From Thauera aromatica K172 (GTDB lineage Bacteria > Pseudomonadota > Gammaproteobacteria > Burkholderiales > Rhodocyclaceae), in the NCBI RefSeq assembly GCF_003030465.1, contig NZ_CP028339.1, positions 3,542,041 to 3,606,040 on the forward strand: 64,000 nt of DNA. The letters run 5' to 3'. The stretch's first letter is position 1. Every line of letters starts with the position of its first letter. Positions 1 through 64,000 of this stretch are shown here, piece by piece. The notes under the pieces are model-generated. The model did no database searches. It was not told where the DNA came from and saw nothing but the letters and a program-made list of their open reading frames with translations. Made by a program: the position numbers and the translations under genes.

Positions 1-400
1 CGCCGGCCTGGCGACCTTCGCCCTGGTGCGCCTGGTACGCCTGCCCGCGCGCCTGTTCCTGTTGCCGGACGCGCTCGGGCTGGCGCTGTTTACCGTCTCC
101 GGCACCCAGGCCGCGCTGGCGCTGGGCGCGTCCTGGCTGGTGGCGAGCCTGATGGGCGTGATCACCGGAGTGTTCGGCGGCATCGTCCGCGACGTGCTGT
201 GCAACGAGCTGCCGCTGGTGTTCACCGGCGAGCTCTACGCCACCGCCTCGTGGGCCGGCGCCCTCCTCCTGCTCGGCCTGATGGCCCACGGCATCAGCCC
301 CGGCCAGGCCGCGCTGGCCGGCGGTTCGCTGACCCTGGCGCTGCGGCTGTGCGCGATCCGCTTCGGCTGGCGCCTGCCGATGTTCAAGGCCCGCAGCTGA
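1..400 (+). CDS. UPF0126/TRIC-type membrane channel (YicG-like), 5' end missing
   Basis: The reading frame is open from the left edge of the window, so this is the C-terminal part of a longer protein. It is very hydrophobic and carries the glycine-rich segment MGVITGVFGGIVRDVLCNEL followed by a segment like FTGELYAT. These are hallmarks of the second half of UPF0126 (YicG) proteins, bacterial relatives of trimeric intracellular cation channels in the inner membrane. The family is usually about 200 residues with two repeats of three helices; about 130 residues are seen here. It ends 19 bp before a convergent gene. The ion carried cannot be told from sequence. Confidence 0.85.
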   Translation, partial: AGLATFALVRLVRLPARLFLLPDALGLALFTVSGTQAALALGASWLVASLMGVITGVFGGIVRDVLCNELPLVFTGELYATASWAGALLLLGLMAHGISPGQAALAGGSLTLALRLCAIRFGWRLPMFKARS

Positions 401-419
401 CGGAGCCGCGACCGCCGGA

Positions 420-2600
420 TCAGGACACCAGGCGTTCGAACATCCCCTGCTGCCACAGCACGAAGGCGATCACGGCGACGATCAGCAGGAACATCCAGGT
501 TCCCCACGGACGCTGTTTTTCGGCATAGGGATCGGCGAGCGAACGCGAGGCGCCGGGCGGCAGCGCCGCCACCCCGGTGAGCGCGGCGCCGAACGGGATG
601 TTGATGCGTGCCCGGGTGTTCACCGCCCAGCCGTTGGCGTCGAGCAGCGGGCCGAGGTTGCGCTGGCGCAGCTTGAACCAGGCGAGCAGCATCGACGGCC
701 CCGAGATCAGCAGCAGCACGCCGACCACCACCAGCGGCATCTGCCAGGCCGGCAGCGACAGGAAGCCGGTGGCCACCGCCGCCAGCGCAGTGCCGATCGC
801 CCCCAGCGCCAGCCCGATCGCAGCGAAGATGCCGGCGAACTTGGCGATGTCGAAGGCCTGGGACGGAGCCGCCGGCGCCGGCGCGGCGGCCTTCGTCCCG
901 GCTTCGGCGACGCCGACCGCAGCGCGCTCGTCGACCGCCTTGTCGCGCGAAGCGGCGAACTTCTGGAGTTGCTCGCCGAGCATGCGACCGACGCGCTTGT
1001 ACGGCGACCAGAACGCCTGGCGCACACTGATCGGCGCTTCCACCACCTTGACCACGCTGGCGTTCCAGTCACGCCCCTGGCGGTCGTAGAACACGCCGTT
1101 GCGCCCGGGCACCATCATCTCGTCGGCATCGCCGCCGGTCATCGCGGCGACGATGGTGATCGGCGCCTCGTCCTGGCGCACACACTGGCAATACACTAGG
1201 TAGGCGCCGGACAGCGGCGCCAGCGCCGCATGCCGCCCCATGTCGGCGACGCGCAGGCACAGTTCGCAGCTGCGCTGGTCCAGGTACAGCGTGCCGACCT
1301 GGAAGATCGCCTTGTCGCCGGCATCGTAGAAGTCGCTGAGGGTGACGAAATTGCGCAGCAGGGTGACGAGGTCGCGGTGGTAGCGCACCAGGCGCTCGAG
1401 GGCGTCGATCTGCGCGGCGGCGGTTTCGGCGGCACGATCCTGCGCAATCAGCGCGCTCAGCCGGGCATGCACGCCCGCCTCGAGCAGCGCGCGCAGTTCG
1501 GCCGCAGCGAGCGCGGCGACCGGCGAAGCCGGCTTCGCCGCGAGCCAGGCGCGGTAGGCGGCGAAGCGCGCGGCGAGATCCTGCCATTCGGCCTGCGACA
1601 ACTCGGCGCGGGCCCCGAGGATGGGCTCGATCACGCGCGCCTGCAGGGCGGCGAGCGGGCCCTCCCAGGCCGGGTTGAGGCCCTCTCCCAGCGGCAGGGC
1701 CCGTCCCGGAGCGGCCCGCGCCAGCGGCAGCGCGGCAACCCCCGCGGCATCGGTCCCCAAGGTCTGCACGGCTAGCTCCGCATACGCCGCGTCGGCCGGA
1801 TTGAGCGCGGTCGCGGCGCGTTCGTCGAACGCGGCGAGGCGGCAGCGGGTGAAGTAGTCCTCGACCTTGGCACACACCGCGTCGAACACCGCCGCGGCTT
1901 CGGCCGTGGCCTCCCCCAGCGGGAGCACGGTCTGCGGCGCGGCTTCGGCCTCGGCATGCCAGTCGGACACCGCCTGCGCCGCGGCGAAGAAGGTATCGGC
2001 GCGGTCCTGGTCGACGCCCGGCCGCCCGCTGCGGTCGTCGACGCTCCCCAGGGTGTCGACGATGAGGCCGATCGCCTTCACCAGTGCCGGATCGGACGTC
2101 GTTTCGGCAGCGAGTTCGGCGGGGACGATGCCGTCACCGTTGAAGTGCTCCGGTGCGAACAGGCGGGTGGTGTCGGCCAGATCGGCCACCGCGATCGCGC
2201 TGGCCTCGGGTTTACCGAGATAGGCCAGCGCCTTTTGCGCCGTCGCCAGCAGCTTTCCGCCTTCCGGATGGGCGCTGTCGATCGCCGCCAGCGGCAGCGC
2301 ATCGGCGCCGCGGAACAGCCCGTCCGGATCCTTCAGCACCGCACACACCCAGCGCGCGGCGGCGATCACTTCGGGGGCGCGGATGCGGCCGTCGCTGTCG
2401 GTGTCGAGCAGCTGCAGCGTGCGGCTGTCGAACTCCAGCCCGGAAGTCGGGCAAGCGAGCACCGACCACAGCTTCTGGTCGAGCTCGCCGAGGTGGCGCA
2501 GATCGTCCACCGTGTCGATGCGGACCTGGTCGAAACCGCCGGAGCGGAAAAAACGCCACGTATGGCCACTGCGCCTGTCGCTGTTCGTGTTCACCTTCAT
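420..2600 (-). CDS. EF-hand-like, C-terminally membrane-anchored protein of unknown function
   Basis: I do not recognise a named family. The 726-residue protein has a perfect 12-residue calcium-binding EF-hand loop near residue 66 (DTDSDGRIRAPE: D-x-D-x-D-G-x-I-x3-E). A long, Ala-rich and probably helical middle part follows. There are three predicted membrane segments after about residue 575, the last one close to the C-terminus. No signal peptide is evident, so the N-terminal domain is probably cytoplasmic and the protein anchored by its tail. The ATG at 2600 was preferred over an in-frame GTG 15 bp upstream. A calcium-responsive role is inference from the single loop. Confidence 0.75.
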   Translation of the reverse strand: MKVNTNSDRRSGHTWRFFRSGGFDQVRIDTVDDLRHLGELDQKLWSVLACPTSGLEFDSRTLQLLDTDSDGRIRAPEVIAAARWVCAVLKDPDGLFRGADALPLAAIDSAHPEGGKLLATAQKALAYLGKPEASAIAVADLADTTRLFAPEHFNGDGIVPAELAAETTSDPALVKAIGLIVDTLGSVDDRSGRPGVDQDRADTFFAAAQAVSDWHAEAEAAPQTVLPLGEATAEAAAVFDAVCAKVEDYFTRCRLAAFDERAATALNPADAAYAELAVQTLGTDAAGVAALPLARAAPGRALPLGEGLNPAWEGPLAALQARVIEPILGARAELSQAEWQDLAARFAAYRAWLAAKPASPVAALAAAELRALLEAGVHARLSALIAQDRAAETAAAQIDALERLVRYHRDLVTLLRNFVTLSDFYDAGDKAIFQVGTLYLDQRSCELCLRVADMGRHAALAPLSGAYLVYCQCVRQDEAPITIVAAMTGGDADEMMVPGRNGVFYDRQGRDWNASVVKVVEAPISVRQAFWSPYKRVGRMLGEQLQKFAASRDKAVDERAAVGVAEAGTKAAAPAPAAPSQAFDIAKFAGIFAAIGLALGAIGTALAAVATGFLSLPAWQMPLVVVGVLLLISGPSMLLAWFKLRQRNLGPLLDANGWAVNTRARINIPFGAALTGVAALPPGASRSLADPYAEKQRPWGTWMFLLIVAVIAFVLWQQGMFERLVS

Positions 2601-2711
2601 CCCCCCGATCGGCACCGGTCACGCCGGCATGCGGGAAATATTGCGCTGGAATCGCCCGGGCGACAACAGGACAGGAACACGGGCGCGATTCAGCGCAGGA
2701 GGGCGCGCCGC

Positions 2712-3356
2712 TCAGCGATAACGCCCGCCGACGAAAGGATTGCTCTCGCGTTCCTCGCCGAACGTGGAAGTGGGGCCGTGGCCGGGAATGAAGGTGATAT
2801 CGTCACCCAGGGGGAAGAGCTTGTCGCGGATCGAATGGATCAGGGTCTGATGGTCGCCGCGGGGGAAGTCGGTGCGCCCGATCGAGCCGGCGAACAGCAC
2901 GTCGCCGACGATCGCCAGGCGCGCTCCAGTATGAACGAACACGACATGGCCGGGCGTATGGCCGGGGGCATGAATGACCTGCAAGCTCTCCTCGCCGACG
3001 GTGACGGTGTCGCCGTCGTGCAGCCAGCGGTCAGGCTCGAAGGCCTCGACGTCGGGAAAGCCGAAAGTGCGGCTCTGCTCCGGCATCCCTTCGATCCAGA
3101 AGCGGTCTTCTTCCTGCGGGCCTTCGATCGGCACGCCCAGCTCACGGGCGAGCTTCGCGGTGCCGCCGGCATGGTCGATGTGGCCATGGGTGACGAGGAT
3201 CCGCTCCACCGTCACCCCGAGCTCGCGCACCGCGGCGAGGATGCGGTCGAGGTCGCCGCCGGGGTCCACCACCGCCGCCTTCTTGCTGCGGTCGCACCAC
3301 AGGATGCTGCAGTTCTGCTCGAAGGGGGTGACCGGGACGATGCTGACCTGGATCAT
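2712..3356 (-). CDS. MBL-fold hydrolase, YcbL-type hydroxyacylglutathione hydrolase (glyoxalase II-like)
   Basis: This 214-residue metallo-beta-lactamase-fold protein carries the metal-binding motif THGHIDHAGG at about residue 55, a later HAPGHTPGHVVF segment, a GDVLF aspartate and a C-terminal FIPGHG histidine. That is the complete ligand set of a dinuclear metal site. Length and the short C-terminus fit the YcbL (type II glyoxalase II) group, which hydrolyses S-lactoylglutathione or similar thioesters in the cytoplasm. An AGGAG ribosome site lies about 9 bp before the ATG. Persulfide dioxygenase relatives are an alternative. Confidence 0.87.
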   Translation of the reverse strand: MIQVSIVPVTPFEQNCSILWCDRSKKAAVVDPGGDLDRILAAVRELGVTVERILVTHGHIDHAGGTAKLARELGVPIEGPQEEDRFWIEGMPEQSRTFGFPDVEAFEPDRWLHDGDTVTVGEESLQVIHAPGHTPGHVVFVHTGARLAIVGDVLFAGSIGRTDFPRGDHQTLIHSIRDKLFPLGDDITFIPGHGPTSTFGEERESNPFVGGRYR

Positions 3357-3427
3357 GGGAAGACACTCCTGAATTCATTGGGACGGGCGGCAGTTTAACC
3401 GATCGGCCTTGTACCGCCGCAGACGTG

Positions 3428-3463
3428 AAAAACCCGCCCGGCGACAACGGCCGCGGGGCGGGC
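3428..3463 (-). terminator. Intrinsic terminator of gdhA
   Basis: On the minus strand a GC-rich hairpin, arms CCCGCCC and GGGCGGG, is followed directly by five T residues. It lies about 40 bp after the gdhA stop codon. Confidence 0.75.
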
Positions 3464-3504
3464 GAAAGGTAGGCGGCAGCGCCTCCAGCCGCAGCCGGAC
3501 GGGC

Positions 3505-4848
3505 TCAGATCACGCCCTGGGCGAGCATCGCGTCGGCGACCTTGACGAAGCCGGCGACGTTGGCGCCGTCGGAGTAGCTCACCGTACCGTCATCGCGCTG
3601 GCCGTACTTCAGGCAGGCGGCGTGGATGCCGAGCATGATTTCCTGCAGGCGGCCATCGACTTCGTCGCGCGTCCACGACATGCGCATCGCGTTCTGGCTC
3701 ATCTCCAGGCCGGAGGTGGCGACGCCACCGGCGTTGCTCGCCTTGCCCGGGGCGTAGAGCACGCCGTTGTGCTCGAACACCTTCACCGCTTCGGCGGTGC
3801 TGGGCATGTTGGCGCCTTCGGCGACGGCGATCACACCGTTCTTGACCAGGGTCGCGGCGTCATTGGCGTCGAGCTCGTTCTGGGTCGCGCACGGCAGCGC
3901 GACTTCGACCGGCACATGCCACGGACGCACGCCCGGCTCGAAGCGGGCGCCGACACGCTCGGCGTACTCGGCGACGCGGCCGTAATAGTGGTTCTTGATT
4001 TCCATGAGGACGGCCAGCTTGTCGTGGGTGAAGCCTTCCTCGTCGATCACCGTGCCGCTCGAATCCGAGCAGGTGATCGGCTTCGCGCCGAGCTGGAGCA
4101 GCTTCTCGATGGCGTACTGGGCGACGTTGCCCGAGCCAGACACCGACACGCGCATCCCGGCGAAATCGCGCCCGGCATGCTCGAGCATGGCCTGGGCGAA
4201 ATACACCGTGCCATAGCCGGTCGATTCGGGACGGATCAGCGAGCCGCCGAACGCGAGGCCCTTGCCGGTGAACACGCACGAGGCGTCGTTCGACAGCTTC
4301 TTCATCATCCCCGTCATGAAGCCAACCTCGCGCCCGCCGACGCCGATGTCGCCGGCGGGAACGTCGGTGTCGGAGCCGATGTGGCGATACAGTTCACTGA
4401 CGAAGGCCTGGCAGAAGCGCATCACTTCGCCGGGGCTGCGGCCCTTCGGATCGAAGTCGGAACCGCCCTTGCCACCGCCCATCGGCAGCGTGGTGAGCGC
4501 GTTCTTGAAAGTCTGCTCGAAGGCGAGGAACTTCAGGATCGACAGGTTCACCGAGGGATGGAAGCGCAGGCCGCCCTTGTAAGGGCCGATGGCCGAGCTG
4601 TGCTGGATGCGATAACCGCGATTGACCTGCACATCGCCGCGGTCGTCCACCCAGGACACGCGGAACATGATCACGCGCTCGGGCTCGATCAGCCGGTCGA
4701 GGAGGGAATGCTCGGCATAACGTTGATTCGCAGAAATGAAGGGCCACAGGCTCTCCATGACTTCACTGACCGCCTGCAGGTATTCGGGCTGGCCGGGGTT
4801 GCGTTGTTCAACGTAAGCCAGGAACTCCTCGAGAGACTGATATTTCAT
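3505..4848 (-). CDS. gdhA: NADP-specific glutamate dehydrogenase
   Basis: GdhA makes glutamate from 2-oxoglutarate and ammonium with NADPH, a main entry of nitrogen into metabolism. Starting at the ATG at 4848 (MKYQSLEEFLAYVEQRNPGQ) the protein is 447 residues, the same length as E. coli GdhA, so an upstream in-frame extension was rejected. Visible motifs include the catalytic segment LPMGGGKGGSDFDPKG, the substrate-binding PYKGGLRFHPSVN segment, the PAGDIGVGGREVGF segment and the GSGNVAQYA nucleotide-binding motif. It is a single gene with its own terminator. The upstream region carries a sigma-54-like promoter, an NtrC-like site and a large hairpin, which points to nitrogen control. Confidence 0.97.
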   Translation of the reverse strand: MKYQSLEEFLAYVEQRNPGQPEYLQAVSEVMESLWPFISANQRYAEHSLLDRLIEPERVIMFRVSWVDDRGDVQVNRGYRIQHSSAIGPYKGGLRFHPSVNLSILKFLAFEQTFKNALTTLPMGGGKGGSDFDPKGRSPGEVMRFCQAFVSELYRHIGSDTDVPAGDIGVGGREVGFMTGMMKKLSNDASCVFTGKGLAFGGSLIRPESTGYGTVYFAQAMLEHAGRDFAGMRVSVSGSGNVAQYAIEKLLQLGAKPITCSDSSGTVIDEEGFTHDKLAVLMEIKNHYYGRVAEYAERVGARFEPGVRPWHVPVEVALPCATQNELDANDAATLVKNGVIAVAEGANMPSTAEAVKVFEHNGVLYAPGKASNAGGVATSGLEMSQNAMRMSWTRDEVDGRLQEIMLGIHAACLKYGQRDDGTVSYSDGANVAGFVKVADAMLAQGVI

Positions 4849-4898
4849 GGTATTGAGCCTGTAGGTAGGGTGAATTGAAAATGGAGCGGACAGACACG

Positions 4899-4940
4899 CG
4901 CACGCGATGATCTCGGTTTTACCCGAAATCATCGCGTGCG
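4899..4940. repeat. Perfect 13-bp inverted repeat in the gdhA leader
   Basis: The arms CGCACGCGATGAT (4899-4911) and ATCATCGCGTGCG (4928-4940) are perfectly complementary and separated by 16 bp that can pair further through TCGG/CCGA. If transcription starts near 4943, as the sigma-54-like promoter predicts, the gdhA mRNA would begin with this stem-loop. It could be a regulator site, an mRNA-stabilising structure or an attenuation element; the sequence does not decide. Confidence 0.65.
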
Positions 4941-4953
4941 AACCCCAATATTG

Positions 4954-4969
4954 TGCATCAAATTCCCCA
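4954..4969 (-). promoter_or_regulatory. Sigma-54-like -24/-12 promoter of gdhA
   Basis: Read on the minus strand, TGG is followed after ten bases by GCA (TGG-N9-TGCA), the invariant spacing of sigma-54 promoters. The CAC after TGG is not kept, so the match is partial. It predicts a start near 4943, about 95 bp before the gdhA ATG. Confidence 0.45.
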
Positions 4970-5013
4970 TGTTGGTGCGCAATGCGTCAAAAATTTTTAT
5001 TTCCCCTCTTCGA

Positions 5014-5030
5014 TGCACCATGGCGGTGCG
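5014..5030. promoter_or_regulatory. NtrC-like binding site upstream of gdhA
   Basis: TGCACC-N5-GGTGCG differs in one base from the NtrC consensus TGCACC-N5-GGTGCA. Its centre is about 79 bp upstream of the predicted sigma-54 start, a normal enhancer distance. It also lies about 100 bp before the divergent thioesterase gene. Confidence 0.5.
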
Positions 5031-5127
5031 GCCGGGGTAGGCCGATGCGGAATCCCGGCCGGATTGCGCCGCCGTCCTCCAAGCTCTTATCCTTCTTCTT
5101 TCCGCCCGATCCGCCCCCACTCCCGCC

Positions 5128-5556
5128 ATGGCCCGCATCCGAATCGAACTTCCCGCCACCTTCGCCTTCCGGACCAGCATCCCGCTGCTGATCTCGCACA
5201 TCAACTACGGCAACCATCTCGACAACGCCCAACTGCTCGGCGTGGTTTCCGAAGCGCGGGTGCGTTTCCTGAAATCAATGGGCTACACCGAACTCGACGT
5301 CGAAGGCTGCGGCATCATCGTCGCCGACGCCGCCGTCCAGTACCGCGCCGAAGCCTTCCACGGCGAAACGATGACGGTCGACATGACCGCCGCCGACTTC
5401 CACGAACACGGCTGCGACCTTGCATGGCGGATATCGGACCAGGCCAGCGGGCGCGAAGTGGCGCGCGGCAAGACCGGGATCATGTTCTTCGATTACGGCG
5501 CGCGGCAAAAGGCACCCGTTCCGCAGCGCTTTCGCCGGCGCTTCGCCGCATCCTGA
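5128..5556 (+). CDS. Hotdog-fold acyl-CoA thioesterase (4HBT/YbgC-like)
   Basis: This is a 142-residue single hotdog domain. The segment ISHINYGNHLDNAQLL corresponds to the 4HBT active-site region (D/H-x-N-x-GH-x-(D/N)N), and VQYRAEAFHGETM to the following strand typical of acyl-CoA thioester hydrolases. Such enzymes release CoA from acyl or aryl thioesters in the cytoplasm. Only 19 bp separate it from the flavoprotein gene downstream, so the two may be cotranscribed. The usual catalytic Asp is replaced in the HINYGNH context, so substrate cannot be predicted. Confidence 0.82.
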   Translation: MARIRIELPATFAFRTSIPLLISHINYGNHLDNAQLLGVVSEARVRFLKSMGYTELDVEGCGIIVADAAVQYRAEAFHGETMTVDMTAADFHEHGCDLAWRISDQASGREVARGKTGIMFFDYGARQKAPVPQRFRRRFAAS

Positions 5557-5575
5557 AGCGCCCCCGCCCCCCGAC

Positions 5576-6862
5576 ATGCACAGTGCAGCCCCCCCGGAGC
5601 AGCCCTCCCCACACCCCCGCGTTGCCGTGATCGGCGGCGGTCCGGCCGGCCTGATGGCGGCCGAAACCCTGGCCGGCACCGGCGTGGACGTCACCGTGTT
5701 CGACGCCATGCCCTCGGTCGGGCGCAAGTTCCTGCTCGCCGGGCGCGGCGGGCTCAACCTCACCCACAGCGAGGCGGCCGACACCTTCCTCACCCGCTAT
5801 GGCGAGCGCCGCGACGCCCTCGCACCGATGCTCGCCGCCTTCGGCCCGCAGGCGCTGCGCGAATGGGCGCACGGCCTCGGGGTGGAGACCTTCATCGGCA
5901 GTTCCGGGCGCGTGTTTCCGCGCGAAATGAAGGCGGCGCCGCTGCTGCGCGCCTGGCTGGCGCGGCTGCGCGCGGCCGGCGTGCACTTCGCCGTACGCCA
6001 CCGCTGGCTGGGCTGGGCCGGGAGCGGCACGGCGCTGCGCTTTGCCGCCCCGGGCGGAGAACGCACGGTCGCGGCCGACGCCGTGGTGCTCGCGCTGGGC
6101 GGCGGCAGCTGGGCCAGGCTGGGCTCGGACGGCGCCTGGGTGGCGCCGCTGCGCGCCGCCGGAGTCGACGTCGCCACGCTGCAGCCGGCCAACTGCGGCT
6201 TCGACATCGGCTGGAGCGCGCACTTCGCCGAGCGCTTCCGCGGCCAGCCGCTGAAATCGGTCGCCGCCCGCGTCACCGACGCCGGCGGCCGCGTGCACCA
6301 GCGTGCCGGCGAAGCCCTGATTTCCGCCACCGGCATCGAAGGCGGACTGATCTACGTCTTGTCGGCGGTGCTGCGCGACACCCTGCGCGCCCAGGGCAGC
6401 GTCACCCTCCATCTCGACCTCGCCCCCGGGCGCAGCCTCGAGCGCCTGGCCGCCGAGCTTTCCCGGCCGCGCGGTCGCCGCTCGCTGGCCAGCCACCTGC
6501 AAGGCCAGGCCGGAATCAAGGGAGTCAAGGCCGGGCTGCTGCACGAATGCCTGGGGAAAGCCGATTTCGACGATCCCGCCCGCCTCGCCGCCGGGATCAA
6601 GGCGCTGCCGCTGCGCCCGGCCGCGCCGCGCCCGCTCGACGAGGCGATCAGCAGCGCCGGTGGCGTGCGCTTCGAAGCGCTGGACTCGAAGCTGATGCTG
6701 CAGGCGGTTCCCGGCGTGTTCTGCGCCGGCGAAATGCTCGACTGGGAAGCGCCCACTGGCGGCTACCTGCTCACCGCCTGCTTCGCCAGCGGCGCGGCCG
6801 CCGGGCGCGGCGTGCGGGCGTGGCTGCAGGACCGCACGCCGCGCCCGGCGGCCGGTGGATGA
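5576..6862 (+). CDS. HI0933/YhiN-family FAD-dependent flavoprotein
   Basis: This 428-residue protein begins with a dinucleotide-binding fold (VAVIGGGPAGLMAAE, residues 16-30) and then VGRKFLLAGRGGLNLTHSE, the RGGLN signature of the HI0933 (YhiN) family. The C-terminal CAGEMLDWEAPTGGYLLTAC segment closes the FAD site. Family members are predicted oxidoreductases, but their substrates are unknown. The ATG at 5576 is chosen because it lies just before the nucleotide-binding fold; an earlier in-frame start would overlap the thioesterase gene. The G+C-rich third positions match the chromosome. Confidence 0.88.
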   Translation: MHSAAPPEQPSPHPRVAVIGGGPAGLMAAETLAGTGVDVTVFDAMPSVGRKFLLAGRGGLNLTHSEAADTFLTRYGERRDALAPMLAAFGPQALREWAHGLGVETFIGSSGRVFPREMKAAPLLRAWLARLRAAGVHFAVRHRWLGWAGSGTALRFAAPGGERTVAADAVVLALGGGSWARLGSDGAWVAPLRAAGVDVATLQPANCGFDIGWSAHFAERFRGQPLKSVAARVTDAGGRVHQRAGEALISATGIEGGLIYVLSAVLRDTLRAQGSVTLHLDLAPGRSLERLAAELSRPRGRRSLASHLQGQAGIKGVKAGLLHECLGKADFDDPARLAAGIKALPLRPAAPRPLDEAISSAGGVRFEALDSKLMLQAVPGVFCAGEMLDWEAPTGGYLLTACFASGAAAGRGVRAWLQDRTPRPAAGG

Positions 6863-6964
6863 AAGAGATCGCGGCAAGGGATCGCTGAACGGAGCGGGCG
6901 AACAGGGCCGGACGAAGAAAGCCGGCGGCGTCTCACCCGGGCCTGGGCAACCGGGCTGGCCTCG

Positions 6965-8245
6965 TCACCGCGGGTCGGAAGAGCATCCGCGCTCGCGGGC
7001 CACGACCACCGCCTCGAGGCGGCGCAGATACAGGGCGAGGCCGAACACGGCGAGCACGCACGCCCCGACGGCGAGGCTCACCCCGGGCCAGCGCCCCCAG
7101 CTCCAGGCCAGACCGGCGAGGGAACCCGGGATGCTGGCCCCCAGGTAATAGCCGGTGAGGTACAGCGCCGCGGCCAGCGCCCGCCGCTCGCCCGCGCGCG
7201 CGCCGACCCAGCCGCTGGCGGTGGCGTGGGCGCCGAAAAAGCCGAAGGTGAACAAGGCCACGCCCCCCATCACGGCAGGGAGCGATTCAGGCACGGTCAG
7301 CCCCAGGCCGAGCCCCATCACCGCCACCATGATCCACAGCACCTGCCTGCGTCCGATCCGATCGACCAGCCGCCCCGACCACGCCGAAGCCCAGGTGCCC
7401 AGCACGTAGAGCAGGAAAATGGCTCCGATCGCGCTCTGCCCCAATTCGAAAGGCGCGGCCTCGAGGCGGAAACCGAGATAATTGTAGAGCCCGACGAATG
7501 CCCCCATCAGCAGGAAGGAGGACAGGAACAGGACGGGCAGGCCGGGGTCCCGGAACATGCGGCCCAGATCGGCGACGAGGGCGGCAGGCTGCATGCTGCG
7601 CGGCTGGAAATGACGCGACGCCGGCACGCATTTCCAGAACAGCAGGGCGGCCGCGAGTCCGATCAGGCCGAGGACCAGGAAGGCGCTCTGCCAGTCGCTC
7701 CACTCGGTGACCAGCGCGGCGATGAAGCGCCCGCTCATTCCCCCCAGGGCGTTGCCGGCGATGTAGAGCCCCATCGCCCGGCCTCTGGCGTCGGGGGCGA
7801 TTTCCTCCCCCAGCCAGGCCATCGCCGCAGCAGGCAGCCCAGCGATGGAAATGCCGAGCAGGGTGCGCAGGACCAACAGTTGCTGGAAATCCTCCACCAG
7901 CGGCATCAGCAGGGCAAAGAAGGCCGAGCCGGCGAGCGAGCATTTCATCAACCGCGCCCGGCCGAAGCGGTCCGACAGCAGGCTGGCGGGCACCAGCATC
8001 AGCGCGAGCGCCGCCGTAGCGACCGAAACCGACAGGCTGGCGCTGGCCGGTGCCACGCCGAAATACGCGGAAAACAGGGGGAGCAAGGGCTGGGGGCCGT
8101 ACAGCAGGCAGAACGTGGCGAAGCCGCCGACGAACATGGCGAAATTGGCCCGCCGGTAGGCGGCCGTGCCGGCGGCGAGGTGGCTGGATTCCCGGGGAGC
8201 GGTGGACATGGGCGCAGGCGTTCGGAGGTAGGCGTTCGAGGGCAT
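6965..8245 (-). CDS. MFS transporter, YnfM/arabinose-efflux-like
   Basis: This 426-residue protein has about twelve hydrophobic segments. The segment between helices 2 and 3, LLSDRFGRARLMKCSLAG, is the major facilitator signature, and the second copy is LVDRIGRRQVLWIMV. The overall pattern resembles the YnfM inner-membrane drug/sugar efflux group. It is transcribed divergently from a LysR-type regulator gene with 66 bp between them, so regulation by that protein is likely. The substrate is unknown. Confidence 0.85.
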   Translation of the reverse strand: MPSNAYLRTPAPMSTAPRESSHLAAGTAAYRRANFAMFVGGFATFCLLYGPQPLLPLFSAYFGVAPASASLSVSVATAALALMLVPASLLSDRFGRARLMKCSLAGSAFFALLMPLVEDFQQLLVLRTLLGISIAGLPAAAMAWLGEEIAPDARGRAMGLYIAGNALGGMSGRFIAALVTEWSDWQSAFLVLGLIGLAAALLFWKCVPASRHFQPRSMQPAALVADLGRMFRDPGLPVLFLSSFLLMGAFVGLYNYLGFRLEAAPFELGQSAIGAIFLLYVLGTWASAWSGRLVDRIGRRQVLWIMVAVMGLGLGLTVPESLPAVMGGVALFTFGFFGAHATASGWVGARAGERRALAAALYLTGYYLGASIPGSLAGLAWSWGRWPGVSLAVGACVLAVFGLALYLRRLEAVVVARERGCSSDPR

Positions 8246-8294
8246 CCTAGTTGCCCTTTTACACCCAGTCCAATATATTTAATAACAGCAAATA

Positions 8295-8309
8295 ATCTAA
8301 AAAATAGAT
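8295..8309. promoter_or_regulatory. Palindrome at the LysR gene start
   Basis: ATCTA-AAAAA-TAGAT is a perfect short inverted repeat ending two bases before the regulator's ATG, in an A+T-rich 66-bp divergent promoter. It may be a LysR-type autoregulatory site. Confidence 0.35.
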
Positions 8310-8311
8310 CA

Positions 8312-9211
8312 ATGGAACTGCGTCACCTGCGTTACTTCGTCACTGTGGCCGAAGAGCTGCATTTCACCCGGGCCGCCGAACGCCTGCACATCGGCCAGCC
8401 GCCTTTGTCGATGCAGATCCGCGATCTGGAAGCGGAGCTGGGCGTGGCCCTGTTCGAACGCAGCAAGCGCCGGGTGACGCTGACCGAAGCCGGAGAACGC
8501 TTTCTGGTGCGCGCCCGGGCGATCCTCGACGATGCCGCGGCGGCGACCGAAGAAGCCCGGCGCGCCGCCCGCGGCGAGCTGGGCCGGCTGCGGATCGGCT
8601 TCACCTCCTCCCTGCCCTACTCCACCACCCTGCCCGACCTGCTCTACGCTTACCGCCAGCGCTATCCGGACGTGGAGCTGCAACTCACGGAAATGTTCAC
8701 CGACGCGCAATTGGCCGCGCTGGCCAGGGGCCGGCTGGATGTGGGCCTGGTGCGCTATGTCGGCGGCGCCGTCGCGGAAGGGGTCAAGGTGCGGGAAATC
8801 GGCCGCGATCCCCTGCGCCTGGTGATCAACGCCGCCCACCGCCTCGCCGGGCGGAGCTCGATCCGCTTCGCCGAGCTCGCCGACGAAGCCTTCATCGCCT
8901 TTCCGCCGGGCGCGGGGACGGGGCTGCCGGCCCTGCTCGCGCAGCTCGGCCGGCGTGCCGGCTTCGAGCCCCGGATCGTGCAGACCGCACGCGAGGCCAC
9001 CACCCAGATCGGCCTCGTCGCCGCCGGCCTGGGCCTGGCCCTGCTCCCCGCCCCGCTCGAATGCGTGCACATTCCCCGCGTCCGCTACCTGCCGATCGAC
9101 GACGAAGGCGCCCATTTCGCCCTCTCCGTCGCCGTCCGCGAAACCGATACCCGCCCCCTGCTGGCAGGCTTTCTCGAAGTACTGGAGCAGCTGCGGCCGC
9201 AAGCCGGCTGA
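8312..9211 (+). CDS. LysR-family transcriptional regulator
   Basis: This is a 299-residue LysR-type regulator. Residues 1-60 form the winged helix-turn-helix, with FTRAAERLHIGQPPLSMQIR as its recognition part. The remainder is the periplasmic-binding-protein-like effector domain, starting at about LRIGFTSS. It is divergent from the MFS transporter gene and probably controls it and itself. LysR proteins with this sequence pattern often respond to aromatic acids, but no effector can be named here. Confidence 0.93.
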   Translation: MELRHLRYFVTVAEELHFTRAAERLHIGQPPLSMQIRDLEAELGVALFERSKRRVTLTEAGERFLVRARAILDDAAAATEEARRAARGELGRLRIGFTSSLPYSTTLPDLLYAYRQRYPDVELQLTEMFTDAQLAALARGRLDVGLVRYVGGAVAEGVKVREIGRDPLRLVINAAHRLAGRSSIRFAELADEAFIAFPPGAGTGLPALLAQLGRRAGFEPRIVQTAREATTQIGLVAAGLGLALLPAPLECVHIPRVRYLPIDDEGAHFALSVAVRETDTRPLLAGFLEVLEQLRPQAG

Positions 9212-9233
9212 ACCCCGCAAGCCGCCAGACGAC

Positions 9234-10436
9234 TCACCAGTTCGACTCGCGCTCCGGAGTCGCGCTGATGCGGTGGATCGACAGGTCGGCGCCGTTGAAC
9301 TCCTCCTCCTGCTCCAGGCGCAGACCGACCGCCACCTTCAACGCCCCGTAGACGAGCCCGCCGCCGACGAGCGCGACGGCGATGCCGAGCGCAGTCATCA
9401 GCAGCTGCGGCAGGAACGCCACGCCGCCCAGGCCGCCGAGCGCTTCGCTGCCGAACACCCCCGCCGCCAGCCCGCCCCACGCGCCGCACAGTCCGTGCAG
9501 CGGCCACACCCCGAGCACGTCGTCGATCTTCCAGCGGTTCTGGGTCAGGGTAAACATCAGCACGAACAGCGCGCCCGCGACCGCGCCCACCACCAGCGCC
9601 CCGAGCGGGTGCATCACGTCCGAACCGGCGCACACCGCGACCAGGCCGGCGAGCGGGCCGTTATGGACGAAGCCGGGGTCATTGCGCCCGGCCGCGAGCG
9701 CCGCCACCGTGCCGCCGACCATCGCCATCAGCGAGTTGATCGCCACCAGGCCGGAAATGCTGTCGAGCCTCTGCGCCGACATCACGTTGAAGCCGAACCA
9801 GCCCACGATCAGGATCCACGCGCCGAGGGCGAGAAAGGGGATCGACGACGGCGGGTGCGCCGCGATCGCGCCGCTGCGCGAATAGCGCCCGCGCCGCGCC
9901 CCCAGCAGCAGCACCGCCGGCAGCGCGATCCAGCCGCCCATCGCGTGCACCACCACGGAGCCGGCGAAATCGTGGAACTCGGCACCGAAGCTCGCCTTCA
10001 GCCAGGCCTGGATGCCGAAGGCCTGGTTCCAGGCGATGCCTTCGAATAACGGATAGACGAAGCCGACGAGCAGGAAGGTCGCCGCCAGCTGGGGCTGGAA
10101 GCGGGCGCGCTCGGCGATGCCGCCGGAGATGATCGCCGGTATCGCCGCAGCGAAGGTCAGCAGGAAGAAGAAGCGGGTCAGTTCGTAGCCGCTTTTTTCG
10201 ACCAGGACCTGGGCGCCGCTGAAAAAATCCACGCCGTAGGCGATGCCGTAACCGATGAAGAAATAGGCCAGCGTCGACACCGCGAAATCGGACAGGATCT
10301 TCACCAGGGCATTGACCTGGTTCTTCTTGCGCACCGTGCCGAGCTCGAGGAAAGCGAACCCGGCATGCATCGCGAGCACCATGATGGCGCCCAGCAGGAT
10401 GAACAACACGTCGTTGCTGGAATTGCTTGCTTCCAT
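9234..10436 (-). CDS. amt: Ammonium transporter (Amt/MEP/Rh family)
   Basis: This 400-residue membrane protein has eleven predicted helices and the Amt signature region DFAGSVVVHAMGGWIALPAV at about residue 160. It passes ammonium/ammonia across the inner membrane. The ATG at 10436 is supported by a GGAGG ribosome site 5 bp upstream; longer in-frame starts run into the promoter. A glnK partner gene is not adjacent, which is unusual, since glnK and amtB are often paired. A strong sigma-54 promoter match lies 30 bp upstream, so expression should rise under nitrogen limitation. Confidence 0.94.
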   Translation of the reverse strand: MEASNSSNDVLFILLGAIMVLAMHAGFAFLELGTVRKKNQVNALVKILSDFAVSTLAYFFIGYGIAYGVDFFSGAQVLVEKSGYELTRFFFLLTFAAAIPAIISGGIAERARFQPQLAATFLLVGFVYPLFEGIAWNQAFGIQAWLKASFGAEFHDFAGSVVVHAMGGWIALPAVLLLGARRGRYSRSGAIAAHPPSSIPFLALGAWILIVGWFGFNVMSAQRLDSISGLVAINSLMAMVGGTVAALAAGRNDPGFVHNGPLAGLVAVCAGSDVMHPLGALVVGAVAGALFVLMFTLTQNRWKIDDVLGVWPLHGLCGAWGGLAAGVFGSEALGGLGGVAFLPQLLMTALGIAVALVGGGLVYGALKVAVGLRLEQEEEFNGADLSIHRISATPERESNW

Positions 10437-10464
10437 AAGACCTCCATATCGGACGATCTTTTCA

Positions 10465-10480
10465 AGCAAGCACTGTTCCA
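10465..10480 (-). promoter_or_regulatory. Sigma-54 promoter of amt
   Basis: On the minus strand the sequence is TGGAACAGTGCTTGCT. Against the consensus TGGCACG-N4-TTGCW it keeps TGG, AC, TTGCT and the exact spacing. The predicted start is near 10454, 18 bp before the amt ATG. Confidence 0.75.
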
Positions 10481-10533
10481 GTGCGAAAAAACGCGCCGAA
10501 TCAAACTGTTGCCACCCTTTCCGGGCATTTCTG

Positions 10534-10581
10534 CGCACCACGGACGTGCGCTATGCGCAGAACCCCCTCCAACTTGGTGCA
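10534..10581. promoter_or_regulatory. Two NtrC-like sites upstream of amt
   Basis: CGCACC-N5-CGTGCG (10534-10550) and CCCTCC-N5-GGTGCA (10565-10581) resemble the NtrC consensus TGCACC-N5-GGTGCA. They are centred about 88 and 119 bp upstream of the predicted sigma-54 start. The rest of the 314-bp interval to the next gene shows nothing else clear. Confidence 0.45.
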
Positions 10582-10750
10582 TCGTGCCGCGGCGCCGGCC
10601 GAAGCGAGTTGCCGCCGCGATGCAGCTCGCCTATGGTGAAGCGTGGCCGGCGCATGGAAACCGTTCGCCGGCCACGGCGTTCCCGGCCACGCACCGCCCA
10701 CCGCCGGGAGCAGGCCGCAGCCCGGCGCACCGCCCCGCAAGGAGATCCCC

Positions 10751-11323
10751 ATGAGCAAGTACAAGGTCGGCTACTTCGTCGGCAGCCTGTCGAGCACTTC
10801 GATCAATCGCCTGCTGGCGCAAGCGCTGGTGCGCCTGGCGCCGCCCGAACTGGAACTGAGCGAAATCCCGATCAAGGACCTGCCGCTCTACAGCCAGGAC
10901 TACGATGCCGACTTCCCGCCGGTCGCGCGCACCCTCAAGAAGAGCATTGCCGAGGTCGATGCCATCCTCTTCGTCACTCCCGAATTCAACCGCTCGATTC
11001 CCGGCGGGCTGAAGAACGCGATCGACTGGGCGAGCCGGCCCTGGGGCAAGAACTCCCTCGCCCGCAAGCCCACGGCCGTGATCGGCGCTTCCCCCGGCTC
11101 GATCGGCACCGCGCTGGCGCAGCAGAGCCTGCGCGGCGTGCTGTGCTTCTGCAACGCTCCCCTGATGAATACGGTCGAGGCCTACATTCAGTTCAAGCCC
11201 GGCCTGATCAGTGCAGACGGCCAGGTCACCGACCCGTCGACGGCCGATTTCCTGCGCAACTACATGAACGAGTTCCACGCCTTCATCGTGCGCGTGCTGA
11301 CCGTGCTGCCGCGCACCCCCTGA
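10751..11323 (+). CDS. NADPH-dependent FMN reductase (chromate/quinone reductase-like)
   Basis: This 190-residue flavodoxin-like protein has an N-terminal phosphate-binding GSLSSTSINRLLAQAL, where family members have GS-x-R-x-x-S-x-N. It also carries FVTPEFNRSIPGGLKNAIDW, the YxPEYN-S-IPGxLKNAxDW signature of NADPH-dependent FMN reductases. Relatives such as ChrR and YieF reduce quinones, chromate or azo dyes in the cytoplasm. A GGAG ribosome site lies 7 bp before the ATG. It is monocistronic, and the physiological acceptor is unknown. Confidence 0.9.
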   Translation: MSKYKVGYFVGSLSSTSINRLLAQALVRLAPPELELSEIPIKDLPLYSQDYDADFPPVARTLKKSIAEVDAILFVTPEFNRSIPGGLKNAIDWASRPWGKNSLARKPTAVIGASPGSIGTALAQQSLRGVLCFCNAPLMNTVEAYIQFKPGLISADGQVTDPSTADFLRNYMNEFHAFIVRVLTVLPRTP

Positions 11324-11504
11324 TCGATCGACCCCGAACCCACCACGACCGCCAGGACGCCCCGTCCCGGCCGTGGTGCGGCGCGCGGCGCGGCCGGCCG
11401 CGGACGCTCCGTCCGGCGAGGAACCGCAGCGCCTTCGGGCAGCCGCCTTTGGGCCGTTTTCGCGCCGCAGCGTAAAATGCGTTTTTGACCGCCCCTCGCC
11501 GCCA

Positions 11505-12923
11505 ATGCCCGCCTCCCCTGCCGCCGCCCGCCGCCCCGAACTGCTCGCCCCCGCCGGCACCCTGGAGATGATGCATACCGCCTTCGCCTACGGCGCGGAC
11601 GCGGTCTATGCCGGCCAGCCGCGCTATTCGCTGCGCGTGCGCAACAACAGCTTCGGCCAGCTCGATACGCTCGCCGCCGGCATCGACGCCGCCCACGCCG
11701 CCGGCAAGCTGTTCTACCTGGTCGCCAACATCACCCCGCACAACGCCAAGATCCGCAGCTTCGAGGCCGACATGGCGCCGGTGATCGCGCTGCGCCCCGA
11801 CGCCCTGATCATGGCCGACCCCGGGCTGATGATGCTGGTGCGCGAGCGCTGGCCGGAGACCGACCTCCACCTCTCGGTGCAGGCCAACACCACCAACTAC
11901 GCCTCGGTGCGCTTCTGGCAGTCGGTCGGGGTCAAGCGCATCATCCTGTCGCGCGAACTGTCGCTCGACGAGATCGCCGAGATCCGCGACGCCTGCCCGG
12001 ACGTCGAGCTCGAAGTCTTCGTCCACGGCGCGCTGTGCATCGCCTACTCCGGACGCTGCCTGCTGTCGGGCTACTTCAACCACCGCGACCCCAACCAGGG
12101 GAGCTGCACCAATGCCTGCCGCTGGGACTACAGCCTGCACGAAGCGGGCGAGGACGCCAGCGGCAACATCCACGCCGACGGCGGCCCGCCGATCGGCACC
12201 CCGAAGGACGCCGGCGCGGTCGGCACCGCCACCCGCAGCCGGCGCCAGCTGGCACACGGCGCCGCGCTCGGCGGCGGCCCGCGCCACATCGGCGGCAGCA
12301 AGCCGTGGCTGCTCGAAGAAGGCACCCGCCCCGGCGAGTTGATGCCGATCGAGGAGGACGAGCACGGCACCTACATCCTCAACTCGAAGGATCTGCGCGC
12401 GATCGAGCACGTCCACCGGCTGGTCGAGATCGGCGTCGATTCACTGAAGATCGAGGGCCGCACCAAGAGCCCGTACTACGTCGCCCGCGCCGCCCAGAGC
12501 TACCGCCGGGCGATCGACGACGCCCTCGCCGGCCAGCCCTTCGACCCCCGCCTGCTCGGCGAACTCGAAGGGCTGGCGAGCCGCGGCTACACCGACGGCT
12601 TCTACCAGCGCCACCACACCCCCGAACAGCAGAACTACCTGCGCGGCCATTCCGAATCCGGACGCAGCCTGCTGGTCGGCGAAGTGGTGGGCTACGATGC
12701 CGCCCGCGGACTGGCCGAAGTCGAAGTCAAGAACGGCTTCGCCCCCGGTGACCGGCTCGAGTTCGTGCAGCCCGCCGGCAACCGCGACGGCGTGCCGACG
12801 CAGGTCCTCGCCGCCGACGGCAGCCCGCTCGCGCGCGTCCCCGGCAGCGGCCGGCGGGTGTGGCTGGCGCTGCCCGCAGGCAGCGACCCGGCGCAGCCCT
12901 GCTTCATCGCCCGCTACCTCTGA
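11505..12923 (+). CDS. trhP: U32-family tRNA hydroxylation protein (YegQ/TrhP-like)
   Basis: Members of this group (E. coli YegQ, renamed TrhP) take part in making 5-hydroxyuridine at the tRNA wobble position 34. The start PELLAPAGTLEMMHTAFAYG, the segment ELEVFVHGALCIAYSGRC and the cysteine-containing GSCTNACRW match the U32 signature. The protein is 472 residues, somewhat longer than E. coli YegQ. The extra length is a Gly/Ala-rich insertion of about 60 residues after the CRW motif (about residues 212-275), before MPIEEDEHGTYILNSKDL. The ATG at 11505 starts just before the conserved domain. Confidence 0.88.
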   Translation: MPASPAAARRPELLAPAGTLEMMHTAFAYGADAVYAGQPRYSLRVRNNSFGQLDTLAAGIDAAHAAGKLFYLVANITPHNAKIRSFEADMAPVIALRPDALIMADPGLMMLVRERWPETDLHLSVQANTTNYASVRFWQSVGVKRIILSRELSLDEIAEIRDACPDVELEVFVHGALCIAYSGRCLLSGYFNHRDPNQGSCTNACRWDYSLHEAGEDASGNIHADGGPPIGTPKDAGAVGTATRSRRQLAHGAALGGGPRHIGGSKPWLLEEGTRPGELMPIEEDEHGTYILNSKDLRAIEHVHRLVEIGVDSLKIEGRTKSPYYVARAAQSYRRAIDDALAGQPFDPRLLGELEGLASRGYTDGFYQRHHTPEQQNYLRGHSESGRSLLVGEVVGYDAARGLAEVEVKNGFAPGDRLEFVQPAGNRDGVPTQVLAADGSPLARVPGSGRRVWLALPAGSDPAQPCFIARYL

Positions 12924-12994
12924 CCCCCCGCCGCCCGCGGGTACCGCAGCTTCCCGCGCCGCTGCCCGCCCTCTCCCGCCTCCCGACCTTCGCC

Positions 12995-13663
12995 ATGATC
13001 CTCGACATCGACCTCGTTTCCGACTTCGTCTGCCCCTGGTGCTTCCTCGGCAAGACCCGCCTCGACCACGCCCTCGCCGAACTCCGCGCCAGCCGCCCCG
13101 ACCTCGAAGTCCGGGTGAACTGGCTGCCCTTCTTCCTCAACCCGGACACGCCGGCGGCGGGCGAGCCCTACCGCGCCTTCCTCGACGCGAAATTCGGCGG
13201 CCCGATCAAGGCCGAGGCGGCGCTCGACCGCGTGCGCGAGGCGGCCGCGGCGGACGGGCTGGACTACGCCTTCGAACGCATCCAGACCCGCCCCAACACC
13301 CTCGACGCGCACCGCCTGATGTACCGGGCGCAGGCCGCGGGGCGCAAGCCGGCCCACATCCAGGCCCTGGCCCAGGCCTTGTTCGCCGCCCATTTCCAGG
13401 AAGGGCGGGACATCGGCGATGCGGACACGCTGGCCGACATCGCCACCGCCTGCGGCGACCGTCGCGACGCCGTGACGGCCTACCTCGCCGGCAAGACGGA
13501 CGTCGACAAAGTCCGGCGCATGGCCGAGGGCGTGCGCCGGCAGGGCATCGACGGCGTGCCTTTTTTCATCCTCAACCGCAAGCTCGCAGTGTCCGGCGCG
13601 CAATCAACCGCGATCCTGGGGGCGACGATCCTGCAGTCGCTGGAAACGGCCAAACCCTCCTGA
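12995..13663 (+). CDS. DsbA-family (FrnE-like) thiol oxidoreductase
   Basis: This is a 222-residue thioredoxin-fold protein of the DsbA/HCCA-isomerase superfamily. The redox motif CPWC sits at about residue 13 in DLVSDFVCPWCFLGK, and the cis-proline region is GIDGVPFFILN. There is no signal peptide, so it acts in the cytoplasm as FrnE-type proteins do. The central helical insertion and the sequence RMAEGVRRQGIDGVPFF are typical of FrnE. It follows the U32 gene by 71 bp on the same strand. Confidence 0.9.
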   Translation: MILDIDLVSDFVCPWCFLGKTRLDHALAELRASRPDLEVRVNWLPFFLNPDTPAAGEPYRAFLDAKFGGPIKAEAALDRVREAAAADGLDYAFERIQTRPNTLDAHRLMYRAQAAGRKPAHIQALAQALFAAHFQEGRDIGDADTLADIATACGDRRDAVTAYLAGKTDVDKVRRMAEGVRRQGIDGVPFFILNRKLAVSGAQSTAILGATILQSLETAKPS

Positions 13664-13800
13664 GCCTGTTGCGGCGTGCGGGAACACCCGCCGCCACGCC
13701 CGCGTCTGAACGAAGGCGAAGCGCCGTGGACGGGGTTCGACCCGTGTCGTCCACCGGTTTTCCGTCGCCTCGCGCCGATCGAGGATGAACGCCCACCCCC

Positions 13801-14601
13801 ATGCTCTCCACCGACGACCTCGAAGCCCTCGCCCGGGCCCACCGGCTGCTCGACAGCCCCAGCCTTGCCGCACGGCTGAGCGGCTTCATCGGCAGCCCGC
13901 TCGAACGCGGCCTGGCACGCCTGCCGCAAGCCTGGCGCGCCCGCGTCGGCGCGCTCGCCCACGACGCCCTGCTGCGTGCGCTCGCGGCGGCGGCGAAAAC
14001 GCTGAAGGCGGAAGCGGACAGCGCCTCGCCGCGCCTGCACAAGCTGCTCGGCTCGGTCAGCGGCGGTGCCGGCGGCGCCTTCGGCCTCGCCGGGCTGACG
14101 GTGGAAATTCCGCTGTCGACGATCCTGATCATGCGCGCCATCCTCGACATCGCGCGCGCCGAAGGCGAGGACATCGGCACCGCCGGTGCGCGCCTGGCGG
14201 CGCTCGAAGTGTTCGCCCTCGGCAGCCACGCGCCCAGCGACGATGCCGCCGATGCTGGCTATTACGCGGTCCGTGCGGCGCTCGCCAGCGGCGTCAGCGA
14301 GGCCGCCCGCCACCTCGCCGAAAAGGGCTTGAGCGCCGAAGGCGCGCCCGCGCTGGTGCGCCTGATCACGCTCGTCGCCGCGCGCTACAAGGTCCAGCTC
14401 ACGCAGAAGGCCGCCGGCATGCTGGTGCCGGGCATCGGCGCCGCCGCCGGCGCCGCAATCAACCTGATGTTCATGAACCACTTCCAGGACGTCAGCCGCG
14501 GCCACTTCACCGTGCGCCGGCTCGAACGCCGCTACGGCGCGGACGCGGTGCACGCCGCGTGGCAGGTGCTGGACGCGCACAGGGGCACGCCGCGGCCCTG
14601 A
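13801..14601 (+). CDS. EcsC-family protein
   Basis: The 266-residue protein matches EcsC-domain proteins in its layout. An amphipathic N-terminal half leads into a Gly-rich hydrophobic stretch (GSVSGGAGGAFGLAGLTVEI, about residues 81-100). Conserved segments near the C-terminus include AAGMLVPGIGAAAGAAINLMF and a final FTVRRLERRYG. EcsC was named from the Bacillus ecs locus, but the biochemical role of the family is unknown. It may be membrane-associated. It is convergent with the HD-GYP gene. Confidence 0.82.
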   Translation: MLSTDDLEALARAHRLLDSPSLAARLSGFIGSPLERGLARLPQAWRARVGALAHDALLRALAAAAKTLKAEADSASPRLHKLLGSVSGGAGGAFGLAGLTVEIPLSTILIMRAILDIARAEGEDIGTAGARLAALEVFALGSHAPSDDAADAGYYAVRAALASGVSEAARHLAEKGLSAEGAPALVRLITLVAARYKVQLTQKAAGMLVPGIGAAAGAAINLMFMNHFQDVSRGHFTVRRLERRYGADAVHAAWQVLDAHRGTPRP

Positions 14602-14648
14602 GCCGCACGTGGCTCGGACGCGCCCGGCCGGTGCTCAGGCCAAGCCAC

Positions 14649-15914
14649 TCAAGCCAGGCCGAAATGCGAGCGAACCCGCTCATCGAGCAAGGTCCTGCAA
14701 TCCTCGTCGGAGCAGGACGCCAGACGGTCGTGGATTTCCCGCGAGACCTGCCGGAATGCATCAATCACACAGGGATCGAAGTGGCGGCCTGCGTCCCTTT
14801 CCAGAATCGCCATGGCCGCATCAAACCCCATCGCCTCTTTGTAAGGGCGCTTGGAACACAACGCATCGAACACGTCCGCCACGGCGAAAATACGCGCCGA
14901 AAGAGGAATCGCCAGCCCCTCCAGGCGGCGGGGGTAGCCCGTTCCATCCCACTTTTCATGGTGGCCGGAGACGACGTTGCGCGCCTTTTCGAGCCAGCCG
15001 ATCCCGCCGATGATTTCTTCCCCTTGCTCGACATGGGTGCGCATGATGGAGAACTCGCTTTCATCGAGCTTTCCGGGCTTGAGCAGGATGGCATCGGGAA
15101 TGGCGATCTTGCCGATGTCGTGGAGGAAGCTGCCGACGATCAGCGCCTGCATGTCGCTGCCCGCCACACCCAGCTGCTCGGCAAGCCTGATGGCGATCCA
15201 GGCCACCCGGCAATTGTGCCCTCCCGTATCCGAATCACGTTTGGCGATCGCACGCCCCAGCGCCTCCATCGTCGAGAGGTGGGCGCCGAGCACGTCGCGC
15301 GCCCGGCGTTCGTTTTCCGCAGACAGATTCACCACGACGGGGTAGATGGCCGCGCCGCACAGCAAGGCGGCCAAGCCGACCAGCGCGGCAATCCCCAGCG
15401 CGTCCGAGCGCATCTGCGCCTGCTGCCATTCGGGGACGACCCGGACGCCTTCGAAGTAGCCGGTCACGGCAGAGCGGGGGGCTTCCAGCGATTCGCGCAG
15501 TGGCACGAACACGCGCAGCACCCAGCGCCCGTCGGCAAGGTTGATGCTTTCGTAGGACGCCCGGGTATAGGCGGGTCTGCCGTGCGATGACAGCAGGGGC
15601 TCAACCTCTTCGCCTTCCGCCGTCATCGTCTCGGCCAGCTTCAGACCGTTGCGGTCGTATATCTCGGCAATATCGAAGAGCCCCCCGGTGATGGCCTTCG
15701 CCGCCTGGACGGCATGTTCGGTGGCCGCCGCATCCGGCCGGTAAATGGCTCCGGAATGGCTGATCAGCCGTTGCGACTCCTCGATTGCAAGGGCCACCGT
15801 GCTCTCTTCCGCCTTCTCCCGGGCCACGAACCACGCCGCCACGCTCGCGAGTGCAGCCAGAACGATGCTGACGGCGGCGATGCGGAATGCGGCCTTCCTG
15901 CTGAAAGAATTCAT
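14649..15914 (-). CDS. Membrane-anchored HD-GYP cyclic-di-GMP phosphodiesterase
   Basis: The 421-residue protein has an N-terminal helix (about residues 8-28), a periplasmic sensor region of about 150 residues, a second membrane helix near residue 170 and a cytoplasmic HD-GYP domain. The domain has FLHDIGKIAIPD and HHEKWDGTGYP, the two motifs that hold the metals and define HD-GYP enzymes, which hydrolyse cyclic-di-GMP. The periplasmic part resembles no named sensor domain I can identify. It lies alone between convergent and codirectional genes. Control of motility or biofilm is the usual consequence in this family. Confidence 0.9.
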   Translation of the reverse strand: MNSFSRKAAFRIAAVSIVLAALASVAAWFVAREKAEESTVALAIEESQRLISHSGAIYRPDAAATEHAVQAAKAITGGLFDIAEIYDRNGLKLAETMTAEGEEVEPLLSSHGRPAYTRASYESINLADGRWVLRVFVPLRESLEAPRSAVTGYFEGVRVVPEWQQAQMRSDALGIAALVGLAALLCGAAIYPVVVNLSAENERRARDVLGAHLSTMEALGRAIAKRDSDTGGHNCRVAWIAIRLAEQLGVAGSDMQALIVGSFLHDIGKIAIPDAILLKPGKLDESEFSIMRTHVEQGEEIIGGIGWLEKARNVVSGHHEKWDGTGYPRRLEGLAIPLSARIFAVADVFDALCSKRPYKEAMGFDAAMAILERDAGRHFDPCVIDAFRQVSREIHDRLASCSDEDCRTLLDERVRSHFGLA

Positions 15915-15986
15915 CTCCGTCCCTTTCCTCTCCTTGCCGTTACCGATGCCGTCAACGAGCGCGCCCGAGCTGCAGCCTCGCCCCCC

Positions 15987-16565
15987 TTAGCGGGCGGCGC
16001 CCCCCGCCGCGCCCAGGCCGAGCAGTTCGCGCACCCGCGCCTCGCCGAGCACGCCCGATACCGCCGTCGCCCCGCCGCGACCGTCGAACAATAGCGTGCG
16101 CGGCAGCTCGCCGCGCCAGTCCGGATCGATGGCGAAGGCCAGGCGCTCGGGGGCCTCGTCGCCATAGGCAAAACGCTCGCCGGGCACGCCGAAACGGTCG
16201 AGGATCGCGCCCAGCTGCGGCTCGGCCGGTTCCACGGCGAGCGTGATCAGGCGTAGGCCGGGCTCGGCCTGCGCCATCGCCGCGAACAGGGCAAGGTTCT
16301 TCTTGCAATGCACGCACTCGGCCGACCACAGCGCCAGGATGGTCGGCGCGCGGTGGGCGGCAGGCGCGACGAGGCGGCGCGCGCCGGCCGCATCGAGGCT
16401 GACGAAAGCCGGTGCGGCGGGAGGCATCGCAGCGGCACCCGCCGCGGCGGGCACGCCCGCCGTCATCGTGGCCGCAGCGCCCGGCGGCGCCCAGCCCAGC
16501 AAGACGGCTGCGAGCACGGCAGCCAGCGCGGTTGCCGCATTTTTCTTCAGGCGGTTCGTCTTCAT
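15987..16565 (-). CDS. TlpA-like periplasmic thioredoxin-fold protein
   Basis: This 192-residue protein has an N-terminal signal sequence (MKTNRLKKNAATALAAVLAA) and a thioredoxin-like domain with the motif CVHCKK at about residue 86, preceded by LALWSAECVHC. This is the WC-x-x-C position, with Glu-Cys in place of Trp-Cys. It overlaps the BNR-like gene by four bases (ATGA) and is the last gene of a TonB-receptor operon. It probably keeps cysteines of a partner reduced, perhaps for metal handling; the partner is not identified. Confidence 0.8.
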   Translation of the reverse strand: MKTNRLKKNAATALAAVLAAVLLGWAPPGAAATMTAGVPAAAGAAAMPPAAPAFVSLDAAGARRLVAPAAHRAPTILALWSAECVHCKKNLALFAAMAQAEPGLRLITLAVEPAEPQLGAILDRFGVPGERFAYGDEAPERLAFAIDPDWRGELPRTLLFDGRGGATAVSGVLGEARVRELLGLGAAGGAAR

Positions 16566-17764
16566 CGCAGTTCATACCCCTTCATGCCTTCATCGGCGGT
16601 GCGCCAGAATGCGAACAGGGTCTCGTCCCGGCGCAACAGGCGCGGCTGGTCGGACGCACCCGCGGTGGCGGCCAGTTCCTGGCTGCGGAAGCTGCGCCCG
16701 CCATCGTCGGAGAGTTCGGCGAAAAGCCGGGTGCGCTCGCCGTCGAACTCCTTCCACACGATGGCAAGGCGCGCACCGGCAAGGGCGATGTCGGCATGCG
16801 CGGCGCGCGGCCCGCCGACCGCACGCTGACCTTCGACCGCGCCGGCGCTGAGGCGGCCGTAGAACACCCGCCCCACGCCCTCGCGCTGATTGAACCACAC
16901 TGCATGGCGGCTGCCGTCGGCGGCGACCGCCAGCGCCGGGCCATGGTGCGGGCAGGCGTCGATCTGCCAGCGGTCGAAGGTCGCGCGCGCAAGCGGCGCC
17001 ATCGTGCCGTCGGCGTCGAGACGGGCGAGCGCGTGGTCGCGCTCGTTGGGCGCGAAGACGTGGCGCCACAGCAGCAGCGGCGCACCGTCGACGTCCTCGG
17101 TCAGCGCCAGCCGGCAGCACTGGCAGCTGTGGTCGACGAGCTTCACTTCGGGCCGGAAGCTGCGTCCGCCGTCGTCGGACAGCGCGGCATAGATCGCCGA
17201 GCCGCGGTAGTCGCCGCCCTCGCGCCTGGCTGCGGCACCGTCACGGCCGTCGATCCAGGCCAGCACCACCCGGCCGTCGCCCATCACCCGCATCGCGTTG
17301 AAGCTGTGGCCGACGATGCTGCGATCGCGATGCACGGTCACCGGCTCGTTGAAGTGCAGGCCGTCGGCGGCGCGCGCGAAGCGGACGTCGCCGGTGAAAC
17401 GCTCCTCGAAGCGGCGCGCCCACGACACCAGCACCGCGCCGTCGGCGGCGAAGGCGAGCTGCGGCCGGTTCTCGCCGTCGGCCGCGATCGCCTCCGGGAC
17501 GTGGTTGACCACCGCCGCTTCGACCCAGTGCTGGCCGGCATCGGTGCTGCGGTGGAGCACGACATGGCCGTCGCGGCTGGCGACCGCGTACCAGCTGCCG
17601 TCGGGCGCGACCGCGGCGCTGGTGCCGAGTTCGGGCCGCGCCGCCTTCGCCGGCCTGTCCGCCGCAGCGTGGCCGCCGTTAGCAAGGGCGGCACCGACGA
17701 TGGCGAAGGCCAGCGCGACGCCGAGCAGGCGACGGCCGCAGCGTGAAAGCAATCCTTTCATCAT
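16562..17764 (-). CDS. Secreted BNR/sialidase-like beta-propeller protein
   Basis: The protein is about 400 residues, starts with a signal-like segment (MMKGLLSRCGRRLLGVALAF) and contains repeated Asp-box-like turns such as SDDGGRSFRPE and SDDGGRSFRSQ. These are typical of BNR beta-propellers (exo-alpha-sialidase superfamily). A cluster of cysteines, HSCQCCRL, near the middle could bind a metal. True sialidase residues are not evident, so an enzymatic role is doubtful. The start at 17764 lies 5 bp after the TonB receptor stop, and the gene overlaps the next gene, indicating an operon. Confidence 0.75.
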   Translation of the reverse strand: MMKGLLSRCGRRLLGVALAFAIVGAALANGGHAAADRPAKAARPELGTSAAVAPDGSWYAVASRDGHVVLHRSTDAGQHWVEAAVVNHVPEAIAADGENRPQLAFAADGAVLVSWARRFEERFTGDVRFARAADGLHFNEPVTVHRDRSIVGHSFNAMRVMGDGRVVLAWIDGRDGAAARREGGDYRGSAIYAALSDDGGRSFRPEVKLVDHSCQCCRLALTEDVDGAPLLLWRHVFAPNERDHALARLDADGTMAPLARATFDRWQIDACPHHGPALAVAADGSRHAVWFNQREGVGRVFYGRLSAGAVEGQRAVGGPRAAHADIALAGARLAIVWKEFDGERTRLFAELSDDGGRSFRSQELAATAGASDQPRLLRRDETLFAFWRTADEGMKGYELR

Positions 17765-17769
17765 CGTCC

Positions 17770-19902
17770 TCACCATTTCGCCTGCAGGCCGGCATAGACG
17801 GTGCGCGGCAGGCCGGCGGTGTAGCTGGCTGCACCGCTCGACAGGCTCGAAGTCTCGGCGTGGCGGCGGTCGAACAGGTTGGTGACGCTGGCGTAGGCCT
17901 CGAAGCCCTTGGCGAAGGGGACGCTCGCGCGCAGGTTGAAGAGGTCGTGGCCGTCGTACTTGCTGGTGTTGGCGGCGTCGCGCCAGTAGCTGCCGAGGCG
18001 GAACCATTCGAGCTGCACGCGCCCGCCGTTCATCGCCGCCGGCGCGTAGCTCAGGCGGGTGTTGGCGAGCAGGCGCGGCGCGGTTTCCATCTCCTTGCCG
18101 TTGAAATTTGCGGTACCCGATACGACCCAGGTTTCGTAGGTGTGCTTGGCGTAGGACAGGCTGGCATCGAGCCGCCAGTCGCGCGCCAGCGCCAGGCCGA
18201 GGCCGGCCTCGACGCCGCGGTGCAGGGTCTCGCCGGCATTGACCGCGGTGCGCTGGTTGGTGAGCGGGTCCTGGAAGCTGACGATGTCGTCCTTCTTGGT
18301 CATGTGATAAAGGGACAGTTCGTAGCTGAGGCTGCCCGCATGGCCGCGCAGGCCGGTCTCGAAGCTGTCGACGATGACCGGCTTGAGCTTCAGCAGCGAT
18401 TCGGCCTGGGCCTGGGCGCGCGCCGCGCTGGACTCGCGGCTGCCGCGGAAGACCTGGCTTTCGGAGGGCGCACGGAAGGCGTTGCTGTAGGACACGAAGC
18501 CGCTCAGCTGCTCGGTGAACGCCCAGGTGGCGCCCAGCTTCGGGCTGAGGTGGTGGTAGCCGACCTTGGTGCTGGCCGCGTGGCCGTACCAGCCGTTCCC
18601 CGGGAAAGGTCCCGCCACGCCCTGGGTGGCGCCGGCCGCACCGCCGTTGAACTCGTTCGTGTAGTCGTACTGCATGTCGTCGTAACGCACTCCGGCAGTG
18701 ACGCGCAGACGCTCGAGCGGCGAGATTTCACCGTGAAGATAAGGCGAGAGGGCGCGGAAGGTGACGTCGTAGCGATAGATCTGCACCGCCGCCACGGCAC
18801 GGTCGAGGCGGTAGGAGGTGCCGCCGAAGGCGTTGGTCGTGCGCGTCAGGGCGATCGAATCCTCGTCGCGCGAGCCGGGGCTGTAGTCGACATCGAAGCC
18901 GGCGATGAGGCGCGCGCGCAGCGGCACGAAATCCATCCGGTACTTGCTCAGGAAGCCGAAGGACTGGTTCTCGGTCCGGTAACGGTTGGGGTCGTAGCTG
19001 ACCGTCCAGCTCGGGATGATCTTCATCCGGTTGTCGCGGAAGTAGGGCGTCACCGACAGCAGGGTGGTGGCGCTCTCGCGCTCGAAGGCGGTCGACAGGC
19101 GGAAGGCATCGACTTCACGGAAGGAGAACGGGATGTTGTTGCTGCGCGGCGCGTGGTGGAACTCGGCCCGGTTCAGGCTGCCGACGTGCTGCTGGTCGAC
19201 GCTGGAGAAGGACAACACGGTCTTCAGCATCGCGTCGTCGGCCAGCGCGCGGTCCCAGCGCAGGGTGCCGGCGCGGCGGTCGTAGCCGGCGTCGCGCTGC
19301 CAGCCATCGCTGTGGGTCAGGTTCAGGCTGGCACGCCAGGCGTCGTCCGCATCGGCGTCGCCGCCGCTCGCCAACACCCGGCCCCAGCCGTGCGCGCCGG
19401 CCTCGCCACCGAGCTCGAACTCGGGCCCGACAGGCGGCGTGCGCGTGAGCACGTTGATCGTGCCGCCGATCGCGTCCGAACCGTAGAGCGCGCTGCCCGG
19501 GCCTTTCGAGACTTCCAGCCCGCCCGATTGCGGCACGTTGATTTCGTACAGCGCGTTGTGGTTGAAGAAGCCGGTCGAGCGCGTCGGAATGCCGTCCTCC
19601 AGATAGAGGTAGACCGCGGCGGTGGTCAGCGGCTGGCGGATCGCGGTGGAGTGGCCTTCGCCCGACAGGTTGCTGATCCACACCCCGGGGACCTGGTTGA
19701 GCACGTCCTTCGGGTGCGCCGGGCGGGTTGCGGCGAGGGTCTCTTCCTTCACTGCGGACACCGTGGCCGGGGTCTCGCCGAGCGGGCGCGCCTCGCGCGT
19801 CGCGGTGACGCTGACTTCGCCCAGCACGGGCAGGGTTTCGGCGGCGGCGGCGAACGCGGCGCCGAGGGCCGCACTCAGGGCGGCAAGCTGCTTGTATTTC
19901 AC
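17770..19902 (-). CDS. TonB-dependent outer-membrane receptor, probable metal uptake
   Basis: This is a 710-residue TonB-dependent receptor. The plug domain runs to about residue 170 with the conserved SKGPGSALYGSDAIGGTINV, and a 22-strand barrel ends in the aromatic C-terminus YAGLQAKW. A GTG start at 19902 is chosen because AAAGGAG lies 6-7 bp upstream and a normal signal peptide (VKYKQLAALSAALGAAFAAA) follows at once. It heads a three-gene operon with a BNR-like and a TlpA-like protein and follows a DUF2946 gene. DUF2946 proteins commonly neighbour copper genes, so copper import or sensing is inferred. Confidence 0.88.
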   Translation of the reverse strand: MKYKQLAALSAALGAAFAAAAETLPVLGEVSVTATREARPLGETPATVSAVKEETLAATRPAHPKDVLNQVPGVWISNLSGEGHSTAIRQPLTTAAVYLYLEDGIPTRSTGFFNHNALYEINVPQSGGLEVSKGPGSALYGSDAIGGTINVLTRTPPVGPEFELGGEAGAHGWGRVLASGGDADADDAWRASLNLTHSDGWQRDAGYDRRAGTLRWDRALADDAMLKTVLSFSSVDQQHVGSLNRAEFHHAPRSNNIPFSFREVDAFRLSTAFERESATTLLSVTPYFRDNRMKIIPSWTVSYDPNRYRTENQSFGFLSKYRMDFVPLRARLIAGFDVDYSPGSRDEDSIALTRTTNAFGGTSYRLDRAVAAVQIYRYDVTFRALSPYLHGEISPLERLRVTAGVRYDDMQYDYTNEFNGGAAGATQGVAGPFPGNGWYGHAASTKVGYHHLSPKLGATWAFTEQLSGFVSYSNAFRAPSESQVFRGSRESSAARAQAQAESLLKLKPVIVDSFETGLRGHAGSLSYELSLYHMTKKDDIVSFQDPLTNQRTAVNAGETLHRGVEAGLGLALARDWRLDASLSYAKHTYETWVVSGTANFNGKEMETAPRLLANTRLSYAPAAMNGGRVQLEWFRLGSYWRDAANTSKYDGHDLFNLRASVPFAKGFEAYASVTNLFDRRHAETSSLSSGAASYTAGLPRTVYAGLQAKW

Positions 19903-20073
19903 GCTGTACTCCTTTCCTGGATGCGCGGGCACGCACCGGGGCCACGCCGCCGGCAGCGTCTGCGCATCGACATCGGGGGGCGGGCGCGCGCGCCCGCCGG
20001 GTCGATCGACTCGGGTTAACCGATGAACGGAGGAGCCCCCGCAGCCGCCGTGGGCACGGCGGTGGCCGGAGAC

Positions 20074-20454
20074 TCAGGCGTACGCGGGCGGTGCGCGTGG
20101 ACGGGAGGCGGCCCACGGCAGACGGGGCCGTGGCGCGTGGAGGGTGAACGCGGCAACGACGTCCGCACCCTGGGGCGCCGCCGGCACGCCCGCCGCGCCC
20201 CAGGGCACGGGCAGCGCGCTGGCGAACAGGCTGCAGAAGGCACAGGGCTTGAGCGGGCGCTCCGCATCGTCGGCCGGGTCCTGCGCGCCGCCGGCGGCGG
20301 CGACATGCTCGATGCCGTAGGCGGTGCAGATCTCCAGCCACATCGCGTCGCCCGAGGCGCGATAGGCCGCTTGCGACAACGCCGGCGCGAGCGCCGCCAC
20401 CAGCATCGCGAAGGTCGCGATCCAGGCGGTGAGCGTGCGGGCGGAGGCGGTCAT
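20074..20454 (-). CDS. DUF2946-family protein
   Basis: This small protein of 126 residues has an N-terminal hydrophobic segment (TLTAWIATFAMLVAALAPAL) that ends at SQA, like a signal peptide or anchor. It also has the family's cysteine pair, KPCAFCSLF, near residue 83. DUF2946 proteins are found near copper-transport genes in proteobacteria, and their role is not established. It precedes the TonB receptor operon by about 170 bp on the same strand. The start at 20454 removes an N-terminal extension that lacks a hydrophobic signal. Confidence 0.72.
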   Translation of the reverse strand: MTASARTLTAWIATFAMLVAALAPALSQAAYRASGDAMWLEICTAYGIEHVAAAGGAQDPADDAERPLKPCAFCSLFASALPVPWGAAGVPAAPQGADVVAAFTLHAPRPRLPWAASRPRAPPAYA

Positions 20455-20521
20455 CAGTGGACGGCCACGCAATGCTTCGTGTCGCAACGGGAAGCGGAAC
20501 GAAAAACGCGGCGGAGAAACG

Positions 20522-21388
20522 TCACTCGATGTTCTGCACCTGCTCGCGCATCTGCTCGATCAGCACCTTCATTTCCATCGCGATCGCGGTGATGTCGGTG
20601 GCGGGGGACTTCGAGGCCAGGGTGTTGGCCTCGCGGTTGAGTTCCTGCATCAGGAAGTCGAGGCGTTTGCCGGCGGCGCCGCCGGCCTTGAGGATGCGTT
20701 CGACCTCGTCGAGATGGGTGACGAGGCGGGAGAGCTCTTCGGCGACGTCGATGCGCTGGGCGTAGAGCGCGACTTCCTGGCGGATGCGGTCCTCGTCCAG
20801 GCTGGCGACCGCGTCGCGCAGCTTGGCGGTGAGGCGCTCCTGGTATTCGAGCACCACCGCCGGCATGCGCGGGGTGGCGACGGCGACCAGCTCTCGCATC
20901 CGCACGACGCGCTCGCGGATCATGGCGGCGAGCTTGTCGCCTTCGCGGCGGCGGCTGGCGACCAGTTCGTCGACCGCGGCCTCGGTGAGGGCGACGATCG
21001 CCGGCAGCATCTCGTCGAAGCCGAGGCTGTCGTCGGCGAGCATGCCCGGCCAGCGCAGCAGTTCATGAACCGACAGCGGCGCGGCATCGGCAAAACGGGC
21101 ACGCAGGCCGGCCTCGGCCTCGGCGAGCTGGTCGAGGAGGGCGGCGTTGAGCGCCAGCCCGCGCGCGGCGCCGGGCCCGGCCTGCAGGTTCAGCCGGCAC
21201 TCCACCTTGCCCCGGCCGAGGCGCGCGGCCAGGCGTTCGCGGATCGCCGGTTCGGCCTGGCGCAGGTCGTCGACGATGCGAAAGCCGAGATCGAGGTAGC
21301 GGGAATTGACGCTGCGCAGCTCGAGGTGGAGGCTGACGCTGCCCAGGTCGCGGTTCTGCACCGCGAAGCCGGTCATGCTGTGGATCAT
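20522..21388 (-). CDS. yicC: YicC-family endoribonuclease
   Basis: This 288-residue protein begins MIHSMTGFA and ends with [17 protein letters not shown], both hallmarks of YicC. An [11 protein letters not shown] segment and [12 protein letters not shown] complete the match. YicC proteins are endoribonucleases implicated in RNA turnover and stress survival in E. coli. It is divergent from the kinase gene; the yicC, kinase, rph, rdgB, hemW group forms a housekeeping block. Confidence 0.95.
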
Positions 21389-21450
21389 CGAGGGGTCTCC
21401 GGGAACCCGGCGTGATCGTTTACACTGGGGTCCGATTCAGGAAGGAAGCT

Positions 21451-22419
21451 GTGAAGACCGCGATTCTAGCGCCCCCGAAGACCCCGTCTCAAGCCAGCCC
21501 GCTGCCGGCGGGCTGCGCGCTCGAGCGCTACCGCATCGAACGCCCGCTGTCGCGGGGCGGCTTTTCGACCGTCTATCTGGCCCACGACGAGACCGGCACT
21601 CCGGTCGCGGTCAAGGAATACCTGCCGGGCGCGCTGGTGCAGCGCGACGCCGGCGAGATCGAGCCACGGGTGACGGACGCCCAGCGCGCCGTCTTCTTCC
21701 GCGGCATGAAGTGCTTTTTCGAGGAAGGGCGCGCACTGGCCCGGCTGGATCACCCCAACGTGACCCGGGTGCTCAATTTCTTCCGCGCCAACGGTACCGT
21801 TTACATGGTGATGCGCTTCGAGCACGGCCGCACCCTGCACGACACCAGCCGCCACCACCGCGGCGCGCTGCCGGAAGTCTTCGTCCGCACGCTGTTCGCG
21901 CGCCTGCTCAACGGCCTGCGCGAAGTCCATGCGCACCGCCTGCTGCATCTCGACCTCAAGCCGACGAACATCCACCTGCGCCCCGACGGCACCCCGGTGC
22001 TGCTCGATTTCGGCGCCGCGCGCCAGATCCTGCACGCCGACCAGGCCGTGCTCGAACCGATCTTCACGCCCGGCTTCGCCGCCCCCGAACAGCACGACCG
22101 CGGCGCGCCCCTGGGCCCGTGGACCGACATCTACGGCGTCGGCGCGAGCCTCTACGCCACGCTCGCCGGCGCCGCGCCGCCGCGCGCCGACGAGCGCCGC
22201 CGGACGGATTCCCTCGTGCCGCTGGCGCGGACCCGGGCCGACTACAGCGCCGACCTGCTCGAGCTCGTCGACCACTGCCTGCGGCTCGACCCCCTGGCCC
22301 GCCCGCAAAGCGTCCCTGCGCTGCAAAAGGCGCTGCGCCGCCCCCCCACGCCGGCCCCCCGCCCGCCCCGGCCCAGTCTGCTGCGTGGATGCGTCAAGGC
22401 CCTGGCCGCCGGCCGCTGA
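21451..22419 (+). CDS. Serine/threonine protein kinase (Hanks type)
   Basis: This 322-residue kinase has all core motifs in order: a glycine loop SRGGFSTVY, the ATP lysine in VAVKEYLPG, the catalytic loop HLDLKPTN, the DFG motif in LLDFGAAR and the activation-segment end TPGFAAPEQ. The APE motif reads APEQ and the [12 protein letters not shown] helix follows. No membrane segment or extracellular sensor is visible, so it is a soluble kinase. A GTG at 21451 with AGGAAGG just upstream is chosen over an earlier start lying inside the promoter. Substrates are unknown; the downstream neighbours handle RNA and nucleotides. Confidence 0.92.
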
Positions 22420-22514
22420 CCGAGCGGCATGTTCTTTCTTCCCCGACACGCCGGAGCGGCCGATGCCGCCTCCATCCCTCCACCGTGACACGCCCTCTCG
22501 ACCCAGGAAACCTC

Positions 22515-23234
22515 ATGCGACCCAGCCAGCGCCAGCCCGACCAACTCCGCCCCGTCCGCCTCACCCGCGGCTTCACCTGCCACGCCGAAGGTTCGGTGCT
22601 GGTCGAATTCGGCGCCACCCGCGTGCTGTGCACCGCCAGCGTCGAAGACAGCGTGCCCGCCTTCCTCCGCGGCAAGGGCCAGGGCTGGCTCACCGCCGAG
22701 TACGGCATGCTGCCGCGCGCCACCCATACCCGCAGCGCGCGCGAGGCGGCCAAAGGCAAGCAGAGCGGCCGCACCCAGGAAATCCAGCGCCTGATCGGGC
22801 GCAGCCTGCGCGCGGTGGTCGACCTCGCCGCACTCGGCGAACGTCAGATCGTCATCGACTGCGACGTGCTCCAGGCCGACGGCGGTACCCGCACCGCAGC
22901 CATCACCGGCGCCTGCGTCGCGGTGCACGACGCCCTCGTCGGCCTCGTCGCCGCCGGCAAGCTCGCCCGCAACCCGATGCGCGAGTTCGTCGCCGCGGTG
23001 TCGGTCGGCATCCACGACGGCGTGCCGGTGCTCGACCTCGACTACGCCGAAGACTCGGCCTGCGACACCGACATGAACGTGGTGATGACCGAGGGCGGCG
23101 GCCTCATCGAAGTGCAGGGCACCGCCGAAGGCGCGGCGTTTTCGCGCGCCGAGCTCGACGCCCTGCTCGATCTCGCCGAACTCGGCGGCCGCCACCTGTT
23201 CGAACTGCAGCGTGCCGCCGTGCACGGCGGCTGA
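22515..23234 (+). CDS. rph: Ribonuclease PH
   Basis: RNase PH trims tRNA 3' ends by phosphorolysis in the cytoplasm. The 239-residue protein has the family's usual length. It carries [13 protein letters not shown], the conserved [13 protein letters not shown] segment, the [19 protein letters not shown] helix and the phosphate-site region [21 protein letters not shown] sequence precedes the ATG. It lies between the kinase and rdgB on the same strand. Confidence 0.97.
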
Positions 23235-23291
23235 ACCTGTCGCTGCCCCCTGAGCTGCCCCCTCCCACTCGATCCGCACCGGAACCCCGCC

Positions 23292-23897
23292 ATGCCCGCC
23301 CGCCTCGTCCTCGCCAGCAACAACGCAAAGAAAGCCGCCGAAATGCGGGCGCTGCTCGCCCCCCTCGGCATCGAAGTGATTCCGCAATCGGTGTTCGGCG
23401 TCGGCGAAGCGGAAGAGCCGCACCCCACCTTCGTCGAAAACGCGCTCGCCAAGGCCCGCCACGCCGCCGCCGCCACCGGCCTGGCGGCAGTCGCCGACGA
23501 CTCCGGGCTGTGCGTCGAAGCGCTCGGCGGCGCGCCCGGCGTGCATTCGGCGCGCTTTGCCGGCGAGCCCAAGTCCGACGCGCGCAACAACGCCCTGCTG
23601 CTCGAGCGGCTCGCCGCCTTCCCCGCCCCCGAGCAGCGCCGCGCCTACTTCTATTCCGCGGTGGTGCTGGTGCGCCACGCCGACGACCCGCGCCCGCTGA
23701 TCGCCGACGGCGAATGGCACGGCCAGATCCTCCCTGCCGTGCGCGGCGACGGCGGCTTCGGCTACGATCCGCTGTTCTGGCTGCCCGAACTGGAACAGAC
23801 CGCCGCCGAACTCGACGCAGCGCTGAAGAACACCCTCAGCCACCGCGGCGCGGCGATGCGCCACCTCCTCGACCGCCTGCGCAGCCACCCGCTGTAA
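23292..23897 (+). CDS. rdgB: XTP/dITP pyrophosphatase (Ham1/RdgB)
   Basis: RdgB removes non-canonical purine nucleotides (XTP, dITP) to protect DNA. The 201-residue protein shows the start LVLASNNAKKAAEMRALL, the motif ENALAKARHAA, ADDSGLCVEALGGAPGVHSA and GGFGYDPLFW, all signatures of the family. It lies 57 bp after rph and is the third gene of the block. Confidence 0.97.
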   Translation: MPARLVLASNNAKKAAEMRALLAPLGIEVIPQSVFGVGEAEEPHPTFVENALAKARHAAAATGLAAVADDSGLCVEALGGAPGVHSARFAGEPKSDARNNALLLERLAAFPAPEQRRAYFYSAVVLVRHADDPRPLIADGEWHGQILPAVRGDGGFGYDPLFWLPELEQTAAELDAALKNTLSHRGAAMRHLLDRLRSHPL

Positions 23898-24001
23898 GCG
23901 CCGTCCGCCGCGCCGGCCCCACCCAGGCCCCACCCGGCCTCAACTCCGCCCCCGGCAAGACCGCCTCCACCCCCCACGCTTTTCGTCCCGCCTCCGCCAC
24001 C

Positions 24002-25225
24002 GTGACCACCCGCCGCATCATTCCCCTCACCCCCGCTCCGCCGCCCGCCGCCGCCCTCGCCCTGCCCGCGCGTGCCCGCCTCACAGCTCCGCCGCCGCTG
24101 GCGCTATACGTGCATTTCCCCTGGTGCGTGAAGAAGTGCCCCTACTGCGACTTCAACTCGCACGCCCCGCGCAGCGGCGGCATTCCCGAGCGCGCCTGGC
24201 TCGACGCGGTGCTCGCCGACCTGCAGGCGGCGCTGCCGCAGGTGTGGGGGCGGCGGGTGCTGAGCGTGTTCATCGGCGGCGGCACCCCCAGCCTGATGTC
24301 GGCGCAGACGCTGGATGCGCTGCTCACCGGCATCCGCATGCTGCTGCCGCTCGAGCCGCTGGCCGAAATCACCCTCGAAGCCAACCCCGGCACCGTCGAA
24401 GCCGCCCGCTTCCGCGACTACCGCGCCGCCGGCGTCAATCGCCTGTCGCTCGGCATCCAGAGCTTCGACGACGCCCTCCTCGCCCGCATCGGCCGCATCC
24501 ACGACGGCAGCGAGGCGCGGCGCGCAGTCGATGCCGCGCAGACGCACTTCGAGCGCGTCAATCTCGACCTGATGTACGCCCTCCCCGGACAGACGCCGGA
24601 CATGGCGCTCGCCGACCTCGAGACCGCGATCGCTTGCGGCGTGCACCACCTGTCCTGCTACCACCTCACCCTCGAACCCAACACCCCCTTCGCCCACCAC
24701 CCGCCGCCACTGCCCGACGACGACAGCGCCGCCGACATGCAGGAAGCGTTCGAAGCGCGCCTCGCCGCCGCCGGGTTCGAGCACTACGAGACCTCCGCCT
24801 TCGCCCGCCCCCACGAGCACAGCCGGCACAACCTCAACTACTGGACCTTCGGCGACTACCTCGGCCTCGGCCCCGGCGCCCACGGCAAGCTCTCCAGCCA
24901 CGAAGGCATCCGCCGCGAGATGCGCCACAAGCACCCCGCGCGCTACCTCGAAGGCGCGGCACATGGCGACTTCATCCAGGAGGCGCGCGAAGTGACGACG
25001 GCCGAGCTGCCCTTCGAATTCATGATGAACGCGCTGCGCCTCAGCGAAGGCGTGCCGGCGCAGCTGTTCGCGGCGCGCACCGGGCTGCCGCTGGAGGTGA
25101 TCGCGAACGAGCTGGCGCAGGCCCGCGAACACGGGCTGCTCGACACCGCCGATGGCCAGCTCCGCCCGACCCTGCATGGGCGGCGCTTCCTGAACGAGTT
25201 GTTGCAGCTGTTCCTGCGGGATTGA
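24002..25225 (+). CDS. hemW: HemW-like radical SAM protein (heme chaperone)
   Basis: The protein has the radical SAM cluster motif CVKKCPYC (C-x3-C-x2-C) in YVHFPWCVKKCPYCDFNSH, the family's FIGGGTPS segment and the C-terminal HemW domain. The cysteine following the motif found in HemN (CPYCxC) is absent: it reads CDF. That is the usual distinction of HemW, a heme-trafficking protein, from the coproporphyrinogen dehydrogenase HemN. A GTG at 24002 gives 407 residues; a start nearer residue 30 is also possible. Confidence 0.92.
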   Translation: MTTRRIIPLTPAPPPAAALALPARARLTAPPPLALYVHFPWCVKKCPYCDFNSHAPRSGGIPERAWLDAVLADLQAALPQVWGRRVLSVFIGGGTPSLMSAQTLDALLTGIRMLLPLEPLAEITLEANPGTVEAARFRDYRAAGVNRLSLGIQSFDDALLARIGRIHDGSEARRAVDAAQTHFERVNLDLMYALPGQTPDMALADLETAIACGVHHLSCYHLTLEPNTPFAHHPPPLPDDDSAADMQEAFEARLAAAGFEHYETSAFARPHEHSRHNLNYWTFGDYLGLGPGAHGKLSSHEGIRREMRHKHPARYLEGAAHGDFIQEAREVTTAELPFEFMMNALRLSEGVPAQLFAARTGLPLEVIANELAQAREHGLLDTADGQLRPTLHGRRFLNELLQLFLRD

Positions 25226-25265
25226 GCACTTATGGAAACGTCGTTCAGCCTTCGGGTAAGCGACT

Positions 25266-25311
25266 TTTTGAGCATCCTATTCCCCTTGTGCGGGGGATAG
25301 GATGCTCAAAA
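25266..25311. repeat. Long near-perfect palindrome overlapping the TonB receptor stop codon
   Basis: A 20-bp stem (25266-25285 with 25292-25311) contains one G-T pair and a 6-base loop. It includes GAGCATCCTAT on one arm and ends in AAAA/TTTT. It sits between two convergent genes and covers the TonB receptor stop. A run of T does not follow either side, so it is not a standard intrinsic terminator, although termination in both directions remains possible. Confidence 0.7.
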
Positions 25312-27519
25312 CTTGTAGCTTGCGCTCGCCCCAGCATAGAGGCTGCGCTCGGGACCAGGCTCGTAGTAGCGTTTGTTGGCGTCACCTACGATCACCGAGC
25401 CCACATGTTTACGGTCGAGCACGTTGTCGACCCGCAGCAGCTGGCCGAAGGTCCATGGCCCCTGGTGCTGCTCGGCGGACAGCCGCAGATTGACGAGCGT
25501 GTAGGCCGGGGCAGCGCGGTCAGTGTTGAGGTCATTCACCTTCAGCTCTCCGCGATGTGACACCTCGCCAGCGAGCGTCACACCCGGCGTCACCTGCCAA
25601 GCCAGTTCGGCGAACGCCGCAAGGCGTGGGATGCCGGGAATGCGGTTGCCGGCCGCAACGGTGGTCCCGCGGCTGGTGAACTCTTCGTCGTACTCGGCCT
25701 GCATCCAGGTCAACGAGGCGCGCGCCATCAGCGTGCGCGTCAGCTCTGCATGGGCGGCGAATTCGATGCCCTGGCGCAGCGTGCGACCGGCGTTCTGGTA
25801 GCTAGTCCGGCCCTCCTCCGAGGCGGACACGACGATCTCGTCCTCGGTCTCAATCCTAAACAGTGCGACGTTGATCCGCGCGTTGTCGGCCACGAAGGTC
25901 TTGATGCCGATCTCCGCCTGGCGACTGGTGCTCGGACGCAGCCCAAAGTTGAAGCCGGTGGTGGACGTCGCGTACGAAAGCTCGTTGAGTGTCGGCGTCT
26001 CGTAGCCAGCGCCTACACTTGCATAGAGGCTGGTCGCGGGGTTTAGTGCATAGCTCACCCCGAGCGCCGGCGTGGTCTTGCTGAAGCGCACAGTGCCACT
26101 GTCATCGTGGTTGTCAGCGTTGATGTAGCGGTCTTCCACCTTGAAAGAAACCCGTGAATGGCGAGCGCCGAGCGACCACTGCCACGGCCCGCTTTTCCAC
26201 TGCGCCTGCACGTAGGGATCGATGCTGGTGATGGTGTCGAGTTCGTCGCGGCGCAGTCGCCCCTTCACCCCGAGCGTGGTGCCGACAAAGTTCTCGTAGC
26301 CACGACGATCATCCTCGGAGCGGTCGTAATCGATACCGGTGGTCAGGGTGAGTTCACCGCTTCCCATCGCGCGCTGCGAAATCCAGCGCACGCCCATGCC
26401 ATGGAAGTCGCGGTCGAAATCGACCACGCCACCGGCATGACGCGGGCTGGACTGGAAGCCCCTGGAAAAGGATTGATACTGGGTCACGGCGCGCCGGCCG
26501 GCATACGCAGACAGCTGCAGGCGATTCTCGCCGAAACGGCGTTCGTAGGTCGCGCCGCCCTGCAGATGGTGGATGCTCTTGCGCGTATCGTAGCGAACCC
26601 CATAGGAACGTTTCGGGATCTCGGTGTCGAGCGGATCGATTGTTAGGGACTGTGGATCGCGCTCGTAGGTCTCCCAGGTCACTCCCAGCGGATCCTCCGT
26701 ATCCAGCTGCCGCAGGCCGTTGGCCACCAGGGTCAGCGTGCTGTCCTCGTCCGGGCTCAGCGTCAGCTTGGCGAAGCCCTGGTCCCGGCGAGCCTTGCTG
26801 TGGTCACGGTAGCCGTCGGTGTCGAAACGCGAGGTGTCGAGCACGAAGCCGATGCCGCCCTTCTCACCCTCGGCGCCTATACCGAATTTGGTCGTGCCCC
26901 AACTTCCACCGAGCACGCTTGCGCGCACCCGCGGCTCGCCTTCGCCCTTGCGCGAGAAGAGCTGGATCACGCCGCCAGCGTGGTTGCCGTAGACGGTGGA
27001 GAAGGGGCCGCGCATGACTTCGATGCGCTCGGCAGTGTCGAGGTTGAAGGTCGCCGCTTGACCCTGACCATCGGGATTGGTGGCGGGGATGCCGTCGGCG
27101 ATGAGCTTGACGCCGCGCACACCGAACGCTGCGCGCGCGCCGAAGCCGCGGATCGAGATCTGCAGATCCTGCGCGTAGTTCTGGCGGTTCTGGATCACCA
27201 GACCAGGCACACCGGCGAGCGCCTCGGAGGCATTGACGCCGAGATGGCCCGCCTGGTTGGAACGCATGTCCACCGAATCGATCGCGTAGGGCAGGTCGAA
27301 GCTCCCGGTAGCGATGGGCGTGCCGGTGACCACGACCGGATTGAGCACAGCCGCGTCCTGATCCGTCATCGCGGCATCCCGCGCGCCGGCAATACAGGCG
27401 AAGCCCGCCAGGGCCCCGGGGAATGCGATGCGTAAGGCGCGCGAGAGCGCACTGGTACGTTGCCGCGCGCGGCATACTGTGTGGAAAGCAGGCACGGCAG
27501 GTTGAAAAGTCAGCTTCAC
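25306..27519 (-). CDS. TonB-dependent receptor, PqqU/YncD-like
   Basis: This is a TonB-dependent receptor of about 737 residues. Its plug has VPGLVIQNRQNYAQDLQISI and RGFGARAAFGVRGVKL, then GIPATNPDGQGQ and IEVMRGPFSTVYGNHAGGVI. That pattern is shared with E. coli YncD, shown to import pyrroloquinoline quinone (PqqU). The C-terminal strand ends in SYKF. The frame stays open far upstream (to 28185), but a GTG at 27519 followed by a plausible signal region is the likely start; GAGGAA lies 8-9 bp before it. The adjacent PQQ-dependent dehydrogenase supports PQQ uptake; this is inference. Confidence 0.85.
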   Translation of the reverse strand: MKLTFQPAVPAFHTVCRARQRTSALSRALRIAFPGALAGFACIAGARDAAMTDQDAAVLNPVVVTGTPIATGSFDLPYAIDSVDMRSNQAGHLGVNASEALAGVPGLVIQNRQNYAQDLQISIRGFGARAAFGVRGVKLIADGIPATNPDGQGQAATFNLDTAERIEVMRGPFSTVYGNHAGGVIQLFSRKGEGEPRVRASVLGGSWGTTKFGIGAEGEKGGIGFVLDTSRFDTDGYRDHSKARRDQGFAKLTLSPDEDSTLTLVANGLRQLDTEDPLGVTWETYERDPQSLTIDPLDTEIPKRSYGVRYDTRKSIHHLQGGATYERRFGENRLQLSAYAGRRAVTQYQSFSRGFQSSPRHAGGVVDFDRDFHGMGVRWISQRAMGSGELTLTTGIDYDRSEDDRRGYENFVGTTLGVKGRLRRDELDTITSIDPYVQAQWKSGPWQWSLGARHSRVSFKVEDRYINADNHDDSGTVRFSKTTPALGVSYALNPATSLYASVGAGYETPTLNELSYATSTTGFNFGLRPSTSRQAEIGIKTFVADNARINVALFRIETEDEIVVSASEEGRTSYQNAGRTLRQGIEFAAHAELTRTLMARASLTWMQAEYDEEFTSRGTTVAAGNRIPGIPRLAAFAELAWQVTPGVTLAGEVSHRGELKVNDLNTDRAAPAYTLVNLRLSAEQHQGPWTFGQLLRVDNVLDRKHVGSVIVGDANKRYYEPGPERSLYAGASASYKF

Positions 27520-27602
27520 GGGCAGGTTCCTCGGCAGGCAGGGGGGCGCCCCTTCCCGAGCCCCCTTAGCGCCGGCGATCACCTTCCGCACGCCCCTCTG
27601 AG

Positions 27603-28185
27603 GGGCGAACTTTCCAAGAATGAGCACCAACAGCACGGTACCGATTAGTGCTGCGAAGGCGATCGGCATGTCCAGGAGCATTGCCCCGAATAGCCCACCC
27701 AAAAAGACTGCTCCCATCATTTTCCGTGGTCCCTTACGTTTGCTCTGTTCGAAAAACTCTGCCTCCTGCGCGGGTAGTCCGAGTTCCTCGGCTCTATGCC
27801 GTTTCCTGTGGCGGTAAGACACACCCAGATGGGTGTGGATCTGCAGCAGCGGATCGCGCTGACGGCCGGTCTTGCGGTCGTCCTCGTAGAACTCGACTTC
27901 ACTTCTTTCGAAGTCGGCAATGGTCCACAGCGTGTCACCGAAAATCAGGTCGCCGATACCGGACGTTTTGCTGCCAGCGAGATCGACACCCTGTTTTCCA
28001 AACGGCAGGATGACCAGTGGGTCAACGATGCAGTCGCCCCAGCGGGTGAAATGGACGTAGCGGATAAGGCCGGCATCGAACTCAAGATCTAGCTTGTCGG
28101 CGACCCGTTTGCCACGGCTGTAGGCCTTGTCTTCCTCGTGATGCTGGTAGTAGAGCACCAGCAGACAGTCAGTGCCCGGCGGGAC
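27603..28185 (-). pseudogene. Decayed outer-membrane transporter (phenol MetA-pathway/SphA type) joined to a hydrophobic segment
   Basis: Directly after the dehydrogenase stop codon, in the same frame, the translation reads VPPGTDCLLVLYYQHHEEDK and later SGIGDLIFGDTLW, EFYEDDRKTG and DPLLQIHTHLGVSY. These pieces match the order of the PF13557 transporter family, but the N-terminus with its signal peptide and a stretch of the barrel are missing. It then runs into an unrelated hydrophobic segment (LGGLFGAMLLDMPIAFAALI) that resembles no family with certainty. No stop separates it from the TonB receptor frame. It looks like a deletion remnant with no function of its own. Confidence 0.6.
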
Positions 28186-30303
28186 TCAGGGGCGGGCGCT
28201 GGCAGCCTCTTGCCGCAGGTCGTGCGCACGCTTGATCAGGTACTGGTGGATGCGTTCGGCATCGGCCTCGGAGACCGTACCGGCAAAAGGCGGCATGCCC
28301 TTGGCGGCGCGCGCGCCCATCAGTACGATGTCCTTGAACTGGGCGTGCTTGCGCGCATCGAGATAGCGCAGGTCAGGCAGCACTCCGCCGGAAATCGCAT
28401 TCAAACCATGGCAACCGCCGCAGAAGCCGTTGTACAGCGTGCGGCCGGCCGCCAGGTCCTCGGCGCTGGCCGTCACGGCCGGGGGTTGCGGTACCGCTTG
28501 CGGCAGCTGCGCCGGCGGCGGCAGCACGACTTTGCCACCCAGCTTGTAGGTCAGCACCCGGGCTTCGGGCTGCACCCTGGCCTCACGCGACAGCGGCCCG
28601 AGGATCAGCGGAAAGATACCGCCCCAGCCCGCCATGAAGGTCACGTACTGCTCGCCATCGACCTCATAGGTGACCGGCCCGGCCATCACCCCGGTATTGG
28701 CCGGAGACGACCACAACAGCTTGCCACTGTCCGCCGCATACGCAGTCACGCGACCATCGGCCGTACCCTGGAATACCAGATTGCCCGCCGTGCTCAACGT
28801 ACCGCCGTTGTAGATGGTGCGATAGTCCTGCGTCCACACCGCCTGCTGCTGGACCGGATCCCAGGCCAGCAGCTTGCCCTTGAAGCTGGCGGCAATCTGC
28901 TTGACCACCTCGGGGTCCTCCGGCAGGTCGGGCACATCCACCCCGAGGTTGACCACCGACTTGTGGGCAACCCGCTCCGGATTGGCGGGCGCCGACAGCA
29001 TGCCGGCGGTCTCTTGCATCGGGATGTAGACCAACCCGGTGGCAGGATTGAAGGACATCGGGTGCCAGTTATGCGCGCCGATGAAGGCCGGCGAGATCAC
29101 CTTCGGCCCCTTCAGGTAGTTCGCAGCCTCCTCGTCCACCGCAGGCCGTCCGGTGGCAAGATCGACATGGGTGGCCCAATTGACCGGCGCGAACTTCTCC
29201 GCCGACAGTAGCTTGCCGTTGGTCCGGTCAAGCACGTAGAAGAAGCCGTTCTTCGGCGCCTGCATCAGCACCTTGCGCTTCTTGCCGTCGATCGGCAGCT
29301 CGGCCAGGATGATGTGCTGGGTGGCGGTATAGTCCCACATGTCACCCGGCGTGGTCTGGTAGTGCCACACGTACTCACCGCTGTCGGGGCGCAGTGCGAC
29401 AATTGACGATACGAACAGGTTGTCGCCCTTGCCTTCGGAGCGGGCCTGGCGGTTCCACCACGACGCATTGCCGGTACCAATGTAAAGCAGGTCGAGTTCG
29501 GGGTCGTAAGCCATCGAATCCCACACCGTACCTCCGCCCCCCTGCTTCCAGTACTCCGTACCGTGCCAGGTCTTACGGGCGATATCCATCGCACGGTCGT
29601 CTTTCTCTTGCGCCGGATCGCCGGGCACGGTGTAGAAGCGCCAGGCCAGCTTGCCGGTGTCCGCATCGTAGGCAGATACATAACCGCGCACGCCATACTC
29701 CGCACCACCGTTACCGATCAGCACCTTCCCCTTGACTACCCGTGGCGCACCCGTGATGGTGTAACTACGGGCGTGGTCGACCACTGTGTCGGTCTCCCAT
29801 AGCTTGCGTCCGTCGCGTGCATCGAGTGCAATCAGCCGGCCGTCGTAGGCACCGACGTAGACCTTGCCCTGCCACACTGCAACGCCGCGATTGACGACAT
29901 CGCAACAGCCTTCGGACATACGGATACCAGGCACATCGGGATCGAACTTCCACAGCAGCGTGCCGGAGCGTGCATCGAAGGCATAGACGATACTCTTCGC
30001 ACCGGTGGTGTACATCACACCGTCAACCACGATCGGCGTTGCCTCCACCCCGCGGTCAATGTCGAGCCTGGCGGTCCATGCCAGGCCGAGCTCACCGACA
30101 TTGCGGTCGGTGATACGCTTGAGTGGCGAGTAGCGTTGCTCGTCGTAGGTGCGGCCGTGGCTCATCCAGTTACCCGGCTCGCGGTCGGCCGCGATGATGC
30201 GTGCAGCATCGACTGCCGCCGGGGCACTGGCGGCGCTGGCGCCAAAAGCCAGCGGAAAGATCAGACAGGCACCAGCGAGGTGCAGGCGTGACGGCAGCTT
30301 CAT
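28186..30303 (-). CDS. PQQ-dependent quinohemoprotein alcohol dehydrogenase (type II)
   Basis: The protein has a signal peptide, an eight-bladed propeller with W-motifs and the disulfide pair CC in IRMSEGCCDVV that touches PQQ. The catalytic Asp is in GDMWDYTATQ. A C-terminal cytochrome c domain has the heme motif CGGCH and a distal MPPF methionine. The residue two after the catalytic Asp is Thr, not the Asp that marks lanthanide enzymes, so calcium is expected. It oxidises alcohols or aldehydes in the periplasm. The ATG at 30303 has GGGGAG 5 bp upstream. A PqqU-like receptor lies downstream; no pqq synthesis genes are in the window. Confidence 0.93.
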   Translation of the reverse strand: MKLPSRLHLAGACLIFPLAFGASAASAPAAVDAARIIAADREPGNWMSHGRTYDEQRYSPLKRITDRNVGELGLAWTARLDIDRGVEATPIVVDGVMYTTGAKSIVYAFDARSGTLLWKFDPDVPGIRMSEGCCDVVNRGVAVWQGKVYVGAYDGRLIALDARDGRKLWETDTVVDHARSYTITGAPRVVKGKVLIGNGGAEYGVRGYVSAYDADTGKLAWRFYTVPGDPAQEKDDRAMDIARKTWHGTEYWKQGGGGTVWDSMAYDPELDLLYIGTGNASWWNRQARSEGKGDNLFVSSIVALRPDSGEYVWHYQTTPGDMWDYTATQHIILAELPIDGKKRKVLMQAPKNGFFYVLDRTNGKLLSAEKFAPVNWATHVDLATGRPAVDEEAANYLKGPKVISPAFIGAHNWHPMSFNPATGLVYIPMQETAGMLSAPANPERVAHKSVVNLGVDVPDLPEDPEVVKQIAASFKGKLLAWDPVQQQAVWTQDYRTIYNGGTLSTAGNLVFQGTADGRVTAYAADSGKLLWSSPANTGVMAGPVTYEVDGEQYVTFMAGWGGIFPLILGPLSREARVQPEARVLTYKLGGKVVLPPPAQLPQAVPQPPAVTASAEDLAAGRTLYNGFCGGCHGLNAISGGVLPDLRYLDARKHAQFKDIVLMGARAAKGMPPFAGTVSEADAERIHQYLIKRAHDLRQEAASARP

Positions 30304-30325
30304 GTGTCTCCCCATCGTCTGTCAC

Positions 30326-30350
30326 TCGATACTGCGGCGCAAGGTATCGA
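30326..30350. promoter_or_regulatory. Inverted repeat upstream of the PQQ dehydrogenase gene
   Basis: TCGATAC-N11-GTATCGA is a perfect 7-bp inverted repeat located 23 bp upstream of the dehydrogenase start. It is a candidate operator; the rest of the 285-bp gap before ppk2 shows no clear element. Confidence 0.4.
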
Positions 30351-30588
30351 TTCCGACATGAATCACGACTGTCACCGTCGCAGCGACATGCCGCACCGGT
30401 ATAGAAGCCTTAATTTTGCGGGGCGGTTACGGGCTGTGACGAGCGCGGTGGCAGTGCGGCACGGGCGGAAGGTTCCCGAGGGTACCAAAGGTTCGGCATA
30501 CTGAGAAACGATCCGCCCTGAATAACTATCTACACGTTACTGTGCGTCACCCCGCAGTTCTGCTTTTGTCATTATTGCGCGACACTGC

Positions 30589-31800
30589 ATGACAATAACC
30601 ACCACGGAGCCCGAACCGATGCAGACCGAGCACAAGAAGGACGCCGCCGTCCCGGCCTCACGCAAGCGAGCGGTGCGCAGCAAGCACGCCGGCGGGGTCG
30701 AAACCCCCCGGCCCGCGCGCGCCGGCGACATCGCCCCTGCACACAGCGCGGCAGGCATCGCCGGGTTCGAGATCGACCAGGCCGTCGGCGCAGCGCGCGA
30801 CGCCAAGACGGTGGCGGTGTCCGACATCGTCCGCCGGGTCGCCAGCGAAGGCATCGACTCCCTGACCCAGACGCTGGCGGCGATCCTCGAGGGCGCCTCG
30901 CCGGACGACGCCGCGGTGCTGCGCGAGACCCTGCTGCACGGCGAGGAGCCGCCGCCGAAAATGCCGGTGGCGCCGGACGACCAGCTCACCCCCGACTGGC
31001 GGGTGGGCGGCTATCCGTACAAGAACCTGATGTCGCGCAAGAACTACGAGAAGCACAAATACCACCTCCAGGTCGAACTGCTGAAGCTGCAGGCCTGGGT
31101 CAAGGAAACCGGGCAGAAGGTGGTGATCGTCTTCGAAGGCCGCGACGCGGCGGGCAAGGGCGGCACCATCAAGCGCTTCATGGAGCACCTCAACCCGCGC
31201 GGCGCGCAGGTCGTGGCGCTGGAGAAACCGACCGAAACCGAACGCGGCCAGTGGTACTTCCAGCGCTACATCCAGCACCTGCCCAGCGCCGGCGAAATCA
31301 TCCTGTTCGACCGCTCCTGGTACAACCGCGCCGGCGTCGAACGGGTGATGGGCTTCTGCAGCAACGACGAGTACAACGAGTTCATGCGCCAGGCGCCGGA
31401 ATTCGAGCGCACCCTGGTGCGCAGCGGCATCCACCTGATCAAGTTCTGGTTTTCGGTGAGCCGCGAAGAGCAGCGCCGGCGTTTCAAGGAGCGCGAGAAG
31501 CACCCGCTCAAGCAGTGGAAGCTGTCGCCGATCGACCTCGCCTCGCTGAACAAGTGGGACGACTACACCAAGGCCAAGGAGGCGATGTTCTTCTACACCG
31601 ACACCGCCGACGCGCCATGGACCGTGGTCAAGTCCGACTGCAAGAAGCGCGCACGGCTCAACGCGATGCGCTACGTGCTGCACAAGCTGCCCTACGCCAA
31701 CAAGGACACCGAAGCCATCGGCCCCCTCGACCCGCTGCTGGTCGGACGCGCCAACGTGGTCTATGAGCGCGGCGAGAAGGAAGCGACCGCGCTGCTTTGA
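30589..31800 (+). CDS. ppk2: Polyphosphate kinase 2
   Basis: PPK2 transfers phosphate between polyphosphate and nucleoside di- or monophosphates. The core contains the Walker A motif FEGRDAAGKGG, the lid region RGAQVVALEKPTETERGQWY and the Walker B LFDRSWYNRAGVERVM. The 403-residue protein carries about 120 extra N-terminal residues that are Ala/Pro-rich and poorly structured before GGYPYKNLMSRKNYEKH, where the usual domain begins. It is transcribed alone. It is a class I (single-domain) enzyme; direction of catalysis is not decided by sequence. Confidence 0.95.
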   Translation: MTITTTEPEPMQTEHKKDAAVPASRKRAVRSKHAGGVETPRPARAGDIAPAHSAAGIAGFEIDQAVGAARDAKTVAVSDIVRRVASEGIDSLTQTLAAILEGASPDDAAVLRETLLHGEEPPPKMPVAPDDQLTPDWRVGGYPYKNLMSRKNYEKHKYHLQVELLKLQAWVKETGQKVVIVFEGRDAAGKGGTIKRFMEHLNPRGAQVVALEKPTETERGQWYFQRYIQHLPSAGEIILFDRSWYNRAGVERVMGFCSNDEYNEFMRQAPEFERTLVRSGIHLIKFWFSVSREEQRRRFKEREKHPLKQWKLSPIDLASLNKWDDYTKAKEAMFFYTDTADAPWTVVKSDCKKRARLNAMRYVLHKLPYANKDTEAIGPLDPLLVGRANVVYERGEKEATALL

Positions 31801-31804
31801 GCCG

Positions 31805-31824
31805 GCCCGCGCTGTGGCGCGGGC
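31805..31824. terminator. Hairpin after ppk2
   Basis: A perfect 8-bp stem, GCCCGCGC-TGTG-GCGCGGGC, begins 4 bp after the ppk2 stop. There is no T run, so it is a weak or assisted terminator. The remaining 220 bp before the next gene hold nothing I can assign. Confidence 0.45.
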
Positions 31825-32046
31825 GGCGGCCGGATCATCGTGAAGCGCACGGCGCAAGCCGGCGCTTCGGACCCAGAGTGGCGACCGACCCCGTCAAGAC
31901 CAGCCTGCGCCAGAAGCACAAGCGCGCGGCCTGGGATGACGACATCAGGATGAAAATGCTGGGAATTCATCCGTTATGACTTCCGAGTGCGGAAACCCTG
32001 GCATGAAACCTACCCTTTGGAAGACGAAAAACCGAGGGAAACTCAG

Positions 32047-32724
32047 TTAATAGGACAAAGCCTGCTCAACCTCGGTTCTATAGTTGTACAGGATTCGGTC
32101 AAGCTCCCAGCCGTTAACTCCAGAACGACGTGCAACCTCAAGATAAAAATTCTCATGCGCTGAATACGAAGGAAAAGAAACCCCCAACAACGCCGAAACA
32201 GATTTTATCCGAACATCTATAGCAATACTGTCTCGAAAGTCTTTATGATACACATCCATCATTATGTTTCTAGCATACTTGGGCCCGATCCCTGGAAATT
32301 CTTTTAAGAACCGGATCTTGCTTTCCCGCCCGACACAGGACAACAGCGCTGCCTTGGCAGCTGCAGGCCCCCCCAGATCACGGATGTGCTCGAAGCAGCC
32401 GAGAATGAAACGTGCTTTCCTGTCCGGCATTCGAATACGCGCAATACGACAAACATCGTAGATCTCAGTGGCGCGGGCAATATCAGTCAGAAGCTCAAGG
32501 ACCTCATACGTAATGCGACGATAGTTGTTTTGGTTTTCGATGAGACCTTGCCGACCTGATGAGCGCCCCATTGTTGCGAAACTTTGCAGTAAATAGTGCC
32601 AAAGGAAGTCGGCGCGCTCTAGATCGGAACTATTCCGTTTTAAGCGATTTAATTCCTGAACCTTCGTTCGAGCGAGTACGCGAATGATCCTGGAAAGACG
32701 ATTTTGCGCTGCTACCACTGGCAT
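32047..32724 (-). CDS. HhH-GPD DNA glycosylase-like protein in A+T-rich accessory DNA
   Basis: The 225-residue protein contains a helix-hairpin-helix-GPD region, FLKEFPGIGPKYARNIMMDV, followed by AIDVRIKSV. In endonuclease III-type glycosylases the same places hold the catalytic Lys (GxGxKTA) and the Asp (VDTHV). Both Lys and Asp are kept here, so base-excision with lyase activity is possible. The four-cysteine iron-sulfur motif of Nth/MutY is absent. Codon use and base content are clearly less G+C-rich than the surrounding chromosome, which suggests horizontal gain. The substrate base is unknown. Confidence 0.65.
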   Translation of the reverse strand: MPVVAAQNRLSRIIRVLARTKVQELNRLKRNSSDLERADFLWHYLLQSFATMGRSSGRQGLIENQNNYRRITYEVLELLTDIARATEIYDVCRIARIRMPDRKARFILGCFEHIRDLGGPAAAKAALLSCVGRESKIRFLKEFPGIGPKYARNIMMDVYHKDFRDSIAIDVRIKSVSALLGVSFPSYSAHENFYLEVARRSGVNGWELDRILYNYRTEVEQALSY

Positions 32725-32959
32725 ATTGGCTTCCTGACCTAACGATTAAGCTATTAACTCGGCAATCAAATAGCGCAATTAATAAACGTACTGAACGTAC
32801 TCATAGCTGAGGGGGCAGCCGCTTTCGGCATAAAGCGAATCGAAAATCGGCGGCATCACACACAGCACCAAATCGGCCAGCACTTTCACTCGAACCAACG
32901 GGTGCTCGACAGCAATACGACCATCGATATTCACGTAGCCGAACAGGGCGTTCTGTTTG

Positions 32960-34413
32960 GGCTCTATGCCGTTTCCAGTGGAAATTGACTTCTCAACAGA
33001 CATGAGCATCGGTGGTACAACCGCCCAACGCTGACAGTAACCGTAACCTCGCACCGCATGAACACCCAGATCGAAGCCCTCTTCACCACCGCACTTGGCC
33101 TGCAGCCGCCCTGGCACGTTGCCAAGGTCGAACTCAACACGGGCAAGCGCCGGATCGACTTCGAGGTCGAGCACACCGGTCGTCGTGCCGCGTGTCCGGC
33201 GTGTGGAGCCGAGCACCAGTTGGTCCACGACCGCGTGCGGCGCAGCTGGCGTCACCTGGATTTCTTTCAGTTCGAAGCGTGGCTGCATGCCGAGATCCCG
33301 CGTGTGCAGTGCAACGGCTGCGGCAAGACCACGCAGTTGCCGGTGCCGTGGGCGCGTGAGGGGAGCGGCTTTACCCTGCTGTTCGAGGCGCTGAGCCTGT
33401 CGCTGTGCCAGGAGATGCCGGTGAGCCAGGCAGCCAACCTGTTGCGGGTTGCGCCCAAGCGCCTGTGGCGTCGGGTGCGCCATTACGTCGAGGTGGCCCG
33501 TGCCAAGGACGACATGTCGGGCGTGCGCTACGTCGGGATCGACGAGACCAGCGTCAAGCGCGGGCACGCGTACATCACCGTCGTGCATGACCTTGAAGCC
33601 AAGCGCTTGCTGTTCGCCACACCAGGCCGCGATCACGTGACGGTGCAGGCCTTTGCGCAGGACATGCGCGCGCACGGCGGCGACCCGCAGGCCATCGAGC
33701 ATGCCTGCATCGACATGAGCGCAGCCTACGCCAAGGGGATCGGCCAGTCGCTGCCCAATGCCCAGATCAGCTACGACCGCTTTCATGTCGTCGCGCTGGC
33801 AAGCGCGGCGATGGACGAGGTCCGACGCGAAGAGATGCGCAGCTCCGCGGCAGCGGTTCGTGAAGCGGTCGGCGCACAGAGCAAGAAGACGCTGCGCCAG
33901 CTGCTGTGGGGGATGCGCAAGAACCCGGTGAGCTGGACCCGCGCTCAGTTCGAGGCGATGCACTGGCTGCAGCGTTCGAATCTGAAGAGTGCGCGCGCCT
34001 GGCGCCTGAAGCAGGCACTGCGCCTGGTCTACAGCGAAGCGGGCGCGAGCAACAGCGAGGAGCTCGCGCACGGGGCGATGTCGAAATGGTTGAGCTGGGC
34101 ACGCCGCAGTCGCCTGGAGCCCTTCAAGCGGCTGGCCGCCACGCTGAAGGCGCACCTCGGTGGCGTCGTACGCGGCATGCTCGACGGTCGCAGCAACGCC
34201 TACGTCGAAGCGATGAACGGTCTGCTCCAGCAGACCAAGACCGCCGCCCGAGGCTTCCGCAACATCGACAACTTCATCGCCATGGCCTACCTGCGCATGT
34301 CTAAGCTCAAGCATCTACCGAACAACCCCTTGGTGCCGGCCATCCCCCGCGACTACGGGCGCTACCGTCATGTCTGTTGAGAAGTCAATTTCCACTGGAA
34401 ACGGCATAGAGCC
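32960..34413 (+). mobile_element. Complete ISL3-family insertion sequence with 8-bp target duplication
   Basis: The element is 1454 bp. Its ends are perfect 46-bp inverted repeats (32960-33005 and 34368-34413), starting GGCTCTATGCCGTTTCCAGT. It is flanked on both sides by the direct repeat TCTGTTTG (32952-32959 and 34414-34421), the 8-bp duplication expected of the ISL3 family. It has one intact transposase gene whose stop codon lies within the right repeat. Perfect ends and duplication indicate a recent insertion. Confidence 0.95.
33058..34380 (+). CDS. ISL3-family transposase
   Basis: This is a 440-residue DDE transposase. The N-terminal zinc finger has CPACGAEH and later CNGCGKT, and a helix-turn-helix region follows. 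The catalytic DDE domain begins at YVGIDETSVKRGHAY, with the second Asp in ACIDMSAAY and a C-terminal Glu in YVEAMNGLLQQ. It is full length and intact, and it lies within perfect inverted repeats. It probably moves this IS and related copies elsewhere in the genome. Confidence 0.96.
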   Translation: MNTQIEALFTTALGLQPPWHVAKVELNTGKRRIDFEVEHTGRRAACPACGAEHQLVHDRVRRSWRHLDFFQFEAWLHAEIPRVQCNGCGKTTQLPVPWAREGSGFTLLFEALSLSLCQEMPVSQAANLLRVAPKRLWRRVRHYVEVARAKDDMSGVRYVGIDETSVKRGHAYITVVHDLEAKRLLFATPGRDHVTVQAFAQDMRAHGGDPQAIEHACIDMSAAYAKGIGQSLPNAQISYDRFHVVALASAAMDEVRREEMRSSAAAVREAVGAQSKKTLRQLLWGMRKNPVSWTRAQFEAMHWLQRSNLKSARAWRLKQALRLVYSEAGASNSEELAHGAMSKWLSWARRSRLEPFKRLAATLKAHLGGVVRGMLDGRSNAYVEAMNGLLQQTKTAARGFRNIDNFIAMAYLRMSKLKHLPNNPLVPAIPRDYGRYRHVC

Positions 34414-34457
34414 TCTGTTTGTGGTCGGTTCGGCGCATCGGAACAATAGGAGCAGTA

Positions 34458-34495
34458 ATGTATGTATGTATGTATGTATGTATGTATGTATGTAT
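34458..34495. repeat. ATGT tetranucleotide microsatellite
   Basis: There are about 9.5 uninterrupted copies of ATGT (38 bp). It lies about 20 bp beyond the start codon of the IS5-like remnant and close to the ISL3 target duplication. Tetranucleotide tracts of this length can change copy number by slippage. No gene here is obviously phase-controlled by it. Confidence 0.9.
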
Positions 34496-34589
34496 TGTAA
34501 CGTCTGGGAAAGCCTCGCCGTTGCTCAAAACTGACTAATCCGTATTCCGCTAAATTCTAAATATTTTGTTGACATAAACCAAGTGAATT

Positions 34590-35528
34590 TTATCTGATTC
34601 GAGAGGTAATCATCGTCACGCGCAGATCGACACCGAGGTCCGGTTCGCTGGTCGTTGCATAGATGTAGAACACGTCGGGTGCAGGGTACTGCTCAATTGT
34701 CCGGACGATTTTCCGAACCGAACTCATGGTCAGAGCAGACGATTCCGTGATCGTGACGAAGACGCGTCGCGTTCCGTCAAGTTGCCGGGCGACGATCCCG
34801 TCTTCTGCCTGCACGGCCGCGAGAACATCCTGCAATGCGGATTCGCCTGTCCCCGTGATGCACAGGGCGGAGAGTTCCCCGGCCCCCTTCAGCCAATCGA
34901 GGACCTTCGAGAGATCGCAATTGACCATGCTTGGCTCCAGGATCGTTGAGGTGAAGCAACGGACAAGGTTTATCACTTCCTTGTCGATGAGGCGGGACAT
35001 GTGATTGAAGGTTGTATCCTGGCCGCGCCGCACACCGGGCTCATCATTGCTGACCGTTATCACCGCCTCCGTCTGGCGCCGGAGCCGTCGCAGTCCCTTT
35101 CGTGCAAGCCGCTCGCGACCGTTTTCGAAGGAGAACGGTCGGGTCACGATTGCGATTACGGGAATGCCCATCTTGCGCGCGATTTTGGCGATGACCGGCG
35201 TCGAGCCTGTGCCGGTTCCACCCCCAAGCCCGGCGACGAGGATGAGAAAGTGGCGGTGCTTCAATGCATTCCGAATCGTTCGACGAGACGATTTGGCAGC
35301 GGCCCGACCTGCGGAAATCATTCCCCCGGTTCCGGCCCAGGATGTGCCGAGGTGCAGCTTCGTCGAGGCGTGACTGCGTGCAAGCGCAGCGGCGTCGGTG
35401 TTGGCTGCCATGCATTCGAGCTGCTCACCTCCGGGCAGGCAGAGCAGGGCATCAAGAAAGTTGCAGCCTGCGTCACCCACACCCATCAGAACGATCCGAG
35501 GGGGACCCACAATTTCTACTGCTTGCAT
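34590..35528 (-). CDS. Divergent FtsZ/tubulin-like GTPase
   Basis: This is a 312-residue FtsZ paralogue. It has the T1 loop GVGDAGCNFLDAL, the tubulin signature GGGTGTGSTPVIAKIA (T4), PFSFENGRERLA (T5) and the C-terminal RVTMI. In the T7 loop, FtsZ has N-x-D-F-A-D and this protein has NCDLSK, so the second Asp that helps GTP hydrolysis on the neighbouring subunit is Lys. It ends at the globular core and lacks the linker and tail peptide that bind FtsA and ZipA. It is therefore not the main division FtsZ. It lies in an accessory cluster with a WYL-type regulator, and its role is unknown. Confidence 0.88.
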   Translation of the reverse strand: MQAVEIVGPPRIVLMGVGDAGCNFLDALLCLPGGEQLECMAANTDAAALARSHASTKLHLGTSWAGTGGMISAGRAAAKSSRRTIRNALKHRHFLILVAGLGGGTGTGSTPVIAKIARKMGIPVIAIVTRPFSFENGRERLARKGLRRLRRQTEAVITVSNDEPGVRRGQDTTFNHMSRLIDKEVINLVRCFTSTILEPSMVNCDLSKVLDWLKGAGELSALCITGTGESALQDVLAAVQAEDGIVARQLDGTRRVFVTITESSALTMSSVRKIVRTIEQYPAPDVFYIYATTSEPDLGVDLRVTMITSRIR

Positions 35529-35609
35529 GAGTATCTCGTAATGACTCGTGATTGACGGCGGCCTCAAGGCGAGCCGGCTGGAAAACGATCAACGGGGTGT
35601 TGCAATGGG

Positions 35610-36059
35610 TCAGAAGTTCTTGGCCCACTCTTCCCAGAAACCCGGTTCATCGTGCGCGGCATTCTTCATCGCCATCTCCAGAGGCACGTAGCAGAAGGTG
35701 GCATCCGGAAATCGCATGCTGCCATCCGGATTCTCCAGAAATGCCCGCAGCTCCTTGTAGGCAGGTAAGGTGGGATCGTACGGCAGGTCGATGTAGATCT
35801 GTCCCAAGTAGGGAAATATTCCGTTCTCGTTCGCGAAGTCGGCGCAATGCCGCCAGCCGATGCCGTGTGCGTCAAGCCAGCCGATGATCTGCTGCCGCCG
35901 CGGAAGATGCTCCCAGTCAAGTTCGTCAAAGAAGCCAAGACCATCGACATTCTCTTCCTTGAGGTCTTCATCGGATGTCGGCTGATGGAATTGCACATAC
36001 AGGACATCGCGCTGTTCCTTGCGGGCGATCGCATCTATGTGTTCGATTAACATGACCAT
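35610..36059 (-). CDS. Conserved accessory protein of unknown function
   Basis: This 149-residue acidic protein begins MVMLIEHIDAIARKEQRDVL and contains ENVDGLGFFDELDWEHLPRR and DLPYDPTLPAYKELRAFLEN. I do not recognise a domain; no signal peptide or membrane segment is present. The start has AGGAG 7 bp upstream. It lies 81 bp upstream of the FtsZ-like gene on the same strand and has one of the shared 21-bp palindromes about 116-136 bp before its start. It is probably expressed with the FtsZ paralogue. Confidence 0.72.
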   Translation of the reverse strand: MVMLIEHIDAIARKEQRDVLYVQFHQPTSDEDLKEENVDGLGFFDELDWEHLPRRQQIIGWLDAHGIGWRHCADFANENGIFPYLGQIYIDLPYDPTLPAYKELRAFLENPDGSMRFPDATFCYVPLEMAMKNAAHDEPGFWEEWAKNF

Positions 36060-36174
36060 GACCAATCTCCTGATGTTTTGTAGGGAAGCCCGAGCTGGCA
36101 TGCAGGCCGCAGGGAACAGCCCCGACCGGCCCTCACCGCCTTCGTCATCGATCGGAACCCATCTTATCGCTCTA

Positions 36175-36195
36175 GTACGACATTTATTGTCGCGT
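36175..36195. promoter_or_regulatory. WYL-cluster palindrome, copy 1
   Basis: GTACGAC-N7-GTCGCGT matches the shared form ATACGAC-N7-GTCGTAT at 11 of 14 arm positions. It lies in the promoter region of the 35610-36059 gene, possibly overlapping its -35/-10. The 316-bp gap around it also contains one doubtful small frame and otherwise nothing recognised. Confidence 0.55.
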
Positions 36196-36338
36196 TAAGG
36201 TGTGACGACATCCGCCAGGAAGTTCTCCAAAAACGCATATTGCATGAAGAGGCACGAATGACCTTGGCTCCTCGCCCTTTTCGATACCGCGGCCAGGTCT
36301 GCGGCTGGCGTGGCGGTGTCATCGCCCCCGGGAGCCAT
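36195..36338 (-). CDS. Possible small protein (47 residues)
   Basis: A short frame, MAPGGDDTATPAADLAAVSK and on to FLENFLADVVTP, follows the 36376-37026 gene on the same strand with a 37-bp gap. A GAGG sequence stands just before the ATG. It resembles nothing I know and overlaps the first palindrome at its end, so it may be chance. Confidence 0.2.
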   Translation of the reverse strand: MAPGGDDTATPAADLAAVSKRARSQGHSCLFMQYAFLENFLADVVTP

Positions 36339-36375
36339 GCCCTCACGCCGTCCCGTTCCGTCAGCATGGGCGGAG

Positions 36376-37026
36376 TTATCGATGCCCCGCCTCTTCCTCG
36401 CGGACCGTGCCAGACCGGCTCTGGACGGTGGCCATGGCGGCCATGTAGTCGTGGAGCGTACGCCGTAGCAGGTCGGCGGCAAGCCGGGCGATTTCACCCG
36501 AAATTTCGCTGCGTGCGGCGTGGAAGGCCGCGCGCAGGTTGGCCGCATCCTTTTGTGCGTCCTTGTCCATGTCTTCGAGAACGTAATCGGCATCGTCTGC
36601 AAGCGCTCGCGCGAGCATGCGAAGGAAGCCGGGCTTGACCGTGTCGAAGATCCGTTCGAACTTGGGTGTCATGCGCTGGCGAATGCGCAGGCCTTTTCTC
36701 AGGCTGTCGAGGCTGGCGCGTTCGGTATCGAAGTCCCACACCGGTCCGGCGGCAGCCTGCATGGCGTCGCTCAACGCTTCGATGCGGTTTGAAATCCATC
36801 TTTCGCAGGCTTCGTCAAAACGCATCGCCAGCGTTATCAGGAGCCCGGTCTGGATGAAATCGGCGAAATCCCACATCAGGCCATCGGATGTGAGGTTTTC
36901 CAGCTTGCGCTCGAGCGCATCCCAGACATCGCCAGCGATGAAGTCGCCAATATCAGCGGCATCCGCATGCCAGGTTTCGAGTTCGGCTTTTTGCCGGGCG
37001 ATGAGGGACGAAGGGATTTCAGCCAT
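36376..37026 (-). CDS. Helical accessory protein of unknown function in the FtsZ-like cluster
   Basis: The 216-residue protein starts MAEIPSSLIARQKAELETWH and appears almost entirely alpha-helical. It has an aromatic, acidic N-terminal part (GDFIAGDVWDALERKLENL) and a C-terminal part with many charged residues that could form coiled coils. No known domain or membrane span is seen. The ATG at 37026 follows an AGAGG ribosome site. A 21-bp palindrome lies 61 bp upstream, separate from that of the phosphatase-like gene, so it is probably its own unit under the same regulator. Confidence 0.72.
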   Translation of the reverse strand: MAEIPSSLIARQKAELETWHADAADIGDFIAGDVWDALERKLENLTSDGLMWDFADFIQTGLLITLAMRFDEACERWISNRIEALSDAMQAAAGPVWDFDTERASLDSLRKGLRIRQRMTPKFERIFDTVKPGFLRMLARALADDADYVLEDMDKDAQKDAANLRAAFHAARSEISGEIARLAADLLRRTLHDYMAAMATVQSRSGTVREEEAGHR

Positions 37027-37086
37027 GATTGCCTCTTGACGGTGTCCCGCTCCGGATCGAGCGGCAGAAGAAATTCTATTTTTGCC

Positions 37087-37107
37087 ATACGACAAACTGC
37101 GTCGCAT
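37087..37107. promoter_or_regulatory. WYL-cluster palindrome, copy 2
   Basis: ATACGAC-N7-GTCGCAT: the left arm is exact and the right arm differs by one base from ATACGAC-N7-GTCGTAT. It lies 61 bp upstream of the 36376-37026 gene and just after the end of the phosphatase-like gene. Confidence 0.6.
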
Positions 37108-37144
37108 ACCGACGGACAAGTCCTGCTGGAAGCTCCGCTCACCG

Positions 37145-37732
37145 TCAACGCAGACAGGGACGGTAGTTCCAGACGTACCACTCCTGTAGCGCGTTATCGA
37201 TCGCACGCGGATGGGCCATGCGCACGCATTCAACCGCCTGCTCGGGACCCATGCCGGACTCGACAAGCAGGCATGCAGCCACGGTCCCGGCTCGCCCGAA
37301 CCCCCCGATGGAGTGCACAAGGACGCGCCTGCCGGTCCTCAGCAGCGCGCCGATCTCGCCCGCGACCGCCTGCCAGCCATCTTCGAATGCGGGACCGGGG
37401 GGATAACGGTCACGGACTGGCAGGTGGCGCCACTGCATACCCAGACGTCCGCTGCCACTCGCCAGGCGTTCGGAGCCGGACGTACTGAGCTCGTGCGGTT
37501 CGGTCAGCGTCAGGATGAGCGCGGCTCCCCAGTCGCGGATGCGCACCAGATCCTCACCCAGACAGCATTGCCGGCTCTCCCCCGAGCCATCGCCCGATTG
37601 CAGTCCCGGACACAGGGACAGCCCGATTTCTCCCCAGCCTCCGAGAGGCTGGACGGAGGCGTCCGGGAGCTTGCGCGACGGCAGCCGAGACGGCTCGGGA
37701 GGAATCGGGTGGATGTCATATCTGTTTTCCAT
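37145..37732 (-). CDS. CDKN3/dual-specificity phosphatase homologue with catalytic Cys replaced by Ser
   Basis: The 195-residue protein has the fold pattern of bacterial CDKN3-like or dual-specificity phosphatases: GAALILTLTE before the general-acid loop (HLPVRDRYPPG) and then VLVHSIGGFGRAGTVAACLL. Active enzymes have HC-x5-R at this place; here it is HS-x5-R, encoded by TCC where TGC would give Cys. The Arg of the phosphate loop and the loop glycines are kept, so the protein should still bind phosphate or phosphopeptides without hydrolysing them. It is divergent from the WYL regulator with a palindrome between them. Confidence 0.78.
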   Translation of the reverse strand: MENRYDIHPIPPEPSRLPSRKLPDASVQPLGGWGEIGLSLCPGLQSGDGSGESRQCCLGEDLVRIRDWGAALILTLTEPHELSTSGSERLASGSGRLGMQWRHLPVRDRYPPGPAFEDGWQAVAGEIGALLRTGRRVLVHSIGGFGRAGTVAACLLVESGMGPEQAVECVRMAHPRAIDNALQEWYVWNYRPCLR

Positions 37733-37752
37733 GACGGCATTGAACCATCCGG

Positions 37753-37773
37753 ATACGTCATAAAATGTCGTAT
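37753..37773. promoter_or_regulatory. WYL-cluster palindrome, copy 3
   Basis: ATACGTC-N7-GTCGTAT: the right arm is exact and the left differs by one base from ATACGAC-N7-GTCGTAT. It occupies the 69-bp region between the divergent phosphatase-like gene (start 37732) and the WYL regulator gene (start 37802), so it can control both. Confidence 0.65.
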
Positions 37774-37801
37774 AGTTTCCGCATCGAAGGAGAACAGTTG
37801 C

Positions 37802-38827
37802 ATGGCGGCATACAAGGAACGCATCGAACGCCTCGAAGCCCTGTTACGGATCATTCCCACGCGTGCTCGTCCGGAGGAGTGTCCCGACCCGGCCCGCCTG
37901 CTGGACCGTGTAGCCGAACACTTCAAGGCGCATACCAGCCCGAACGCCCGGCGCCGGGCGATCCAGCGCGACCTCGAGGAGCTGGTCGGCGCAGGTGCGA
38001 TCGAAGCGGTCAATCCCGGCGGCAAGCCCCTGCGCTACCGGCGCACGCATGAGCGCGACGACACCGATCCCTACGTCTGGGACTATGCCCGTCGGGCAAT
38101 GCGCAACCTCGTCGAGAGTGCACTGCCGATACGACGGCTCGAAACTCTGTGGCCGCAGTTGCTCGACCCGCAGAACGGTTTTGCCCTCGGGGAGGACAGA
38201 CTGCGCATCGTCAGCGACACCCAGCGTCTGCTGCCGGCCGCGATCCGGAACGGCGTGCTGGCCGACGTGCTCGAGGCGCTCGCCTGTTCACGCACGCTCA
38301 AGGTCGGCTACCGCGACAACGCGGGAAAAGTCACCCAGCCTACGTTGCACCCTCAGGGACTGTTGCAGCGTGGCCCCCGCCTGTATCTGTTCGCACTGAA
38401 GAACGACGAGAATGAGCCCCTGCGCATGTATGCACTGCACCGCATGACGCGCTCGGCCGTCAACGAGGAGGCGGCCCGGCTCATGCCGGGCTTCGATCTG
38501 CAGACACTGATCGAGAGCGGGCAGGCGGACTTTGCCGGGAACAAGCATTTCGATCTGCGTCTGCGTGCCCGCGGCTATGTGGCCGAGTTGCTGCGCGACT
38601 GCCCGCTCGCCGAGGGTCAACGCATCGAAGACGAACCCGACGGCAGCCCGTTCGACGTCGTGGTCCAGGCTACCGTACCGGCAACCGGACAATTGCTGCG
38701 CTGGGTGCTGGGTTGCGGCGACAAGGTCGAAGTGCTCGAACCCGCCGCGCTGCGCCAGGTGGTGATCGCACAGACCGCCAAGGCGGCCGCGATCTACCAG
38801 GGCACGACGCCGGAGGCGGCCGGCTGA
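37802..38827 (+). CDS. WYL-domain transcriptional regulator
   Basis: The 341-residue protein has an N-terminal winged helix-turn-helix (about residues 1-80, with RRRAIQRDLEELVGAGAIEA as the recognition part) and a WYL domain near residues 165-220 (LKVGYRDNAG, then LHPQGLLQRGPRLYLFALK). A C-terminal WCX-like part follows. WYL proteins bind ligands such as nucleotides or oligonucleotides and often control defence or stress genes. The start at 37802 fits the domain and gives a 69-bp divergent promoter with a 21-bp palindrome. It is the likely repressor of the three sites in this cluster. Confidence 0.88.
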   Translation: MAAYKERIERLEALLRIIPTRARPEECPDPARLLDRVAEHFKAHTSPNARRRAIQRDLEELVGAGAIEAVNPGGKPLRYRRTHERDDTDPYVWDYARRAMRNLVESALPIRRLETLWPQLLDPQNGFALGEDRLRIVSDTQRLLPAAIRNGVLADVLEALACSRTLKVGYRDNAGKVTQPTLHPQGLLQRGPRLYLFALKNDENEPLRMYALHRMTRSAVNEEAARLMPGFDLQTLIESGQADFAGNKHFDLRLRARGYVAELLRDCPLAEGQRIEDEPDGSPFDVVVQATVPATGQLLRWVLGCGDKVEVLEPAALRQVVIAQTAKAAAIYQGTTPEAAG

Positions 38828-38911
38828 CGATCGGCCCGTATGCCCTCCATTGCCCCCCGGCTGCGCACCCGCAGGGCGATGGAGGGGCGGGCAGAGCTGC
38901 CCGCGCCGCGT

Positions 38912-39541
38912 TCAGCCGCCCAGCGCCGGATTGAGCGAGTAGGAGCCGGTGAGCTTCGCCTCGGCGAGCACATGGCCGGCGATCGCCGCGCGCAGCCCGG
39001 CGCCGGTGAAGCGCCCTGCGACCGCGCAGTGCGGCACGTCGAGGGCGTACAGGGTGAACACGTAGTGGTGGAGCCGTTCGTCGTTCCACGGCGGGCAGGG
39101 GCCGTCGTAGCCGTGGTAGTCGCCTTTCATCGTTTCGTCGGCGGCGAACCAGGGGGTGAAGTCGTTGACGCCCTGGCGCGCGCCGAGGGCCGCGGCCGGG
39201 CCGGGCTTGCCGCCGGGCGTGACTTCGTCGGAAAACTGGCCGGCGGCGATTTCGCGCAGCTCGGCCGGGAGGTCGACGAGGAGCCAGTGGTAGAAGTCCA
39301 CCCGCGCCAGGCTGGCGGGAATGGTCCGCCCTTCCTGATTGACGTCGTCGCCGCGACTGGGAACGTCGGGGTCGTGGCAGATCAGGGCAAAGGACTTCGT
39401 GCCCGCGGGCACGTCGGACCACGACAATTGCGGGTTGCGGTTGCCGCCGAGGCATACCCGGCCTTCTGCGGCCGGAATGCAGAAGGCGAATTCGCCCGGA
39501 ATCGGGGCGCCGTCGGTGAAGCTCCGGCTGGTCAGTTTCAT
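38912..39541 (-). CDS. YbhB/YbcL-family (PEBP-like) protein
   Basis: This 209-residue protein belongs to the bacterial phosphatidylethanolamine-binding/Raf kinase inhibitor-like family. It shows NPQLSWSDVPAGTKSFALIC, the DPDVPSR ligand-pocket motif, FYHWLLVDLP and YDGPCPPWNDERLHHYVFTL. No signal peptide is present. The ATG at 39541 is supported by GAGGAG 7 bp upstream. Cytoplasmic relatives such as E. coli YbhB have no settled function. Confidence 0.92.
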   Translation of the reverse strand: MKLTSRSFTDGAPIPGEFAFCIPAAEGRVCLGGNRNPQLSWSDVPAGTKSFALICHDPDVPSRGDDVNQEGRTIPASLARVDFYHWLLVDLPAELREIAAGQFSDEVTPGGKPGPAAALGARQGVNDFTPWFAADETMKGDYHGYDGPCPPWNDERLHHYVFTLYALDVPHCAVAGRFTGAGLRAAIAGHVLAEAKLTGSYSLNPALGG

Positions 39542-39647
39542 GGCGTTCTCCTCACGGGTTGAAAGCTTCGCGGCCTCATGCGGGAACGGCATCCGCTTGC
39601 GCGCGCCATCCCCGGCAGGCCATCCAGGGGCCGCGGCGGCGCGCCGG

Positions 39648-41498
39648 CTACGGCGCCTCGCACAGGCAGTGCAGGTACAGGTGCTGCGGATCGTTCCAGC
39701 GCGCCAGCTCGGCGGCCGATGCCTGCATCTGCCCCAGCAGCAGGGCGAATGCGCCCGGATTCGCGGCGTGGCCGCCGGCGCGGCCGAGATCGATGCCGAA
39801 CGGCTCGCCCGCACGCATCAGCCGGCGCAGCAGGCGCTGCTCGATGGATTCACCGGCAGCGGGCCAGACCAGCTCGTAGTCCTCCAGCCCGGCGCGCCGG
39901 GCAGCGGCGGCAACCGCCGCGGTGAGCCCGCCGAGGTGATCGACGAGCCCCAGCTCGGCCGCCGCGGCGCCGGTCCACACCCGTCCGCGGGCGACCTCGT
40001 CGACTTCGGCGACGCCCATGTCGCGCGCCTTCGCCACCGTCTCCAGGAAGCGCCGGTAGCCGTGCTCGATGCCGAGCTGCATCGCCGCGGCGGCGTCGGG
40101 GTCGAGCGGGCGGCGCGGGTCGAGCGCGCCGGCGAGCGGCGCGGTGGCCACCCCATCGACCCCGATGCCGAGCCGGCGCAGAGGTTCGGAAAACTCCGGG
40201 AACAGGCCGAAGATGCCGATCGAGCCGGTGACCGTGGCCGGCGCCGCCCAGATTTCGTCGGCGCCGGTGGCGATCCAGTAGCCACCGGAAGCGGCCACCG
40301 AGCTCATTGAGGCGATCACCGGCTTGCCCGCGCGGCGGGTGAGTTCGAGCTCGCGGCGGATCAGCTCGGAGGCCCAGGCGCTGCCGCCAGGGCTGTCGAT
40401 GCGCAGCACCACCGCCTTCACCCGTTCGTCCTCGCGCGCGTCGCGGATGAGGCGGGCGAAGGTGTCGCCGGCGACCACGCCGCCGGCTTCCATGCCGTCG
40501 ACGATGGTGCCCTGGGCGACGATCACTGCGACCCGGGCATCCGCGCCCGCGGCGTTGCGGTCGATGAGGGCGAGGTAGTCGGCGGCGTCGATGCTGCGCG
40601 CCTCCCTGCCGCCGGGCGCCGTGCCCACTGCTTCGACCAGGCGCGCGCGCCATTCGTCGCGGGTGCTGAAGCGATCGACCAGGCCGGCGTCGAGCGCCGC
40701 CTGTGCCGCGTCTCCGCCGCTGGCAGCGAGCGCGGCGCGCAGGCCGTGCACGTGGGCATCGACCGCCTCGGGGGCGAGCTTGCGCCCGGCGGCGATGTCG
40801 TCGCGCATCACCTGCCACAGGCCGCCGAGCAGGTCGCGGGTGGATTCGCGGTCCTCGTCGGACATGTCGCTGCGGGTGAAGGGCTCGGAGAAGGACTTGT
40901 ACTCGCCGACGCGGAACACATGGACCTTGATCCCGAGGGTATCGAGCGCGCCCTTGAAGTAGGTGCCGTAGCGCGCCAGCCCGCGCAGCAGGACGAAACC
41001 GTCGGCCGACAGGTGCACTTCGTCGGCAACCGAAGCGAGGTAGTACTGCGTCTGGGTGAAGCGCTCGCCGCGCGCCAGGACCGGCTTGCCCGAGGCCTTG
41101 AAGTCGGCGATCGCGGCGCGCAGTTCGGCGAGCTTGGAGAGTCCGCCGCCGAGCAGCTCGTCGGTCTCGATCACCAGCGCGGCGATGCGCTCGTCGTCGC
41201 GCGCGCTGCGCACCGCCTCGAGCAGGTCGGCGAGCGCCACCTGCCCGCCCGGCGCGCCGCCGGCGCGCAACAGCGCCAGCGGCGGCTCCAGCACCGCCTG
41301 CTCGACGATCGTCCCCACCGGGCGCAGCACCAGTGCCGAGCCTGGCGCCAGCGCGGGGCCGGGGTGGAAGAAGAGGGCGAGCACGGCGCCGATGGCGAAG
41401 ATCAGCAGCGCATAGAAGGCGCCCCGCAGCAGCAGGTCGAGCATGCGCACGAAAGTGCGCAGCACGGTGAACAGGAAGCGGAACAGGGCGCGCAGCAC
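39648..41498 (-). CDS. sppA: Signal peptide peptidase SppA (67-kDa type)
   Basis: SppA degrades signal peptides left in the inner membrane. The 616-residue protein has an N-terminal membrane segment (YALLIFAIGAVLALFF) and tandem S49 peptidase domains. The general-base Lys is in FRVGEYKSFSEPFTRSDMSD and the nucleophile Ser in SMSSVAASGGYWIATGADEI, both in the order of E. coli SppA. Its length is that of the two-domain enzyme. It follows trmB by 40 bp on the same strand and probably belongs to the thiS, thiG, trmB, sppA unit. Confidence 0.95.
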   Translation of the reverse strand: MLRALFRFLFTVLRTFVRMLDLLLRGAFYALLIFAIGAVLALFFHPGPALAPGSALVLRPVGTIVEQAVLEPPLALLRAGGAPGGQVALADLLEAVRSARDDERIAALVIETDELLGGGLSKLAELRAAIADFKASGKPVLARGERFTQTQYYLASVADEVHLSADGFVLLRGLARYGTYFKGALDTLGIKVHVFRVGEYKSFSEPFTRSDMSDEDRESTRDLLGGLWQVMRDDIAAGRKLAPEAVDAHVHGLRAALAASGGDAAQAALDAGLVDRFSTRDEWRARLVEAVGTAPGGREARSIDAADYLALIDRNAAGADARVAVIVAQGTIVDGMEAGGVVAGDTFARLIRDAREDERVKAVVLRIDSPGGSAWASELIRRELELTRRAGKPVIASMSSVAASGGYWIATGADEIWAAPATVTGSIGIFGLFPEFSEPLRRLGIGVDGVATAPLAGALDPRRPLDPDAAAAMQLGIEHGYRRFLETVAKARDMGVAEVDEVARGRVWTGAAAAELGLVDHLGGLTAAVAAAARRAGLEDYELVWPAAGESIEQRLLRRLMRAGEPFGIDLGRAGGHAANPGAFALLLGQMQASAAELARWNDPQHLYLHCLCEAP

Positions 41499-41538
41499 GG
41501 CGGGCGGTCCTCGGTAGGCGGGTGGGCGGGCGGCCCGC

Positions 41539-42288
41539 TCAGCCGGCGCGGCGGCGGAACACGAGGTCCCACACGCCGTGGCCGAGGCGCAGGCCGCGGT
41601 TTTCGAACTTGGTCAGCGGACGGTGGCCGGGGCGCGGCGCGAACCCCTCCGCGGTATTGGCCAGCGCCGGCTCGGCCGACAGCACCTCGAGCATCCAGTG
41701 GGCGTAGTCCTCCCAGTCGGTGGCGCAGTGCAGGTAGCCGCCGGGGGCGAGCTTCTGCGCGACCAGGGCGACGAAGTCGGGCTGGATGATGCGGCGCTTG
41801 AAGTGGCGCTTCTTGCGCCACGGGTCGGGGAAGAACACATGCACGCCGGCGAGGGCGCCGTCGGCGATCATGTCGCGCATCACCTCGACCGCGTCGTGCT
41901 GGATGATGCGCAGGTTGGCGAGGCCGCCTTCGGCGATCAGCTTGCACAGCGCACCGACGCCGGGAGTGTGCACCTCGATGCCGAGAAAGTCGTGGTCGGG
42001 CATCGCCGCGGCGATGCGCGCCGTGGTCTCACCCATGCCGAAGCCGATCTCGAGGATCTTCGGCGCGCGGCGGCCGAACGCTGCGTCGAGGTCGAGCGGC
42101 GCGGCGCGGTAGTCGATACCGATCTTCGGCAACATGTCGTCGAGGTAGCGCTGCTGGGCTTCGGACATGCGCCCCTGGCGCAGCACGAAGCTGCGGATGC
42201 TGCGGCTGGAAAAGCGGTGCTCGGGACTGTCGCGGCCGATGATCTCGACTCCGGCGACCGCTTGCTGCGCGTCTTGCGTGCCCGTCAT
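41539..42288 (-). CDS. trmB: tRNA (guanine-N7-)-methyltransferase
   Basis: TrmB makes 7-methylguanosine at position 46 of tRNA with S-adenosylmethionine. The 249-residue protein has [20 protein letters not shown] as the SAM site, [20 protein letters not shown] as the catalytic motif and [15 protein letters not shown] near the C-terminus. It overlaps the thiG stop by four bases (ATGA), implying translational coupling. Confidence 0.97.
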
Positions 42289-43070
42289 GAACCGATCAGC
42301 CCCTGCGTCGGCGAGCTCGGGTCGGCCGAGTAGAACTTGCGCGGCATGCGCCCGGCGAGATAGGCGTCGCGCCCGGCTTCGACCGCCTTGCGCATCGCGC
42401 CCGCCATCCGCACCGGCTGGCCGGCGGCGGCGATCGCGGTGTTCATCAGCACGCCGTCGCAGCCCAGCTCCATCGCGATCGCGGCGTCCGACGCGGTGCC
42501 CACGCCGGCATCGACCAGCACCGGGACCTTGGCGTTGTCGATGATCAGGCGCAGGTTCCAGGGGTTGAGGATGCCCATGCCAGAGCCGATCAGCGACGCC
42601 AGTGGCATCACCGCGACGCAGCCGATGTCTTCGAGCATTTTCGCCTGAATGGGGTCGTCGGCACAGTACACCATGACCTCGAAGCCGTCCCGAACCAGGG
42701 TTTCGGCCGCCTTCAGCGTCTCCGGCATGTTCGGGAACAGGGTCTTCGGGTCGCCCAGCACTTCGAGCTTGACCAGGGCATGGCCATCGAGCAGCTCGCG
42801 CGCCAGGCGCAGCGTGCGCACCGCGTCGTCGGCGCTGTAGCAGCCGGCGGTGTTGGGCAGGAGGGTGAATTTTTCCGGCGGCAGGACGTCGAGCAGGTTG
42901 GGCTCGTCCGGGTTCTGGCCGATGTTGGTGCGGCGGATCGCCACGGTGACGATCTCCGCGCCGCTGGCGTCGATCGCTTCGCGGGTCTGGGCGAAGTCCT
43001 TGTACTTGCCGGTGCCGACCAGCAGGCGCGAGGCGTAGGCCTTGCCGGCGATGACCAGGGAGTCGTTCAT
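42285..43070 (-). CDS. thiG: Thiazole synthase
   Basis: ThiG builds the thiazole ring of thiamin from deoxyxylulose phosphate, dehydroglycine and ThiS-thiocarboxylate. The 261-residue protein shows [11 protein letters not shown], the Schiff-base Lys in [15 protein letters not shown] and the phosphate site [18 protein letters not shown]. It lies 108 bp after thiS and is coupled to trmB. The usual adjacent thiO/thiE genes are not in this window. Confidence 0.97.
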
Positions 43071-43178
43071 GATGTGGGCCTGTGTGGTTCTGGATGAATT
43101 TGAAAACGGTCCGGGAGGCGGATCAAAAGCTGCCGGGAAAGCGCCCTCTTCAGGCCGCCGGCGGCGGCCGCGCCGGAC

Positions 43179-43382
43179 TCAGCCGCCACCGACGGCGACG
43201 ACGACTTCGAGCCGGTCGCCCTCGGCGAGGGTGACTGCACCGTGGCGCGCCTTGGGCACGATCTCACCGTTGCGCTCGACCGCCAGGCGCTTGCCGGCGA
43301 GGCCGCGGGCTTCGAGCAGGGCGGAGACGGTGAGATCGGGCGGCAGGGTTTCGGATTCGCCGTTGATGAAAACCTGGATCAT
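43179..43382 (-). CDS. thiS: Sulfur carrier protein ThiS
   Basis: This 67-residue ubiquitin-fold protein begins [20 protein letters not shown]. It ends VVVAVGGG, the Gly-Gly tail whose terminal carboxylate becomes the thiocarboxylate sulfur donor for ThiG. It is the first gene of the thiS-thiG-trmB-sppA direction. No TPP riboswitch was recognised upstream. Confidence 0.93.
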
Positions 43383-43472
43383 GTCGGTGCATGCGATGAA
43401 GTGCGGGGGAAAATCTTAACATACCGCGCCGTTTGACTTTTCCCGCACCGGGCGCTAACTTTCCGCCACCTT

Positions 43473-43527
43473 GCGCCGATTTGATCACCAGCTTGCGGGC
43501 GCTCAACAAATACGGCTAAAGCGAGGG
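43473..43527 (+). ncRNA. SAM-II riboswitch upstream of metX
   Basis: The sequence fits the SAM-II pseudoknot. GCGCCGATTTGAT is followed by CTTGCGGGCGC to close stem P1 (GCGCC/GGCGC), then AAATACGGCTAAAGCGAGGG as the 3' pairing strand with the conserved GCTAAA. SAM-II elements sense S-adenosylmethionine and normally repress metA/metX. The position directly before metX supports the call. Confidence 0.85.
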
Positions 43528-43529
43528 CA

Positions 43530-43562
43530 CCCAGTCCGCGTTTGCAGCCGACTGGGTTTTTT
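43530..43562 (+). terminator. Terminator-like hairpin between the SAM-II element and metX
   Basis: Arms CCCAGTC and GACTGGG are followed by TTTTTTGTTTT. The T run ends five bases before the metX ATG. It may act as an attenuator for the riboswitch. Confidence 0.75.
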
Positions 43563-43571
43563 GTTTTGCAC

Positions 43572-44708
43572 ATGACGAACATGATCCAACCCCGATCGGT
43601 CGGCGTGGTGGCGCCGCAGCGGGCCGAGTTTTCGCAGCCGCTGGCGCTGCGCAGCGGCGGCACGCTGGAGCGCTACCATCTCGTCTATGAAACCTACGGC
43701 ACGCTCAACGCCGCACGCGACAACGCGGTGCTGGTGTGCCACGCCCTGTCGGGTTCGCACCACGTCGCCGGCACCTATGCCGACGCCCCGCACAACGTCG
43801 GCTGGTGGGACAACCTGGTCGGCCCGGGCAAGCCGCTCGACACGCGCAAGTTCTTCGTCATCGGCGTGAACAACCTCGGCGGCTGCTACGGCTCGTCCGG
43901 CCCCAACCAGCCGAACCCGGCCAGCGGCAAGCCGTGGGGGGCGGACTTTCCCTTCGTCACCGTCGAAGACTGGGTCGAATCGCAGGCGCGCCTCGCCGAC
44001 CAGCTCGGCATCGAGCGTTTCGCCGCGATCGTCGGCGGCAGCCTCGGCGGCATGCAGGCGCTGTCGTGGGCGCTGCAGTTTCCCGAGCGCGTGCGCAAGG
44101 TCGCGGTGATCGCCGCCGCACCCAAGCTCACCGCGCAGAACATCGCCTTCAACGAAGTCGCCCGCCAGGCCATCCTCAGCGACCCCGACTTCCACGGCGG
44201 CCACTACTACGAGCACGGCATGGTCCCCGCGCGCGGACTGAAGCTGGCACGCATGGTCGGCCACATCACCTACCTGTCCGACGACTCGATGGCGGAGAAA
44301 TTCGGCCGCAGCCTGCGCCACGGCCGCAACACCTACAGCTACGACGTCGAGTTCGAGATCGAGTCCTACCTGCGCTACCAGGGCGACAAGTTCGCCGGCT
44401 ACTTCGACGCCAACACCTATTTGCTGACGACCAAGGCGCTCGACTACTTCGACCCCGCCTTCGACTATGCCGGCAACCTGTCTGCGGCGCTGGCACGCGC
44501 GAGCGCGGACTTCCTGGTGGTGTCGTTCACCACCGACTGGCGCTTCTCGCCCGAGCGCTCGCGCGAGATCGTCTATGCGCTGCTGCACAACCGGCGCAAC
44601 GTCAGCTACGCCGAAGTCGACTGCCCGGCCGGCCACGACTCCTTCCTGCTCGACGAGCCGCACTACCACGCGCTGCTGTCGGCCTGGTTCGACCGCATCG
44701 AGGTCTAA
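43572..44708 (+). CDS. metX: Homoserine O-acyltransferase MetX
   Basis: MetX activates homoserine with an acyl-CoA in methionine synthesis. The 378-residue alpha/beta-hydrolase has the nucleophile elbow [15 protein letters not shown], the oxyanion region [20 protein letters not shown] and the catalytic Asp/His in [10 protein letters not shown] and [10 protein letters not shown]. MetX enzymes can use acetyl- or succinyl-CoA; the sequence alone does not settle which. The ATG at 43572 has no clear ribosome site, because the terminator hairpin and T run precede it; an ATG at 43581 is an alternative. It is followed by metW. Confidence 0.95.
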
Positions 44709-44717
44709 ATTGATACA

Positions 44718-44790
44718 ACCCCCACGCTCACTGCGTTCGCTGCCCCCCAGGGGGGCGTCAGTACGCTTGAGACGGCTCGGCGCATACTGA
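44718..44790 (+). repeat. Intergenic repeat element between metX and metW (copy 1)
   Basis: The element starts CCCCCACGCTCACTGCGTTC, contains a C6-A-G6 palindrome and ends with CGGCTCGGCGCATACTG just before the metW ATG. The same element, in the same orientation relative to transcription, lies at 49459-49605 in the ABC-exporter operon. Confidence 0.8.
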
Positions 44791-44791
44791 T

Positions 44792-45382
44792 ATGACCTCC
44801 TACCGCTACGACTACGAAGTGATCACGCAATGGATCGAGCCCGGCGAGAAGGTGCTTGATCTGGGCTGCGGCGACGGCGCGCTGCTGCGCCACCTGATGG
44901 ACGTGCGCCAGGTCCAGGGCTATGGGGTGGAAAACGACCCCGACAAGCTCCTGGCGAGCGTGCGGAACGGCGTCAACGTGATCCAGATGGACCTGGAAAA
45001 AGGCCTGGTGGGGCTGGAGGACGGCTTCTTCGACCATGTGATCATGAGTCTGTCGCTGCAGGCCATGCACAATACCCAGGGCATCCTCGCCGAGATGCTG
45101 CGGGTGGGCCGCGAAGCGGTGGTGAGCTTTCCCAACTTCGGCTACTGGCGCCACCGCCAGAGCATCATCAACGGCCGCATGCCGGTCTCCGAGAGCCTGC
45201 CGCACCAGTGGTACAACACGCCCAACGTGCGCTTCTTCACCATCGCCGACTTCGACGCCCTGTGCGAGCTGAACGCCATCGAGGTGCGCGAGCGCCTGGC
45301 CTTCGACGAGGGCAAGCTGGTCCTCGACGAACCCAACTTCCTCGCCAGCGTGGCGGTTTACCGGCTCGGACGCGGCGCCTGA
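44792..45382 (+). CDS. metW: Methionine biosynthesis protein MetW
   Basis: This 196-residue methyltransferase-fold protein has the SAM motif VLDLGCGDGALLRHL and the segment YGVENDPDKLLASV. MetW is always paired with metX in this group; the reaction it catalyses is not settled, and it is thought to support MetX activity. It lies after metX with the repeat element in the gap. Confidence 0.94.
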   Translation: MTSYRYDYEVITQWIEPGEKVLDLGCGDGALLRHLMDVRQVQGYGVENDPDKLLASVRNGVNVIQMDLEKGLVGLEDGFFDHVIMSLSLQAMHNTQGILAEMLRVGREAVVSFPNFGYWRHRQSIINGRMPVSESLPHQWYNTPNVRFFTIADFDALCELNAIEVRERLAFDEGKLVLDEPNFLASVAVYRLGRGA

Positions 45383-45388
45383 AAGCAC

Positions 45389-45414
45389 GCGGGCGGCGGA
45401 AAACCGCCGCCCGC
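45389..45414. terminator. Hairpin after metW
   Basis: A perfect 11-bp stem (GCGGGCGGCGG/CCGCCGCCCGC) with an AAAA loop lies between the metW stop and the convergent 45485-45802 gene. It may act in both directions; no T run follows. Confidence 0.55.
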
Positions 45415-45484
45415 CAGGGCTGAAGCGCGTGGACCAACGAGGGCGGCAACTGGGCGCGCGCCCGGAAACCGGCGGACGGCGCCT

Positions 45485-45802
45485 TCAGCCGACCACGAAG
45501 GACGAGACATCGACGCGCACAAGCGGCCGTTCGAGCGCCGCGGCAGCCACGACGGCATACTTTTTCGCCCATTCGCTGCGCTGCTCGAAGCGCGACTCGC
45601 CGCCGTTCTTGGCGACGCTGAGGATCATGTCGAGCATCAGCACCTTGCCCATCGGGTTGGTCGGCGTGCACCCGAGATCTTCGAACTCCTGCGTCAGCCA
45701 GACCCGGGCCTGATCCTTGGTCATCGCCGCCACTTCCGCATCCTGCGGCGTGAACCGATATTCGCGCTCACCACCGAAGACCACGGTCACTGAATAGGGC
45801 AT
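45485..45802 (-). CDS. Conserved hypothetical protein
   Basis: This 105-residue protein begins MPYSVTVVFGGEREYRFTPQ and contains LTQEFEDLGCTPTNPMGKVL and EQRSEWAKKYAVVAAAALER. I recognise no domain; it has no signal peptide or membrane segment. AGGAGG lies 9 bp before the ATG, so translation is likely. It is convergent with metW and divergent from ampG, with about 120 bp before the latter. No function is proposed. Confidence 0.75.
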   Translation of the reverse strand: MPYSVTVVFGGEREYRFTPQDAEVAAMTKDQARVWLTQEFEDLGCTPTNPMGKVLMLDMILSVAKNGGESRFEQRSEWAKKYAVVAAAALERPLVRVDVSSFVVG

Positions 45803-45922
45803 CTAAAGCTACCTCCTCGAAGCGGGGAATTTCCGCTTGCGCGCATTGTTGGCGCAGATGGCGCCAGACGCAAGCTTGGTATCGGATTGTATCAAGCGGC
45901 CGGAAGGCGATGATCTGCGATA

Positions 45923-47278
45923 ATGGCCCGCCCCGCATTGCTACAGATCAATCGCACCTTGCCCTCCCCCGCATCGCCCTCTCCGGCATCGCCCTCCCGG
46001 GCCCCCGCCTGGCTTGCCGCCCTGCTCAACCGCCGGATGCTGGTGTGCATCTTCACCGGCTTCGCCTCCGGCCTGCCGCTCTACCTGCTGCTCAACCTGG
46101 TGCCGGCGTGGCTGAAGACCGAGGGCCTGTCGCTGAAGGCGATCGGCGCCTTCGCCCTGATCCAGTTTCCCTACACCTGGAAGTTCCTGTGGGCGCCGCT
46201 GCTCGACCGCTACGGCATCCTGCCCTGGCTCGGGCGGCGGCGCAGCTGGATGTTCGTCTCCCAGCTCGGCCTGCTCGCCGCGATCGCCTGGCTCGGCCAG
46301 GTGTCGCCGGTGGAGCAGCTGACGCTGGTGATCGGCCTCACCGCGGCGATCGCGCTGCTGTCGGCCACCCAGGACATCGCGCTCGACGCCTTCCGCCGCG
46401 AGATCCTGCCCGACGATGAGCTCGGCCTGGGCAACGCGATCCACGTCAACGCCTACCGCATCGCCGGGCTGGTGCCGGGCTCACTGTCGCTGATCCTCGC
46501 CGACCACCTGCCGTGGACGCAGGTGTTCCTGGTCACCGCCGCCTTCATGCTCCCCGGCCTGGCGATGACCCTGCTGGTGAAGGAGCCGCGCGCCGCCGCC
46601 GGCACCCCGCGCACCCTGCGCGACGCGGTGGTCGAACCCTTCCGCGAATTCTTCGGCCGCCACGGCGTGCGCTCGGCCTTGCTCGTGCTCGCCTTCCTGT
46701 TCTTCTACAAGCTCGGCGACTCGCTGTGCACCGCGCTCGCCACCCCCTTCTACCTCGACATGGGCTACAGCAAGACCGAAATCGGCGTCATCGCCAAGAA
46801 CGCCGGGCTGTGGCCGATGGTGATCGGCGGCATCCTCGGCGGCATCTGGATGCTCAAGCTCGGCATCAACCGCGCGCTGTGGATCTTCGGCGTGGTCCAG
46901 TTCGTCACCATCCTCGGCTTCGTGTGGATGGCCTGGCTGGGCCCGGGCGACTCCACCCCGGCGCGGCTGGTGGTGCTCGCCACCGTGATCGCCGGCGAAG
47001 CGGTCGGCGCCGGGCTAGGGACCACCGCCTTCGTCGCCTTCATGGCGCGCGCCACCCACCCGGCGTACACCGCGACCCAGCTCGCGCTGTTTACCAGCCT
47101 GATGGCGGTGCCGCGCACCTTCATCAACGCCACCGCCGGCTGGCTGGTCGAAGCGCTGGGGTGGACCCACTTCTTCTGGCTGTGCTTCCTCCTCGCCGTG
47201 CCCGGCATGGTACTGCTGCTCAAAGTGGCGCCGTGGAACGGTGACCGCGCCGCCACCCCCGCCGCCACCGGAGCCTGA
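45923..47278 (+). CDS. ampG: Muropeptide permease AmpG (MFS)
   Basis: AmpG imports anhydromuropeptides from the periplasm for cell-wall recycling. The 451-residue protein has about twelve helices and the AmpG signature stretches GFASGLPLYLLLNLVPAWLK, FPYTWKFLWAPLLDRY and LLSATQDIALDAFRREIL. An MFS-type second half with ATHPAYTATQLALFTSLMAV follows. The N-terminal 30 residues are Pro/Ser-rich, and a start nearer the first helix is possible. It is followed 62 bp later by a DNA repair gene. Confidence 0.93.
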   Translation: MARPALLQINRTLPSPASPSPASPSRAPAWLAALLNRRMLVCIFTGFASGLPLYLLLNLVPAWLKTEGLSLKAIGAFALIQFPYTWKFLWAPLLDRYGILPWLGRRRSWMFVSQLGLLAAIAWLGQVSPVEQLTLVIGLTAAIALLSATQDIALDAFRREILPDDELGLGNAIHVNAYRIAGLVPGSLSLILADHLPWTQVFLVTAAFMLPGLAMTLLVKEPRAAAGTPRTLRDAVVEPFREFFGRHGVRSALLVLAFLFFYKLGDSLCTALATPFYLDMGYSKTEIGVIAKNAGLWPMVIGGILGGIWMLKLGINRALWIFGVVQFVTILGFVWMAWLGPGDSTPARLVVLATVIAGEAVGAGLGTTAFVAFMARATHPAYTATQLALFTSLMAVPRTFINATAGWLVEALGWTHFFWLCFLLAVPGMVLLLKVAPWNGDRAATPAATGA

Positions 47279-47340
47279 GCGCCCGCCGGCCGCCCTCCTT
47301 TTGCGCACCTGCACGTCCCCGCGCGCCCTTCCATTCGCCG

Positions 47341-48114
47341 ATGCCCGCCCCCTCCCATTCGCCGATGCCCGTCCCCGAACCTGCGCCGACCATGACCGCT
47401 CCCACCCTCATCACCGCCGCCCGCACCCTGTCCGCAGCCGTCGACGCGATGCGCTTCGGCGCTCCGGTGACCCACGTCTACAACCCGCTCGACTACGCCT
47501 GGGCGATCCACCACCGCTATCTCGAGCGCTTCGGCGAAGGGCGCAAGCGCGTCATCTTCGTCGGCATGAACCCCGGCCCCTTCGGCATGGCGCAGATCGG
47601 CGTGCCGTTCGGCGAGATCGCCAGCGCGCGCGACTGGCTGGGCCTGGAAGGGGCTGTCGGCCAGCCCGCGCAGCCCAACCCCAAGCGCCCGGTGGAAGGC
47701 TTCGCGTGCCCCCGCTCGGAAGTCAGCGGCCAGCGCCTGTGGGGCCTGTTCCGCACCCGCTTCGGCACCCCGGGCGCCTTCTTCGCCGCACACTTCGTCG
47801 CCAACTACTGCCCCCTCGCGTTCTTCGAGGGCGGCCGCAACCTCACTCCCGACAAGCTCGCCACCGCCGAACAGCGCCCGCTGCTGGCGGCCTGCGACGC
47901 CCACCTGCGCACCCTGGTCGCCACCCTCCGGCCGGAATGGGTGATCGGCATCGGCAACTGGGCGGAAAAGCGCGCCACCGAGGCGCTCGCCGACCTGCCC
48001 GGCCTGCGCTTCGGCCGCATCCTGCATCCGAGCCCGGCCAGCCCCGCGGCCAACCGCGGCTGGGCCGAGGCAGCGACGCGGCAGCTCGTCGAACTGGGCG
48101 TATGGCAGGACTGA
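47341..48114 (+). CDS. SMUG1-like uracil-DNA glycosylase
   Basis: The protein has the family 3 (SMUG1) active-site motif FVGMNPGPFGMAQIGVPFGE and the second motif RILHPSPASPAANRGWAEAA, which places the catalytic His before PSP. It removes uracil or oxidised uracil from DNA. A Pro-rich N-terminal stretch of about 17 residues arises from tandemly repeated sequence, so the ATG at 47392 may be the true start (240 residues). It is codirectional with ampG and probably cotranscribed. Confidence 0.9.
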   Translation: MPAPSHSPMPVPEPAPTMTAPTLITAARTLSAAVDAMRFGAPVTHVYNPLDYAWAIHHRYLERFGEGRKRVIFVGMNPGPFGMAQIGVPFGEIASARDWLGLEGAVGQPAQPNPKRPVEGFACPRSEVSGQRLWGLFRTRFGTPGAFFAAHFVANYCPLAFFEGGRNLTPDKLATAEQRPLLAACDAHLRTLVATLRPEWVIGIGNWAEKRATEALADLPGLRFGRILHPSPASPAANRGWAEAATRQLVELGVWQD

Positions 48115-48126
48115 GCCCGACCCGCT

Positions 48127-48831
48127 TCAGCCCAGCGCCCGCCCCTCACCGGCCTCCTCGTAGGTGCGGCCGTCGCGGATGTGGTAGAGGCGGCGGAAGG
48201 TGGGAATGATCTTCTCGTCGTGGGTGACGACGATGATCGCGGTGTCGTACTCCTGCGCCATGCGGTCGAGGATGCGGATGACGCCCAGCGCCCGTTCGCT
48301 GTCGAGCGGCGCGGTCGGTTCGTCGGCGAGGATCACCGGCGGGCGGCTGACCAGGGCGCGCGCGATCGCCACCCGCTGCTGTTCGCCGCCGGAGAGCTGG
48401 GAAGGCATCGCCCGCGCGCGGTGGCCGACGTCGAGCGCCTCGAGCAGTTCGCGGGCGCGCTTTCTCGCTTCCGCGTTCGGCCGCCCGGCGAGCATCGGCA
48501 GCAGGGCGACGTTGTCGGTGACGTCGAGGAACGGGATCAGGTAGGGCGCCTGGAACACGAAGCCGATCCGGTCGCGGCGCAGCGCGCGCAGGTCGCGGAT
48601 CTTCCAGCCCTCGTCGTAGATCGCCTCCCCGCCCAGGGTCATGCGCCCGGCGCTGGGTTCGATCACCGCCCCCAGGCATTTGAGCAGCGTGCTCTTGCCC
48701 GAGCCGGAAGGGCCGATCAGGCCGACCACTTCGCCGGGCGCCACCACCATGTCCACGCCCTTGAGCGCCTCGACCGCGGTGTCGCCGCTGCCATAGCGCT
48801 TGCGCAGGCCTTCGATGCGGATGCCTTCCAT
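48127..48831 (-). CDS. ABC exporter ATP-binding protein (MacB/DevA-type)
   Basis: This 234-residue ABC ATPase has Walker [10 protein letters not shown], the Q-loop in GFVFQAPYL, the [15 protein letters not shown] signature and Walker [15 protein letters not shown]. It should pair with the FtsX-like permease and HlyD-type adaptor encoded upstream, but about 780 bp of inserted sequence separates it from the permease gene. Its start is duplicated at 49413-49458. Confidence 0.92.
48783..48828. repeat. 46-bp direct repeat, copy A (5' end of the ATPase gene)
   Basis: Nearly identical (one mismatch) to 49413-49458. It covers the codons for [15 protein letters not shown] at the start of the ABC ATPase gene. 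The toxin-antitoxin fragment lies between the copies. Confidence 0.9.
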
Positions 48832-48935
48832 GTCAGCATGCCCCGCGCCAGGCGGAGCGAAACCCCTTGGGGGCGGAGAGCAACGAAAGCAGCGAACTCA
48901 GTGCACCCATTTTTTGAACCTGCCCCCTTTTTCAA

Positions 48936-49202
48936 TTGTTCGAGCGCAGTCGCCTGAACATCGCCGAGCGCGAGGCGCTCCTGGATATCTTCCTGGCCCG
49001 ATGCGAGTGGGTACGGATCTATTACGCCTGGCGACCCAATCTGCGTGACGAGGGCGATAATCACCTCGTTGAATTGGCTGTCGCTGGCAGCGCGGACATG
49101 ATCGTAACGCGCAATCTGAAGGACTTTCGCCAGATGGAGCTGAATTTCCCGCACTTGCGTATCTGTTCACCCGAGACCTTTGTGGAGGAACTGCAATCAT
49201 GA
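48936..49202 (+). pseudogene. PIN-domain toxin, N-terminal part missing
   Basis: The 88 residues from MFERSRLNIAE on match the C-terminal half of PIN_3-type putative toxins. They include the acidic pair in RDEGDNHLVELA and ADMIVTRNLKDF, while the first half with the initial catalytic Asp (usually VLDTNVLVS) is absent. It is therefore probably inactive. It overlaps the antitoxin-like gene by four bases and is antisense to the exporter operon. Confidence 0.75.
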
Positions 49203-49426
49203 CGGCACTGACTGTGCGCCTGCCTGACGACAAGTATCGGCGGCTCAAGGCGCTCGCCCAGGCGAGGGGCATGAGCGTCAATCGACTGGTCGATGAGATG
49301 GCCACCCTGATGCTGGCTGAATTCGATACGGAAACCCGTTTTGTCATGCGTGCCCAGCGCGGCCGGGGGCGCGAAGCGGAAGGACTGGCGCTGCTGGAGA
49401 AGGCGTCTTCCCCGCCGCTGCCGTAG
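49199..49426 (+). CDS. Ribbon-helix-helix antitoxin, C-terminus altered
   Basis: This 75-residue protein begins MTALTVRLPDDKYRRLKALA and has GMSVNRLVDEMATLML, a ribbon-helix-helix DNA-binding fold as in HicB/CopG-type antitoxins. Its end, ASSPPLP, is read into the duplicated ATPase sequence, so the natural C-terminus is lost. It follows the PIN fragment with an ATGA overlap, but toxin-then-antitoxin is the less usual order. Confidence 0.7.
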   Translation: MTALTVRLPDDKYRRLKALAQARGMSVNRLVDEMATLMLAEFDTETRFVMRAQRGRGREAEGLALLEKASSPPLP

Positions 49427-49458
49427 CGCTTGCGCAGGCCTTCGATGCGGATGCCTTC
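49413..49458. repeat. 46-bp direct repeat, copy B (displaced ATPase 5' end)
   Basis: A copy of the first codons of the ABC ATPase gene, 630 bp from copy A. On the minus strand it follows the intergenic repeat (49459 onward), as expected for the original join of repeat and ATPase gene. It is not linked to a complete ATPase frame. Confidence 0.9.
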
Positions 49459-49605
49459 GCAGTATGCGCCGAGCCGCCTCAAGCGCACTGACGCCCCCTC
49501 GGGGGGGTGAGGCAGGGATTTCGCGGCGTACCGCGCCGTGCCTGCCGAACGGGTCGGCTGTGTAAAGCCGACCCTCCGCGAACGCAGTGAGCGTGGGGGT
49601 TGTTT
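49459..49605 (-). repeat. Intergenic repeat element in the exporter operon (copy 2)
   Basis: On the minus strand this copy begins CCCCCACGCTCACTGCGTTC and ends CGGCTCGGCGCATACTG, as the metX-metW copy does. It contains about 70 bp of additional hairpin-forming sequence inside (for example GGGTCGGCTT and AAGCCGACCC). It follows the permease stop. Confidence 0.8.
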
Positions 49606-49609
49606 CAAT

Positions 49610-50821
49610 TCAGCCACCGATCGCCTCCGCCGGATCGACCTTCAGCGCGGCGCGGATCGCGAGCACGCTGGCGAGCACGCAGATCGCCACCACCGCGAGC
49701 AGGCCGCGCACCGCGTCGCCGGTCTCGAGCAGCACGTATTTGGGGAAGATCGGCGCCCAGAAGGTCGCCGCCACCTTGCCCACGGCGAAACCGATCAGGC
49801 CGAGGCCGACCGCCTGCTGCAGGATCATCGCCGCGATCGTGCGGTTGCGCGTGCCGATCAGCTTGAGCACCGCGATCTCGCGGATCTTGCCCAGGGTCAG
49901 GGTGTAGATGATGAAGGCGACAATCGCCGCGCTGACCACGGCGAGGATGACCAGGAACATCGCGATCTGGCGCGCCGAGGTGGCGATCAGCCGGGACACC
50001 AGGATTTCCTCCATCTGCGTTCGGGTGTAGGCGGTGAGCCGTAGCCAGCGCCGGATCGGCTCGGCCACCTGGTCGGCGTCGTAGCCGGGGGCGAGCTGCA
50101 CCAGCACCGCGTTCACATACGGGTTGGTGCTCTGCGTGGCGAGCACCGCATCGAGCACACCGGGCTGGCCGGGGCGGTTCAACGCCGGATTCTGTGCGGT
50201 GCGCGCGCGCTGGCGGACGATGGCGTCGTTGTCCTTGAGGAACTGCGCCTCCTGCGCATCCTTCAGCGGAATGAAGACCATCGGGTCGCCGCCCGAGGAC
50301 ACCATCCGCCGGGTCAGCCCGACCACGGTGTATTCGTTGCGGCGGATGCGGATGCGCTCGCCGAGGGCGAAGCCGGTGGCGATGTCGGCGACCGCCTCGT
50401 AATGGCCGCGGCTCAGGTGGCGGCCGGCGAGCAGATGCACCGGCTGCCCGGGATGGCCGGGGCCGTCGGGGGTGACGCCGACCACCATCGCGCGCACATC
50501 GCGCGCCACCGCGCCGGCCTGGCGCACCTGCATGGTCAGGTAGGTGACGTTGGCCGCGCGCGCCACCCCTTCGATACCGGCGATACTGCGCCAGGTGTCG
50601 TCGTACACGCTGGACGACTCCGCGTACGGCCCCAGGGTGTCCTGCTGCACCACCCACAGGTCGGCGCCGCTGTTGTCGAGCAGCACCTTGGCGTCGTCCA
50701 CCATGCCGCGATAGACCCCGGCCATGGTCAGGGTGACCCCGATCAGCAGCCCGAGGCCGAGCCCGGTGAACACGAACTTGCCCCAGGCGTGGAGGATGTC
50801 GCGCCCGGCCAGGCTGATCAT
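49610..50821 (-). CDS. ABC exporter permease (FtsX/MacB-like)
   Basis: This 403-residue permease has one N-terminal helix (FVFTGLGLGLLIGVTLTMAG), a large periplasmic domain and three C-terminal helices beginning near IAMFLVILAVVSAAIVAFII. The segment KIREIAVLKLIGTRNRTI is the FtsX-type coupling region. It overlaps the adaptor gene by four bases (ATGA). It belongs to a DevC/MacB-type exporter. Confidence 0.9.
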   Translation of the reverse strand: MISLAGRDILHAWGKFVFTGLGLGLLIGVTLTMAGVYRGMVDDAKVLLDNSGADLWVVQQDTLGPYAESSSVYDDTWRSIAGIEGVARAANVTYLTMQVRQAGAVARDVRAMVVGVTPDGPGHPGQPVHLLAGRHLSRGHYEAVADIATGFALGERIRIRRNEYTVVGLTRRMVSSGGDPMVFIPLKDAQEAQFLKDNDAIVRQRARTAQNPALNRPGQPGVLDAVLATQSTNPYVNAVLVQLAPGYDADQVAEPIRRWLRLTAYTRTQMEEILVSRLIATSARQIAMFLVILAVVSAAIVAFIIYTLTLGKIREIAVLKLIGTRNRTIAAMILQQAVGLGLIGFAVGKVAATFWAPIFPKYVLLETGDAVRGLLAVVAICVLASVLAIRAALKVDPAEAIGG

Positions 50822-52017
50822 GACGCCGCGCCGACCAGGCGGTCGACGACCTCGATGCGGCTGCCGGCGGCGAGCGCCTTCTGGCTGTAGACCACCACGC
50901 GCTCGCCGCCGTGCAGGCCCTCGAGCACCTGCACGCGGCCGTCGAGGTCGGCCGTGCCCAGGCGCAGCGGCGCAAAGCGCAGCGCGCCGTCGTCTTCCAC
51001 CACCCAGGCGCCGAGGCGGCCGCCGAGGCGGTGCACGCTGGCGCTGGCCAGCACCGGCCGCGCCGGCAGGGCCGGCAGCTCGACGGTGACTTCGGCCAGC
51101 TCGCCGAGCGGCGGCAGGGGGGCGGGGAGGGCGGCGAAGTCGATCTTCGCCAGCACTTCCTCGGTGACCGCATCGGCCAGCGGCTCGATCCGCGCCACCC
51201 GTCCGGCGAGCGCGCTGCCGGCCGCCGAGCGGAGCACGATCTGCGCCGGCAGCGCGGCCTGCAGCCCGCTCGCACGCTGCTGATCGAAGCGCGCATGGAT
51301 CCACACGCTGGCCGGCTCGACGATCTCGACCACCGCCTGGCCGGCGACCACGGTGGTGCCGGGGTCGGCGTCGCGGCGCGTGACCAGGCCATCGACCGGC
51401 GCGATCAGGCGCAGGTTGGCGCGCTGCAGGCGCAGCGCATCACGCTCCGCGCGCAGGCGGATGAATTCCTGGCGCGCCGCCTCCAGACCGGCGCGCGCCG
51501 CCTGCAGCGCGGCGGCGGTGGCCTGGGCGTCCTGCTGCTTCGCGGCCGCGGCCTCGGTGCTGACGCTGTGGGTTTCGAGCAGGCGCGCGTAGCGCTGCGC
51601 CTGCGCCGCAGCGAAACGCTGGCGCGCTTCGGCCTCGCGGATCTGCGCCTCGGCGCTCGACACGTTCGCTTCGGCGCGCCGCCGCGCCGCCTCCTGCGCC
51701 GCCAGACGCTCGTCGAGATCGACCGGGTCGATCTCGCCCACCACCTGCCCGGCATGGACCCGCTCGCCCGGCTGCACCGCCACGTTCAGCACCCGCCCGG
51801 CGAAGGTCGGACCGATGCGGTGGCTGTAGCGCGCCTCCACGGTGCCGATGCCGTACAGCGCCGGCGTCAGCGCCTGCGCCTCGACCGTCGCCACCGTCAC
51901 CTGCACGCGCGCCAGCGGCCCCGCGCGCAGGGCGACGAAGACCAGCAGGCCGGCCAGGAGCAGCACCACCGCGGCCAGCGCCAGGCGGCGGCCGTTGGCG
52001 GAAAGCCATCGCTTCAT
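50818..52017 (-). CDS. HlyD/DevB-type periplasmic adaptor protein
   Basis: This 399-residue membrane-fusion protein has one N-terminal helix (LALAAVVLLLAGLLVFVAL), a biotinyl-lipoyl-like half (RIGPTFAGRVLNVAVQPGER), a long Ala/Glu/Arg-rich coiled-coil hairpin (about residues 95-190) and a second lipoyl half (LIAPVDGLVTRRDADPGTTV). It links the inner-membrane permease to an outer-membrane channel not encoded here. It overlaps the TetR gene stop (ATGA) and the permease start. Confidence 0.9.
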   Translation of the reverse strand: MKRWLSANGRRLALAAVVLLLAGLLVFVALRAGPLARVQVTVATVEAQALTPALYGIGTVEARYSHRIGPTFAGRVLNVAVQPGERVHAGQVVGEIDPVDLDERLAAQEAARRRAEANVSSAEAQIREAEARQRFAAAQAQRYARLLETHSVSTEAAAAKQQDAQATAAALQAARAGLEAARQEFIRLRAERDALRLQRANLRLIAPVDGLVTRRDADPGTTVVAGQAVVEIVEPASVWIHARFDQQRASGLQAALPAQIVLRSAAGSALAGRVARIEPLADAVTEEVLAKIDFAALPAPLPPLGELAEVTVELPALPARPVLASASVHRLGGRLGAWVVEDDGALRFAPLRLGTADLDGRVQVLEGLHGGERVVVYSQKALAAGSRIEVVDRLVGAAS

Positions 52018-52616
52018 GCCTGCCTCCGGATGCCGCGCAGGTAGATGCCGAGCACCGCCGGCGCCTCGCTGCGGAGGCGGCCGACGTCGCCGGCGAGCAG
52101 GGACTGCACCACCAGCCCCTGGACGGTGCCGACGAACAAGGTGGCCGCGGCGGCGAGATCGAGCGCGGAGTCGATCTCGCCCGCCGTCCGGCCGGCCTCG
52201 AGCAAGGCCCGCACGCGCTCGCCGTAGCGCCGCAGCAGGGTTTGCGCCATGCGCTTGGGGGCGGTGAGCTCGGCGCGCTGCAGCTCGCCGAACATCATCC
52301 GCGGCACCCCGGGGTGATCGGCGATGAAATCGATGTGGGTCATGAACATCGCCTCGAGCGCCGCGAGCGGGCTGGCTTCGGCCTGCACCGCACGCTCGAT
52401 GCGCGCCATCAGACGCTCGGCGACCCATTCCATCACCGCGCCCCACAGCGCCTCCTTGGTCGGGAAGTGGCGGAACAGCGCACCGTGGCTGAGCTGCATG
52501 CGCTCGGCGATGGTGGCGGTGGTGATCTCGCTCGGATTCTGCTCTCCGGCCAGCGCCACCACGGTTTCGACAGTGACGGCGCGGCGCTCGTCGGCGGGAA
52601 GGTGTCGGGAGCTCAT
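52014..52616 (-). CDS. TetR-family regulator of the ABC exporter operon
   Basis: The 200-residue protein has a TetR helix-turn-helix, ITTATIAERMQLSHGALFRH, near residues 31-50 and an all-helical ligand domain with MFMTHIDFIADHPGVPRMMF. The operon order TetR, adaptor, permease, ATPase suggests it represses its own exporter and is released by the exported compound. A palindrome, GAGTAA-N4-TTACTC, lies 28 bp upstream of the chosen ATG. No ribosome site is obvious there, so the start is uncertain. Confidence 0.87.
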   Translation of the reverse strand: MSSRHLPADERRAVTVETVVALAGEQNPSEITTATIAERMQLSHGALFRHFPTKEALWGAVMEWVAERLMARIERAVQAEASPLAALEAMFMTHIDFIADHPGVPRMMFGELQRAELTAPKRMAQTLLRRYGERVRALLEAGRTAGEIDSALDLAAAATLFVGTVQGLVVQSLLAGDVGRLRSEAPAVLGIYLRGIRRQA

Positions 52617-52643
52617 AGGAGGATTCGACCATCTGGACTCAGG

Positions 52644-52659
52644 GAGTAAGTATTTACTC
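52644..52659. promoter_or_regulatory. Palindromic operator upstream of the TetR gene
   Basis: GAGTAA-N4-TTACTC has perfect arms within the A+T-rich promoter of the operon, as expected of a TetR-type operator. Confidence 0.6.
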
Positions 52660-52770
52660 ACTTTTATCCGATGGAAGCAAGCACCGCCGCCCGGCAAACG
52701 TGCAATCGGTGCGCATCGCAGCCCCTTGTTCACATCCGCCATGCCCGGCAAGAGATACAAACGGGACGGG

Positions 52771-52810
52771 GCGGCGGATAGCGGCGGATAGCGGCGGATA
52801 GCGGCGGATA
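52771..52810. repeat. Four tandem copies of a 10-bp unit
   Basis: GCGGCGGATA is repeated four times without error between the TetR promoter and the 3' end of the AlbA_2 gene. Confidence 0.9.
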
Positions 52811-52823
52811 GCGCGGGTAACGA

Positions 52824-54512
52824 TTACGCACACTCGCTATCGCCAAGCGTGTAGAACGTCCACCGCTTCTCTCCCTGCTTCACCAGTCGGCCATCCGCCG
52901 TCAGCCGCTTCAACAATTTCTGCGCCTGATCCCCGCTCAAGCGGCACAACTCCATGGCCTCGCTGCGCTGGATGCGTCCGTGATGCCGAACATGGCCCAG
53001 TACCAGTTGCTCATGCTGCAGGCTGCTGAAACCCGCTTGCCGCGTGTACGCCACCTGTTCACCCTTGGCCCGATACATATCCGCCGACAAGGTATAGCTG
53101 CGGCTACGCACATTCCCATGCGCCTCTACCAGACCCGCCTCGACCAAACGCTCCAGCGTGCGCCTGGCGCGCACCGCGTCACGCTGGATGTGGGATGCCA
53201 GCCCTTCGGCACTCAACCGCTTGTGCTCGCGCAAGGCGGCCAGCGCGATCAGGCTGTCGATCGGCAGCGGCGCGCCGCCCTGGCGGCCTTCCTGTTCCAC
53301 CACCAGTTTTAGAAAAACTTCGTCCGCCGACGCCGTGTCCAGTTGCAGGACGACGCTGTTGCTGTCGGTGCGGCTGTAGTCCGGCTCGGGGCGGCCAAAG
53401 CGCAGCATGCCACGGTAGATCGTATCCACACCTCGGCCCGAACGCTCGACGATGCCGACCCGCTTCATCGCATCGGCCAGCGTGCGGTTGCGCGGACGTG
53501 GCTCGGTGATCAGCAGGTTGTCCAGGGTCACGCCCTCCACCAGGCCGCCGGGGTTGCTGATGGTCAGGCCGTCATCGTCCAGTCGCACATGCACCGCGCT
53601 CAGGCGGTGGTAATCACGATGCACCAGCGCATTGGCAACGGCCTCGCGAAATGCCCCCATGTCCACCTTGGGCACCGGGACGCGGAACAGCCCCACCTGA
53701 ATCTCGCGCTCGGGGTTGTAGGGGCGGAAATTGGTCTCCAGCCAATCCAGCGCCTTCAACAGTGGGAAGCGGCGGAACTCGTTGAACGCCACGGCCTCGC
53801 GCGCCAGTACCTGAAAGGCGAATTCATGCGTGGGTACCTTGTCACGCAAGGCGGTTTCGCGGCCGATGAGCAGCAGCCCGGTCAGCGTCGGCACGCGCTG
53901 GCCGGCCTCGTCGCGGGTGGTGAAGCCCAGCGCGCCGTCCATGGCTTCGTCATCCAGTTCCAGCAGCACGCGGTCGCCGCCATATTGCCGCACGGTCTGG
54001 CGCAGACGCTCGCGCTCCAGCGGGTCGAAGTCGGCCAACGTGGCGCCGGCCACCGCTTGCGCCGAAACATCCACCAGACCAAACCGGCTTGCCCGGCTGC
54101 TGCGTTCGTGCGGCAGCAGCGCCACGCATTCCGGTGTGCCGTCCTGCTTGATGCGGCGGCGCAGGTACACGCCCGCCGTGGTTGCCACCTCGCCGGAGGA
54201 TTTGGGGACGGTGATGCGCGCCACGCGTACGCCGGCAAGCTCTACCGGTTCGACGCGAACGGCCAGCGACGGCGAGGTCCGCGCTGCAACCAACCCCGGC
54301 AAGCCGAACAAGTTCTGATGCGCCTGGTGCAGGCCGGTGGGCGTACCGTCGTCCTCCACGCCCAGCCACAGCTCACCGCCGTCGGTATTGGCCATGCACA
54401 CCAGCGACTCGACCAGCTCATCGTCGGGCAGGCGCTTGCGGTCGCTCTTGAACTCGACGGTCAAGGTTTCCGCGAGTGGCAGCGTAGGTGCAGCTTGCGC
54501 TTCGTCGCTCAT
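52824..54512 (-). CDS. AlbA_2 (Schlafen-type) RecG-like regulatory protein
   Basis: The 562-residue protein has an N-terminal AlbA_2 domain (ETLTVEFKSDRK, then ANTDGGELWLGVEDDGTPTG), the conserved NALVHRDYHRLSAVHVRLDD region and KRVGIVERSGRGVDTIYRGM of the COG2865 family. Winged-helix segments follow at the C-terminus. Such proteins are predicted DNA-binding regulators or helicase-related, often in accessory or defence contexts. The start at 54512 has GGAGG 5 bp upstream. The gene is alone, next to a 10-bp tandem repeat. Confidence 0.87.
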   Translation of the reverse strand: MSDEAQAAPTLPLAETLTVEFKSDRKRLPDDELVESLVCMANTDGGELWLGVEDDGTPTGLHQAHQNLFGLPGLVAARTSPSLAVRVEPVELAGVRVARITVPKSSGEVATTAGVYLRRRIKQDGTPECVALLPHERSSRASRFGLVDVSAQAVAGATLADFDPLERERLRQTVRQYGGDRVLLELDDEAMDGALGFTTRDEAGQRVPTLTGLLLIGRETALRDKVPTHEFAFQVLAREAVAFNEFRRFPLLKALDWLETNFRPYNPEREIQVGLFRVPVPKVDMGAFREAVANALVHRDYHRLSAVHVRLDDDGLTISNPGGLVEGVTLDNLLITEPRPRNRTLADAMKRVGIVERSGRGVDTIYRGMLRFGRPEPDYSRTDSNSVVLQLDTASADEVFLKLVVEQEGRQGGAPLPIDSLIALAALREHKRLSAEGLASHIQRDAVRARRTLERLVEAGLVEAHGNVRSRSYTLSADMYRAKGEQVAYTRQAGFSSLQHEQLVLGHVRHHGRIQRSEAMELCRLSGDQAQKLLKRLTADGRLVKQGEKRWTFYTLGDSECA

Positions 54513-54800
54513 GCCTTCCTCCATGTGGCGTTCTTCGCTGGCTTCTTGCCGACAGGATGGCTTTCCGCCTGGACCCCGCTGTGCGGCGACGAACGACGCA
54601 GGGCCATGGGACACCACGCTGTGCATGACCGTGCGTAAGGCCTGGCAGCGGAGCGCGATCCGGCCGGCCGGGATGTGCCGACTGGGCAAAAGTCAGCGGG
54701 GAGTCTAACCGGTCGATGCCCTTCGAAACAGCCGTTTCCGCCCCCGGTCAACGCCCCCGCGACACCCCCAGACAAGCCCCGTTCGGCGCACACGGCACCG

Positions 54801-56279
54801 TCATCTCGCGGATCGCGGCAGCCGGACGGTGAACTCGAGACCGCCCAGCGGGCTGTCGCCCAGTTCGATGCTGCCGCCATGGAGCTCGGCGATCCGGGCG
54901 ACGATGGACAGCCCCAGCCCCGCGCCCTGCCCCGGGCCGTGGCGGAAGAAGCGCTCGAACACCTGGGCCCGCATTTCGGGGACAACGCCGGGGCCGCTGT
55001 CGTGCACGCTCAGCGCCACGGCGTCGGCGCACGGGCGCAGCTCAACCCGCACCAGGCCCCCTTCCGGGCTGTGCTGGAGCGCATTGGCGACCAGGTTCTG
55101 GAGCAGGATTTCGAGGCTCGGGGCGTCGGCGGGGACGCTGAAATCGCCGCCTTCGGCGCACTCGAAGCTCAGTTCCTGGCCATGTTCGAGCGCCAGCGGG
55201 ATGATCCCGGCGAGCGCACCGCGGACGAAGGTGGCGAGCTCGAGCGGGGCCATCCCCGCCTTCGCCGCGCCGGGTTCGAGGCGGGCGAGGGTCAGCAGCT
55301 GGGTCACCACCCGCGTGGCGCGCTCGACGCCGCCGACCAGCTGCTTCAAGGCCTCCTCGCGATCGCCGGGGTCGGGCGCCTGGAGCGCGTTCTGGGCATG
55401 GATGCGCAGCACCGCCAGCGGCGTGCGCAGCTCGTGCGCGGCATCGGCGAGGAAGCGCTTCTCGCGTTCGAGCAGCGCGGTGAGCTGGCCGAGCAGGCGG
55501 TTCAGCGACGCCACCACCGGCTCCAGCTCCTGCGGCAGAGGGGCGAGCACCAAGGGCGACAGGTTGCCGGGGTCACGCGCCTTCAGCAGGCGCACCATCC
55601 GCGCCAGCGGGCGCAGCCCCCAGCCCACCGCCAGCCACACCAGCACCGCGAGCAGCGGCAGGCCGATCAGGTCCGGGAGCAGGCTGCGCAGCGCGATCTT
55701 GGCCGCCAGTTCGCCACGCACGTCCTCGCGCTCGCCGACCAGCACCCACTGCCGGTCGCGTACATCGTGGAGCATGAACAGCCGCCAGCGGTGCCCGTCC
55801 ACGCGCACCTCGTGGTAGCCGGCGAGCGCTTCGGGAAGGGGGGCGGCAGCCCGGTCCGCGGTCGCGGCATCGGCCGCGGCCGGCGGCCGACGTTGCACGA
55901 GCGCGTCGAGCGCATCGAGCGCCGCGGCCGGCGCGCTCGCCGACTGCAGCAGGGCCTGGCCGTGCTCATCGTAGATGACGAAGCCGAGCTTGCTCTCGTA
56001 TTCGTGCCCCACCGCTCCAGCCGGTACATCGCCCTGGCCCGCCACCCCGTTCTGCGCCATCGCTTCGTCCAGCGCCGTCTGCATCGCCTGCCGCATCGAC
56101 GCCGGCAACTCGCCGCCGACCATGCCGGCGAGCAGGCGCGCGGTCTGCACCAGGCCGGCGTCGAACACTTCCTCGACTTCATGGCGGGCATCGCGGTAGC
56201 TCTTGTAGGAAATCAACGTCAGCGTCAGGCTGAGCAGGCCGAGCACGAGCAGCAGGGTACGGCTGCGGATCGAGCGCAT
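54801..56279 (-). CDS. Sensor histidine kinase (QseC/PmrB-like)
   Basis: This 492-residue kinase has an N-terminal helix, a periplasmic sensor of about 150 residues, a second helix (LIGLPLLAVLVWLAVGWGL), a HAMP-like region and the core. The H-box is FLADAAHELRTPLAVLRIHA, the N-box NLVANALQHSPEGG, and the G-boxes are HDSGPGV and GAGLGLSIV. It shares one base with the regulator's stop codon. PmrB/QseC types sense metals or envelope stress. It is the last gene of the hemolysin-like cluster. Confidence 0.93.
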   Translation of the reverse strand: MRSIRSRTLLLVLGLLSLTLTLISYKSYRDARHEVEEVFDAGLVQTARLLAGMVGGELPASMRQAMQTALDEAMAQNGVAGQGDVPAGAVGHEYESKLGFVIYDEHGQALLQSASAPAAALDALDALVQRRPPAAADAATADRAAAPLPEALAGYHEVRVDGHRWRLFMLHDVRDRQWVLVGEREDVRGELAAKIALRSLLPDLIGLPLLAVLVWLAVGWGLRPLARMVRLLKARDPGNLSPLVLAPLPQELEPVVASLNRLLGQLTALLEREKRFLADAAHELRTPLAVLRIHAQNALQAPDPGDREEALKQLVGGVERATRVVTQLLTLARLEPGAAKAGMAPLELATFVRGALAGIIPLALEHGQELSFECAEGGDFSVPADAPSLEILLQNLVANALQHSPEGGLVRVELRPCADAVALSVHDSGPGVVPEMRAQVFERFFRHGPGQGAGLGLSIVARIAELHGGSIELGDSPLGGLEFTVRLPRSAR

Positions 56280-56938
56280 CAGGCCTTGTCCACCAGATAG
56301 CCGACGCCGCGCACGGTACGGATCAGCTCCGGGAAGAGCTTCCTGCGCAGATGGTGGATGTGCACTTCGAGCGCGTTGCTTTCCGCTTCTTCATCCCAGC
56401 CATAGAGCACCTGCTGCAGGCGGTCGCGGGTCAGCACGCGGCCGGGCTGGGCGAGCAGTTCATGCAGCAGCAGGAACTCCTTGCGCTGCAGCGCCACCGC
56501 CTGGCCGCGGTAGCTGACCTGCTGGTTGACCGGGTCGAGGTGGATGCCGCGGTATTCGAGCACGGGCTGCGGGCGATTGAAGCTGCGCCGCAGCAGGGCA
56601 CGCAGCCGCGCCTTCAGCTCATCGACATCGAACGGCTTGACCAGGTAGTCGTCCGCCCCCGCATCCAGCCCGGCGATGCGGTCGGCGGTGGCGTCGCGCG
56701 CGGTCAGCACCAGCACCGGCACCGGGTTGGCCGCAGCGCGCAGGCGGCGCAGCACTTCCAGCCCGTCCACGCGGGGCAGGCCGAGGTCGAGAATGGCGAG
56801 ATCGAAACTTTCGTGGCGCAGCGCGTGGAGGGCGCTGTCGCCGTCCTGCACCCAGTCCACGGTGTAGGCTTCGGGCTTGAGCGCCACCCGAATCCCCTGC
56901 CCGAGGGCGGCGTCATCTTCGACCAGCAATATCCGCAT
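56279..56938 (-). CDS. OmpR-family response regulator (QseB/PmrA-like)
   Basis: This 219-residue regulator has a receiver domain with acidic cluster LLVEDDAAL, phosphoacceptor Asp in LAILDLGLPRVDG and Lys in YLVKPFD. A winged-helix DNA-binding domain follows (NALEVHIHHLRRKLFPELIR). The group binds direct repeats of TTAA spaced by five bases. Two such sites lie at the other end of the cluster, in the divergent promoter of the hemolysin-like and FMN-binding protein genes. It lies 123 bp after the TPR gene. Confidence 0.94.
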   Translation of the reverse strand: MRILLVEDDAALGQGIRVALKPEAYTVDWVQDGDSALHALRHESFDLAILDLGLPRVDGLEVLRRLRAAANPVPVLVLTARDATADRIAGLDAGADDYLVKPFDVDELKARLRALLRRSFNRPQPVLEYRGIHLDPVNQQVSYRGQAVALQRKEFLLLHELLAQPGRVLTRDRLQQVLYGWDEEAESNALEVHIHHLRRKLFPELIRTVRGVGYLVDKA

Positions 56939-57061
56939 CTTCCTTCCTGTCCGCTTGCCGCATCCGGCCACTTTATTCCCGTTCGCGCCGCGACGGGCGG
57001 GACACGTGCATCCAGCACTCCCGCTCACCCCACCCTTCCCGCCAGCCCCGCAGCGCCTCCT

Positions 57062-57712
57062 TCACTCCATGTTCTCTTTCACCTCAGCGAGCAGGCGACG
57101 GATTTCGGCGCGGCGGCCGGCATCGGCACTGGCGCGGTCGGGACGATCAGGCGCGGCGAGCGCCTTTTCGAGGGCGGCGCGCGCTTCAGGGTAGCGCTTC
57201 TGCCGGCGCAGGAAGTCGCCGTAGAAGTAATTGGGGTCGATCCCGTCCGGGTTGAGGGCGAGCGCCTTCTTCAGCAGGAGCTCGGCCTGCGCATCGTCGC
57301 CGAAACCCAGCGGCCAGCCCGGAACCTGATAGTAGAGGCTGCCCAGGCTGGTGTAGGCGGAGCCATCGAGCGCTGCGGGGTCGAGCGCGAGCGCCTGCTC
57401 GAGCTCGGCTTTGGCCTGCTTGACCAGATCGAGCGCACCGAGCCCGCCCTTGGCGCCGGCCCAGGTGCTGAGGATGATGCCGCGCCAGATGTGCAGCTCG
57501 GCAGCCTTCGGTTCATCGGCGAGCGCCTTCCCGGCCTCCCCGGCGAGTGCGGCGAAGGCGGTCTCACGCTGCTTTTCCGGCAGCTGGTAGTGGATTTCGG
57601 CCCAGCGTTCCTGCAGCTGGTGGAGCCTGGCCTGGCCGGCTTCGCCGAGGGCAAAGGCGGGCAGGCTGGCGCAGGCGAACAGGAGCGGGAACAGGCGGTA
57701 GAGGGGTTTCAT
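57062..57712 (-). CDS. Periplasmic TPR protein
   Basis: This 216-residue protein has a signal peptide (MKPLYRLFPLLFACASLPAF) and tetratricopeptide-like repeats from about residue 60 to 200, with KAELEQALALDPAALDGSAY and AELLLKKALALNPDGIDPNY. It lies 11 bp after the SDR gene. TPR proteins scaffold protein complexes; its partner is unknown, but its place in the cluster suggests a role in the same pathway or its export. Confidence 0.82.
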   Translation of the reverse strand: MKPLYRLFPLLFACASLPAFALGEAGQARLHQLQERWAEIHYQLPEKQRETAFAALAGEAGKALADEPKAAELHIWRGIILSTWAGAKGGLGALDLVKQAKAELEQALALDPAALDGSAYTSLGSLYYQVPGWPLGFGDDAQAELLLKKALALNPDGIDPNYFYGDFLRRQKRYPEARAALEKALAAPDRPDRASADAGRRAEIRRLLAEVKENME

Positions 57713-57723
57713 CGGTTTTTCCT

Positions 57724-58545
57724 TCAGAGCGGAGGCGGGGTGGAACGGGAGTGCGCACCGGCGGGACGGGCAAAATGCTTGACCACCGCCAGCTGGCGAC
57801 GCAGCGCGCGATCGACGATGCGCGGCAGCACGGTGTTGAGACGGACGAAGAATTTTTCCGGCCAGCCCAGATAGAGCTCTTCGCGCTCGCGGCGGATCGC
57901 CTCGACGATGCGCGCGGCGACCGCGTCCGGATCGTCCATCGCGACCCCGAGCTGCGTGTTCATCGCCACCACGGGCGCGGCGTTCATCGCCGTGCGGGTC
58001 GCGCGCGGGGCGACGTAGAGCACCTTCACCCGACTGTCGGCCAGTTCGCGGCGCAGCGCTTCGGAGAAGCCGCGCACGGCGAACTTGCTCGCGCAATAGG
58101 CGGCGAAGCCCGGATAGCCGATCGAGCCGAAGGTGGAGCCGAGGTTGACCAGCACCGCACGCGGCGCCTGGCGCAACACCGGCAGCAGACGCTGGGTGAG
58201 CTGCACGGTGGCGGTGACGTTGAGTCCGATCAGGTGGGCGATCGCCTCTTCGTCCTGGCTTTCCAGCAAGCCGAAGCGGTTGATCCCGGCGGCATTGATC
58301 AGGCAGTTCAGGCCATCGCAGCGGCGCGCGGCGGCCAGCACCGCGTCACGCCCGGCGCGCTCGCACAGATCGGCGCGGACGCAATCGACCTGGCCGGGGT
58401 AGCGCTGCGCGAGCGCGGCAAAGGCCTCGGTCTCACGCCCGACCAGCAGCACCCGGGCGCCGCCAGCGCACAGCTGCTCGGCCAGCGCCTGGCCGATCCC
58501 TCCGCTCGCTCCGGTGAGCAGGGCACGACATTCGGAAAGTCGCAT
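57724..58545 (-). CDS. Short-chain dehydrogenase/reductase
   Basis: This 273-residue classical SDR has the NAD(P) motif TGASGGIGQALAE at residue 10, NAAG at about 85, and the active-site Ser and YCASK Tyr/Lys (FAAYCASKFAVRGFSEAL). The start with GAGGAGG 6 bp upstream is well supported. It lies 10 bp after the diiron protein gene. It probably reduces or oxidises an intermediate, possibly a fatty aldehyde, made by the ligase and the oxygenase-like enzyme; the substrate is unknown. Confidence 0.9.
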   Translation of the reverse strand: MRLSECRALLTGASGGIGQALAEQLCAGGARVLLVGRETEAFAALAQRYPGQVDCVRADLCERAGRDAVLAAARRCDGLNCLINAAGINRFGLLESQDEEAIAHLIGLNVTATVQLTQRLLPVLRQAPRAVLVNLGSTFGSIGYPGFAAYCASKFAVRGFSEALRRELADSRVKVLYVAPRATRTAMNAAPVVAMNTQLGVAMDDPDAVAARIVEAIRREREELYLGWPEKFFVRLNTVLPRIVDRALRRQLAVVKHFARPAGAHSRSTPPPL

Positions 58546-58555
58546 CACGGCCTCC

Positions 58556-59209
58556 TCAGGCGGACTGCGCCAGGGTGCGGAACAGGTCCGCGTACAGGCG
58601 GTAGACCACTTTCGCGGTATGGACCACCGCGGCCTGGTCGTCGGCGCAGTCAAGGCGGTTCATCAGCCGCTCGAAGAAGCGGATGTGTTCCTGGTCCAGG
58701 CTGCCGTGGGAGTTCAGGTAGGTGAATGCCTGGGCGGGCAGCTGCAGGCTGCGCTGCAGCGTGCCCGCGGCCCGGGTCGCGAGCGCGATGCTGGTGCCTT
58801 CGAGGACGTTGACCATGCCGAAGAAGCTCACCGGGTTGTGGCGCGCGATGCGGTCGTAGACGTAGGCGACCATCAGCTCGGTGGCCAGCGCCGGCTGGCC
58901 GTGGCGCACGGCGTCGGCATCGGCGCCGCAGGCGGCGATGTCGGCGAGGATCCATTCCTGGTGGCCGGTCTCCTCGCCGATGTATTCGGCGACCGCTTCG
59001 CGCAGCCACTCCAGGCGCTCAGGCAGGCGCGCGCCGCAGGCCATCAGCAGGGGCACGGTATGCTTGACGTGGTGGTAGGCCTCGGTCAGGAAGGCGACAT
59101 AGCGGTCGCGGCCGACCGTGCCGGCAAGCGCCTGGCGGATGATCGGCGCATCAAACAGGTATTCGCGCTCGGCGGCGGTCTGTCGTTGCAGCTGGTCAAA
59201 GAAGTTCAT
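58556..59209 (-). CDS. Heme-oxygenase-like diiron protein (HDO/TenA-like)
   Basis: This 217-residue all-helical protein has the metal ligands expected of heme-oxygenase-like diiron enzymes: E-x2-H in EETGHQEW, the Glu in NVLEGTS and H-x3-D-x2-H in HGSLDQEHIRFF. Relatives such as UndA cleave fatty acids to alkenes, and others are oxidases of amino-acid-derived substrates. It overlaps the AMP-ligase gene by four bases. Together with the ligase it could act on an activated fatty acid; this is inference. Confidence 0.82.
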   Translation of the reverse strand: MNFFDQLQRQTAAEREYLFDAPIIRQALAGTVGRDRYVAFLTEAYHHVKHTVPLLMACGARLPERLEWLREAVAEYIGEETGHQEWILADIAACGADADAVRHGQPALATELMVAYVYDRIARHNPVSFFGMVNVLEGTSIALATRAAGTLQRSLQLPAQAFTYLNSHGSLDQEHIRFFERLMNRLDCADDQAAVVHTAKVVYRLYADLFRTLAQSA

Positions 59210-60714
59210 GCACGGACCTCATCGGCAGGGACGGACAGGAGGGCGGCGATCGCCGCCCGGTAGTGTTGCAGCAGCGCATCACGGCGCAGGCGGCCGTTGG
59301 CGGTGGCGAGCCCGTTGGCGGCGCCGAACGGAGCGGCGGCGCGCAGCCAGCGGTGTGCGCGGGCGTAGTCGGGGAGGGCGGCATTGGCCGCACGGACGGC
59401 CGCCTCGAGTTCGGCGTCGGTGCAGTCGGCGGAGCGGGGGACGAGGACGGCGACGTTCTGCGCAAGGGCCTCGCCATGAACCCAGGCCTGGGCGATCGCA
59501 GGCTGCTGGGCGAGCTCGGCCTCGACCCACTCCGGGTTGACGTTGCGCCCGAAGGCGGTGATGAACTGGTGCTTCTTGCGCCCGTGGACGACCAGGAAAC
59601 CGTCCTCGAAGTGGCCCAGATCACCGGTCGCCTGCCACCCGCCGCTCGCCTGGCTCTCGCCGCCAGCCTGGCACTCGCCGGCGCCTGGCGCTTCGCCCAG
59701 GTAGCCGAGCATGCGCGCCCCGCGCACCAGGATTTCGCCATCTTCGCCGAGACGCAGCCGGACATGCGGCAGGGGCAGGCCGACGGAGCCGATACGCCGC
59801 CCCTGGGGCGTATTCAGGCACACCACCGAAGCGCATTCGGACAGGCCGTAGCCCTCGAACACCGGCAACCCCAGGGCCTCGGCGCGGCGCAACAGCTGCG
59901 GTGCCACCCGGCCGCCGCCGACGGCGATGAAGCGCAGGCTGTCGGGCAGCGCCGAGCCGCGCTCGGCCGCACCCACCAGGACCTGCAGCAGCTGGGGGAG
60001 CAGGATCAGGCTGTGCGGGCAGGTCGCGGTGAGGCTGCCGAGCAGGCGCGCCGGATCGAGCCCGCTGGCGCCGTGGATGCCGATTTCGGCGAGGGGCGCA
60101 AGCACCACGCAGGCACCGGCCAGGAGCGGCGCGTAGACGCCGGCGATGTTCTCCAGCAGGGTCGCCAGCGGCAACACGCACAGATGGCGCTGCACCCCGC
60201 ACGCCTGGGCGAGCCCGCTCACGCTGTGCGCCACCGCGAGCTGCGCCTCGCCGTCCAGGCACACGCCCTTGGGCTGGCCGGTGGTGCCGGACGTGTAGGT
60301 GATCTTGACCGTGCCGCGCGGCACCTCCACCGCCGCGGGCGGGCGACGCTGGAAGATTCCCGCCTGCCGTTCGCCGAAGCCGGCGTCGGCGAGCCACGCC
60401 GGCAGCGGGCCGATCCAGGTGTCGATGCCCGCGCTGTCGATGACGTGGCGCTGCTGGGCGGGAGAAAAGAAGCCCGGCACGGGCACGCAGATCCGCCCGC
60501 CGAACAGCAGCGCCAGCTCCCACAGCACCCAGTCGATGCCGTTATCCAGGCTCAGGGCGACCCGCGCGGCGCCCAGCCCGGCGAGTTCGGCGCTGCGCTG
60601 GGCGACGGCTTCGTCGACGCCGGCGTAGCTCAGCGTGTGCGCGCCGCACTGCAGCGCCGGGCGCTCACCGTAAGCGGCGATCGCCCGCCGCAGGGCGTCA
60701 ACAGCCGGCGACAT
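59206..60714 (-). CDS. AMP-forming acyl-CoA synthetase-like ligase
   Basis: This 502-residue adenylating enzyme has ITYTSGTTGQPKGVCLDGEA as the P-loop motif, EGYGLSECASVVCLNT as the A5 motif and ATGDLGHFEDGFLVVHGRKK, with the last Lys in GLATANGRLRR. Its length and motifs fit medium- or long-chain acyl-activating enzymes. It overlaps the hemolysin-like gene by 17 bp, so the two are coupled. It presumably activates a carboxylic acid for the following enzymes. Confidence 0.9.
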   Translation of the reverse strand: MSPAVDALRRAIAAYGERPALQCGAHTLSYAGVDEAVAQRSAELAGLGAARVALSLDNGIDWVLWELALLFGGRICVPVPGFFSPAQQRHVIDSAGIDTWIGPLPAWLADAGFGERQAGIFQRRPPAAVEVPRGTVKITYTSGTTGQPKGVCLDGEAQLAVAHSVSGLAQACGVQRHLCVLPLATLLENIAGVYAPLLAGACVVLAPLAEIGIHGASGLDPARLLGSLTATCPHSLILLPQLLQVLVGAAERGSALPDSLRFIAVGGGRVAPQLLRRAEALGLPVFEGYGLSECASVVCLNTPQGRRIGSVGLPLPHVRLRLGEDGEILVRGARMLGYLGEAPGAGECQAGGESQASGGWQATGDLGHFEDGFLVVHGRKKHQFITAFGRNVNPEWVEAELAQQPAIAQAWVHGEALAQNVAVLVPRSADCTDAELEAAVRAANAALPDYARAHRWLRAAAPFGAANGLATANGRLRRDALLQHYRAAIAALLSVPADEVRA

Positions 60715-61402
60715 GCGTCCCCTCTGCCCCGCAAGGCAGGGACCGGCGGCCCGGCGCCAGGACGACGTCGGCGCGCAGCGGGTGCGCCGCCCCGTGCGCG
60801 ATCTCGCCAGCCATCACCTGCGGGCAGCGCTCGTAGTAGCTGCCCCATTCGCGCGCCTCCTCTCCCATGCAGACAGGATCGGCCGGACCCAGCGTCCGCA
60901 GTGCCAGGCCGAGGCGCTGAAAGCTGTTGCGCAGCGCCGGCGTCGCGGTGAATACCACCCAGCGAAAACCCTGCGCCGCCAGCATCCCGCTCAGGGCGAG
61001 GATCAGCAGCCGGGCTGCGCCCGCCCCGCGGGCCGCGAGGTTGCCGACTTCGACGATGTCGCGGCGGGCCGCGGCGACGCCGCATCGATCGAGGAGGACC
61101 TGCTCGATCGGCCGCTCGAGGTAGCGCTCGAGGAACAGCGCTCCGGCGTCGGCGGCACGCGTGCCGAGCGCACCGTACAGGCGGCCGTCGTCACTCTCGA
61201 GCCCGTACAGGCAGGGCATGAAGTGGCGCACCCGGGCATCATAGTGCTCGGCAAAACGGGCGCGGATGAAGGCTTCGACCGCGCTGCGCTGCGCGTCGCT
61301 GCGCACCGGAAGCAAGGCCAGACGGCGTGGCAGGGCAGCGCCGTCGTGCGGCAGCGGCGCCGGCAGCGCAGGCAGTGCGGGATAGGAGTGCGGCCATTCC
61401 AT
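60698..61402 (-). CDS. Thermostable-hemolysin-family protein
   Basis: This 234-residue protein matches the thermostable hemolysin family (named from Vibrio) by FIRARFAEHYDARVRHFMPC followed by LYGLE, then ALFLERYLERPIEQVLLD and IVEVGNLAARG. The fold is thought to be acetyltransferase-like, so a lipid-modifying enzyme is possible rather than a true toxin. There is no signal peptide. It heads the series of seven minus-strand genes. A PmrA-type box lies 46 bp before its start at 61402. Confidence 0.85.
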   Translation of the reverse strand: MEWPHSYPALPALPAPLPHDGAALPRRLALLPVRSDAQRSAVEAFIRARFAEHYDARVRHFMPCLYGLESDDGRLYGALGTRAADAGALFLERYLERPIEQVLLDRCGVAAARRDIVEVGNLAARGAGAARLLILALSGMLAAQGFRWVVFTATPALRNSFQRLGLALRTLGPADPVCMGEEAREWGSYYERCPQVMAGEIAHGAAHPLRADVVLAPGRRSLPCGAEGTHVAGC

Positions 61403-61447
61403 GAGCGATCTCGGCAAGGGAACCGGGGCCGATCCTGAGGGCCGAGG

Positions 61448-61464
61448 ATTAAGCCGAGCTTAAG
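61448..61464. promoter_or_regulatory. PmrA-type box near the hemolysin-like gene
   Basis: ATTAAG-N5-CTTAAG, a direct repeat of TTAA with the five-base spacer used by PmrA/QseB-type regulators. It lies 46 bp before the 61402 start. Confidence 0.65.
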
Positions 61465-61562
61465 CGCTGCGGGCCGGGGTGCCCGCCCCGCAGCGGCCGA
61501 TATGACCCGCACGCTGCCCCGCACTTCCTTTGCCGCGCCCGCCCCGGAGGCAGGCGGAACCG

Positions 61563-61579
61563 CTTAAGACGAGCTTAAT
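61563..61579. promoter_or_regulatory. PmrA-type box near the FMN-binding protein gene
   Basis: CTTAAG-N5-CTTAAT, the same direct repeat and spacing, about 100 bp before the divergent gene at 61681. Both boxes lie in the 278-bp shared promoter; nothing else is recognised in it. Confidence 0.65.
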
Positions 61580-61680
61580 GTTGCCGGCGAACACTGCGCC
61601 GCCATGAATACCGCCCGGCGACCGACCTCGCACACACCGGTTGTCGCCCCGTCCGACCTCCCCGGAGCCCATCACTACCG

Positions 61681-62175
61681 ATGAACATGCCCCCCTTCCA
61701 TCCCGGCGAACAGGCCGCCCAGCAGCGCTGGAACACCGCCTCCTGGTGGGACGAGGCCCGCCGCACGCGCCTGCTGTGGGACCACATCCCGGGCGCGTTC
61801 CACGCCCGCCTGGAAAGCGCGCCGTTCTTCTTCCTCGCCACCAGCGCCCCCGACGGGCGCTGCGACTGCTCGTTCAAGGGCGGCGGACCGGGCGTGGTGC
61901 GCATCCTCGACGACAAACGCTTCGTCTTCCCCGATTTCGACGGCAATGGCGCCTTCATGAGCCTCGGCAACCTCCTCGCCAATCCCCATGTCGGCTGCCT
62001 GTTCATCGACTTCGATGACGGCGCCCGCCTGCGCGTCAACGGCAAGGCCCGCATCGTCGACGCCGGCGAAATGCTCGCCCTCTTCCCGGGCCACGCCCGG
62101 GTGGTGGAGGTGAGCGTCGAGCAGGTCGTGCCCAACTGCCCCAACCACATTCCCCGCCTGGTGCCCGCGTCATGA
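61681..62175 (+). CDS. Pyridoxamine 5'-phosphate oxidase-like FMN-binding protein
   Basis: This 164-residue split-barrel protein has RLESAPFFFLATSAPDGRCD and, later, VFPDFDGNGAFMSLGNLLAN and VGCLFIDFDDGARLRVNGKA, typical of the pyridoxamine phosphate oxidase superfamily that binds FMN or F420. It overlaps the radical SAM gene by four bases. It is divergent from the hemolysin-like series with PmrA-type boxes between. Confidence 0.87.
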   Translation: MNMPPFHPGEQAAQQRWNTASWWDEARRTRLLWDHIPGAFHARLESAPFFFLATSAPDGRCDCSFKGGGPGVVRILDDKRFVFPDFDGNGAFMSLGNLLANPHVGCLFIDFDDGARLRVNGKARIVDAGEMLALFPGHARVVEVSVEQVVPNCPNHIPRLVPAS

Positions 62176-63164
62176 AACCGCCCCCTCTCGAGCGACCGCC
62201 CCCGAGCGGGCGCTACCGCATCGCCGTCAATGCCGAATGGACGAGCAAGTGCAACGCGCTGTGCCCGATGTGCCCGCGCGAGCTGATCGAGCACCCGCAG
62301 CGGATGAGCCGGCAGACCTGGCAGCAGACGCTCGCCCGCCTGACGCCGGAGCAGGTGTTCCGCACCGTCATCGCCGGCTACGGCGAGGCGACCACGCACC
62401 GGCACTTCTTCGACTTCGTCGACGACCTCCGTGGCCACCCGGTGCGCTTCGACATGGTCAGCAACGGCCACCTGCTCGACGCCGACAAGCTGCGCCACCT
62501 CGACGGCGCCATCGATCTGCTGATGGTGTCCTTTTCCAGCATCGACCCCGCTGTCTATCGCCGCGTTCACGTCAACCTCGACCACGCCCGCGTGATGGCC
62601 AACATCCAGGCCGCGCAGAAGCTGCTGCGCCACACCCGGCTCGCGATCAGCCTCACCCCGCTGCCCGAATGCCTGCCCTCGCTGCCGGCCACCATCGACT
62701 GGCTGCGCGCCCAGGGCGTCGCCACGCTGACGATGTCGCCGACGCTGTACAACCGCGGCGGCGGCCTGCACGCCGAAGCGCCGGCCGCTGGGACGGAAAC
62801 GCTGCGCGCCACGATCCGTCGCCATCGCCTGCGCTCGCAGGAGTTCGACTTCATTCCGAGCATCCGCGACCTCTACCGCCAGTGGCGCAGCAACCGCTTC
62901 CGCTGCCTCGCGCGCAACGTCGATGTGTTCATTTCCTCCGCGGGGGAATACCTCTACTGCTACAACGACATCGGCCACCGCCACGTCCTCGGCAACGTGG
63001 CGACGCACAGCATCGACACCGTCCTCGCCGAGCGCGAGCGCATGGCGCCGATCCCCACGCTGTGCGACGGCTGCAACATGCGCCGGCGTTACGGCGTGCG
63101 CGAAGTGCTGAAGACCGGGGCCGCCTTCGCCCGGACCCGGCTCGCCGCCGCACGCGGCACCTGA
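62172..63164 (+). CDS. Radical SAM protein with SPASM-like C-terminus
   Basis: This 330-residue radical SAM enzyme has CNALCPMC (C-x3-C-x2-C) near residue 31 and GYGEATTH as the SAM-binding segment. Its C-terminal cysteines, CLARNVDVF, YLYCYND and CDGCNMR, could hold auxiliary iron-sulfur clusters as in SPASM proteins. Such enzymes modify peptides or small molecules. It is translationally coupled to the FMN-binding protein gene. The substrate is unknown; no precursor peptide gene was found nearby. Confidence 0.87.
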   Translation: MKPPPLERPPPSGRYRIAVNAEWTSKCNALCPMCPRELIEHPQRMSRQTWQQTLARLTPEQVFRTVIAGYGEATTHRHFFDFVDDLRGHPVRFDMVSNGHLLDADKLRHLDGAIDLLMVSFSSIDPAVYRRVHVNLDHARVMANIQAAQKLLRHTRLAISLTPLPECLPSLPATIDWLRAQGVATLTMSPTLYNRGGGLHAEAPAAGTETLRATIRRHRLRSQEFDFIPSIRDLYRQWRSNRFRCLARNVDVFISSAGEYLYCYNDIGHRHVLGNVATHSIDTVLAERERMAPIPTLCDGCNMRRRYGVREVLKTGAAFARTRLAAARGT

Positions 63165-63231
63165 CGCCGGCGCCGACGCCGCACGGAGCCTCCCGCGCCT
63201 GCCGCCGGAGCACCCGGGCACCTCGCCCCGC

Positions 63232-64000
63232 TCACGCCGCGGGCAGCGTCAGCACCGCGCGCAGACCGCCCAGCGCCGACGTCTCGAGGGCGATGTCGCC
63301 GCCATACAGGCGGGCGAGGTCGCGCACGATCGCCAGCCCGAGGCCGGAACCGGGGGTGTTCTCGTCAGCGCGCACGCCACGCCCGAACACCGCTTCGCGC
63401 ACCGCCGGCGGCAGGCCGGGGCCGTCGTCGTCGATCGCCACTTCGAGCCGCCCACCCGCCGTCGCCCGCGCCTCGACGCGGACGCGGTGCGCCGCCCACT
63501 TGCAGGCATTGTCGAGCAGGTTGCCGAGCATCTCCTGCAGATCCTGAGCCTCGCCGCGGAATACGAGCGCGTCCGCGCCGCCGGCTGGCCCGATTTCCAG
63601 CCCCCGCCCCGCATGGACCTTGGCCATCAGCCGCAACAGGCCGTCGAGCGCCGGACGCAGCGGCGTGCGCTGACCGGGAATGCCGGCCGCGGCGGCGGCG
63701 CGCGCGCGCGCCAGGTGGTAATCGATCTGGGTGCGGGCGAGGCCGACCTGCTCGGCGACGAGGCGGGCGAGCGCGCCGCCCTCCCCCCCTCCCACCGGCT
63801 CTCCCGGCTGCCCTCGTGCCGGCTGCGCGGCGGCATTGGCGAGCACGGTGAGCGGCGTCTTCAGCGCATGCGCAAGGTTGCCGGCCTGGGTGCGGGCGCG
63901 CTCGACGATCTCGGCGTTGCGCACGAGCACGGCGTTGAATTCATCGACCAGGGGCTGGATCTCGGACGGGAAGGCGCCTTCGATCGCCCGCCGGCGGCCT
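63232..64000 (-). CDS. Sensor histidine kinase (PhoQ-like), N-terminus beyond the window
   Basis: The frame is open to the right edge. The seen part has PLVDEFNAVLVRNAEIVERA leading to the H-box AGNLAHALKTPLTVLANAAA, then NLLDNACKWA and GSGLGLAIVRDLARLYGG, the N- and G-boxes. The pattern KTPL rather than RTPL and the ALK sequence are seen in PhoQ-like kinases. It is convergent with the radical SAM gene. The sensor domain is outside the window. Confidence 0.9.
   Translation of the reverse strand, partial: GRRRAIEGAFPSEIQPLVDEFNAVLVRNAEIVERARTQAGNLAHALKTPLTVLANAAAQPARGQPGEPVGGGEGGALARLVAEQVGLARTQIDYHLARARAAAAAGIPGQRTPLRPALDGLLRLMAKVHAGRGLEIGPAGGADALVFRGEAQDLQEMLGNLLDNACKWAAHRVRVEARATAGGRLEVAIDDDGPGLPPAVREAVFGRGVRADENTPGSGLGLAIVRDLARLYGGDIALETSALGGLRAVLTLPAA

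Follow-up and report, generated by a model that had tools for sequence, protein, structure and literature searches.

A divergent FtsZ paralogue with a WYL regulator and three putative operators in an island of Thauera aromatica K172

Results

Island and its insertion

The window analysed here is a 64,000-nt stretch of Thauera aromatica K172 (contig NZ_CP028339.1, positions 3,542,041-3,606,040). It contains an island of about 7.07 kb (31827..38900), which consists of an orphan gene, an ISL3 element and a five-gene cluster and was delimited by a gap in the sister species G395. The sequence of G395 matches the window up to 31826, continues for about 30 nt and matches again from 38901, and the island is absent there. 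GC3 is 49-80% in the orphan and the five cluster genes versus about 92% in PPK2, SppA and TrmB. The clean absence from G395 and the low GC3 together show that the island was acquired recently.

The 225-aa orphan (32047..32724, minus strand, GC3 49%) has no Pfam match at 0.01 and, judged by reading, looks like a DNA-repair type protein with helix-hairpin-helix. The ISL3-family transposase (33058..34380, plus strand; PF01610, 4.3e-68) lies within an element whose inverted-repeat arms, with at least 24 identical bases, are located near 32979 and 34394. All five cluster ORFs (34590-38827) are intact, with start codons chosen by reading. The initial annotation had described an FtsZ-like GTPase, two unknown proteins, a phosphatase homologue lacking its catalytic Cys and a WYL regulator. 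This content holds, and Pfam agrees for FtsZl, gene D and the WYL protein. In PADLOC, the WYL protein was the only one of the cluster to be matched (two WYL models and one Cas3c model). Promoter and terminator scans gave results not above those of shuffles.

FtsZl, genes B and C and the pseudophosphatase D

FtsZl (34590..35528, minus strand, 312 aa) is a divergent FtsZ paralogue with a Pfam Tubulin/FtsZ GTPase match of 1.7e-28, and it scores 183.5 bits against the TIGR00065 equivalog cut-off of 295.2. The T4 motif GGGTGTG, present in 48 of 48 canonical rows, is kept, while the T7 loop reads NCDLSK and departs from N-x-D-x-x-D: its second Asp, found in all 48 canonical rows, is replaced by Lys. 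In FtsZ, the T7-loop Asp serves in hydrolysis of the neighbouring subunit's GTP, and the C-terminal tail is the tether. The C-terminal peptide (DIPAFLRR type) is missing from FtsZl, and reading of the sequence revealed no membrane segment or tether. Invariant residues are retained at 37 of 65 positions in the N-domain and at 11 of 33 from T7 onward. FtsZl is 39% identical to the host's own canonical FtsZ. On the question of whether it is a recent copy of the latter, the tree places FtsZl on an extreme branch, and among the 28 columns that separate the host FtsZ family from other rows it matches the host in 5, the others in 5 and neither in 18.

Gene B (35610..36059, minus strand, 149 aa) belongs to a family without a name, has no Pfam match and is probably transcribed together with FtsZl. 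Three viral contigs matched it, with identical stretches, and the phage records held no relatives. Gene C (36376..37026, minus strand, 216 aa) belongs to a rare family and is predicted to be all-helical; its only Pfam hit, to DUF883 at 0.023, is below the cut-off. Fold searches with the models of gene C (pLDDT 81.8, 4 sequences) and gene B (pLDDT 62.8, poor) gave no PDB match at E<=0.001. A four-row profile of gene C found three loci in the genome contigs, two of them being the contigs of G672 and G503, and a peptide-pattern scan of the genome contigs with gene C alone gave no match. The plasmid collection contained no relatives of gene C, and the viral contigs none of gene C or of the WYL protein. 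Neighbours of gene C relatives matched the PADLOC models ZorA, ZorB, IetA, LeoA and LeoBC, and in G434 the relative stands with three Dynamin_N proteins.

Gene D (37145..37732, minus strand, 195 aa) encodes a pseudophosphatase of the PTP/DSP fold (Pfam PTP-SAK 5.5e-10, CDKN3 2e-5). Its catalytic Cys is replaced by Ser, with HSIGGFGR versus HC..G..R in all eight homologues fetched out of 66 plasmid records with a match. Some relatives of gene D are fused to or adjoin an ADP-ribosylglycohydrolase, in one such case next to WYL, and further relatives occur in arsenic operons.

WYL regulator and its putative operators

The regulator (37802..38827, plus strand, 341 aa), for which 37802 is the most likely start, carries WYL and WCX domains (Pfam, 2.5e-11 and 9.5e-15). 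No close orthologue was found in the 274 class genomes except the protein itself; four other WYL proteins at E<=1e-30 scored 110-132 bits versus 630 for its own. The loci of these four (L143-L146) contain no match to FtsZ, B or C, and L144 has a D and an AAA match.

A putative 19-bp operator pattern, TACGWCA-N5-YGTCGYR, was derived from the island's own three sites, all of which have 0 mismatches in the motif scan. Operator 1 (TACGACATTTATTGTCGCG, 36176..36194) lies before B-FtsZl, operator 2 (TACGACAAACTGCGTCGCA, 37088..37106) before gene C, and operator 3 (TACGTCATAAAATGTCGTA, 37754..37772) between gene D and the divergently oriented WYL gene. At up to one mismatch the window gives four matches at three places, one site being matched on both strands, and none of 100 shuffles reached four (mean 0.27). 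In the 3.7-Mb genome, the places with 0 mismatches are the island's three alone, and two further places have one mismatch; the reversed control pattern gave 10 matches at <=1 mismatch in the whole genome. The palindrome noted earlier in three promoter regions is confirmed as three exact 19-bp sites.

As in WYL-controlled defence or stress regulons, the WYL gene is accompanied by inverted repeats at its own and the target promoters. The position of the putative operator before the WYL gene itself, D, C and B-FtsZl strongly indicates, at the level of sequence, that the five genes are controlled by the WYL protein as one regulon. The control proposed in the initial annotation is further supported by the same motif directly before two WYL genes of Thiodictyon plasmids (54% and 52% identical), whose proteins are the closest relatives in the plasmid collection.

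Search for a conserved five-gene unit

The five genes had also been proposed to form one conserved system. This part of the proposal fails, since no second instance of the unit exists in the genomes and collections searched, and a conserved five-gene operon was rejected. Co-occurrence of the single genes gave the same picture: gene C has four relatives in other genomes, none with FtsZ in the stretches fetched; relatives of B and D were found without FtsZ in the loci fetched; and in 29 genomes of the genus FtsZl is the only additional copy of FtsZ. The parts do turn up again in islands linked to WYL, next to genes of a defence-like kind, and from this company of genes we infer a possible anti-phage role.

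The same operator in other bacteria

On a Rhodoferax plasmid the operator precedes an FtsZ paralogue, with a macro domain, an AAA ATPase and WYL nearby. Upstream of this FtsZ-like gene are sites with 0 and 1 mismatch, and none of 200 shuffles reached the four matches; inverted repeats of the intergenic region escaped a general repeat search and were picked up by a 7-5-7 scan. On a Thiodictyon plasmid the operator, with one mismatch, lies 82 bp from the likely ATG of an FtsZ paralogue, with Sir2 and the 54%-identical WYL nearby. None of 200 shuffles reached the three matches of this locus, and over the whole Thiodictyon plasmids matches at <=1 mismatch were not above the reversed control. The genes after these two FtsZ genes are macro and Sir2, respectively, gene C is missing from both loci, and an IS607-type element interrupts the AAA gene in the Thiodictyon locus. 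Both paralogues retain the two T7 Asps, so the T7 defect of FtsZl is not common to them. The Rhodoferax protein retains 33 of 65 invariant residues in the N-domain and 18 of 33 from T7 on, with no drop between them. In G337, where an additional full-length FtsZ occurs, 13 kb of sequence gave no WYL match.

Moreover, of the 46 pool genes located outside the window, 13 carry a site at most 200 bp upstream; the gene list was not blind, as several sites were already known when it was compiled. Random placement gave a mean of 0.6 and a maximum of 4 in 2000. Three of the 13 matches are pattern-defining sites, and without them the count is 10 of 43. The operator is present before some relatives of B, C, AAA and WYL (B 1/9, WYL 3/15; D 0/7). 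Half of the WYL loci (8/16) are without any site, and L033 and L105 show neither the strict operator nor the broader pattern. The same operator at other FtsZ paralogues and at some B, C, AAA and WYL relatives indicates an exchange of modules that obey a common regulatory code. Since two unrelated bacteria carry it on plasmids in front of FtsZ copies, mobile gene sets for stress or anti-virus functions seem to have taken up FtsZ-like proteins.

Discussion

The data as a whole are best explained, with reasonable probability, by a mosaic island that belongs to a mobile pool of conflict or stress genes under WYL control. The WYL protein would act at the 19-bp operator before its own gene, D, C and B-FtsZl and keep the genes off until a ligand tied to infection or damage, of nucleic acid or ADP-ribose type, is sensed by its WYL domain. 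FtsZl may tentatively be taken as the effector, and it would most likely be a WYL-induced, non-dividing FtsZ that brakes the host FtsZ. With the GTP-binding motifs kept and with one T7-loop Asp and the tail lost, it could enter or cap host FtsZ filaments; host division would be frozen, and phage spread limited or damage waited out. Gene D may bind a phosphorylated or ADP-ribose-type ligand without turnover, and gene C may be a helical adaptor, serving also beside dynamin-like and ZorAB-like genes. A wider and more doubtful idea is that bacterial conflict systems co-opted FtsZ paralogues, possibly on several occasions, for use as effectors induced through WYL. An FtsZ that does not hydrolyse GTP, or that has a new target, would be made upon alarm and jam the host division polymer, as a polymer-poisoning arm of immunity under a 19-bp WYL operator code common to genera. 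Should FtsZ copies act as such controlled effectors, stopping division through subunit poisoning would add a new kind of output to immunity or checkpoints. The common operator may also be used as a DNA handle, by which pool members can be found by regulation instead of protein homology.

Other readings of the cluster were weighed. Gene C relatives stand with three Dynamin_N or ZorA/ZorB-like proteins, so gene C may have an interchangeable partner, a membrane or polymer machine, and FtsZl, far from canonical FtsZ at 39% identity to the host's own, might build a static polymer or scaffold of its own, without host FtsZ, for envelope remodelling or repair, in the dynamin-like place seen in G434. 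We regard this as rather unlikely, as FtsZl lacks any membrane segment or tether by reading, G434 has a canonical FtsZ and no FtsZl, and gene C does not accompany the other two FtsZ-WYL pairs. A low probability is also given to a WYL-controlled DNA-damage checkpoint with no special tie to phages, in which FtsZl would be a damage-induced brake, by analogy with DidA under DriD. In the portion of PMC4211646 consulted, the WYL-domain protein DriD induces the division inhibitor DidA, and in the source excerpts available the WYL proteins DriD and PafBC bind single-stranded DNA. However, the target of DidA in that portion is FtsN and not FtsZ, and the patchy presence on mobile DNA and the ZorAB-like, LeoA-like, macro and Sir2 neighbours fit conflict better.

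Improbable, too, is an offshoot of the WYL/ADP-ribosylglycohydrolase/phosphatase systems, a type described in the part of PMC9503650 consulted, in which D might be a sensor or sponge of ADP-ribose-type molecules and FtsZl a late passenger or effector. The glycohydrolases fused to or beside D relatives, once next to WYL, and the macro and Sir2 genes after the other two operator-bearing FtsZ genes agree with it. However, no ADP-ribosylglycohydrolase was found in the five proteins by Pfam or, judged by eye, in the ORFs from 30000 to 43500, the catalytic Cys of D is lost, and other D relatives are those of arsenic operons. Finally, two proteins with lost catalytic residues in one cluster, the adjoining insertion element and the split AAA gene of the related Thiodictyon locus might reflect a decaying island, with FtsZl and D no longer under selection. 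To this we assign little probability: five reading frames are open, the GTP-binding motifs are retained and three operators are intact; close relatives fit for a selection test were not found.

Comparison with known systems

WYL regulators of defence islands are already known. In the literature searched, we found no described gene set in which a WYL regulator controls an FtsZ paralogue. By PADLOC, ZorA/ZorB- or LeoA/LeoBC-like proteins lie beside gene C relatives, but no protein of the cluster matches the Zorya or LeoABC-like models. The consulted part of PMC9503650 presents predicted immune systems of WYL or Nudix with ADP-ribosylglycohydrolase and rhodanese-phosphatase. They share with the island a WYL regulator, the same broad phosphatase group as D, mosaic neighbourhoods and, among the variable genes, Macro; in contrast, our cluster has no glycohydrolase, a D without Cys and an FtsZ paralogue, and the word FtsZ is not found in the main text of that paper.

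BrxR-type regulators, as given in the excerpt of PMC9122601 available, are likewise of the HTH-WYL type at a mobile island, with inverted repeats spaced by 5 bp before their own and target genes. Their repeat arms are of 11 bp versus 7 bp here and differ in sequence, and the targets named there are BREX and other systems, not FtsZ. If the brake reading holds, the island would resemble the DriD-DidA checkpoint of Caulobacter, where a WYL-domain regulator turns on a division brake; in the accessible part of PMC4211646, however, DidA, which acts on FtsN, is not a paralogue of FtsZ, and DriD is an activator. FtsZl is also comparable to the FtsZl1 and FtsZl2 families, which in the portion of PMC2875224 consulted are FtsZ-superfamily proteins that occur alongside canonical FtsZ and are presumed to have no part in cell division. 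In that portion, FtsZl1 is accompanied by vWA proteins and has no recognisable T6-H7 parts, and FtsZl2 is extended at its C-terminus by about 300 aa. Pfam gave no vWA match in the five cluster proteins, and the FtsZl of the window, with 312 aa, differs from both families in aligning through T7 to the FtsZ C-domain.

The five genes and the inserted island

Reading of the open reading frames of the window found the five genes as the initial annotation had described them. On the minus strand are FtsZl (34590-35528), an FtsZ GTPase by domain scan, B (35610-36059) and C (36376-37026), both without a domain match above the cut-off, and D (37145-37732), which has a PTP-SAK/CDKN3-type phosphatase fold by domain scan. 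The WYL regulator, assigned WYL and WCX domains by the same means, lies on the plus strand with its most likely start at 37802. Among the five proteins only the regulator had PADLOC matches (two WYL models and one Cas3c model), while FtsZl, B, C and D had none. ATGT is repeated about ten times at 34458-34499, in the gap that separates the ISL3 element from the FtsZl end.

Comparison with the sister species G395, the closest relative found (SppA 96% identical), indicates that the cluster belongs to an inserted island in this genome of 3.7 Mb and two contigs. In G395 the equivalents of 31826, just past the PPK2 gene, and of 38901, a PEBP-like gene (gene names by reading), are joined with about 30 nt between them. 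Besides the five genes, the ~7.07 kb between these points in the window contain a 225-aa orphan and an ISL3-family element. The orphan and the five genes have a GC3 of 49-80%, against about 92% in PPK2, SppA and TrmB. G374, G376 and G379 gave a match for the PEBP-like gene and none for PPK2, and therefore provide no clean empty site. The orphan itself (32047-32724, GC3 49%) had no Pfam match at 0.01 and, by reading, looks like a helix-hairpin-helix repair-type protein. The stretch 25227-30560, with a PQQ-dehydrogenase-like gene (by reading), had no blastn match in the corresponding 20 kb of G395 and thus forms a second variable region close to the island.

A shared operator

The palindrome reported before the cluster genes is real. 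It is a 7-5-7 operator, TACGWCA-N5-YGTCGYR; one site precedes B-FtsZl (36176), one precedes C (37088) and one lies between D and WYL (37754). At up to one mismatch the window contains four matches at three places, compared with a mean of 0.27 in shuffles, and 0/100 shuffles reached four. The three window sites are the only exact places genome-wide; one mismatch adds two further places, and the reversed control pattern gave 10 hits. Since the pattern was derived from the window sites themselves, the informative part is that the genome has no other exact places. We consider it very probable from these sites that the five genes are under one regulon. BrxR, also a WYL regulator, likewise recognises inverted repeats whose arms are 5 bp apart (PMC9122601).

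The nearest WYL relatives in the plasmid collection are those of Thiodictyon pTs485 (54% identical) and pTs417 (52%; 52% each in alignment). The window-type motif lies immediately 5' of both genes (8972 in the pTs485 locus L131, 8964 in the pTs417 locus L132), which is independent support for the regulon. In the L132 stretch alone, its two matches were also reached by 12/200 shuffles, and over both whole plasmids the hits at up to one mismatch did not exceed those of the reversed control; the sole exact match on each plasmid is the one at WYL.

Adding the two Thiodictyon WYL sites to the three of the window gave a broader pattern, TRCGWCA-N5-YGTCGYR. It was present in 8 of 16 WYL loci (232 kb; 16 places in total) and absent from the other 8; of 18 loci serving as controls (251 kb), 2 had a single place each. 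One of these control sites, without mismatch, lies 65 bp 5' of the Tepidimonas C gene, so that locus is no true control. We then counted operators lying no more than 200 bp 5' of genes of the WYL-linked pool outside the window. An operator preceded FtsZ-like (2/2), AAA (4/6), C (2/4), WYL (3/15), B (1/9) and DUF2779 genes (1/2; L134 and L135 named by reading), and none preceded D (0/7) or Sir2 (0/1). Together this makes 13/46, whereas 2000 random placements within these loci gave 0.6 on average and never more than 4; the gene list was not blind, and without the three matches resting on pattern-defining sites it is 10/43. The 13 matches represent twelve distinct sites because divergent genes share some of them. 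L134 is the densest operator locus of the pool: five operator-like sites fall within 8 kb (627-8624), some preceding B, a DUF2779-like gene and an AAA ATPase, and others elsewhere.

FtsZ paralogues

FtsZl is 39% identical to the FtsZ of its own genome and is the sole extra FtsZ copy among 29 genus genomes. Measured against 48 canonical FtsZ rows, it has T4 intact and the Asn and first Asp of T7 in place; the second T7 Asp, present in 48/48 rows, is Lys, and the C-terminal peptide is absent. Of the invariant residues it retains 37/65 in the N-domain and 11/33 from T7 onward, the Thiodictyon paralogue 58/65 and 26/33, and the Rhodoferax paralogue 33/65 and 18/33. Both of the latter have a changed T7 Asn and keep both T7 Asps, so the T7 defect of FtsZl is not general. 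In FtsZ hydrolysis the T7 loop of one subunit enters the GTP pocket of the next (PMC8456036). FtsZl would then bind GTP on one face and present a non-hydrolysing other face, with no tether. It may plausibly act as a filament poison or cap, a candidate for co-assembly across 39% identity; a role as division brake is a tentative suggestion.

On pTs485 a Sir2 gene comes after the paralogue, which lies about 5 kb away from WYL and has a 1-mismatch operator 82 bp from its likely ATG; the three operator matches of this locus were reached by 0/200 locus shuffles. The AAA ATPase gene adjoining WYL there (L131 5709-8726) is interrupted by an IS607-type element; the fragments share 71-76% identity with the pTs417 ATPase. 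On the Rhodoferax antarcticus plasmid the FtsZ-like gene is followed by a macro-domain gene and faces a divergent AAA-DUF2779-WYL run, with two operators (0 and 1 mismatch) in the intergenic region; 0/200 shuffles attained the four matches of this locus, whose WYL protein is just 29% identical to that of the window. FtsZl and the two plasmid paralogues are about 28-34% alike, and the branches of their tree are too long to tell three recruitments from one fast family. A second full-length FtsZ in another genome, G337, has no WYL match within its 13 kb, which counts against the FtsZ-WYL link; G275, G422 and G451 also have a second FtsZ match listed. By direct reading, both plasmid paralogues begin with twin-Arg-like, signal-like N-termini (L131 3903, MKRRIFLQ...; Rhodoferax locus L024 7842, MNRRKLFQ...), which is odd for an FtsZ; FtsZl has no such start.

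Relatives of B, C, D and the AAA ATPase

B was matched in 9/299 other order genomes, several as short pieces only. In all four B loci fetched from them a WYL gene lies <4 kb away, and two contain a Sir2 related to that of Thiodictyon; any WYL gene occurs in 130/200 order genomes, at 1-5 apiece. One open frame (L135 314-2167) reads as a WYL segment followed by such a Sir2 domain, an apparent fusion. Seven plasmid records carry B, with WYL in one (L027) of the four examined. A B relative (41%) at 6001-6522 of three IMG/VR contigs with identical stretches (L155-L157) indicates that the family travels in virus-like DNA too.

Four relatives of C were found outside the source genome. It was matched in 2/398 other genomes of the order sample and in 1/199 other relatives searched. 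In the latter (G434) the order is WYL, C, two dynamin-like genes, a weak beta-helix match, a 189-aa protein and a third dynamin-like gene. In Gallionella STC_7, C accompanies two zinc-ribbon proteins, an IetA-like AAA ATPase and ZorA-like and ZorB-like proteins, with WYL about 8.6 kb on. The Casimicrobiaceae SKYG17 contig stops at 4.8 kb and includes a MoxR-type ATPase (by reading), and the Tepidimonas UBA997 locus has no convincing WYL within 20 kb (best E 0.015).

Eight D relatives were fetched out of 66 plasmid records, and all retain the catalytic Cys. Two are fused to an ADP-ribosylglycohydrolase and one is adjacent to one, one of these three adjoining WYL; two others lie in arsenic operons. 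Of the 26 loci compared, 7 carry a member of an AAA family akin to the pTs417 ATPase (L024, L105, L115, L131, L132, L134 and L144), all with a WYL match or, in L115, an annotated WYL gene.

Comparison with known systems

The initial annotation proposed one WYL-controlled functional system, possibly anti-phage or envelope-related. Its gene set and palindrome are borne out, and its interpretation is partly supported: the shared operators speak for one regulon and a WYL-linked pool, but in the loci fetched the relatives of C, B and D lie without an FtsZ. The island probably belongs to a mobile pool of WYL-linked conflict or stress genes; an anti-phage role in particular is somewhat short of an even chance. 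No FtsZ-WYL gene set was found in the literature searched, which left out most subscription papers and bioRxiv preprints. The FtsZl1 and FtsZl2 families (PMC2875224) are different from FtsZl. Among published ideas, the WYL/Nudix-ADP-ribosylglycohydrolase-phosphatase immune system comes closest (PMC9503650, section 3.8); the main text of that paper does not contain the word FtsZ. D is related to its phosphatase group, but the cluster has no glycohydrolase and D has lost the catalytic Cys; for these reasons the cluster is not classed with it. For a WYL protein that switches on a division brake, DriD-DidA provides a precedent (PMC4211646).
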